Positions 1-32,581 of a stretch of DNA of 32,581 bases are shown piece after piece. The translations under genes were made by a program, and so were the position numbers. Where the stretch lies: NCBI GenBank assembly GCA_020060485.1, contig JAGVAB010000157.1:1-32581 (forward strand), in the 5' to 3' direction. The first letter of the stretch is position 1. Each line of letters begins with the position of its first letter. The notes beneath the pieces were generated by a model that searched no databases, had not been told where the DNA came from, and saw nothing but the letters and a program-made list of their open reading frames with translations. The DNA comes from Anaerolineales bacterium. Lineage in GTDB: Bacteria > Chloroflexota > Anaerolineae > Anaerolineales > Anaerolineaceae.

Positions 1-372
1 ACCATCTGGTGCGGGGATAATGTCATCTGCGTGCTTGCCATGACCATTCAGGCCATTAACACTCACTGTAATCTCGTTGTAAGGATTGGTTTCGCTGCCA
101 GTGGCATGGCAGATGGTGATCTTGCCATCCTCGATTTCCAATGGGATTGTGGGGCAGCCACCATCTGGCACGGGGTAGATATCGTTGGAGTGCCCAAGAT
201 GTTCTTTTGCTGTGATATTGTCGACAGCGATTTCTTCATACGGATTGGCCAGGTCGCCGGTGGCATGACAGAAAGATACCGGCATATTGGGATCACAACC
301 TGCGAGCAGGGTCATCGCAAGAATTTGAATAAACATTGTTGATAAAATCATCATTTTTCTTTGCTTGTTCAT
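1..372 (-). CDS. Repeat-containing lipoprotein with CHATG motifs (3' end cut by window)
   Basis: The reading frame is open from an ATG at 370-372 to the window edge, giving 124 codons with no stop. An AGGAGA Shine-Dalgarno (378-383) precedes the ATG by five bases. The N-terminus is a lipoprotein signal with lipobox LAGC (Cys26). The rest is a tandem repeat of about 45 residues: one copy starts SFCHATGDLANPYEEI, the next TICHATGSETNPYNEI, and each continues through paired His residues to a D-I-x-P-x-P-D-G tail. The C-H and later H-H residues are conserved in both copies, which could mean metal binding, but that is inference. The protein should be anchored outside the membrane. I do not know a function. 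The remaining length and number of repeats cannot be seen. Confidence 0.85.
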   Translation of the reverse strand, partial: MNKQRKMMILSTMFIQILAMTLLAGCDPNMPVSFCHATGDLANPYEEIAVDNITAKEHLGHSNDIYPVPDGGCPTIPLEIEDGKITICHATGSETNPYNEITVSVNGLNGHGKHADDIIPAPDG

Positions 373-556
373 ATATTTCTCCTATGTTGCAAATAGATCA
401 TCTTGCTGGCATGCCGGCATCCCCCGCATTTTGAAGCAGTGGCCGGCTGTTAACAAGACCAAATCAGCTCATTAAAAACAGGAACAGAACTCGCCAAAAA
501 GGAAGCGGCAGGTTTTTCGTACTGAAGCCGATTGCGAAATCTGGAACTTCGCTTTT

Positions 557-970
557 TCAGCGGCGACGCCTCGAACCGGCAAATACGCCGAGAATGAGAA
601 ATACGAGTGCCACTCCAATCAAGAAACCAAGGTTATACTGACTGCCATCGTTATGCACTTCATACATCTGGATGGCCGGATTAATAAATGACAACACCAG
701 AGTAATTGGTGAAATGATCCCGTGCCAGATTCCCGCCAGGATACCGGCGATGCGATTTTGTGCATCGGCTGTGTTCATCAGCGGGTTCAGACCGGGCGTT
801 GTGATTTGGATTTTGAAACCGGGCACGTTGATTTGGCCGCTGGGAGCAGGATTGCCAGCTTGCGAATCCGGGACAGGCGTATTGATCTGTAAAACGTTGT
901 CGGTGGCACAGCCTGCAACAATAGCAAGCACCAAGACCATAATGACAAGAATGATCGGTTTATTCTTCAA
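557..970 (-). CDS. Small lipoprotein with a C-terminal membrane segment, function unknown
   Basis: This encodes 137 residues. The start is TTG, decided by a very strong GGAGGTAATAA ribosome site directly upstream. The N-terminus is a lipoprotein signal with lipobox VAGC (Cys21). A Pro/Gly/Asn-rich linker follows to about residue 70, then a conserved-looking block containing G-I-W-H-G, S-P-I-T and Y-E-V-H-N-D-G. The protein ends in a hydrophobic helix (about 114-132) with a positive SRRRR tail, so it may be held in the membrane at both ends. Small proteins with a similar WHG...SPI...YEVHN pattern occur widely as hypothetical proteins (from memory). No catalytic motif is visible and the neighbours give no clue. 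Confidence 0.8.
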   Translation of the reverse strand: MKNKPIILVIMVLVLAIVAGCATDNVLQINTPVPDSQAGNPAPSGQINVPGFKIQITTPGLNPLMNTADAQNRIAGILAGIWHGIISPITLVLSFINPAIQMYEVHNDGSQYNLGFLIGVALVFLILGVFAGSRRRR

Positions 971-1240
971 TTATTACCTCCAGTTTTACGTTGAATAAAT
1001 TTTTCCATGAATGAGTTGTCGCAGGTTCATGATCCACCAACGGCAAGGGCTAATCGGGAAGTCGAATCACTGAACTGATTTTATTGTGAACGACTGATCA
1101 CAACGGTTTCTTCCTTATCCCGAACTGATGCCATGTTAACATCCTATTCGATAGGAGCTATTTATGTCCCTAAAAAAAACTATCAAATATCTATATTTCT
1201 ACGGGTTACATGCAGGACTTTTTTGAAGAAGCTTTCATCT

Positions 1241-1291
1241 GAAAATCAAAAACGCCCTCCATGTTTATGCGGGAGAGGACGTTTGATTTTC
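1241..1291. terminator. Long imperfect hairpin, possible bidirectional terminator
   Basis: The left arm GAAAATCAAA plus ACG-CCCTCC (1241-1260) matches the reverse complement of 1271-1291 with small bulges. The G/C-rich core is flanked by A-rich sequence on the left and T-rich sequence on the right, so both strands would give a stem followed by a short U-rich run. It lies downstream of the operon ending at 1401. A function as terminator is inferred; a small mobile repeat is the alternative. Confidence 0.45.
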
Positions 1292-1326
1292 TTGGAGCAT
1301 CAGAAAAATTACCCAATGGTTGCAAA

Positions 1327-1364
1327 CTGATACTCCCCACGGCTTTAGCCGCGGGGAGTATCAG
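1327..1364. repeat. 17-bp-stem palindrome resembling an IS200/IS605-type end
   Basis: CTGATACTCCCC-A-CGGC (1327-1343), loop TTTA, then GCCG-C-GGGGAGTATCAG (1348-1364). There are 16 paired positions and one A-C mismatch. The core CCCCACGGCTTTAGCCGCGGGG looks like the terminal hairpins of IS200/IS605 elements and the 3' hairpin of TnpB-associated omega RNAs. No tnpA or tnpB is present in the window. It lies 37 bases past the operon stop at 1401, so a role as a 3'-end hairpin of that transcript is also possible, though no strong T run follows. Confidence 0.6.
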
Positions 1365-1400
1365 TAAATATATCACCGGGGTCTCATAACAACCGATCAA

Positions 1401-2372
1401 CTACTTGATCGCAATCGTTACTCCCTCCGCGATTGATCTTTCACATGCTTCAACCACCTTTTGGGCAACAATGGCGTCATCCAGGGTTGAAAGGGGTGCC
1501 CCGCCTTTGAGGCATACGTTCACGAAATGGGCTACCTCATTGCTGATGGTGCCCTGGTAGGCGGTATAGGTGTGCGAGTGTGCGTAACCCTTCTTTATTT
1601 CTACCCAATCCTGATAGGTATACCGAGTGGTTCCGGATGTACCAATCACCTTTACCATAAATGTCCAGGGGTCGGCGGAATAATCATCAGCTGCAAAACT
1701 TGCACACAAGTGCGCCAGCCCGCCATTCTCCAACTCGATTAGCACCATTGCCAGGTCTTCCTGGGTCAGCGATTCGTAATGACGGGTAGCCTTCATGGCT
1801 GAAACGCTTTTGGGATAACCTACCAGGTACATCATCGTGTAGATATTGTGGGTCAAAATGTGGCGCACCATACCCGGAAGGGTGGAGGCGCGCTCTTCAG
1901 AATGATGAATGTTATACATTACATAGCAAGAGATCACTTTGCCCAGGTCGCCGTTCTCTATCAAGACTTTGGCGCGCTTGAGACTGTCTTCATGGATCAT
2001 GTTATGACCGGGCATGCATACCAGACCGCGTTTTTCAGATAAGGCTTTCATCTCCTCGATTTCAGCCACCGTGAACGCCAACGGTTTCTCGACCAGAACA
2101 TGCTTGCCGTGTTCCATAGCCAGTCGGGCATATTGTAGGTGGGTCTCCAGGTTGGTCAAAACGAAAACAGCATCGATTTCTGGATCTTTAACCAAATCAT
2201 CCGGCGTTTCGAACCATTTGCACCCATACTGCTCGGCACGCTTCATTCCTGAGGAGTGGGTGCGGTTCCATACGCCAAACAGTTTTGCGTTGGGCAGAGC
2301 TTTGACTGCGATTTCATGAAGCTGTGATATTTCTCCTGTTCCGATAAATCCAATACCAACGGGTTTACTCAT
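1401..2372 (-). CDS. Gfo/Idh/MocA-family NAD(P)-dependent oxidoreductase
   Basis: This encodes 323 residues. The start chosen is the ATG at 2370-2372, behind AAGGAG at optimal spacing; a TTG seven codons upstream lies before that ribosome site. The N-terminal Rossmann domain has GFIGTGEIS at residues 8-16. The family catalytic motif EKP is at 95-97 (Lys96), followed by the C-terminal sheet domain with THNIYTM as the likely active-site His region. Length is typical. Family members oxidise sugars, inositols or sugar derivatives, or reduce keto-sugars. This is the last gene of the import operon, 27 bases after the isomerase, so it probably processes the same imported sugar or polyol. The substrate cannot be told from sequence. 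Confidence 0.92.
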   Translation of the reverse strand: MSKPVGIGFIGTGEISQLHEIAVKALPNAKLFGVWNRTHSSGMKRAEQYGCKWFETPDDLVKDPEIDAVFVLTNLETHLQYARLAMEHGKHVLVEKPLAFTVAEIEEMKALSEKRGLVCMPGHNMIHEDSLKRAKVLIENGDLGKVISCYVMYNIHHSEERASTLPGMVRHILTHNIYTMMYLVGYPKSVSAMKATRHYESLTQEDLAMVLIELENGGLAHLCASFAADDYSADPWTFMVKVIGTSGTTRYTYQDWVEIKKGYAHSHTYTAYQGTISNEVAHFVNVCLKGGAPLSTLDDAIVAQKVVEACERSIAEGVTIAIK

Positions 2373-2399
2373 TTTTTTCTCCTTGTGGGGCAATGTGTT

Positions 2400-3038
2400 T
2401 TACAACTGCTTCGCCAGTCGTCTCTGGAAAGCTTCGTTGAGATTCCTGTCCGCAATGGTTTCAACATCGATGATCTCTAATACACCTGGATATGCCAGTA
2501 CCGGAAGAAGGATATCATCTTGCAGGACATCGATGATTTTCGCAAACGGCTGGTGTACGAGCTCAGATATATTCTCCAGGGTGGTGCGGTACATTTTTTG
2601 TGGCTCGGAGCGATGAGGTGGATACCCTCCGCCGCGCTCGACACTGAAGATGCGATCGAATATGAATCTTAAGTTTACATCACCAGCCCAACCATAACCT
2701 TGGTTCAAAGCCAGCGAAATGCAGTTGCCACCGTTAATTTGGGTGAATAGCCAGGCGTCCATGGAGTTTAGTATGTGTCCGCAGAAAACGCCCGGATATT
2801 GCATGACTGAATTCAGATAGCCTTGTCCTGTTCCACAGCCACCGACCACGAAGTCAACCCGCTGCAGGTTCAGCAGGATCGCCGAGAGCAAACCGGTGTG
2901 GATATAGGATAGCTCAGGAATGGCCCCACCCTCAGTCATCCCGGCGTTGATAATTGTGTGACCACGTCCAGCCAGAGCTGCTATGATATCGGAATTTTTG
3001 TCGGCTGCGCTGGTCTCATTGATGACGGCTATTCTCAT
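2400..3038 (-). CDS. RpiB/LacA/LacB-family sugar-phosphate isomerase (long form)
   Basis: This encodes 212 residues. Hallmarks are MRIAVINETSAADKN at the start, VVGGCGTGQG (the CGTG phosphate/active-site loop with the catalytic Cys), then DAWLFTQINGGNCISL and NQGYGWAGDVNL. It is longer than the usual RpiB of about 150 residues. The extra C-terminal part, starting around GGGYPPHR, resembles the about-210-residue subfamily annotated as RpiB/LacA/LacB-like. Family enzymes interconvert aldose and ketose phosphates or related C4-C6 sugars. It lies 23 bases after the transketolase C half, so it likely supplies or consumes a transketolase substrate. A paralogue is at 20127-20753. In transketolase-type sulfoglycolysis a similar isomerase works with a split transketolase; whether this one does is inference. 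Confidence 0.9.
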   Translation of the reverse strand: MRIAVINETSAADKNSDIIAALAGRGHTIINAGMTEGGAIPELSYIHTGLLSAILLNLQRVDFVVGGCGTGQGYLNSVMQYPGVFCGHILNSMDAWLFTQINGGNCISLALNQGYGWAGDVNLRFIFDRIFSVERGGGYPPHRSEPQKMYRTTLENISELVHQPFAKIIDVLQDDILLPVLAYPGVLEIIDVETIADRNLNEAFQRRLAKQL

Positions 3039-3061
3039 GCTTGAACTCTCCTAAATAAAAG

Positions 3062-4018
3062 TTACGCTGAATCAGCCGGCATGCGTTTCAATGAAACGCG
3101 TTTGACCGCAGATACGATGTCCTCCACCCCCAACCCGAAAGCGTCCATGAGCATCTCGGGGTCAGGAGAAGTCCGAGCGAACGTGTCCGCGATACCCACC
3201 CGAACCATTGGAGTGGGGCAACATTCGCTCAGCAGTTCAGCCACAGCCCCACCTAATCCTCCCAGGATGGTGTGCTCTTCTGCGGTCACGATCGCACCGG
3301 TCTGTTCAGCCGCCTGAAGTACCAGGTCGTTGTCCAGGGGTTTTAATGAAGATAGGTTGATAACCCGAGCCTGAATATTTTCTGCTGCCAGCACTTCGGC
3401 GGCGAGCATGCTCCGCCCTACCATCGATCCTATCGCCAGTATGGCCACGTCACCTCCCTGGCGCAAGACTTGACCTTTACCTATCTTCACGGCAAGTCCC
3501 GGCGGGTTAACCGGCAGTGATGAAGCCCGGCTCAAGCGGAAATATACCGGTCCGTCATACTCTGCAATCACTGGCACCCAGCTTGCTGTCTCGTTGGCAT
3601 CCGCGGGCACGATAACGGTCATTTCAGGCAAGACGCGCATCATCGCCAAGTCTTTAATGGCGTGATGTGTGGGGCCATCCTTAAAATCTGACAGACCGGC
3701 ATAACTAGAGGCGATCTTCACATTTGTGCGGGCGTAGCAAACGCAGGTGCGGATCTGCTCCATCGCCCTGAGTGATACCAGAGCGGCAAACCCGTTCACG
3801 AATGGGATCATCCCACCCAGCGCCAGCCCTACTGCCGTATCGACCATACAGGGTTCGGCAATTCCGGTGTTAATAAACCGTTCCGGGAACCGTGCGCCAA
3901 ACAGATTGGAATAGGTGGAAGCTGAGGTATCGGCATCCAAAACGACCACATTTGAATTCACCTCGCCATATACTGCCAATGCCTTCCCATATGCTTCTCG
4001 AATTGATAATTCAGCCAT
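3062..4018 (-). CDS. Transketolase, C-terminal half (pyrimidine-binding and C domains)
   Basis: This encodes 318 residues, starting at ATG with GGGAG upstream. It is the second half of a split transketolase. The PYR domain contains VVVLDAD and TGIAEP (Glu55 is the family glutamate that activates thiamine diphosphate; the next residue is Pro where Gln is usual). GPTHHAIKDLAMMR follows at the domain core, and the C-terminal transketolase domain has AILAIGSMVG. It must pair with the N half encoded 24 bases upstream. Together they move a two-carbon ketol unit between sugars in the cytoplasm. Because it sits in an inducible transport operon, it is probably a pathway-specific transketolase and not the housekeeping one. 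Confidence 0.93.
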   Translation of the reverse strand: MAELSIREAYGKALAVYGEVNSNVVVLDADTSASTYSNLFGARFPERFINTGIAEPCMVDTAVGLALGGMIPFVNGFAALVSLRAMEQIRTCVCYARTNVKIASSYAGLSDFKDGPTHHAIKDLAMMRVLPEMTVIVPADANETASWVPVIAEYDGPVYFRLSRASSLPVNPPGLAVKIGKGQVLRQGGDVAILAIGSMVGRSMLAAEVLAAENIQARVINLSSLKPLDNDLVLQAAEQTGAIVTAEEHTILGGLGGAVAELLSECCPTPMVRVGIADTFARTSPDPEMLMDAFGLGVEDIVSAVKRVSLKRMPADSA

Positions 4019-4042
4019 GTTCTTGCACTCCCTTGTCTTTCG

Positions 4043-4882
4043 TTATCCGCCAGATGGAGTCAGCTCAACCAAGGCCTGCTCTAATTGAGCTTGGTTGGGC
4101 GGCATACCATGCCAGCGGGCATCATTTTCCATAAACGAAACGCCTTTACCCTTGGTGGTGTGGGCGATGATAACCTGGGGACCGGAATGGATCTCTTTTG
4201 CTTGGTCCAGCGCTTCTACGACCTGTCTCATGTTGTGCCCATTGATCTCGATCACTTGCCAATTGAAGGCGCGCCATTTGTCGATAAATGGCTCGAGGGG
4301 CATAATCTCGTGTACCGCCCCGTCCAGTTGGACATCGTTGAAATCGACGATGGCGGTTAAATTTGCTAAGCGGTACTTGGCAGCCAACATGGCACCTTCC
4401 CAGACGATGCCAGCCTGGCATTCTCCATCCCCGAGCATGACATAAACGCGATAGTTTAACTTCCTGTATCGGGCAGCCTGTGCGAGACCGGCACCTATCG
4501 CCACGCCGTGACCCAAGATGCCGGAGGTCATTTCGACCCCCGGAGTTTTCAACCGATCAGGATGACCCTGTAAATGGCAGGAAAGCTCACCCCAATGGTG
4601 CAAGTCTTCCAGTGGAAAAAAGCCCTTACGCGCCAGAGCAGAGTACAAAAGGGCAGAGGCATGCCCTTTGCTGAGGATAAACCGATCACGTTCAGGCATA
4701 TCCGGTTGTTGTGGATTAATGTGCATGTGGTGAAAATAAAGCGCAGCCATTATTTCAGCCCCTGAGAGCGAGCCGCCGGGGTGTCCAGCCTGGCGGTGAT
4801 AAATCATCTCCAGGCTATCAACTCTGAGCTGGCGTGCTTTTTCTTGCAGGTCAATGATAAGCTTTTCAGTATGGTAACTCAT
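4043..4882 (-). CDS. Transketolase, N-terminal half (ThDP-binding)
   Basis: This encodes 279 residues. I choose the ATG at 4880-4882, preceded by AGAAAGG; an ATG seven codons upstream has no ribosome site. Visible family motifs are GHPGGSLS (33-40), SKGHAS (His74), the diphosphate/Mg motif GDGE (151-154) with its Asn at 182 in VDFNDVQLDG, and KGKGVSFME near the end. These identify the first half of a split transketolase. It is 115 bases after the permease gene and 24 bases before the C half. The N-terminal helix (TEKLIIDLQEKARQLR) is the part matched by the 29-codon remnant at 20781-20870. Confidence 0.93.
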   Translation of the reverse strand: MSYHTEKLIIDLQEKARQLRVDSLEMIYHRQAGHPGGSLSGAEIMAALYFHHMHINPQQPDMPERDRFILSKGHASALLYSALARKGFFPLEDLHHWGELSCHLQGHPDRLKTPGVEMTSGILGHGVAIGAGLAQAARYRKLNYRVYVMLGDGECQAGIVWEGAMLAAKYRLANLTAIVDFNDVQLDGAVHEIMPLEPFIDKWRAFNWQVIEINGHNMRQVVEALDQAKEIHSGPQVIIAHTTKGKGVSFMENDARWHGMPPNQAQLEQALVELTPSGG

Positions 4883-4997
4883 CTGGAACCTTTCTTGGAT
4901 CATTGCATAAAGAGATAATATTTCGGTTAAGCCGGGACGATGAAGTATTCATGGTACGCCAAAGTCTGTTGGTTGCAGACGTTTTTTGTGTGTTGGT

Positions 4998-6014
4998 TCA
5001 AGTTCTCTGGCGTCTCCGAATATAGTCGAAACTGATGGCAAACAACAACACTAAACCGATAACTACTTTGTGGTAGTAGGGATTTATATTCAGCATGATC
5101 ATCCCGTTCTGCAAGATACCTATCAGCACCGCACCGATTGCAATCCCCAGCACACTGCCCGAACCGCCTGAGAAGCTTAATCCACCCAGAATTGCAGCCG
5201 TGATAGCAGTCAACTCGAATCCTTCTCCTGCGCCTGGGTGACCCATGGTCATACGCCCAGCCTGGATCATGCCAACGATGATGGCAAATACGGTTGAGAA
5301 AATGTAGCACAGGATGATGCGCTTATCTACATTCATTCCTGAAAGGCGCGCCGCCTCCATATTGCCGCCGACAGCGTAGATATGGCGGCCGATATAGGTA
5401 TAGCGCAGGATGAAATAAGTAACCACCAGAATGACCAGATAGATGACTACCGGAATCGGGATCTGACCGAACAAAAAGCCCTGACCATAATAATTGAATG
5501 GGCGCGGCATATCCGTGATGGGAAAACCCATGGTCAAAACCAGCATTGCTCCACGAGCTACGCCCATGGTTACCAGCGTGATTAGAAAACCATGCATTTT
5601 CAACTTGGTGACAAACAATCCGTGAATAATTCCGATCAGCACACCTAAGAGCAGAGTCAGGGCGATTCCCTGCCAAATGGGCATCCCAAGTTTTACAATG
5701 AAATGGCCCGCCATGACACCGCCGACGGCTACGATGGAGCCTACTGATAGGTCAATTCCACCGGTAAGAATAACAAAGCCAACGCCTGTGGCGCCAATCG
5801 CCAGGATAGCGATATCCCTCGACATGGTCTTGATATTGTCTACGCCTACAAAGCGCGGGTTAATGAAGCCCGCGATTGTGATTAGAATAATGACAATCAG
5901 CAACAAGATCACTTCATTGTGTTTGAAAAAAAAGGTAATATCCTTAAGACGTTCTGCTGAGAACGCATGCTCCACAAATGCCTTCAATTTCTTAGACATG
6001 GTTTGGCTATTCAT
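4998..6014 (-). CDS. Sugar ABC transporter permease (RbsC/BPD_transp_2 family)
   Basis: This encodes 338 residues from the ATG at 6012-6014, with GGAGG 11 bases upstream. The open frame extends 20 codons further, but that would overlap the end of the ATPase gene. The protein has multiple hydrophobic segments and the family signature region with GGIDLSVGS. Near the C-terminus is EGFELTAITAAILGG, the usual RbsC-type coupling segment. It should form the membrane channel with the double ATPase (6052-7575) and the binding lipoprotein (7655-8833) for import of a monosaccharide or polyol. A 115-base gap separates it from the transketolase genes. Confidence 0.93.
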   Translation of the reverse strand: MNSQTMSKKLKAFVEHAFSAERLKDITFFFKHNEVILLLIVIILITIAGFINPRFVGVDNIKTMSRDIAILAIGATGVGFVILTGGIDLSVGSIVAVGGVMAGHFIVKLGMPIWQGIALTLLLGVLIGIIHGLFVTKLKMHGFLITLVTMGVARGAMLVLTMGFPITDMPRPFNYYGQGFLFGQIPIPVVIYLVILVVTYFILRYTYIGRHIYAVGGNMEAARLSGMNVDKRIILCYIFSTVFAIIVGMIQAGRMTMGHPGAGEGFELTAITAAILGGLSFSGGSGSVLGIAIGAVLIGILQNGMIMLNINPYYHKVVIGLVLLFAISFDYIRRRQRT

Positions 6015-6051
6015 CTTTATTTGCGCCTCCGTGTTTTGAAAATATAGTGAA

Positions 6052-7575
6052 TCAATTCGCAATTGGTGAATCAAATACCAAAAACTTGGTGGCGCAGGTC
6101 ATGATTTTTTCCTGGTCAAAATTCGCTACATCGAATTCGCCGGTAATGCGCCCCTGACACATCACAACCACTCGGTCACTCATGCCCATGATCTCGGGCA
6201 TTTCAGATGAGATCATCAAAATGCCCATGCCCTCTTTTGCAAGCTGGCTTATCAAAGCATGTACTTCGGCTTTGGCACCCACATCGATCCCACGGGTTGG
6301 TTCATCCATGATTAAAACTTTGGGTTTTGTGGCTAGCCACTTGGCTAAGACTACTTTCTGTTGATTCCCGCCGCTCAACTCGTTCACCTGCTTATCCAGG
6401 CTGGATGTGGCAATATTCAATTTCTGTACATAATTTTCAACGATCTTGTTCTCTTGCCTAAAACTGATCATACCTAACAAGTTAGAGATGCGTTGCAAAA
6501 TTGCCATGCTGGCATTTTCTTTTATGTTCATACCCAGGACCAGTCCCTGTTGTTTTCGATCTTCAGGCACCCACCCAATTCCATTTTCGACAGCATCGGA
6601 AGGGTTATTAATCTGGACGGGTTCATTGTTTATCAGGATCGACCCACTGGTGCGGCGATCGGCGCCAAAGATTAATCGGGCGACGTCGGTGCGTCCTGCC
6701 CCGACCAGACCGGCTAATCCCACGATCTCGCCCTTACGGACGGTCAGGCTCACATTATCAACGAGGTTGTTGCCGCTCAAGCCGCGCACCTCCAGAACAG
6801 GTTCCTTTATTTCCGATTCCACTTTGGGGAAAAGTCCCACTTCTCGTCCTACCATTAAACGGATAACCTTCTCCATGGTTGCTTCCTGGATGGGGAGTTC
6901 TCCCACCCGTTGTCCATCACGCATGACGATCACCCGGTCGACTATCTTCAGTATTTCCTCAATCCGGTGGCTGATAAACACCACCGACACCCCTTTTTCT
7001 TTCAAACGGTTCATGATCTCGAAAATCGCTTTCACTTCCTTGTTTGAGAGCGCTGATGTTGGCTCGTCCATCAATATTAAATGAGCATTGCGTGATACAG
7101 CTTTGGTAATTTCAACCATCTGCTGAGCGGCAACGGTAAGGTCTTTCACCAACTTGTTCGGAGGGATATCAACACCAAGGTCACCTAATATGTGTCGGGC
7201 GTCCGCCTCCATTTTCTTAAAATCAACCATCCCCAATGCGGGTATCCGGCGGGGCTCCCGATTCAGGAACAAGTTTTCTGCCACACTCAACTGTGGCACC
7301 AGGGCAAGTTCCTGATAAATCGTGCTGATCCCTAAAGATTGCGACACCTGTGGATTTTTTAGATCAACGTTCTCTCCCCGAAAGTGGATTGAACCTTGAT
7401 CCTTGGTATAGACGCCTGAAAGGATCTTGATCAAGGTTGATTTGCCAGCGCCATTCTCGCCGAGCAGACCGACTACTTCACCAGGGTAGACCTCGAAATC
7501 GACATTATTCAAAGCTTGCACGCCGGGGAATTTTTTGCTGATATTGACCATTCGCAACAAGGGTTGGTGATTCAT
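6052..7575 (-). CDS. Sugar ABC transporter ATP-binding protein, two ATPase domains (RbsA/MglA type)
   Basis: This encodes 507 residues from the ATG at 7573-7575, with AAAGGCAAGG upstream. Domain 1 has Walker A GENGAGKST (39-47) and Walker B LILMDEPTSALS. Domain 2 has a degenerate Walker A (GLAGLVGAGRTD) but a full signature LSGGNQQKVVLAKWL and Walker B VLIMDEPTRGIDVGA. This degenerate second site is normal for the RbsA/MglA/XylG family. It powers import of the sugar delivered by the lipoprotein encoded just upstream. Its start follows a 14-bp-stem intercistronic hairpin at 7605-7639. Confidence 0.95.
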   Translation of the reverse strand: MNHQPLLRMVNISKKFPGVQALNNVDFEVYPGEVVGLLGENGAGKSTLIKILSGVYTKDQGSIHFRGENVDLKNPQVSQSLGISTIYQELALVPQLSVAENLFLNREPRRIPALGMVDFKKMEADARHILGDLGVDIPPNKLVKDLTVAAQQMVEITKAVSRNAHLILMDEPTSALSNKEVKAIFEIMNRLKEKGVSVVFISHRIEEILKIVDRVIVMRDGQRVGELPIQEATMEKVIRLMVGREVGLFPKVESEIKEPVLEVRGLSGNNLVDNVSLTVRKGEIVGLAGLVGAGRTDVARLIFGADRRTSGSILINNEPVQINNPSDAVENGIGWVPEDRKQQGLVLGMNIKENASMAILQRISNLLGMISFRQENKIVENYVQKLNIATSSLDKQVNELSGGNQQKVVLAKWLATKPKVLIMDEPTRGIDVGAKAEVHALISQLAKEGMGILMISSEMPEIMGMSDRVVVMCQGRITGEFDVANFDQEKIMTCATKFLVFDSPIAN

Positions 7576-7604
7576 ACTGCCTTGCCTTTCATTAACTGGA
7601 ATTG

Positions 7605-7639
7605 ATGGTGGCTGTACCATGTCCAGGTACAGCCACCAT
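7605..7639 (-). other. Intercistronic mRNA hairpin between binding protein and ATPase genes
   Basis: ATGGTGGCTGTACC (7605-7618) is perfectly complementary to GGTACAGCCACCAT (7626-7639), with a 7-base loop. It starts 15 bases after the stop of the binding-protein gene and ends 30 bases before the ATPase start. No T run follows, so it is not a clear terminator. Such hairpins commonly protect the 3' end of the upstream message and leave the binding protein made in excess over the other subunits; that role is inferred here. Confidence 0.7.
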
Positions 7640-7654
7640 TCAGCATATTACAGC

Positions 7655-8833
7655 TTATTGTGATGCAACGCCGATCGAGTTAAGATAATCTTTGTACAGG
7701 TTGATGGTATCAGAGTAGATGACGTCGATTCCGGTGTCAAGGTGATCTTTATTGTCACCAATCAGGTAAGGCTGGAGTAGCGCCATGGTTTCGTCCTTAC
7801 CAAGCACAGTCATTGCGTGCATTATGTAACCACTCAAGTAGCCGTAGAAGTAAACGCGCTGACCGATCATAGCTTGCACGACACCCTCTTCAGCCAGCTT
7901 CTGGGTTTCGGGCTCGGCGTCAAAGGCAACGATTTTTACCTGGCCTTGTTTGCCGGCTGCTTTGACGGCTTGTCCAGCCATCGGACCGTTGTAGGAGTAG
8001 ATGGTGATGAAACCGGCAAGGTCCGGGTATTTCTGCAGGGCGGTCTCAGCGTTGCTCAGAGCCTTTTCCATCTGGACATCATCGTAGAGCGTTTCCAGAT
8101 ACACAATTTTGGATCCTGCCAAGCCATCTTGGATGCCGCGAATGCGTTCCAGAGCGTTGGTGGCGGTGGCATAACCGACCAGACCGACGACTGTGCCTTC
8201 GCCGATAATGTTGATGGCAGCTTCAGCAGCAGCCCGCCCGGCATTGTAGTCGGACATACCGATGTATACAGCCCGTCCACTTTCCGAAGCGTCAGAGTCG
8301 GTTGCGAGGAAGTTAATGTCCTCACCAATTCCCCGTGCGACATAGTCGTTCACGGCTTTGGGATTAATGGCTGAGAATGTGATGGCATTGTACTTGTCGT
8401 TGATGAAGGTATCCAGCATGGAAAGCTGCGCAGAATTGGCGTCTGTCCCAGCGGGAGCATTGAAGAACATCGGGACATTCAGTTCTGAGGAGGCTCTGGA
8501 GAGACCAATTTGAGCCGCTGTCCAGAAGGGGGTCACTGCATTGGTCAATAGAACGTATTTTGCACCAGCAGGTGCTGACTTACCTTCAATAGCCTCTTGC
8601 AGCTTGGTAACAACTTCAAACAGATTGTCAGGCCGGTAGGGGTTGGCGACAGGCTCAACAGGCCCAACAGCTTCTTGAGGTACGGCAGTTTGAATTACCT
8701 CAACGATTTCCTTAACTACCACGGTTTTTTCGACAATGGTTGTCTCAGGGGTTGGGGCAGCTGCGGGGGTGCATGCACCCAGGATCATACTGAGAATGAT
8801 TACCAGGGTGATGGGTAGATGTTTTATCTTCAT
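7655..8833 (-). CDS. Sugar ABC transporter substrate-binding lipoprotein (RbsB-like)
   Basis: This encodes 392 residues from the ATG at 8831-8833, behind AAAGGAG. The N-terminus is a lipoprotein signal with lipobox LGAC (Cys21), followed by a Pro/Thr/Val/Glu-rich linker (to about 65). The mature domain is a periplasmic-binding-protein fold of the RbsB type: TPFWTAAQIGLSRASSELNV, then AINPKAVNDYVARG, VGLVGYATATNALERIRG and VKIVAFDAEPETQKLAEEG. It captures the sugar outside the membrane and delivers it to the permease and ATPase encoded downstream. As first gene of the operon it is probably the most strongly expressed. The ligand is not predictable. Confidence 0.94.
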   Translation of the reverse strand: MKIKHLPITLVIILSMILGACTPAAAPTPETTIVEKTVVVKEIVEVIQTAVPQEAVGPVEPVANPYRPDNLFEVVTKLQEAIEGKSAPAGAKYVLLTNAVTPFWTAAQIGLSRASSELNVPMFFNAPAGTDANSAQLSMLDTFINDKYNAITFSAINPKAVNDYVARGIGEDINFLATDSDASESGRAVYIGMSDYNAGRAAAEAAINIIGEGTVVGLVGYATATNALERIRGIQDGLAGSKIVYLETLYDDVQMEKALSNAETALQKYPDLAGFITIYSYNGPMAGQAVKAAGKQGQVKIVAFDAEPETQKLAEEGVVQAMIGQRVYFYGYLSGYIMHAMTVLGKDETMALLQPYLIGDNKDHLDTGIDVIYSDTINLYKDYLNSIGVASQ

Positions 8834-9160
8834 TATGTATTGCTCCTTTTAGTTTATTATACTGATGGAAAATTCTGCACTTGGATTTGAGCTTCGGGCT
8901 TCACTAACGTCTCTTATCTTTTTCAGGCGAGCCTCCTTTCCATCTCAAGATAACGAAACTTGCTTTTTGAATGCCAACTGAAGGGATTCACCTGCCAGCC
9001 GTTGGCGAAATCAGTGCGATTTCCTGACATTCCTTTAAGCGTAAAGAGAAATCCTGTACTTCTCTTTGCCCAGCATTAAAACTCCGGGAAAAAATAAAAT
9101 AATACTGTGCAAATAATCCATATAAATTACATAGAAAAACGGATGATATGTGAAACAATA

Positions 9161-9174
9161 TGGAAACGTATACA
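9161..9174. promoter_or_regulatory. LacI-family operator upstream of the import operon
   Basis: TGGAAACGTATACA matches the perfect operator TGGAAACGTTTCCA found before the LacI gene at 12 of 14 positions, with an intact left half and the central CG. It lies 328 bases upstream of the binding-protein start. Repression of the import operon by the LacI protein encoded next door is inferred. Confidence 0.65.
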
Positions 9175-9187
9175 TTTATTTTCATAT

Positions 9188-9216
9188 ATGTTAGCACAAA
9201 GCAAATCGAACATCAA
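9188..9216 (-). promoter_or_regulatory. Candidate promoter for the import operon
   Basis: On the minus strand there is TTGATG (9211-9216), a 17-base spacer, and TAACAT (9188-9193). Each box matches consensus at about four of six positions. The LacI-type operator at 9161-9174 starts 14 bases downstream of the -10, where a bound repressor would block initiation. The weak match keeps confidence low. Confidence 0.35.
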
Positions 9217-9715
9217 TCAGGAAGAATGTCACCTTAATTAAATTACATCAAGTAAAAATTGATCAATCCTGGTGATTACTCAGCCTGGTTGGCTGAAAAC
9301 CAGCAAATGTGGCATGTAAACATAGAATTCCTGCAAAAGTGCCAGATATGGCACCGCCACAGATGACAAATATTGTGCCATCGACAGCACACATCCCATA
9401 TATGGCGTCTTTGGATGCATGCCTGAGTAGTCAAAAATCCTGAACGTTTTAAATAAGGGCTGGAATAAAAAAGGGAACAGGCATAGGTAAGGTTTTTCAC
9501 CTGATGGCTGTTTATCTGATGATCAAACTTGAGGTGTTACCGTGAAATAGTTACCCTTGGCAATGCGGGATGCCGGGATGTAAATAATGTTGTGTTCTAG
9601 AACATGGGTTGTTCAAAAGCCTTAACCGGGGTTGTACCAACCAAATAAAAGAAATCACTGCGCTGCGTGGTCTGCAAGAATGTGTGATTTCGGATTAATT
9701 TCTAATTGCGGGGGT

Positions 9716-10762
9716 TCATCCCTTTGCAGATAGAGGCGGGACAACTCTACATGATTCTCGAACAATCAAGGATGTACTCAGATGGTAGGTAGTAGGGTTG
9801 GGGTTTGACTCGGTTTGGGCAATGCGGTGATGGAGAAGATCCACGGCTAATTGAGACATTTCACTGATGGCAATATCCACCGCCGAGATGGGCGGAGACC
9901 AGACAGGCATCCATTCAGTGTCATCAAAGGCAATCACAGATATGTCTTCCGGGATACGAATTTTTCGTTGACCAAGTATGTTGAGTAAGCCCAGAGCTAT
10001 CCTGTTGCTGGCTGCAAAAATGGCGGTTGGCGGATTTGGCATGTCGAGTAATTCGATAGCAGCTTGCTCACCATACTGGCGAGTAAATGACCCTATCTTG
10101 AGTAAATCTGGTTCGGTGTCAAATCCTGATTCCGAAAAGGAACTTTTATACCCGGCTAACCGGTCTGCACCGGTTGAAATATCGACTGAACCACTGATCA
10201 TGGCGATGCGCCGATGGCCCAGCCCAAACAGATAGTTCATCACTTGTTTGACCCCTCGGTAATTGTCGGCCAAAACAGCTTCCAGTAAATCAATTTCCCG
10301 CTGCCGATTTACCTCAACAATTGGCAAACCGTTTTTTACCAACCGGCGAACATAAGCTGAATTATTGCCTTCCGCAGGGTGGGTGTACAAAATTCCATCC
10401 ACTCGTTTTTGTTCGAGGATCTGCAAATAAGCAAGGTCCTTTTTGGGATCTTCATCTGTAATACAGAGGATCATTTCCTCATTACTTTTTCTCAAGGTTG
10501 CCAAAACGGAGTTTGCAAGGGATGTATAAAACACATTCGTAATATCAGGAATAATGAGTCCAATAAGACGCGACTTCATACCTTTTAAGCCGCGTGCCAT
10601 CCAGTTTGGCGAATAACCCAACTGGATAACAGCTTCTTCCACTTTTTGCTGAGTTTCAATGCTGAAATATCCACTTTTGTTCAGAACGCGCGAAACAGTA
10701 GCTGGGGAAAGACCAGCATGTTTTGCAACATCAATAATTGAAATGGGACTTTTGGTTTTCAT
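9716..10762 (-). CDS. LacI-family transcriptional regulator
   Basis: This encodes about 348 residues, starting at the ATG before KTKSPISI. The open frame extends four codons further to an alternative start with no better ribosome site. The N-terminal LacI helix-turn-helix is ISIIDVAKHAGLSPATVSRV (about 7-26), followed by the hinge and YSPNWMARGLK. The effector domain has LIGLIIPDITNVFYTSLA, GHRRIAMISG, PTAIFAASN and ISVIAFDD. It should repress until the imported sugar or a metabolite binds. It likely represses itself, with an operator overlapping its promoter at 10810-10866, and the operon starting at 8833. Confidence 0.93.
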   Translation of the reverse strand: MKTKSPISIIDVAKHAGLSPATVSRVLNKSGYFSIETQQKVEEAVIQLGYSPNWMARGLKGMKSRLIGLIIPDITNVFYTSLANSVLATLRKSNEEMILCITDEDPKKDLAYLQILEQKRVDGILYTHPAEGNNSAYVRRLVKNGLPIVEVNRQREIDLLEAVLADNYRGVKQVMNYLFGLGHRRIAMISGSVDISTGADRLAGYKSSFSESGFDTEPDLLKIGSFTRQYGEQAAIELLDMPNPPTAIFAASNRIALGLLNILGQRKIRIPEDISVIAFDDTEWMPVWSPPISAVDIAISEMSQLAVDLLHHRIAQTESNPNPTTYHLSTSLIVRESCRVVPPLSAKG

Positions 10763-10809
10763 ATGTTGACCCACGATACCAATTTAGTCAATAGTAAACT
10801 GGAATGTTG

Positions 10810-10825
10810 GTGGAAACGTTTCCAC
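10810..10825. promoter_or_regulatory. Perfect LacI-family operator
   Basis: GTGGAAACGTTTCCAC is a perfect 16-bp palindrome with the central CG typical of LacI-family sites. It lies 48 bases before the LacI start and 12 bases downstream of the -10 of a strong promoter, so it overlaps the expected transcription start region. Autorepression is inferred. Confidence 0.85.
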
Positions 10826-10837
10826 ATAATTTCATTT

Positions 10838-10866
10838 AGAATATCACAGAAAAAAAACAAAGTCAA
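10838..10866 (-). promoter_or_regulatory. Promoter of the LacI-family gene
   Basis: On the minus strand there is TTGACT (10861-10866), a 17-base T-rich spacer, then TATTCT (10838-10843). The spacing is ideal and the perfect operator follows immediately downstream. Confidence 0.7.
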
Positions 10867-10964
10867 TGAACAGATGTATGGTGATTATAGTACCAAATGT
10901 TCTTGGAAAAGGGAGAGTCAAAAAAGAGAGTTCCAATCATATGTTCAGAATTCTACTGCTTTGG

Positions 10965-12521
10965 CTACTGCGGATTGGCAAGCACCGGCCTAAAGTTGTG
11001 CCGATAAATGACCATGCCCTGGCTGCCGTAGATCTCGTTGGGCAGCACCGCGAACTGCGTATAGATTTCATTGAAGGCCGGATTGCTCAGAAAGGTATTG
11101 CGCCCGTAAACTTCCTGTACGATGATCCAGTCGGGGGCTTCTTCCAGGATGAGGGCAGTTGGGATGGCGTAATTGATGACGTATTGTTCCAGCGGAATGG
11201 GGTAGTAGGCCAGCGACTCGGGCGAGTTCAATCCCACCGTGTCCAAAATGTGTGCGCCGGTGTCATAGCCGAGTACACCCACATCCCCGGCGGCGATCAC
11301 ATCACCGGGTTGCAGTTCCGGGCGCACCAGCCTGGCAGCGCGATGATACAATTCTTCGAGTTCAATATAGGCCATAACGGGAGCCGGGCGTGACGGACCG
11401 TGGTCAGGGCGCAGTGTCCAGGCAGAGAGCGGGACGAGGACTGACAACGTGAGGAACAGGGCTGGCAGCCATTTCTGTGCGGCAGGTTTGCGGGCAGCGA
11501 TGGCACTTGCCATATGATCCAGGCCGAAGAGCAGCACAAAAAAGTAGGCCGGCAGGGGCGGGGTCAGATACCAGCGGAAGATGAGTGGATTGGAGAGAGC
11601 GAACACCGCCAGATACAGCCAGGGGTATAAAACCCAGACCAGCAAGCGTTTTTCGGTTTTCCAGATGTGTCGGGCTCCAATGATGTAGAGGAAAGGATAT
11701 AGAATGATGCCAATGGCGATCGCTATTCCAGCCGGCAGGATTTGATGCAGTTGGAAGGGGGTGGCATAGTGCTGGATCAGACGGATGAAGGAATCGGCCG
11801 GATTCAGATGGTACACCAGCAGCTTGGCCTGCACGGATTGCGGTACCGGGCTGCCGAAATAGAACCAGGCAAAGCCGCTCCACAGGGCGGTTGGCAGCAC
11901 CAGGGCCAGCACTTCCTGCCAGCCCAGTTTCTCCTTCAGGCGGGGGTGAAAGGCACGCACCAGCCGGTCGATCACAAAGGGGCCGATCAGGATCAGGGCG
12001 TCCGGCCGGGTGGTGAAGGCCAGCGAAGCACACAGGGCGGCCCCTGCCCGCTTTTCCAGCATGTAGAAGGTAGCCGCGGCGGTCAGCAGCAGCACATACA
12101 GGCTGGTCTCCAGGCCGCCGATGGCAAAAGTCACGCTGTGGGGGGCGAGCGCCCAGGTGAAGCCCGCTGCCAGCCCCACCCGCTCATTGGCAAGGCGTTT
12201 GCCGATCTGCCACAGCAGCAGACAGGTGAAGACATCGGCCAGAGCGTTCAGGCCCAGGGCCAGCTGCGGAAATGGCGCTTGCGCCCCGCCGCTCACTGCG
12301 CCCAGAAGCACCATGCAGAAGGTGTACAGCGGGGTGGTGGTACCCAGCACCTGCGCACCCGGGTTGTAAACAAAGCCGTGGCCTTCCAGGATGTTGCGCG
12401 CATAGCGAAAGGTGATGAAGGAATCGTCAATGGTGCGCGCTCCGGGGATCAGGCGGGCAGCAATGGCCAGCAGGATCATCAGGATGGGCAGGATGTTTCG
12501 CCAATTCAATTTATTGCGCAT
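10965..12521 (-). CDS. GT-C type membrane glycosyltransferase
   Basis: This encodes 518 residues from an ATG behind AAGGAG. About ten hydrophobic segments are visible. The first extracytoplasmic loop has RTIDDSFITFRYARN: the Asp pair after the first membrane helix is the catalytic signature region of GT-C glycosyltransferases, which use polyprenyl-phosphate sugars outside the membrane. It then has NPGAQVLGTTTPLYTF and a soluble C-terminal part (from about 380) with GDVIAAGDVGVLGYDTG. It resembles the DDSFI..RYARN glycosyltransferases related to the mycobacterial arabinofuranosyltransferases. It probably decorates an envelope glycan or protein. It stands alone between the LacI gene and the RTX leader. 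A minus-strand TATAAT (12552-12557) may be its -10. Confidence 0.85.
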   Translation of the reverse strand: MRNKLNWRNILPILMILLAIAARLIPGARTIDDSFITFRYARNILEGHGFVYNPGAQVLGTTTPLYTFCMVLLGAVSGGAQAPFPQLALGLNALADVFTCLLLWQIGKRLANERVGLAAGFTWALAPHSVTFAIGGLETSLYVLLLTAAATFYMLEKRAGAALCASLAFTTRPDALILIGPFVIDRLVRAFHPRLKEKLGWQEVLALVLPTALWSGFAWFYFGSPVPQSVQAKLLVYHLNPADSFIRLIQHYATPFQLHQILPAGIAIAIGIILYPFLYIIGARHIWKTEKRLLVWVLYPWLYLAVFALSNPLIFRWYLTPPLPAYFFVLLFGLDHMASAIAARKPAAQKWLPALFLTLSVLVPLSAWTLRPDHGPSRPAPVMAYIELEELYHRAARLVRPELQPGDVIAAGDVGVLGYDTGAHILDTVGLNSPESLAYYPIPLEQYVINYAIPTALILEEAPDWIIVQEVYGRNTFLSNPAFNEIYTQFAVLPNEIYGSQGMVIYRHNFRPVLANPQ

Positions 12522-12610
12522 GACCGGTTTCTCCTTGACAGGGCTGATTTTATTATAGCCGGGGGAATCAATTTGGTGGTGAACACGGAATAAATTCAGA
12601 AAAATGCCAG

Positions 12611-12639
12611 TTGACTTCCGATATCTAAAGTTGTATTAT
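12611..12639 (+). promoter_or_regulatory. Sigma70-type promoter of the RTX gene leader
   Basis: TTGACT (12611-12616), a 17-base spacer, then TATTAT (12634-12639). It matches consensus at five of six positions in each box. Transcription would start near 12646, giving a leader of about 210 bases before the RTX start codon. Confidence 0.75.
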
Positions 12640-12742
12640 TGGTTTAAGGGCGGTTGTATCATAGTAATACTTCATCTCTCAACTGCCAACTTCACTTCGT
12701 TATTACAATTTCATAGTTCTTTTGATTCAAGGATGCGTTGAT

Positions 12743-12803
12743 CCAGACATTTAAATGGTCGCCTTGCCCGCGAGGGTAAAGTGTCTGGGGAGCAGAGGGG
12801 CGA
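12743..12803 (+). ncRNA. Candidate structured leader RNA (pseudoknot), riboswitch-like
   Basis: P1 pairs CCAGACAT (12743-12750) with GTGTCTGG (12781-12788). Inside it a second stem, TTGCCC/GGGTAA, is capped by a GCGA tetraloop (12764-12779). The unpaired TCGCC (12759-12763), inside the P1 loop, is complementary to GGCGA (12799-12803), outside P1, which makes an H-type pseudoknot. The pseudoknot's 3' arm touches the 5' arm of the terminator at 12803-12828. That layout, aptamer then terminator then gene, is the one used by transcriptional riboswitches. I cannot match it to a known class. The pairings are read directly; ligand control is inference. Confidence 0.5.
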
Positions 12804-12828
12804 AACCGGCCAGGGGCCGGTTTTTTTT
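12803..12828 (+). terminator. Intrinsic terminator in the leader of the RTX gene
   Basis: AAACCGGCC (12803-12811), loop AGG, GGCCGGTTT (12815-12823), within a run of eight T (12821-12828). It is a 9-bp perfect stem. It lies between the promoter (12611-12639) and the RTX ribosome site (GGAGG, 12841-12845). Only 12 bases separate the T run from GGAGG, too few for another promoter, so the RTX gene needs read-through. Confidence 0.9.
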
Positions 12829-12855
12829 ATTTCCTGTTATGGAGGCTTGGGGACG

Positions 12856-15800
12856 ATGAACACAAACAAAATGCTGCGATTGAAAAAATTATTGCGCTCG
12901 GTGATCCTGGCAATGCTTTTATTGAGCGCCCAGATCCCGCCGCAGGTACTGGCCGCGGTGATCAATGGCACCAATGGTCCCGATATTATAACGGGCACCG
13001 AAGAAGATGACACGATCGATGCCCGCAATGGTGATGATACGGTTCATGCTCTGGGAGGCAATGATACCGTGTTTGGCGGTGGAGGGAATGACATCATCTA
13101 TGGCGGAACCGGCAATGATACCTTATATGGAGACGCGGGTAACGATCAAATCTATGGTGAAGATGGGGATGACACCTTGTACGGCGGCGCTAACAATGAT
13201 CTCCTGAATGGCGGCAATGGCACGGATACTGTTGTCCAGGAGGGGAATACCAACATGACCTTGACCAACACCACATTGACTGGTGATGGCACAGACACGC
13301 TGGCTTCGATCGAAATTGCACGCCTGACCGGCGGCAATGGCCCGAATACCCTGGACGCCTCGGCATTCAGCGGCCAGGTTTTTCTAAATGGCCTGGGAGG
13401 CAATGACACCCTGCGGGGCGGCTCTGGGGACGATTTTCTGGACGGCGGGCTTGGCAACGACAACTTATACGGCGGCGGCGGTACAGACACTGTGGTGCAG
13501 ACGGCCAACGTCGACATGACCTTGACCAATACGCAATTAACCGGCCAGGGTACAGATTCGTTGAACAGCATCGAGCAGGCGATCCTGACCGGTGGAGCTG
13601 GCAACAATACCCTGGATGCCTCGACTTTCAGCGGTCAGGTTTATCTATATGGTTTGGCAGGCAATGACATCCTGCGGGGTGGTTCTGGGGATGATTTCCT
13701 GGACGGTGGAGAAGGTAACGATGCGCTCTATGGCGGCGCTGGTACAGATACCGTGGTGCAGACAGCCAATGCCAACATGACCTTGTCCGATACGCAATTA
13801 ACCGGCCAGGGTACAGATTCGTTGAACAGCATCGAACGGGCGATCCTGACCGGCGGGGCGGGTAATAATACTTTGAATGCCTCGGATTTCAGTGGGTCGG
13901 TTGTGTTGAATGGCATGGACGGCAATGACACCCTGTTGGGCGGCGCTGGAGATGACACCCTGGATGGCGGGGATGGCACGGATACGGTGGTGCAAACGGT
14001 TGATGCTGACATGATCCTCACCAATACATCCCTGACTGGCATGGGTAACGATACCCTGATCAGCATCGAGCAAGCGAATCTGACCGGCGGGGCAAGCGAC
14101 AATCTCCTGAATGCCTCGGCCTTCAGCGGCCCGGTATTCTTGTATGGTATGGGCGGCAACGATACCTTGATGGGTGGCGCCGGGAACGATACCCTGGACG
14201 GAGGGGACGGCACCGATACGGTTGAGCAGACCGCAGATGTCGATATGACCCTGACCAACACTTCTTTGACCGGCATGGGTCTGGACACCCTGATCAGCAT
14301 TGAAATAGCGGCTTTGACCGGCGGGGCGGGCAACAACAAACTGGTTGCCTCGGCTTTTAGCGGGTCTGTCATTTTGACTGGCGGTGCTGGCGATGATATT
14401 TTGATGGGCGGTGCCGGAGATGATACCCTGGATGGCGGCGAAGGCACCGATACGGTGGTACAGACGGTGGATGCAGACATGACCCTGACCGACGATTCCT
14501 TGACCGGCATGGGTCTGGACACCCTGATCAGCATCGAGATTGCAGCCTTGACCGGTGGTGCGAGCAGCAATCTCCTGGATGCCTCGGCCTTCAGCGGTCA
14601 GGCTTTCTTGTATGGTATGGACGGCAATGACACCCTGTTGGGCGGCGCCGGAGATGACACCCTGGATGGCGGCGATGGCATAGATACCGTGGTGCAGACA
14701 GTTGACGCGGACATGACCCTGACCAACACCTCCTTGACTGGCATGGGGTTGGACACCTTGATCAACATTGAGTTGGCGGCTTTGACTGGTGGGGCTGGCA
14801 ACAATTTCATCAACGCTTCCGGTTTCAGCGGCCAGGTCAACATTGACGGCGATGACGGGGATGACACCCTGATGGGCGGCGCCGGGAATGACACCCTGGA
14901 CGGTGGGGACGGCACGGATACGGTGGTGCAGACCGTGAACGCCAACATGACGTTGACGGATGATTCCCTGACCGGCATGGGGCTGGACACCCTGATCAGC
15001 ATCGAGATTGCAGCCTTGACTGGCGGGGTAGGAAACAATATCCTGAATGCCTCAGCCTTCAGCGGCCAGGCTTTCCTGTCTGGCATGGGCGGCGATGATA
15101 CTCTCATGGGTGGCGAAGGGGATGATACCCTGGACGGCGGGGATGGCACGGATACCGTGGTGCAGACCATTGATAATGATATGACCCTCACTGACACGTT
15201 GCTGACCGGCATGGGCAATGACACCCTGATCAGCATCGAGCGGGCGGAGTTGACCGGCGGTGCCAGTGACAATATTCTGGATGCCTCGGCTTTCAGTGGT
15301 CAGGCCTTTCTGTACGGTATGGGCGGTGATGACACCCTGTTGGGCGGCGCCGGAAATGACACCCTGGACGGCGGGGACGGCACCGATACGGTCGAACAAA
15401 CCGCGGATGCCAATATGACCCTGACCAACACTTCCCTGACCGGCATGGGTCTGGACACCCTGATCAGCATTGAAATAGCGGCTTTGACCGGTGGGGCGGG
15501 CAACAATACGCTGAATGCCTCGGCTTTCACTGGGTCAGTTTTCTTATATGGTATGGGCGGCAATGATATCCTCATGGGCGGTTTTGGGAATGACACCCTT
15601 GAGGGCGGGGCTGGCACGGATACGGTGGTGCAGACCGCGAACGCTGATATGACATTGACGGACGATTCCCTGACCGGCATGGGCACTGACAGTCTTGACA
15701 GCATTGAGCGGGCAGAGCTGATTGGTGGGGCTGGCAACAACAAACTGGATGCCTCGGCTTTTAGCGGTCAGGTGGTTCTGTCTGGCATGGGCGGCGATGA

Positions 15801-17547
15801 TACTCTCATGGGCGGTGAAGGGGATGATACCCTGGACGGCGGGGATGGCACGGATACCGTGGTGCAGACGATTGATAATGATATGACACTCACTGACACG
15901 TCGCTGACCGGCATGGGCAATGACACGCTGATCAGCATCGAGATTGCAGCCTTGACCGGTGGTGCCAGTGACAATCTCCTGGATGCCTCGGCTTTCAGCG
16001 GTCAGGCCTTTCTGTACGGTATGGGCGGTGATGACACCCTGATGGGCGGCGCCGGAAATGATACCCTGGATGGCGGGGATGGCGTGGACACAGTCGAGCA
16101 GACCGCGGATGTCGATATGACCCTGACTGATACTTCACTGACCGGCATGGGCCTGGATACCCTGATCAGCATTGAGATGGCGGTTTTGACTGGCGGGGCT
16201 GGTAACAATATCCTGAATGCACTTGGATTCAGCGGCCCGGTCATTTTGAATGGCGGCGCTGGCGATGATACCTTGATCGGTGGCGCTGGGGATGATGAGC
16301 TTGTGGGCGGGGACGGCACAGATACAGTGGTGCAGGAGGTGGATGCCGACATGATCCTGACCGATGATTCTCTGACCGGTATGGGTACTGATTATCTTGA
16401 CAGCATTGAGCGGGCGAGGTTGATCGGTGGTGCAGGCAACAATACCATTGATGCTTCCGGATTCAGCGGTCAGGCCTATCTGGATGGCGGTGACGGGGAT
16501 GACACATTGGTGGGAGGCGATGGGGACGACACGATCATTGGCGGAAATGGCAATGACACCATTACCACCAGTTCCGGACAGGATACGATCACCGGCGGCG
16601 AAGGAGATGACACTTTTCTCTTCAGCGGTGAAACTGGGTCAGTTGCGCCAACCGTAGTCAGCGGTGGGGGTGGTTTCAATCTGTTCAAGTTCCTGACTGG
16701 CGCTTCCGGACGGGTTGAATTAGACACCACCAGTGATGAAGATACTCTGGATTTCAGCGAATATGACGGTGCAGTGGTCATTGATCTGGCTCTGCTGGAT
16801 GTGGAACAAAATGTGGGCTACAATGCCGCAGGTGAAGACCTGTTCATTACTTTGAAGGGCTGGTTCAAGCGTTTGATCGGTTCCGCCTTCGACGACGTGC
16901 TGCTGGGCAATGACCTGGAAAATGAAATCTATGGCGGCCCTGGCGACGATCAGTTGGATGGTGGTGGGGGTCATGATCTGCTGGATGGCGGCCCTGGCAC
17001 GGACACCGATCTGGATAAAGGGGATGGAGACACCTGGGTCAACATGGAATTGCCTCTGGATCCTGTCGATGACGACGATGATGACGACGGCATGGATGAT
17101 GATGGTGGCGGAACCTCGACGGCACAGTTCCTGGTGACCGGCTTGATCCCTGTCACTGGTACCTTGCAGCCATTGATTTGCGACGCAGGCAGCAATGTGG
17201 CTGTGTTGACCACTCTCACCGGTGACAAGGTGTACTTCAAGAACCTTTGTGGTATGCAGGCCATTGTACAGCCAGCTGCATCGCTCCCAGGGTTTTTACC
17301 AGAGGGCAGGCAGATGGTAAGCGCCTTGAGTATTGTGATTGCGGACGGCAATGGGAAAGTTTTGCAGGAATTGCCGCCACTTGCTTCACTCACAGTTGCT
17401 TTCAAACAAAACGGCTTGGTCAATGGCGGTGCACAAACCTTGTTTTGGAATGGGACAGGTTGGTTAACGCTGGACGCTCAGTCCAATGAAGGTTTCATAG
17501 AGGTTAATGCCAATCAGGGCGGCCTGTACGTTCTGACGAATCGTTGA
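12856..17547 (+). CDS. Giant Sec-exported RTX (Ca-binding repeat) surface protein
   Basis: This encodes 1563 residues from the ATG at 12856, with GGAGG ten bases upstream. A frame upstream of it runs through the terminator and is not used. Residues 1-34 are a Sec signal (Lys/Arg-rich start, hydrophobic core, VLA-A cleavage). Residues 35-121 are RTX nonapeptides of the GGxGxD type. Residues 122-1231 are 14 tandem repeats, each pairing a DTVVQT...LTGMGxDTLISIE...NASAFSG strand block with RTX nonapeptides. More RTX repeats follow, then a D-rich linker (PVDDDDDDDGMDDDGGG) and a C-terminal domain of about 150 residues with two Cys. It should bind many Ca2+ ions and fold outside the cell as a long beta-roll rod, an adhesin or matrix protein. 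Classical RTX exporters and a C-terminal type I signal are absent, which suits Sec export in a monoderm. Expression probably depends on the leader terminator. Confidence 0.92.
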   Translation: MNTNKMLRLKKLLRSVILAMLLLSAQIPPQVLAAVINGTNGPDIITGTEEDDTIDARNGDDTVHALGGNDTVFGGGGNDIIYGGTGNDTLYGDAGNDQIYGEDGDDTLYGGANNDLLNGGNGTDTVVQEGNTNMTLTNTTLTGDGTDTLASIEIARLTGGNGPNTLDASAFSGQVFLNGLGGNDTLRGGSGDDFLDGGLGNDNLYGGGGTDTVVQTANVDMTLTNTQLTGQGTDSLNSIEQAILTGGAGNNTLDASTFSGQVYLYGLAGNDILRGGSGDDFLDGGEGNDALYGGAGTDTVVQTANANMTLSDTQLTGQGTDSLNSIERAILTGGAGNNTLNASDFSGSVVLNGMDGNDTLLGGAGDDTLDGGDGTDTVVQTVDADMILTNTSLTGMGNDTLISIEQANLTGGASDNLLNASAFSGPVFLYGMGGNDTLMGGAGNDTLDGGDGTDTVEQTADVDMTLTNTSLTGMGLDTLISIEIAALTGGAGNNKLVASAFSGSVILTGGAGDDILMGGAGDDTLDGGEGTDTVVQTVDADMTLTDDSLTGMGLDTLISIEIAALTGGASSNLLDASAFSGQAFLYGMDGNDTLLGGAGDDTLDGGDGIDTVVQTVDADMTLTNTSLTGMGLDTLINIELAALTGGAGNNFINASGFSGQVNIDGDDGDDTLMGGAGNDTLDGGDGTDTVVQTVNANMTLTDDSLTGMGLDTLISIEIAALTGGVGNNILNASAFSGQAFLSGMGGDDTLMGGEGDDTLDGGDGTDTVVQTIDNDMTLTDTLLTGMGNDTLISIERAELTGGASDNILDASAFSGQAFLYGMGGDDTLLGGAGNDTLDGGDGTDTVEQTADANMTLTNTSLTGMGLDTLISIEIAALTGGAGNNTLNASAFTGSVFLYGMGGNDILMGGFGNDTLEGGAGTDTVVQTANADMTLTDDSLTGMGTDSLDSIERAELIGGAGNNKLDASAFSGQVVLSGMGGDDTLMGGEGDDTLDGGDGTDTVVQTIDNDMTLTDTSLTGMGNDTLISIEIAALTGGASDNLLDASAFSGQAFLYGMGGDDTLMGGAGNDTLDGGDGVDTVEQTADVDMTLTDTSLTGMGLDTLISIEMAVLTGGAGNNILNALGFSGPVILNGGAGDDTLIGGAGDDELVGGDGTDTVVQEVDADMILTDDSLTGMGTDYLDSIERARLIGGAGNNTIDASGFSGQAYLDGGDGDDTLVGGDGDDTIIGGNGNDTITTSSGQDTITGGEGDDTFLFSGETGSVAPTVVSGGGGFNLFKFLTGASGRVELDTTSDEDTLDFSEYDGAVVIDLALLDVEQNVGYNAAGEDLFITLKGWFKRLIGSAFDDVLLGNDLENEIYGGPGDDQLDGGGGHDLLDGGPGTDTDLDKGDGDTWVNMELPLDPVDDDDDDDGMDDDGGGTSTAQFLVTGLIPVTGTLQPLICDAGSNVAVLTTLTGDKVYFKNLCGMQAIVQPAASLPGFLPEGRQMVSALSIVIADGNGKVLQELPPLASLTVAFKQNGLVNGGAQTLFWNGTGWLTLDAQSNEGFIEVNANQGGLYVLTNR
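13219..16548 (+). repeat. Fourteen in-frame tandem repeats within the RTX gene
   Basis: The first two units are 261 bp (87 codons) and the next twelve are 234 bp (78 codons). The two longer units carry one extra RTX nonapeptide. There is higher-order structure: units 8-10 resemble units 11-13 with an offset of exactly 702 bp (three units), for instance at 15079 and 15781. Units 5 and 10 share a long identical block 1170 bp apart (five units; 14281 and 15451). This points to repeated unequal exchange or slippage in multi-unit steps. Confidence 0.9.
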
Positions 17548-17571
17548 TGTCTTTCAGATGAGAATAGAAAA

Positions 17572-17607
17572 CCAAAGGCTGTCGATCTATGACAGCCTTT
17601 GGTTTTT
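17572..17607. terminator. Bidirectional terminator between convergent genes
   Basis: CCAAAGGCTGTC (17572-17583), 7-base loop, GACAGCCTTTGG (17591-17602), then TTTTT. The left side is preceded by AAAA, giving T's on the minus strand as well. It lies between the RTX gene and the convergent operon ending at 17656. Confidence 0.9.
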
Positions 17608-17655
17608 AAGATGGATATGCGAGGCGCAGTTCTTGTGGCAGACGGCGGGTGCGTA

Positions 17656-18726
17656 TCAGGGCACATCTTCAGGGCTGATCTCGCGTCCCTCGCGTGCCGA
17701 AAGCTGGGCTGCCAGGGTGAATTGCAACACCGCTTTGCCGGTGGGGCCGTCCAGCCTGGGGGCACCGCCGTGTTGTAAAACATCGAGCATGTGACGGGTG
17801 GCGGCAATGAAGCTGTCTTCCCATTCCACACCTTCCACTGGAACAGGTATTGTTTTCCCATCTTTAAAAAGCATCAGCTCCGGCAGATCGATGGTTTTGG
17901 CGGTATAACGGTTGATGAACAGAATACCTTTTTCACCAACGATCTCGATGCGGTCATCATCCGAGTAATATTTGGAATCCATCCGAATGTCTGGGGTGTG
18001 GGCGATGTCAAATACGCCATAGGCGCGCTTCTGCTTAAACTGGAACATGATCGTGGCCGGGGCATCAATGCAGACCCCGGGGGCAACGGGTGTTTTGTCA
18101 ATCCAGGCCATGACTCGCTGTGCCTGCCCCATCAGGTGAAAAGCCAGGGAGAACAGGTGGTAACCGTGGTCAAAGACCAGTTCTCCGCCGCCGCTTTTCT
18201 TCTCATTGAATCGCCAAATCCAGGCGTCCAGCGGGATCTTCCAGCCGTTGGGTGAGGTACCGGTGTTGATGTGCATGCGCAGCATGATCGGCTTGCCAAT
18301 CTCCCCGGCATCCAGCATTTCTTTCGCCTTGACAGCCGGGGCATAGTGCACAAAGTTTTCATAGACACGTAATAGCACCCCGGCCTGGTCGGCTGCGGTG
18401 ATCATCTCATCTGCTTCCGCTACCGAAAGACACATTGGTTTCTGCACCGAAATGTGTTTGCCAGCCTGGGCAGCCTGCACGGTCATGGGACAGTGCAGAT
18501 GATGCGGCACCAGCAGTTCAACCAGATCGATCTCGGGGTCTTTGAGCAGTTCGGTGTAATCACTGTACACCTTTCCGACTTGCCACTCCCTGGCTTTTTG
18601 TTTGCCCCGCTTTGCATTGCTTTCACAGATGGCAACGACTTTTGCGTCCGACCTGTTATGGTAACCAAGAATATGCAGGTCCGAGATGCGTCCACAGCCC
18701 ACAATGGCAACACCAATTGGTTTCAT
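17656..18726 (-). CDS. Gfo/Idh/MocA-family oxidoreductase
   Basis: This encodes 356 residues. The ATG at 18724-18726 overlaps the symporter stop as ATGA and has AGGAG upstream, which decides the start; the open frame reads much further up inside the symporter gene. The NAD-binding motif VAIVGCGRIS is at 6-15. The usual EKP is here QKP (95-97), keeping Lys96. The C-terminal domain has VFDHGYHLFSLAFHLMG, with His188 and His190 as likely active-site residues. It is the last gene of the second catabolic operon and translationally coupled to the symporter, so it likely oxidises or reduces the sugar or polyol that the symporter imports. It is only distantly like the dehydrogenase at 1401-2372. Confidence 0.92.
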   Translation of the reverse strand: MKPIGVAIVGCGRISDLHILGYHNRSDAKVVAICESNAKRGKQKAREWQVGKVYSDYTELLKDPEIDLVELLVPHHLHCPMTVQAAQAGKHISVQKPMCLSVAEADEMITAADQAGVLLRVYENFVHYAPAVKAKEMLDAGEIGKPIMLRMHINTGTSPNGWKIPLDAWIWRFNEKKSGGGELVFDHGYHLFSLAFHLMGQAQRVMAWIDKTPVAPGVCIDAPATIMFQFKQKRAYGVFDIAHTPDIRMDSKYYSDDDRIEIVGEKGILFINRYTAKTIDLPELMLFKDGKTIPVPVEGVEWEDSFIAATRHMLDVLQHGGAPRLDGPTGKAVLQFTLAAQLSAREGREISPEDVP

Positions 18727-20120
18727 GCGCTTTGCTCCTGCTGGGTATCTTTTTCGGCCAATTGCTGGCGGATGCTGGCGTGTTTCTGGCGGGTGATGGG
18801 GTACCAGATCAGTAATGGCAGGGTCAACAGAATAACGATGCCGGGGATAGGCCCAAAGAAGAAGCGGATTCCGAAGAGGGATCGTGTGGTTTGTGCCACA
18901 TTTGGCACATAGCCATATCCGGTCAGAATCCAGCCCACACCCGCGATGGCAAAAGCCTCGGAGATTTTGGTAGCCAGGCCCCACACACCGAAATACATAC
19001 CGCTGCGAAATTCGCCGGTATTCAGGCGATCATAGTCGACCACATCGGCTACCATGGCCCAGGGGAAGATCCACTGGGCGCCGAAACCGATGCCTGCCAG
19101 GCTTGCCAGAATATAGATCAGGGTTGATTTTTCATGGGGCAGGAAAAAAGAGCAGCCCACAGCAATCGCCCCGATGGACATACCAATCGCATAGGCCGGG
19201 CCTTTGTCCAGCTTTTCGCTGAACTTTTTCCAGACGGGCAAGGAGAGGGTAACAAAGACCAACATCAAGCCCATCACCAGCGGAATTTCACCCTTCATTA
19301 ACAGGTGGTATTCCAGAAAGTAAGCCATCAGGGTTTTGATCAGGGCAAATGACAGGTTGATGACCAGATAGGCGACGCATAGCTGGAGAAAAGGCCTGTT
19401 GGAGAAGGTGGCCTTGAAACTGCCCCAAACATTGGTTGTGGCTTCCGTTGCGATCACTTTCTGCCGTTCGCGCAGTCCGGAGGCCGAGATGAGCAGCACC
19501 ACCGCACAGATAGCGCCATACAGAATGCCCACAAAACCCCATCCAGAGCGCTCCAGTGCGAAGGCACCCACGATAATGGGCGTCAGGGCCACACCTACCA
19601 GATAAGCTGGAACGGCCATCACCATGCGGAAGGTGGTCAAGGCACTGCGCTCATCATAGTCATCGGTGAGTTCCGAGGTCAGGGCGTAGTAGGGCACATT
19701 GGTCAGGGTCCATAGGGTATCAAAAAGGATGAAGGTCAGGGCGATCCAGATGAAGGTCATCACCCGTGATACGCCTTGGGGGACGAACCACAGCAAGGAG
19801 ATGCTGATCCCCAGCGGGATGGCGCCAAAGAACATGAATACCCGCCGCCGGCCGATCTTTGCATTGGTGCGGTCTGCAATCCAGCCGAAGAGGGGATCAT
19901 TGACCGCATCCCAGAATTTTCCAATGAGCAGGGCATTGCCGGCCAGAGCGGGCAAGATCATGGCCCCATCGGTGTAGAATTTCATCAGGAAGAATTGAAT
20001 GGCAGAGTTGATGATGGCATTGCCGATGTCACCGATGCCATAGAAGAATTTGGTGAGAAAAGTGAGTTTCTGTCCGGCATCTGCCTTGGGTTGACCTGAT
20101 TCAGGGGTTGGGGTAGACAT
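18723..20120 (-). CDS. GPH-family sugar:cation symporter (MFS superfamily)
   Basis: This encodes 465 residues from an ATG, with GTGGAG about 11 bases upstream. Features of glycoside-pentoside-hexuronide symporters are KFFYGIGDIGNAI near the N-terminus, KFWDAVNDPLFGWIADRTNAKIGRRR (the family D...P..G...DRT..R.GRRR block, shown here in part as NDPLFGWIADRT), and a mid-protein TNVPYYALTSELTDDYDERS. Twelve hydrophobic segments are expected. It probably imports a glycoside, pentose, uronate or similar with Na+ or H+. It starts six bases after the isomerase gene and overlaps the dehydrogenase by four bases. Confidence 0.92.
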   Translation of the reverse strand: MSTPTPESGQPKADAGQKLTFLTKFFYGIGDIGNAIINSAIQFFLMKFYTDGAMILPALAGNALLIGKFWDAVNDPLFGWIADRTNAKIGRRRVFMFFGAIPLGISISLLWFVPQGVSRVMTFIWIALTFILFDTLWTLTNVPYYALTSELTDDYDERSALTTFRMVMAVPAYLVGVALTPIIVGAFALERSGWGFVGILYGAICAVVLLISASGLRERQKVIATEATTNVWGSFKATFSNRPFLQLCVAYLVINLSFALIKTLMAYFLEYHLLMKGEIPLVMGLMLVFVTLSLPVWKKFSEKLDKGPAYAIGMSIGAIAVGCSFFLPHEKSTLIYILASLAGIGFGAQWIFPWAMVADVVDYDRLNTGEFRSGMYFGVWGLATKISEAFAIAGVGWILTGYGYVPNVAQTTRSLFGIRFFFGPIPGIVILLTLPLLIWYPITRQKHASIRQQLAEKDTQQEQSA

Positions 20121-20126
20121 AGGGTT

Positions 20127-20753
20127 TTATCTCCACTTGTTGATGGCCTGTTTTAACGGGGTTTCGGCCAGTTGGTCAAATTGCAGGGCATCAAAAATGC
20201 CCGGGTAGCTCAATGCAGCATCGACAATGTCCTTTGGCATGGCTTTTACGATGTCAGCCATGCCCGGATGTGCTGCGCTGGAGATGTCCATCAATATCTG
20301 GCGGGATTCGCGCTGCGATTGCTGGCGGTGGGGCGGGTAGCCGATGCCCGACTCAACGCTGAACAAGGCGTCAAAGATCATTTTCAGATTGATATTCGAT
20401 GCCCAGCCATAGCCCTGGTTGAGCATCAACGAGATGCAATTACCGCCATTGATCTGGGTGAAGAGCCAGGCATCCAGCGGGGTGAGGATATGACCGCAGA
20501 ATACACCGGGGTATTGCATGGCAGAATTCAGAAAACCTTGCCCGGTACCGCAGCCACCCACGACAAAATCTGCCGAACCAAGGTTCAGGAACAGGGCAGC
20601 GAGAAAGCCGCTGTGTATATAGGTCAGTTCCGGCTGCTCGCCATTCTTCTTCATGCCGGCATTGATCAGTGTATGTCCCCGCCCTTCCAACGCGGCCACA
20701 ATATCCGCGTTCCGGTCAGCAGCGCTGGTTTCATTGAGTAACACGATTTTCAT
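20127..20753 (-). CDS. RpiB/LacA/LacB-family sugar-phosphate isomerase, second copy
   Basis: This encodes 208 residues from an ATG behind GAGGG. It is a clear paralogue of the protein at 2400-3038: both share NETSAAD, the VVGGCGTGQG active-site loop, YPGVFCGHIL, DAWLFTQINGGNCIS and NQGYGWA, and the same extended C-terminal part (GYPPHR). It likely catalyses the same kind of aldose-ketose isomerisation on a related substrate. It follows the transketolase remnant and precedes the symporter by six bases. In the first operon the same isomerase family follows a complete split transketolase, so this gene's partner appears to have been lost. Confidence 0.9.
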   Translation of the reverse strand: MKIVLLNETSAADRNADIVAALEGRGHTLINAGMKKNGEQPELTYIHSGFLAALFLNLGSADFVVGGCGTGQGFLNSAMQYPGVFCGHILTPLDAWLFTQINGGNCISLMLNQGYGWASNINLKMIFDALFSVESGIGYPPHRQQSQRESRQILMDISSAAHPGMADIVKAMPKDIVDAALSYPGIFDALQFDQLAETPLKQAINKWR

Positions 20754-20780
20754 ATTTGCCCTCTTTCTCCCAAAAGCTCT

Positions 20781-20870
20781 TCAGCGGCGGATTATACGCA
20801 GGCAGGTCATGCGCAATTCCCGGGCAATGTTTTCCAGCGACAGGATGTCTTTTTCCATCAAATTTTTCAT
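20781..20870 (-). pseudogene. Vestigial N-terminus of a split transketolase N half (29 codons)
   Basis: The ATG at 20868-20870 lies one base after the IolD-like stop (TGAAATG) and has AGGA upstream. The frame stops at 20781-20783. The peptide includes MEKDILSLENIARELR, which aligns without gaps to TEKLIIDLQEKARQLR, the first helix of the transketolase N half at 4043-4882. It continues with L..I..R where that protein has LEMIYHR. It then ends, just where GHPGGS would begin. Position also fits: in the first operon the transketolase halves directly precede the RpiB-like gene, as this fragment does here. I infer that the rest was deleted. A genuine short peptide is the alternative. Confidence 0.65.
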
Positions 20871-20871
20871 T

Positions 20872-22758
20872 TCATAGTCCTGTTTTGTGGCGCAAGGCCT
20901 GTGTATCTTGCACCCAATTGCCCACATTCCAGCGTCCAAAGACGCCCATTCCACCCAGTGGGTTTGGCCCATAATAGACTGGTATATGGATCAGGGAAAG
21001 CCCTTGATGCCGGTAGGCCTGGTCCAGGGCGGCAGTCAGCTCTTGCAGAGAAGCGCCGCCATCCAGGGCCAGCACCCCGGGTATGCTTTGCGCCCACTTC
21101 GCATAGTCGACACTTTGGGTGTTCCATGTTGCAAACTCGTGTTCATATTGCGCATTTTGCAAACCGGATATGGCCGCCATGCGGTTATTGTCAAAGATCA
21201 GCAGGCAGCCGCATGCGCCGTGTTCAACACCATCGACCAAGATCTGCGGATTCATGGTGAAAGAGCCATCCCCGCTAAAAGCCAGGAAGTAGGGCGGGCT
21301 TTTGGGAATTGCAGAAGCCAGAACAGCAGAAACGGCAAAGCCCATATAGCTGGCGCCAGTATCGGTAAAGGTGCGCCCGGGCTGTTCATCGGTAACGATC
21401 TGGAAGCCATTGGCCTGCACATCGCCGGCATCGAAGAAACGCAGGATATCCTTGTCTTCTGCCCAATCCAGGACAGCTTTGATGGCGGCCGGTTGGGTGA
21501 GTACTGGCTTGCCCCAGAACGCATCCGTCAGAAGTGGTGTTTCAAACCGCTCCTGTTTGAAGGATTCCCAATCCCGTTTTTTCTCCTGGCAAGCGGCGAA
21601 CCAGGGGGAAGGTGGACGGCTTACTTTGGCAGGGTATTTGGCAAGTTCTTGATTCAAGGTCTCCAGGGTGGCGGCGGCATCGCCCACCAAAGCCAGCGTG
21701 TCCTGATAGTGCAGGGCATCTTCAAAACCGGCGTTGATGTTGATCACGCGGGCCGCGTTGGGGTAACCAGTGCGGGAGCTATCCGATTGGCACACGGCCC
21801 GGGTACCCACGGCGATCAGCAAATCTGTTTCGTCCATGGCGAAGTTTCCGCACAGGCTGCCTTTCGAACCGCCCACACCCATGCAGCGGGGATTGCTGTA
21901 CGCCACAGCGCCGGTGGCAATCGGGGTGTACACGCAAACCGCGTCGGCCAGTTCCAGCAGACGGGTCAGGCCAACGCTGGCTTGTATACCCCCGCCGCCG
22001 ACCTTGACCAGCACCTTTTTCGCTGAGCGGATCCATTCGGCGGCTTTTTGATAATCTCCCGCGGCAGCCCCCGGACGAGGCGGGGCGCCGGCAGGTAATT
22101 CCCGCAGATTGTATCCTGACATGGTCGCTGGCTGGGTGTTCATTGGCAGCAACAAAAAGAAGGGTCCCGCCCGGTATGGGTGATCAACCGTATTCAACCC
22201 GTGCCGCAGGGCAGTGGAAAGCGCCTGGGGAGTGTGCAGGCTGTAAGCATTGCCCATGCAGGACATCATTTTGAGGAACAAGGCCTGCTCGTGTTTGGGC
22301 ACTTGCTGCATGTTGAAGCCTTCATCTTCGCTGGTTTCGTCGCCCAGCAGATACCATATCCCAATCCCGTTGGATGCTGGTACGATGGATGCCGCCAGGG
22401 CCTGCATTGCCCCCGGGCCGATGGATGTGATCACAGCAGCTTTTTCACCCGTGGCCCATTTGAGGGCCACAGCGGCATGTGAGGCTTCGATCTCGCTGCG
22501 CAGACCAAGCACTCTTACCAGGCCGGCTTCCTGATAGATGCGCAGGACTTCCCCGATCTCGGTGGAACCATGGCCGAAGACAGCGAAGAAGGTTTTCACG
22601 CCCTGGCGCAACAGACCAAGTACGATCAATTCGGAAAGGGTTGAATCCAGAAACAGCGGCAGTGCTCCGGCAGACAGGGCTTCTTCCAGCCCTCCATGAT
22701 CGGCGATGACCCGGGCGTGTGCCTGCCGCGCGGCCAACGTTTCTTGCAATGTGTTCAC
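20872..22758 (-). CDS. ThDP-dependent enzyme, IolD-like (trihydroxycyclohexanedione hydrolase family)
   Basis: This encodes 628 residues starting at GTG (22756-22758), five bases after GGAGG. An upstream ATG overlapping the IclR stop has no ribosome site. The family is the acetohydroxy-acid-synthase fold. The N-terminal PYR domain has VFGHGSTEIGE and the cofactor-activating Glu89 in LGLRSEIEASHAAVALKWA, then TSIGPGAMQALAAS. The C-terminal PP domain has GDGS (496-499) and the paired Asn 524-525. Length and the SIGPGA block resemble IolD, which opens a cyclic dione in inositol breakdown. No other iol gene is here, so the true substrate is open. It sits between the IclR gene and the transketolase remnant. 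Confidence 0.85.
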   Translation of the reverse strand: MNTLQETLAARQAHARVIADHGGLEEALSAGALPLFLDSTLSELIVLGLLRQGVKTFFAVFGHGSTEIGEVLRIYQEAGLVRVLGLRSEIEASHAAVALKWATGEKAAVITSIGPGAMQALAASIVPASNGIGIWYLLGDETSEDEGFNMQQVPKHEQALFLKMMSCMGNAYSLHTPQALSTALRHGLNTVDHPYRAGPFFLLLPMNTQPATMSGYNLRELPAGAPPRPGAAAGDYQKAAEWIRSAKKVLVKVGGGGIQASVGLTRLLELADAVCVYTPIATGAVAYSNPRCMGVGGSKGSLCGNFAMDETDLLIAVGTRAVCQSDSSRTGYPNAARVININAGFEDALHYQDTLALVGDAAATLETLNQELAKYPAKVSRPPSPWFAACQEKKRDWESFKQERFETPLLTDAFWGKPVLTQPAAIKAVLDWAEDKDILRFFDAGDVQANGFQIVTDEQPGRTFTDTGASYMGFAVSAVLASAIPKSPPYFLAFSGDGSFTMNPQILVDGVEHGACGCLLIFDNNRMAAISGLQNAQYEHEFATWNTQSVDYAKWAQSIPGVLALDGGASLQELTAALDQAYRHQGLSLIHIPVYYGPNPLGGMGVFGRWNVGNWVQDTQALRHKTGL

Positions 22759-22771
22759 GTGAGCCTCCAAT

Positions 22772-23515
22772 CTAAACATTTTTGAATTTGAGGCGGTTGG
22801 ACAATTCATGACCGATTTCAATCACGATCCCGGCCAGTTCATTCAGTTTCTCCGGGCTGACTCTGGCTGTTGGGCCGGATACACCGATCGCACCGACCAC
22901 CTTGTCACGGAAGTCAAACACCGGCACTGCGATGCAGCGTACATCCTGGTCGTATTCTTCATCATCTATGGCATAACCGCGCTGGCGGGTCTTAACCATC
23001 TCGGCCTCCAGCAGTTCAGGGCTGATGATCGTCATCTCCGTGCGTTTTGCCAGATTGGAGGGCAGTGGATAATCACCGAAAGCCAGCAGAGCTTTACCCA
23101 GAGCAGTACAGTGCAAGGGCGCCATGTGGCCCACTTCGGCGTTCACCCGCAGGGTGGCCGGTGATTCCACTTGGTCAATATACAGGGCCTGGTCCTGGGC
23201 GTGGATGGCAAGGTGGGCGCATTCACCGGTAGCTTCGACCAGCTTGCGCAGGTAGGGTTTGGCCGTTTCACGCAGGGGCATACGATTGATCAGGCTGCGG
23301 CTGAGATGTACCACCATGGGCCCCAGTTGATAGCTGCGGCCATCGGCGGCTTTCTCGGCAAAACCGTATTTCACCAGAGTTTGTAACATTCGGGAGGCCG
23401 TGCCTTTGTCAAAGCCCATTTGATTGGCCAATTCCATGACCCCGACACCTTGTTCGGCATCTGCCATGATCTCCAGGATTTTCAGTCCTCTTGCCAGTGA
23501 TTGAATTTCATTCAT
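22772..23515 (-). CDS. IclR-family transcriptional regulator
   Basis: This encodes 247 residues from the ATG at 23513-23515. The open frame extends 30 codons into the operator region, which argues for the inner start, though its ribosome site (CGGGG) is weak. The N-terminal winged helix has RGLKILEIMADAEQGVGVME, then FDKGTASRMLQTLVKYGF. The effector domain has AHLAIHAQDQALYIDQVES, LHCTALGKALLA, and the C-terminal IAVPVFDFRDKVVGAIGVSGP. It is the first gene of the second catabolic operon and likely senses its substrate and controls its own transcription through the repeats at 23539-23582. Confidence 0.93.
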   Translation of the reverse strand: MNEIQSLARGLKILEIMADAEQGVGVMELANQMGFDKGTASRMLQTLVKYGFAEKAADGRSYQLGPMVVHLSRSLINRMPLRETAKPYLRKLVEATGECAHLAIHAQDQALYIDQVESPATLRVNAEVGHMAPLHCTALGKALLAFGDYPLPSNLAKRTEMTIISPELLEAEMVKTRQRGYAIDDEEYDQDVRCIAVPVFDFRDKVVGAIGVSGPTARVSPEKLNELAGIVIEIGHELSNRLKFKNV

Positions 23516-23538
23516 GTTGGACCCCGTTTTTGATAAAT

Positions 23539-23582
23539 TGTTGCGTATTATACAACAGTGTTGCGTATTATGATTGTACAAT
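23539..23582. promoter_or_regulatory. Operator and -10 region of the IclR operon
   Basis: GTTGCGTATTAT occurs twice in direct orientation (23540-23551 and 23560-23571), exactly 20 bp apart, about two helical turns. The left copy lies within a TGTTG...CAACA inverted repeat (23539-23557). A perfect ATTGTACAAT palindrome follows at 23573-23582. A minus-strand TATAAT (23547-23552) lies inside the left copy, so a bound regulator would cover the promoter. No good -35 is visible. Confidence 0.7.
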
Positions 23583-23662
23583 AATTGGGTTACACTTGTC
23601 AACACCCAACCCGTAGGGCAATTGCATCAAAATTCTTTTCTGCGATAAATGAATGTTTACCC

Positions 23663-23698
23663 CACCCCTAACCCCGTCCCAGGGCGGGGTTAGGGGTG
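23663..23698. repeat. 14-bp-stem palindrome between divergent genes
   Basis: CACCCCTAACCCCG (23663-23676), loop TCCCAGGG, CGGGGTTAGGGGTG (23685-23698), a perfect stem, flanked by TTTAC and TAAA that extend the symmetry. The C4TA2C4 type of sequence is common as a dispersed intergenic repeat in some bacteria. It lies between the divergent promoters at 23547 and 23740 and has no T run. Confidence 0.75.
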
Positions 23699-23731
23699 TA
23701 AATCATATCTTTCTGCAAACCTTTCAGTACC

Positions 23732-23740
23732 TGCTATAAT
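23732..23740 (+). promoter_or_regulatory. Extended -10 promoter for the lipoprotein gene
   Basis: TGCTATAAT: a perfect TATAAT (23735-23740) with the TGn extension. No clear -35 is present, as is usual for extended -10 promoters. The start codon is 53 bases downstream. Confidence 0.65.
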
Positions 23741-23792
23741 TCAGCCAGTCCAAATTGAAGGGTATTCTTTTGTTGTTTTTGGGAGGTTTTTC

Positions 23793-24182
23793 ATGCGACG
23801 TTCATTGGTGTTTTTAACCCTGATCGTAGGGGTTCTTTTGTTGGCAGCCTGTGGGGGCAGCAAGACGGATCAGGCCCCCAAGGCAGTGGAACTGTATTTG
23901 CAAGCCCTGGTTAAAGAGGATGCAGACCAGCTTGCCACACTTTCCTGCAAGGCATGGGAGACCGATGCCTTGATGGAAGTCGATTCCTTTCAGGGGGTCA
24001 GCGCAGCCCTGGACGGCTTGAGCTGTTCCCAGACGGATACTGAAGGTGATACCGTCTTTGTTTCCTGTACAGGCACGATCAAGGCCACCTACGGCAATGA
24101 ACAGCAGGAGATTCCTCTTGCCGGGCGTACGTACAGGGTGGTGCAGGAAGGCGGTGAGTGGTTGATGTGCGGTTATAAATAG
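23793..24182 (+). CDS. Small lipoprotein, function unknown
   Basis: This encodes 129 residues from an ATG six bases after GGGAGG. The lipoprotein signal ends in lipobox LAAC (Cys20). The mature part has four Cys residues (in LSCKAWE, LSCSQTD, VSCTGTI and LMCGYK) that could form two disulfides. A pattern of AVELYLQALVKEDADQLATL followed by strands suggests the small NTF2/Cystatin-like fold of DUF4878-type lipoproteins, which is a guess. It precedes the acylation cassette by 40 bases and may be co-transcribed with it. Confidence 0.85.
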   Translation: MRRSLVFLTLIVGVLLLAACGGSKTDQAPKAVELYLQALVKEDADQLATLSCKAWETDALMEVDSFQGVSAALDGLSCSQTDTEGDTVFVSCTGTIKATYGNEQQEIPLAGRTYRVVQEGGEWLMCGYK

Positions 24183-24222
24183 GCCGCGGGTGCAATCCCT
24201 GCCTGATATTGAGAGTGTTTTG

Positions 24223-24348
24223 ATGGCATTTTTCCGCCGTTTGTTTTGCAAAGAAAACCTGTGGGCACTGGCCTTGTGTGCCATTTTGATCCTGTTGGTG
24301 ATCTTCACCTCAGACAGCGCCCCGTTGTGGATCTACCAGGGTTTCTAG
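24223..24348 (+). CDS. DltX-like membrane microprotein (41 residues) ending WIYQGF
   Basis: This short gene starts at ATG 24223 and ends TAG 24346-24348. It has a basic N-terminus (MAFFRRLFCKEN), one hydrophobic helix (about 14-28) and a short outside tail ending in WIYQGF. The DltX microprotein of teichoic acid D-alanylation has the same build, one helix and a C-terminal FIYxxF-like motif whose Tyr is reported to carry the acyl group between DltB and DltD. The next gene, one base away, is an MBOAT, followed by an SGNH protein, the same order of roles. The ribosome site (GAGAG) is modest. I infer an acyl carrier role across the membrane; the DltX match rests on motif and context, not on overall similarity. 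Confidence 0.75.
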   Translation: MAFFRRLFCKENLWALALCAILILLVIFTSDSAPLWIYQGF

Positions 24349-24349
24349 C

Positions 24350-25777
24350 ATGGGACTGACCCAGGTACTGATCTTTGCGGCTGCGGTCATCCTGTTGCGC
24401 CTGTTGGCGCGCGGGGTGCAGCGCGGCTGGCTGCTGCTGGTTGCCAGCGCTCTGGCAATCTACTGGTTGCAGCCCGGCATGCCCATTCGCTATCTGGACT
24501 TCTGGCTGCCCACGGCTACCCTGGGTCTGGCTTCCCTGAGCTGGGCGCTGGTCACCCCGCAAGAGGTATGCCGCCAGCGTGAGAACTGGCTGGCTGGCGG
24601 CTTGCTGGTCGGGGTGGTGCTGGCGGTGGCCGTCACCCGTTTCTGGGGGTCGGGCAGCCTTTTCATGGCCACCCGCCCGCCCCAATTTGGGCAGGCAGCA
24701 GCGGGCGCGGCTCTGGTATTTTTGCTGGTGTTGCTGGCAGCCCATTTTTTGCCCCGCAACAGCGCATTTTTGACTGCCGGTACTTTGCTGATCCTGGTTC
24801 TGTTCGTGGTCATCAAGGTGCCTACCCTTTCCCAGTTTGCGGCTGGCGCTCTGCGTACCCTGAGTGGCCAGGATGCCGGCCGGGCGCTGCCCACAGATAT
24901 CCGCTGGTTAGGATTCTCGTATGTAGCTTTTCGTCTGATCCATACCCTGCGTGACTCCCAGACCGGCCGCCTGCCGGCTGTGTCCTTGCGTGATTACCTG
25001 GTCTACGCCCTGTTCTTCCCGGCCTTCACCGCCGGGCCGATCGATCGTCTGCCGCGCTTTCAGAAGGAACTGGAACAGCCCTTTGCCGCACTTGATCTGC
25101 CTGTGGACCTGGGTACTGGCGGCCAGCGGTTTTTTACAGGCTTGTTCAAGAAGTTCGTGGTGGCCGACAGTCTTTCCCTGATCGCCCTGAATGGCGCAAA
25201 CGCCGCCCAGGTGCGGACGGGTGGCTGGGCTTACCTGATGTTGATTGCGTATAGCTTTTTGATCTACTTTGATTTCAGCGGATACACCGATATTGCCATT
25301 GGCCTGGGGCGGGTGCTGGGCTTTCAGCTCCCCGAGAATTTCAACCATCCCTATCTGAAATCCAATCTGACCCTGTTCTGGAACAACTGGCACATGACCC
25401 TCACCCAGTGGTTCCGGGCTTATTTCTTCAATCCGTTCACCCGCAGCCTGCGCCGTTACAAAGACCTGCCGGCCTGGGTGGTGATCCTTGTCACCCAGCT
25501 TGCTACCATGACACTGATTGGCTTGTGGCATGGCGCCACGCTGAATTTCCTCCTGTGGGGGGCCTGGCATGGTCTGGGCTTGTTCGTGCAAAACCGCTGG
25601 TCAGACTGGCTCAAACCGCGCAGCGCCTGGCTGGAGCTTCAACCCTGGCGGAAAAAGCTCTGGCAGGCTTTGGGGGTGGTGTTGACCTTTCATTATGTGG
25701 CTTTGGGCTGGCTGTTCTTTGCCCTGCCGTCGCCCACCCTCTCCTGGCGGGTATTGAACCTGATCTTCGGTGGGTAA
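24350..25777 (+). CDS. MBOAT-family membrane acyltransferase (DltB/AlgI-like)
   Basis: This encodes 475 residues from the ATG one base after the microprotein stop. It has many hydrophobic segments. Family motifs are FFPAFTAGPIDRL (223-235), YFDFSGYTDIAIGLG (306-320), NFNHPYLKSNLTLFWNNWHM (330-349), and the invariant His394 in GLWHGATLNFLLWGAWHG. These match DltB/AlgI/PatA-type transferases that pass an acyl group from the cytoplasm to envelope polymers. Its neighbours are a DltX-like microprotein and a membrane-anchored SGNH protein. No DltA or DltC is present, so the donor may be an acyl-CoA such as acetyl-CoA (inference). The SGNH gene starts six bases on. Confidence 0.92.
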   Translation: MGLTQVLIFAAAVILLRLLARGVQRGWLLLVASALAIYWLQPGMPIRYLDFWLPTATLGLASLSWALVTPQEVCRQRENWLAGGLLVGVVLAVAVTRFWGSGSLFMATRPPQFGQAAAGAALVFLLVLLAAHFLPRNSAFLTAGTLLILVLFVVIKVPTLSQFAAGALRTLSGQDAGRALPTDIRWLGFSYVAFRLIHTLRDSQTGRLPAVSLRDYLVYALFFPAFTAGPIDRLPRFQKELEQPFAALDLPVDLGTGGQRFFTGLFKKFVVADSLSLIALNGANAAQVRTGGWAYLMLIAYSFLIYFDFSGYTDIAIGLGRVLGFQLPENFNHPYLKSNLTLFWNNWHMTLTQWFRAYFFNPFTRSLRRYKDLPAWVVILVTQLATMTLIGLWHGATLNFLLWGAWHGLGLFVQNRWSDWLKPRSAWLELQPWRKKLWQALGVVLTFHYVALGWLFFALPSPTLSWRVLNLIFGG

Positions 25778-25783
25778 GCAAAG

Positions 25784-26929
25784 ATGCTGAACGGCCATTC
25801 CCCCTTCTTTCGCTGGCCTGTGTTGGGCCGTATCCTGCTCAAGACGTTGAGCCTGTTCGTGATCGTCAACCTTCTGCTGGCGGCTGCTGTACCCTTGTCA
25901 GCTTTGGGCCGTGTCTCGGCCTATAACCGCTTGTTCCCTGGCCGGGAGCGGTTTCCTTTTGGCGAAGACCCGGCCGCGGCGTATAATTTCAGCCTGTATA
26001 ATTTTGATGCCATGTTCGCCTCGCATAAATTGACTGCCGGGCTCAAACCAGTGGACGAGTTCCGCATACTGGTGTTGGGTGATTCTTCCACCTGGGGAAC
26101 GCTGTTAACCCCCGATGAGACCCTGGCCGGGCAGCTGGATGCAGCCGGGCTGCGCATGGCAGACGGCCGCCGGCTGGTTTTCTACAACCTGGGGTACCCC
26201 ACCCTGTCCCTTTTCAAAGATCTGATGGTTTTGGAGCGGGGCATGGACTATCAGCCGGATCTGATCCTGTGGCTGGTGACCCTGGATTCCTTGCCGCGTG
26301 AAAAACAGCTCGTCTCGCCCATCGTTGCCAACAATGGCTTTGAAGCCCGTAGTTTGATCGATTCCTACGGTTTGCAGCTCGATCCTCATGATCCTGCCTT
26401 GGTGTCGCCGGACTTCTGGCAGCGCACCCTGATCGGTCAGCGACGGGCATTGGCTGATCTGGCCCGTTTGCAATTATTTGGCGTGATGTGGGCTGCCACC
26501 GGCATTGATCAGGTTTATCCCCGCGATTACCCGCCGGCCCAGCGTGACCTGGAAGCGGATGCTTCTTTTTATGACCGCCAGCCTTCAATCCTTGACCCCG
26601 AATCGCTGGCGCTGGATGTTCTGGCAGCGGGCATACAGGCCGCAGGGAATGTGCCAGTGCTGCTGGTGAATGAACCCATTTTAATCAGTGGCGGCCAGAA
26701 CAGTGATGTGCGTTACAATTTCTATTATCCGCGCTGGGCTTATGACCAGTACCGCCAACTTTTGGCCGGGCAGGCCGCGGCTGCCGGATGGGCTTATCTG
26801 GATGCGTGGGACCTGGTGCCGGAAGCGGAGTTTACCAACAGTGCCATCCATCGTACTCCGGCTGGCGAGGCGCTTCTGGTAGAGGTAGTGAGCGAAAGCC
26901 TTCGAGGATTTCTCGATCTTCAGGAATAA
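25784..26929 (+). CDS. Membrane-anchored SGNH-like protein, DltD/AlgJ-type partner of the MBOAT
   Basis: This encodes 381 residues. A helix (about 15-40) near the N-terminus should anchor it with the main domain outside. Block I is FRILVLGDSSTWG, with Ser101 as the likely nucleophile. A later LILWLVTLDSL segment and the C-terminal NSAIHRTPAG (His356) complete an SGNH/GDSL-like fold. The residue three before that His is Ser, where the usual D-x-x-H has Asp, so the acid may be replaced or lie elsewhere. DltD and AlgJ proteins take the acyl group from the MBOAT side and place it on the polymer. Here the gene starts six bases after the MBOAT. The polymer is unknown. Confidence 0.85.
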   Translation: MLNGHSPFFRWPVLGRILLKTLSLFVIVNLLLAAAVPLSALGRVSAYNRLFPGRERFPFGEDPAAAYNFSLYNFDAMFASHKLTAGLKPVDEFRILVLGDSSTWGTLLTPDETLAGQLDAAGLRMADGRRLVFYNLGYPTLSLFKDLMVLERGMDYQPDLILWLVTLDSLPREKQLVSPIVANNGFEARSLIDSYGLQLDPHDPALVSPDFWQRTLIGQRRALADLARLQLFGVMWAATGIDQVYPRDYPPAQRDLEADASFYDRQPSILDPESLALDVLAAGIQAAGNVPVLLVNEPILISGGQNSDVRYNFYYPRWAYDQYRQLLAGQAAAAGWAYLDAWDLVPEAEFTNSAIHRTPAGEALLVEVVSESLRGFLDLQE

Positions 26930-26998
26930 AAGCCCTTTTTCCTGGATTGCTTATTGACCGGTAAAATTTTTCAAATTTGCCATAGAGGATTTGTCAAC

Positions 26999-27979
26999 AT
27001 GGTGCCATCAAGACCAAGGATCATTATTCCCGCCGGGATTTTGCTTTTGTATGTCCTCACTGGCTGCACGACAGCCCCCATGACCGCGGTTCCTTCTTCT
27101 GTTCCAAATCCGTCTGCAACTGTGCCTATGCAGACGGATTTGCCGCAGATAGAGGCAGTGCCTGCTTCTCCTACTGTTCAACCTCAGCGTGAAGAGACGC
27201 TTGTTACTGTTCCCACATCACTGCCGACCAGTCTTCCTTTGGCCTGGCAGGATTGGCCGGTGGTGCCAGAGACGATCAGCGACACCACCCGGGAGATTTA
27301 CCTGCGCGGGCTGGCAATGGGTAACAACCCGCAGGCATTTTCCAAAGTGGGAGACTGCGAAATCTACACCACCTGGTTTCTGTATGATTATGACCAGGGA
27401 CCGGCGCATTATGATCTTGGCCCTTATGCCAATTTACAGCCCGTCCTTGAACATTTTGCAGGATCTTATGGGCGCATGAGCCTGGCAACCCAGCCGGGCT
27501 TCACCGCTGCTTCGCTGATGACGCCTTTGTGGGCCAATCGGGATCAGTGCAATAATGATGAATCGCCTCTGGCTTGTGAGCTGCGTATCCACCGCCCGGC
27601 ATTTGCCATTGTGGCCCTGGGTACCAATGATGCCAGTAACCCGCCGCGTTTTGAAGAGAATTTCCGCAAGGTGATCGAAACTTGCATGGAGCATGGCGTG
27701 GTGCCGATTTTGTCGACCAAAGCCGACAACCTGGAAGGTGATGGCTCGATTAACGCCACCATTGTGCGCCTGGCGCAGGAATACGATGTGCCTTTGTGGA
27801 ATTTCTGGGCTGCCTTGCAAGACCTGCCGCGGCAGGGCTTGCAGGAAGACGGCGCCCATCTGACCTGGTACCCCAATGATTTTTCCGACCCGCGCAGCCT
27901 GGAATCGGCTTCCTGGCCGCGGCGCAATTTGTCTGCCTTGCAGGTGCTGGAAGCAGTCTGGCAGGGGGTTGAAGATTAA
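26999..27979 (+). CDS. SGNH/GDSL-like lipoprotein with GDC in block I
   Basis: This encodes 326 residues from the ATG at 26999, with AGAGGA upstream. The lipoprotein signal ends in LTGC (Cys23), then comes a Pro/Ser/Thr-rich linker to about 90. The core has FSKVGDCE (113-121), where GDS would be expected; Cys120 replaces the nucleophile Ser. Block III is VALGTND (205-211) and the C-terminal dyad is DGAH (284-287), so Asp and His are kept. I recall Chloroflexota relatives with the same KVGDC, which suggests a conserved change and not decay. It follows the acylation genes by 69 bases and may act on the same acyl groups, for example as esterase or binding protein. Activity with Cys is unproven. 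Confidence 0.82.
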   Translation: MVPSRPRIIIPAGILLLYVLTGCTTAPMTAVPSSVPNPSATVPMQTDLPQIEAVPASPTVQPQREETLVTVPTSLPTSLPLAWQDWPVVPETISDTTREIYLRGLAMGNNPQAFSKVGDCEIYTTWFLYDYDQGPAHYDLGPYANLQPVLEHFAGSYGRMSLATQPGFTAASLMTPLWANRDQCNNDESPLACELRIHRPAFAIVALGTNDASNPPRFEENFRKVIETCMEHGVVPILSTKADNLEGDGSINATIVRLAQEYDVPLWNFWAALQDLPRQGLQEDGAHLTWYPNDFSDPRSLESASWPRRNLSALQVLEAVWQGVED

Positions 27980-28008
27980 TGCTTCTTTCGCCCGAGCCTT
28001 AAAGTGGC

Positions 28009-28014
28009 TATAAT
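28009..28014 (+). promoter_or_regulatory. -10 element upstream of the Tat lipoprotein gene
   Basis: A perfect TATAAT, 73 bases before the start codon at 28087 and outside any gene. No good -35 is visible, so the call is tentative. Confidence 0.4.
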
Positions 28015-28086
28015 CTTTATTGTATGCCATCCAAACCGCGAACCCTATTTGCATATCTCAATAGATCACTTTAGAAGAGCACACAG

Positions 28087-29169
28087 ATGACCAGCAAAAC
28101 TCCAGCATCCATGCCCGAAGTTCTTCAATCCCTGGGGGAAGGCCATCAACTATCCCGCAGGCAATTTCTGCAAGGCCTGTCTCTGGCAGGAACGGTTGCG
28201 GCTTTCGGTCTCGGTGGCTGCACCAGGCAAATGTCGGGTGCCATTCAGGATGCTGATGCGGTAGCCCATATGCCTGCACCAAGATTCAGGGCTGCTTTTT
28301 CGTACGATGGTTTGAAAAGCACCTGGAGCAGACGCGGCCGTGATACAGCTCAATTTATTGGACAGCTTCTGGGAATCGACGTCTTTCACTTCGACGGTGA
28401 ATTGAGTGTGGACAAGCAACGTCAGGACCTGGAATTGATTGCAGAACAGGATTGGGATTTTGTGGCAGTGCATCCATCCGCAGTGAATGCCTATATTGAA
28501 CCCATCCGCAGGATCATCTCGAGGGGCATCCCTGTTATTGACCTGGATACGCGCCTTTCGGATGATCTGGACGCACTGGGGGTCACCACCTTTCTGGAAC
28601 CGGACAATGTGTGGATGGGTGAGCAAGTGACCAAGGCTATTATCAATGCAGTTGGCCGGTTTGATTTTGAGATCATCCATACCCAGGGAAAACTCACCCA
28701 TACCGGAGCACAGGGCAGGGCGGAAGGATTCAACAAAGTCATTACCAGTTACCCTGGGATAAAAGTTGTGGATGAAACACCCGGAGACTGGGATATTGAC
28801 AAGGTATCGGCCTTGTGGGAAGAACTGTTGGAGCGGCATCCGAATGTCCGGGCAGGTTTCCTGCATAATGATGATATGGCAATGGCTGCCTTGCGTTCTG
28901 TAACCAAAGCGAATCGCAAGGGACAAATTGTACTTGGCGGGGTGGATGGCATGCAAGAGGCCTGTGAGGCTGTTGAACGGGGAGACCTGATCACGACGGT
29001 GATCAACCCCACCGGGCGTATCCACGGCGGGGCGGTCTGGATCGGATATTTCCTGGCCACAAATGGTCAGCATGCCAATGTTCCAAGGTTTATTCGCATC
29101 GATGGCGGGGTGATTGATCGGAACAATGCTGCCGGATATATTTGGCTGGGCGATCATCTCATGATCTGA
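28087..29169 (+). CDS. Tat-exported sugar-binding lipoprotein (RbsB-like), orphan
   Basis: This encodes 360 residues. The N-terminus has a twin-arginine signal SRRQFLQGLSLAG (23-35) and a lipobox LGGC (Cys45), so it is exported folded and lipid-anchored. The mature part is an RbsB-type periplasmic-binding-protein fold: LELIAEQDWDFVAVHPSAVN, IISRGIPVIDLDTRL, GAQGRAEGFNKVI, VRAGFLHNDDMAMAALR and VLGGVDGMQEACEAVERGD. No ABC permease or ATPase lies beside it. Instead the next gene, 79 bases on, is a transmembrane Ser/Thr kinase with an extracellular domain. A sensing role, presenting a ligand to the kinase, is possible; a binding protein serving a transporter elsewhere is the alternative. The ribosome site is weak. 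Confidence 0.88.
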   Translation: MTSKTPASMPEVLQSLGEGHQLSRRQFLQGLSLAGTVAAFGLGGCTRQMSGAIQDADAVAHMPAPRFRAAFSYDGLKSTWSRRGRDTAQFIGQLLGIDVFHFDGELSVDKQRQDLELIAEQDWDFVAVHPSAVNAYIEPIRRIISRGIPVIDLDTRLSDDLDALGVTTFLEPDNVWMGEQVTKAIINAVGRFDFEIIHTQGKLTHTGAQGRAEGFNKVITSYPGIKVVDETPGDWDIDKVSALWEELLERHPNVRAGFLHNDDMAMAALRSVTKANRKGQIVLGGVDGMQEACEAVERGDLITTVINPTGRIHGGAVWIGYFLATNGQHANVPRFIRIDGGVIDRNNAAGYIWLGDHLMI

Positions 29170-29183
29170 CCCAGTGACTGGAT

Positions 29184-29212
29184 TTGACAAGCACGCTTAA
29201 CCTGGTTCAAAA
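29184..29212 (+). promoter_or_regulatory. Candidate promoter for the kinase gene
   Basis: Perfect TTGACA (29184-29189) with a weak -10 about 18 bases on (CAAAAT). It lies between the binding-protein stop and the kinase start, so the kinase may be transcribed separately from the upstream gene. Confidence 0.4.
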
Positions 29213-29248
29213 TAATGTTGCTCAATTGCGCTTGATGAAGGAAACATC

Positions 29249-31174
29249 TTGGTCCACAACCAGATAACAGAGAACCGGATCGGCAAATACTGCATTCAGG
29301 AAGAATTGGGCCGCGGCGGCATGGGGGTGGTGTACCGCGCCTTTGAGCCAGTTTTGCACCGCGAGGTTGCCCTCAAGCTGCTTCCACCGAATGTGTCCGG
29401 GCAAGAGAAGCTTGTCTCCAGGCTGCGGCATGAGGCGATCAGCACGGCGCGCTTGCGTCATCCCAATATCGCCATGATCTATGATTTTTCACAGGATCAG
29501 GACGACGCTTACCTGGTTATGGAATATGTTGCCGGAGAGTCTTTGCAGCAAATTCTTTGTGAAGGCTCCGTTTCCATTGAAAGAAGCATCCACATTCTCA
29601 AACAGATGGGCGCAGCGCTGGATTATGCCCATTCGATCGGGGTGGTGCATCGCGACGTGAAGCCCAGCAATATCATCATTGGTGCTGAGGATCATGCCAT
29701 GCTGGTGGATTTTGGTCTGGCAGAGATCACTGACAATACCATGATGACCCCGGATGGCGTAGTGCTGGGAACACCACACTATATGTCACCAGAGCAGGCG
29801 GCCGGCCGCCTGGCTACAGATAATAGCGACCAATATGCCCTGGCAGCAGTTGCCTATGAATTGCTGACCGGGGTTCCTCCTTTTCCATATAGTAATACCA
29901 CAGCTGTGGTACATGCCCACATCTATGAGCTTCCTCCCCAGGCAACCGAAAATAATCCCCTGCTGCCGCCCAGGGTTAATTCTGTGCTGGCGAAAGCACT
30001 GAGCAAATCGCCGGAAGATCGTTTTCCAACCGTGATGGAATTTGTTAAAAAACTAGAGGAAGCGGTGAAGCCTTCCCCGCGAGATGAACCATCGGCATGG
30101 AAAAAATGGATCATGCCCTGGGTTGTCAGCATTGGTGTTTTGCTGTTACTAGTCCTGGCCTATCTATTCTTTTCAGGCGCGATGACCAGGTTGTTTAGAG
30201 ACCCTGCCCTGAATACGTTCAATCTTCCCAACAAGTTCGCCTGGAATTACGATCCGGGATTCGTTGGCGGCCCGGAACTGGTGCCTCTGGATAATGTCCT
30301 TATCATTGGCAGTGACGATGGTCAATTGACAGCATTGCAGGCAAACAATGGCTCGGTGTTGTGGAAAACAAATGTCAATGATCTGAAATTTGGCTATCCT
30401 GCTGCCAGCGGCGAACTGGTGTTTGTGGGCGATCACTTTGAAAGGATCGAAGGTCTTTCCTTACGCACGGGCGGAACCGTCTGGCGAACGAAGGTCACCG
30501 GCAGGGTGCAGCTTGCCCCGGTTGTATACCAAAACAGGCTGATCGCGGTAACATCCAAGGGTTATATTTATGTGCTCAATGCCGAGAATGGCAGGGTGAT
30601 TTGGAGCCGTCCTTTTGTGGTTGGCGTTCAAGTTATCGGACTTGCTCCCGGTCATCTTTTGATCGGCTCGGATTCGTCCCTGTATGCATTGGATCTTGAA
30701 AATGGAATGGTGAAGTGGGAATTTGAGACCAGCAGTGCCATTACCACCCAGCCGGCAGCATTTGCTGACCTGGTTTTGATTGGCACTGCCCAGGGACTGA
30801 TCCACGTTATTGATCTTGCCGATGGGGCGGAACAGTGGCGGTATCAGGCAAGCGGCACCGTACGGGCAGCTCCAGCCGTAGACGAGCAGATGATCTATGT
30901 GGCTGACCAGTCGGGAAAGTTGGCTGCCATCAATATGTTGCAACGGAAAGTAGTTTGGGAATTTCAGGCAGGCAGTTCTTTGGAGACCACGCCCCTGATC
31001 TATAACAGATTTCTCATTTTGGGGTCCAGCAATGGTAAAGTCCTGATCCTGGATAAGGATGAAGGAGTTATGTTTGAGGAGATTTCTCTCAATACCAGCA
31101 TAAACACCAACCTTACCCAGGAAAACGGGATGGTATTCATTCGAGCAGACCATATTTATGCATTGATACCATGA
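29249..31174 (+). CDS. Transmembrane Ser/Thr protein kinase with extracellular PQQ-like propeller
   Basis: This encodes 641 residues from a TTG start, seven bases after AAGGA; a nearby ATG is in another frame. The cytoplasmic PknB-type kinase (about 13-272) has Gly loop GRGGMGVVYRA (21-31), Lys43, HRDVKPSN with Asp136, DFG (154-156), and GTPHYMSPEQ (174-183). All key catalytic residues are present. A membrane helix spans about 289-309. The outside part (320-641) is a series of PQQ-type beta-propeller blades such as GQLTALQANNGSVLWKT, GYIYVLNAENGRVIWSRP and GLIHVIDLADGAEQWRYQ. It likely senses an external signal and phosphorylates cytoplasmic targets. The FHA protein encoded 19 bases on is the obvious partner. 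Confidence 0.94.
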   Translation: MVHNQITENRIGKYCIQEELGRGGMGVVYRAFEPVLHREVALKLLPPNVSGQEKLVSRLRHEAISTARLRHPNIAMIYDFSQDQDDAYLVMEYVAGESLQQILCEGSVSIERSIHILKQMGAALDYAHSIGVVHRDVKPSNIIIGAEDHAMLVDFGLAEITDNTMMTPDGVVLGTPHYMSPEQAAGRLATDNSDQYALAAVAYELLTGVPPFPYSNTTAVVHAHIYELPPQATENNPLLPPRVNSVLAKALSKSPEDRFPTVMEFVKKLEEAVKPSPRDEPSAWKKWIMPWVVSIGVLLLLVLAYLFFSGAMTRLFRDPALNTFNLPNKFAWNYDPGFVGGPELVPLDNVLIIGSDDGQLTALQANNGSVLWKTNVNDLKFGYPAASGELVFVGDHFERIEGLSLRTGGTVWRTKVTGRVQLAPVVYQNRLIAVTSKGYIYVLNAENGRVIWSRPFVVGVQVIGLAPGHLLIGSDSSLYALDLENGMVKWEFETSSAITTQPAAFADLVLIGTAQGLIHVIDLADGAEQWRYQASGTVRAAPAVDEQMIYVADQSGKLAAINMLQRKVVWEFQAGSSLETTPLIYNRFLILGSSNGKVLILDKDEGVMFEEISLNTSINTNLTQENGMVFIRADHIYALIP

Positions 31175-31193
31175 GTGTGAAGGGGATGCGATT

Positions 31194-31829
31194 ATGCAGT
31201 ATGCCGTAATTCTTGTCTACCAACCTGATGGGTCAGTTAAAGATATTCAACTGACGTCTGATCAGGTTGTTGTTGGTCGTTCTGATGACTGTGATGTCAT
31301 CATTGAGGGTAAATTGATTTCGCGGCATCATGCCTGCATTCGCAAGCAAAAAAGCGGGTATGTCATTGAAGATCTGCAAAGTCAAAATGGCACTTTGCTC
31401 AATGGAAAATACATCAAGGACATTCAGCACTTGAGTGATGGCGATGTGATTGAACTGGGGGGGATGGGAAAACTGGTTTTTTCGGATAGTGAGTCAACCA
31501 GTTCTTTTTTATCAGCTTCCATTGTGGGTATCTGGCTGGACGTCGAGAAACAGGATATTTGGATTGACGGGATCTGTCTCAATCCCAAATTGTCCCCCGC
31601 CCAATACAAGATGATGGAAGTCTTGTTTGCGAAAAAAGATTTGATCTGCACGCGTGCAGAAATTGTGTCTGCCGTATGGCCCAATGTTACTGAAGGTGTC
31701 TCGGAAGAAGCAATTGATGCCCTGATCAAACGTGTCAGGGCGCGTCTGGCAGAGGTCAATCAGGGGGATCAGTATCTCATTACGCTGCGCAGCCGCGGAT
31801 TGATGCTCAAAAGCCCGGAAACAAGGTAG
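31194..31829 (+). CDS. FHA domain fused to OmpR-type winged-helix DNA-binding domain
   Basis: This encodes 211 residues from an ATG about nine bases after AAGGGG. The N-terminal FHA domain (about 5-96) has all hallmark phosphothreonine-binding residues: VVVGRSDDCDV (Arg29), LISRHHACI (Ser43, His46) and NGT (65-67). The C-terminal winged helix (about 128-208) has LSPAQYKMMEVLFAKKD, then EEAIDALIKRVRARLAE (recognition helix region) and TLRSRGLML (wing). There is no receiver domain. It should bind DNA and read phosphothreonine, most simply on the autophosphorylated kinase encoded 19 bases upstream or on itself, linking outside sensing to transcription. Its targets might include the downstream sugar-binding gene, which is inference. 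Confidence 0.93.
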   Translation: MQYAVILVYQPDGSVKDIQLTSDQVVVGRSDDCDVIIEGKLISRHHACIRKQKSGYVIEDLQSQNGTLLNGKYIKDIQHLSDGDVIELGGMGKLVFSDSESTSSFLSASIVGIWLDVEKQDIWIDGICLNPKLSPAQYKMMEVLFAKKDLICTRAEIVSAVWPNVTEGVSEEAIDALIKRVRARLAEVNQGDQYLITLRSRGLMLKSPETR

Positions 31830-32192
31830 CCATTCCAGCGGTGTGAGGTCAATCGCACTTCGCTGCTCTCAAAAAACCAGCGCCCGATTTGCGTCAGGTT
31901 CGCGCCTGATCAGCGTCTGTTTTGTGCCTGATTGTTGACATTCTGTTGTCCAGCAAACGTATTCCATAAATCCTACAATCAAAGTATCAAAAAGTCTTTC
32001 AGTTTGAGTCAATTCAGCTTACTGGTTTTATTTGCTTGATAGCTGTGGTTTGCACCAGTTTTTATTGCGGCGATTAATTCCTGCACGAACAGTTTTGTTT
32101 AAGCAAGAAAACTAAATATTGGGCAATGCTGATTGATACATTTAAAGAGGGGACAAAGATACAAAGACACTATTCGGAAAGGAGGTGATCGT

Positions 32193-32210
32193 TTGACGTA
32201 TTGTCAATGA
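32193..32210 (+). CDS. Possible five-residue leader peptide (MTYCQ)
   Basis: GGAAAGGAGGTGATC (32176-32190) is close to the full complement of a 16S rRNA 3' tail. Seven bases after GGAGG comes TTG ACG TAT TGT CAA TGA. The TGA overlaps an ATG (ATGA, 32207-32210) opening a 20-codon frame that runs into the first hairpin and stops at 32269. Such an unusually strong site with no long gene behind it suggests a leader peptide or a decoy ribosome site. This is speculative. Confidence 0.35.
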   Translation: MTYCQ

Positions 32211-32213
32211 AAA

Positions 32214-32291
32214 GCGCACAGAACATCGGAGCTTTTTCGGGGCGTCTTCTGATCTGTGCGCGCAGATAATGGTGGAGGGTTTCCATCATTA
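32214..32291 (+). promoter_or_regulatory. Two tandem hairpins in the leader of the sugar-binding gene
   Basis: Hairpin 1 pairs GCGCACAGA (32214-32222) with TCTGTGCGC (32253-32261). Hairpin 2 pairs TAATGGTGGA (32267-32276) with TCCATCATTA (32282-32291) using one G-T wobble and a five-base loop. Neither has a T run. They lie 67 bases or more before the start codon at 32358 and may control expression or mRNA stability. Confidence 0.5.
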
Positions 32292-32357
32292 CCCGTATCC
32301 AAATTATACAATAACAGTCATTGAAATCTGTATCCAAAAAATGAAGGAGTGAACAAG

Positions 32358-32581
32358 ATGAAATCCCTTTTCAAGTTTACATCAGTTCTGATCGTACTGG
32401 CTTTGGTACTTTCAGCTTGTGCGCCAAAAACTGCGGCACCGGTTGAGCCGGCAGGCGAACAACCCGCGGCGGGTGGCGAAAAAGTGGTGGTTGGCCTGGT
32501 GATGAAATCCCTGGCGAACGAATTCTTCAAGGTCATGCAGGAAGCGACAGTGGCCTGGGCAGGCACCCGCTCAGACATTGA
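32358..32581 (+). CDS. Sugar ABC transporter substrate-binding lipoprotein (RbsB-like), 3' end cut
   Basis: The ATG at 32358 follows AAGGAG by eight bases. The frame is open to the window edge, giving 74 full codons. The N-terminus is a lipoprotein signal with LSAC (Cys21), then a Pro/Ala/Glu/Gly-rich linker (to about 40), and the first strand and helix of an RbsB-type binding domain: VVVGLVMKSLANEFFKVMQE. It probably begins another sugar importer operon continuing to the right. Confidence 0.9.
   Translation, partial: MKSLFKFTSVLIVLALVLSACAPKTAAPVEPAGEQPAAGGEKVVVGLVMKSLANEFFKVMQEATVAWAGTRSDI

Follow-up and report, generated by a model that had tools for sequence, protein, structure and literature searches.

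The window analysed here, a stretch of 32,581 nucleotides from an Anaerolineales bacterium, carries the following genes:

23793..24182, + strand: LIPO1, a small lipoprotein (129 aa) that frequently opens the cluster
24223..24348, + strand: a DltX-like microprotein (41 aa) with a basic N-terminus, one hydrophobic segment and a C-terminal WIYQGF resembling an acyl-shuttle motif
24350..25777, + strand: a DltB-like MBOAT (475 aa), with His394 invariant in 25 aligned members
25784..26929, + strand: SGNH1, a membrane-anchored SGNH protein (381 aa) with a DltD-sized fold
26999..27979, + strand: SGNH2, an SGNH-type lipoprotein (326 aa from the ATG at 26999), often present in the cluster

The microprotein, MAFFRRLFCKENLWALALCAILILLVIFTSDSAPLWIYQGF (41 aa), is read from the ATG at 24223 to the TAG at 24346-24348, with Tyr38 encoded at 24334-24336; an alternative in-frame GTG start at 24190 would give a 52-aa form. 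The initial annotation had described a 41-codon frame ending in WIYQGF one base (24349) ahead of the MBOAT ATG at 24350, a membrane-anchored SGNH frame starting six bases past the MBOAT (25784-26929), and the residues His394 of the MBOAT and Ser101 of the SGNH protein (codons 25529-25531 and 26084-26086), all of which the sequence bears out. The microprotein found no match in Pfam at E ≤ 1 (nor did the 52-aa form at E ≤ 10) or in NCBIfam, and the sole match of its profile in the PDB, with an E of 5.5, was at chance level. The suggestion that such a gene is short enough to be missed by gene callers does not hold in general, as 4860 of 7994 scored database candidates match the microprotein profile at E ≤ 0.01. 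Among the 120 matches listed, those with a name are all called 'hypothetical protein' except one, and none carries a Pfam domain. The loose motif [FWLIVYM][ILVMF]YxxF ends 104 of the 14280 short ORFs (30-80 aa) of the loci examined, and 103 of these 104 belong to the microprotein family, a figure that includes second reads of the same loci. The lone other frame, at 8736-8852 of the window, ends in IMYCSF, has no MBOAT beside it and is probably due to chance. Two other origins of the microprotein frame were rejected. A chance short frame is ruled out by the conservation and co-occurrence described below and by the single other such frame among 14280 short ORFs, and a mis-split N-terminus of the MBOAT is ruled out because the lengths of the gap between the two genes differ, several of them not being divisible by three.

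Conservation was studied by searching contigs of genomes sampled at one per species with an alignment of 25 MBOATs and keeping the best 80 of 581 relatives, among which 34 Chloroflexota loci (L001-L034) belong to the same MBOAT clade. Since L003 is N-masked and L022 and L033 are cut, 31 of them are testable, and a homologous microprotein is present beside the MBOAT in 29. These 29 frames have 33-46 residues, lie upstream of the MBOAT and end in [WL]IYxxF followed by a stop. In the two others (L012 and L025) the MBOAT is present and the microprotein is absent at that place; the genome of L012 (G004) has one at another locus, and none was found anywhere in that of L025 (G011). The 30 aligned microproteins begin with basic residues and have in common an ENL segment, a single hydrophobic stretch and the tail. 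Ten positions of the alignment are invariant or nearly so, six of them in the C-terminal hexapeptide; Glu11 and Asn12, ahead of the helix, and Ala15 are conserved as well. A wider set of 98 loci, each with a microprotein call, was made up of the window, the scan loci and regions from further genomes; it leaves out L119-L130 (second reads of counted contigs or the ACP-ligase loci of the same genomes), L134 (whose MBOAT ends like that of L002) and L035. The 97 tails readable in this set (L003, the 98th, is masked) are WIYQGF in 91 cases, WIYQNF in two, and WIYQSF, WIYQAF, WMYQGF and LIYRGF in one each, and the tyrosine and the final phenylalanine are invariant (97/97), with the reservation that the profile was built from such tails and favours finding them. 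A short frame not conserved beside related MBOATs, or a WIYQGF end free to vary, had been named at the outset as what would speak against the proposal; neither was seen, in the 29 of 31 loci or in the 97 tails. The MBOAT follows the microprotein within 300 bases in 82 of the 98 loci and within 9 kb in 92. For the six without an MBOAT within 9 kb (L169, L173, L177, L181, L182 and L185), it lies on another contig in at least two of the genomes (G247 and G171).

The association also holds at the level of whole genomes. Reciprocal searches (microprotein E ≤ 1e-3, MBOAT E ≤ 1e-60) were run on 396 genomes, of unstated completeness, from the class of Leptolinea tardivitalis (G005, the carrier of L015), here the Anaerolineae-class sample. 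The microprotein was found in 96 of them, the MBOAT in 96 and both in 94, each being alone in two, in a sample where kinship among the genomes inflates the Fisher values for co-occurrence. The two microprotein-only genomes are G037, with a stop inside the match, and G064, with a partial match (E 7e-4), and the two MBOAT-only genomes (G111 and G150) hold proteins of about 209 bits, similar to the fused-motif protein of L035 (211). A sample of 400 genomes of the phylum yielded the microprotein (E ≤ 1e-4) in 34, each of which was already in the class sample.

The MBOAT matches PF03062 at 66.5 bits (Pfam cut-off 27), and its sole significant match in NCBIfam is DltB (TIGR04091), at 218.8 bits, under the equivalog cut-off of 375 bits. 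Two relatives score 212 and 220 with the same model, and eight fused-motif MBOATs 163-193 bits. Its closest named database relatives come from Anaerolineaceae and other Chloroflexi, and no relative was found in a scan of viral contigs. Its fold is DltB-like and ends without the extension that bears the motif at the C-terminus of other MBOATs (tail lengths were counted without L038, L041 and L075). None of the 25 aligned members has a tyrosine hexapeptide fused at its C-terminus, and the window protein ends in LNLIFGG. In a tree that included 32 sequences of the clade, again without these three loci, the MBOAT groups with carrier-fed DltB, represented by a single sequence, apart from the fused-motif forms. 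An AlphaFold model of an artificial microprotein-MBOAT read-through is good over the MBOAT, with most block means above 90; residues 21-40, which include the motif and adjoin the artificial linker, average 58 and 48, and the motif lies mostly under a pLDDT of 50.

The other products were aligned in sets of 60 rows plus the window. SGNH1 has an SGNH fold of DltD size, most of which can be aligned with DltD, and Ser101, Asn135, Asp340 and His356 are kept in 61 of 61 rows. At the level of sequence families, its only Pfam match at E ≤ 1 is Lipase_GDSL_2, under the cut-off (20.9 versus 32.9 bits). NCBIfam gave nothing for it at E ≤ 10, hence no DltD family model match, and a PDB sequence search gave no match. 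PatB, AlgX and AlgJ are absent among the 50 fold matches listed for SGNH1, which excludes none of them. SGNH2 has in the window a cysteine at the nucleophile position (GDC). Of its 61 aligned members, 35 have Cys and 26 have Ser at this position; judged from the alignment, the two residues appear to replace each other within the family. LIPO1 keeps the lipobox Cys20 and four further invariant cysteines in its 61 rows, and these four beside the lipobox residue suggest disulfides.

The initial annotation had presented the locus as a minimal cassette without DltA or DltC, and the part of this claim that concerns Dlt proper stands: the models of DltA, DltC and DltX (PF12459) exceeded their cut-offs in none of the 16 genomes searched, which carry 16 of the 34 Chloroflexota loci, versus two of 14 control genomes for each model, B. 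subtilis and L. lactis being among the positives. Matches under the cut-off were present for DltA in 16, DltC in 10 and DltX in seven of the 16 genomes; the weak DltX match was not at the place of the microprotein in G005, where the two were compared. With none of these models over its cut-off in any of the 16 genomes, D-alanylation by Dlt proper was rejected. As for minimality, the claim fails for much of the family. The weak DltC matches led to an ACP (29.4 bits and below with the DltC model) lying directly behind SGNH2 and followed by a 560-residue ligase, both of families other than DltC and DltA, and because the common gene order is LIPO1 - microprotein - MBOAT - SGNH1 - SGNH2 - ACP - ligase, the cassette often exceeds a minimal set. 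Of the 98 loci, 50 contain ACP as well as ligase and 48, window included, do not contain both; where the flanks extend to 7 kb or more upstream and 7.5 kb or more downstream, both are present in 35 of 65 loci and not both in 30, the window being among the 30. In a few loci they are in reverse orientation or ahead of the cassette, and in Leptolinea tardivitalis they lie with an SGNH2 on another contig (L124). The ligase (E ≤ 1e-140) was found in 99 of the 396 related genomes, in 89 of the 94 with both microprotein and MBOAT versus 10 of the 302 others; it thus occurs without the pair in 10 genomes, and the pair without it in five.

The family of this ligase bears on what the system may transfer. 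For four members, the two best NCBIfam models are in each case fatty acyl-AMP and long-chain acyl ligases, at 336-370 bits and under the cut-offs of 572 and 600, and the amino-acid-adenylation model is matched weakly (about 109-122 bits, cut-off 317). The closest solved relatives are FAALs, the top ones at 221 bits, versus 105 bits for FadD13. They include 3pbk, FadD32, FadD23 and FadD28 (3t5a), so named by their depositors, and 7r7e, 3kxw and 4r0m, which have other names in the PDB and which we presume to be of FAAL type; 6ulx, an 'amino acid adenylation domain-containing protein', also ranks over FadD13, at 167.5 bits. The ligases conserve the stretches SWLPLYHDMG and PNFAYN, which we take to be typical of FAALs. 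On this sequence basis the ligase is FAAL-like, with a predicted activity of fatty acyl adenylation.

Compared with the Dlt system (DltX-A-B-C-D, D-alanylation of teichoic acids in Gram-positives), the loci share a tyrosine-motif microprotein whose single hydrophobic segment agrees with the single-TM form of DltX, a DltB-fold MBOAT and an SGNH protein that can be aligned with DltD; many relatives further encode a carrier and an adenylating enzyme close by. The loci differ in having a FAAL-like ligase instead of DltA, an ACP under the DltC cut-off, a microprotein missed by the DltX model, an MBOAT under the DltB cut-off (219 versus 375) and the motif WxYxxF instead of the strict FxYxxF (of the 97 tails, 96 start with Trp and one with Leu), and in belonging to another phylum. 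The cassette would work like Dlt but fails with the DltX, DltA, DltB-equivalog and DltC models. The equivalence of its three proteins to DltX, DltB and DltD, as the initial annotation had it, is supported, with a conserved tyrosine motif on a separate microprotein. FAAL and ACP pairs belong to lipopeptide, polyketide and mycolate pathways; as in these, a FAAL-like ligase here adjoins a stand-alone ACP, but the place of the synthases is taken by a shuttle-type microprotein, an MBOAT resembling DltB and SGNH proteins resembling DltD. The shuttle motif itself was reportedly first described in a paper of 2023. According to a 2025 article (PMC12148441), acyl-shuttle tyrosine motifs are already described for many systems, and the C-terminal tyrosine hexapeptide of PatA has been shown to be an acetyl-Tyr site. 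The article also states that MBOAT/SGNH pathways other than Dlt have neither a carrier protein nor a DltX-like microprotein, the motif being fused to the MBOAT and the donor being acyl-CoA. PatA/PatB and AlgI-type O-acetylation thus share with our loci an MBOAT and SGNH pair with a C-terminal tyrosine hexapeptide, but carry it on an extension of the MBOAT and lack a carrier, whereas here the genes are separate and many loci have ACP and ligase. The expression "new relay" applies in part: the tyrosine shuttle motif was already known (PMC12148441), and what is new is its presence outside Dlt on a separate microprotein together with a carrier protein, a departure, in another phylum, from the rule given there that ties these two to Dlt. 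In the open-licence literature we found no paper joining fatty acyl-AMP ligase with MBOAT or FAAL with DltB.

Each part of the cassette fits, by analogy, the chemistry of PatA and Dlt, in which the acyl group passes from a thioester to Tyr, then to Ser and finally to the acceptor (PMC12148441). We favour, with a probability of roughly 0.6, a DltX/B/D-like tyrosine relay fed by ligase and ACP, which would be the membrane half of a Dlt-like acylation pathway in Anaerolineae, supplied by another donor branch. From gene order, conservation, co-occurrence and the family and fold assignments we infer the following steps. In the cytoplasm, the FAAL-like ligase would adenylate a carboxylic acid, with a fatty acid as the likeliest substrate, and load it on its dedicated ACP. 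The MBOAT, via His394, would then move the acyl group from the ACP to Tyr38 of the microprotein, whose C-terminus is predicted to face outward. The acyl-tyrosine may swing to Ser101 of the membrane-anchored SGNH1, which would hand the acyl group to an extracytoplasmic hydroxyl acceptor, a glycan or a lipid, and SGNH2 may serve as accessory transferase or editing esterase. The 32.6 kb of the window hold neither ACP nor ligase, and its genome would have them elsewhere. Because the clusters of many relatives also hold a fatty-acid-activating ligase and a carrier, the pathway is probably a cousin of Dlt that delivers to the cell surface a fatty acid in place of D-alanine. The ligase family makes a fatty acyl group the likeliest one, short, hydroxy, amino or other acids being less likely. 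More tentatively, and at somewhat less than even odds, the relay would carry a long fatty acyl from acyl-ACP across the cytoplasmic membrane through a tyrosine ester and lipidate an extracytoplasmic glycan or lipid. If true, surface lipidation by a Dlt-type machine would occur in about a quarter (94/396) of the sampled Anaerolineae-class genomes. The system offers a testable case of whether an acyl-tyrosine shuttle can carry long acyl chains, as well as a handle on the Anaerolineae envelope.

Other readings of the same genes have to be weighed. A Dlt-style aminoacylation, with D-Ala or some other amino acid charged onto the ACP by the ligase and passed to a teichoic-acid-like polymer, would agree with the shared set of roles and with the weak matches of the ACP to DltC and of the ligase to amino-acid adenylation; the absence of DltA and DltC over their cut-offs in the 16 genomes, versus two of 14 controls each, and the FAAL-like ligase with its two conserved stretches make this the least probable reading. 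Hardly more probable is a microprotein that is an MBOAT subunit with a structural or regulatory role and whose tyrosine bears no acyl group. Single-helix subunits of membrane enzymes are common, and the conservation of Glu11, Asn12 and Ala15 hints at binding, but most of the nearly invariant positions fall in the hexapeptide, the same hexapeptide that other MBOAT groups carry in cis and that in PatA is the acetyl-Tyr site (PMC12148441). An O-acetylation of the PatA/AlgI kind, in which the acetyl group would pass from acetyl-CoA to the microprotein tyrosine, SGNH1 and peptidoglycan or exopolysaccharide while ligase and ACP are separate and merely co-inherited, is unlikely, with more in its favour: 48 of the 98 fetched loci lack one or both of these genes, and the known non-Dlt MBOAT/SGNH pairs are said in that article to use acyl-CoA. 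Against it stand the concentration of the ligase in the genomes having the pair, its presence alongside the ACP in 50 of the 98 loci, and an MBOAT that groups with the one carrier-fed DltB sequence and not with the fused forms. Several observations also count against the preferred reading of a relay fed by ligase and ACP: the 30 of 65 long-flank loci, window included, that do not have both genes, the six microproteins with no MBOAT within 9 kb, the 10 genomes with the ligase but not the pair and the five with the converse, the MBOATs of L012 and L025 with no microprotein beside them, the scores of the ligase under the cut-offs and the rank of 6ulx, the weak DltA and DltC matches, the single DltB sequence of the tree, and the low pLDDT of the motif in the read-through model.

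As a pointer to the acceptor, the genomic neighbourhood was judged by eye from the 14 clusters recurring in at least five loci, and no common glycan pathway stood out among them. One recurring neighbour (5 loci) is presumably an LmbE-type deacetylase, and others, in up to 16 loci (e.g., L184 and L172), look to us like release factor 2 and FtsY. In the window, positions 1401-23605 hold genes of sugar or polyol metabolism (for an oxidoreductase, a ribose/galactose isomerase-like protein, two transketolase halves, a TPP enzyme, an ABC ATPase, a sugar-binding protein, LacI and IclR regulators and an MFS transporter), and a 1588-residue ORF at 12781-17547 is rich in calcium-binding repeats of the RTX type (PF00353, 404 bits). 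The cassette is followed by a sugar-binding protein and a kinase, and 29249-31829 encodes a Ser/Thr kinase domain with a PQQ-type beta-propeller, then a protein combining an FHA domain with a transcriptional-regulator C-terminal domain. Finally, fused FIYxQF motifs occur on MBOATs encoded a few kb away from the split-motif system of the same genome in three loci (L131 at 3522-7370, L003 at 3814-5205 and L141 at 6223-7626), and fused and split motifs side by side in one genome provide a natural in-cell contrast.
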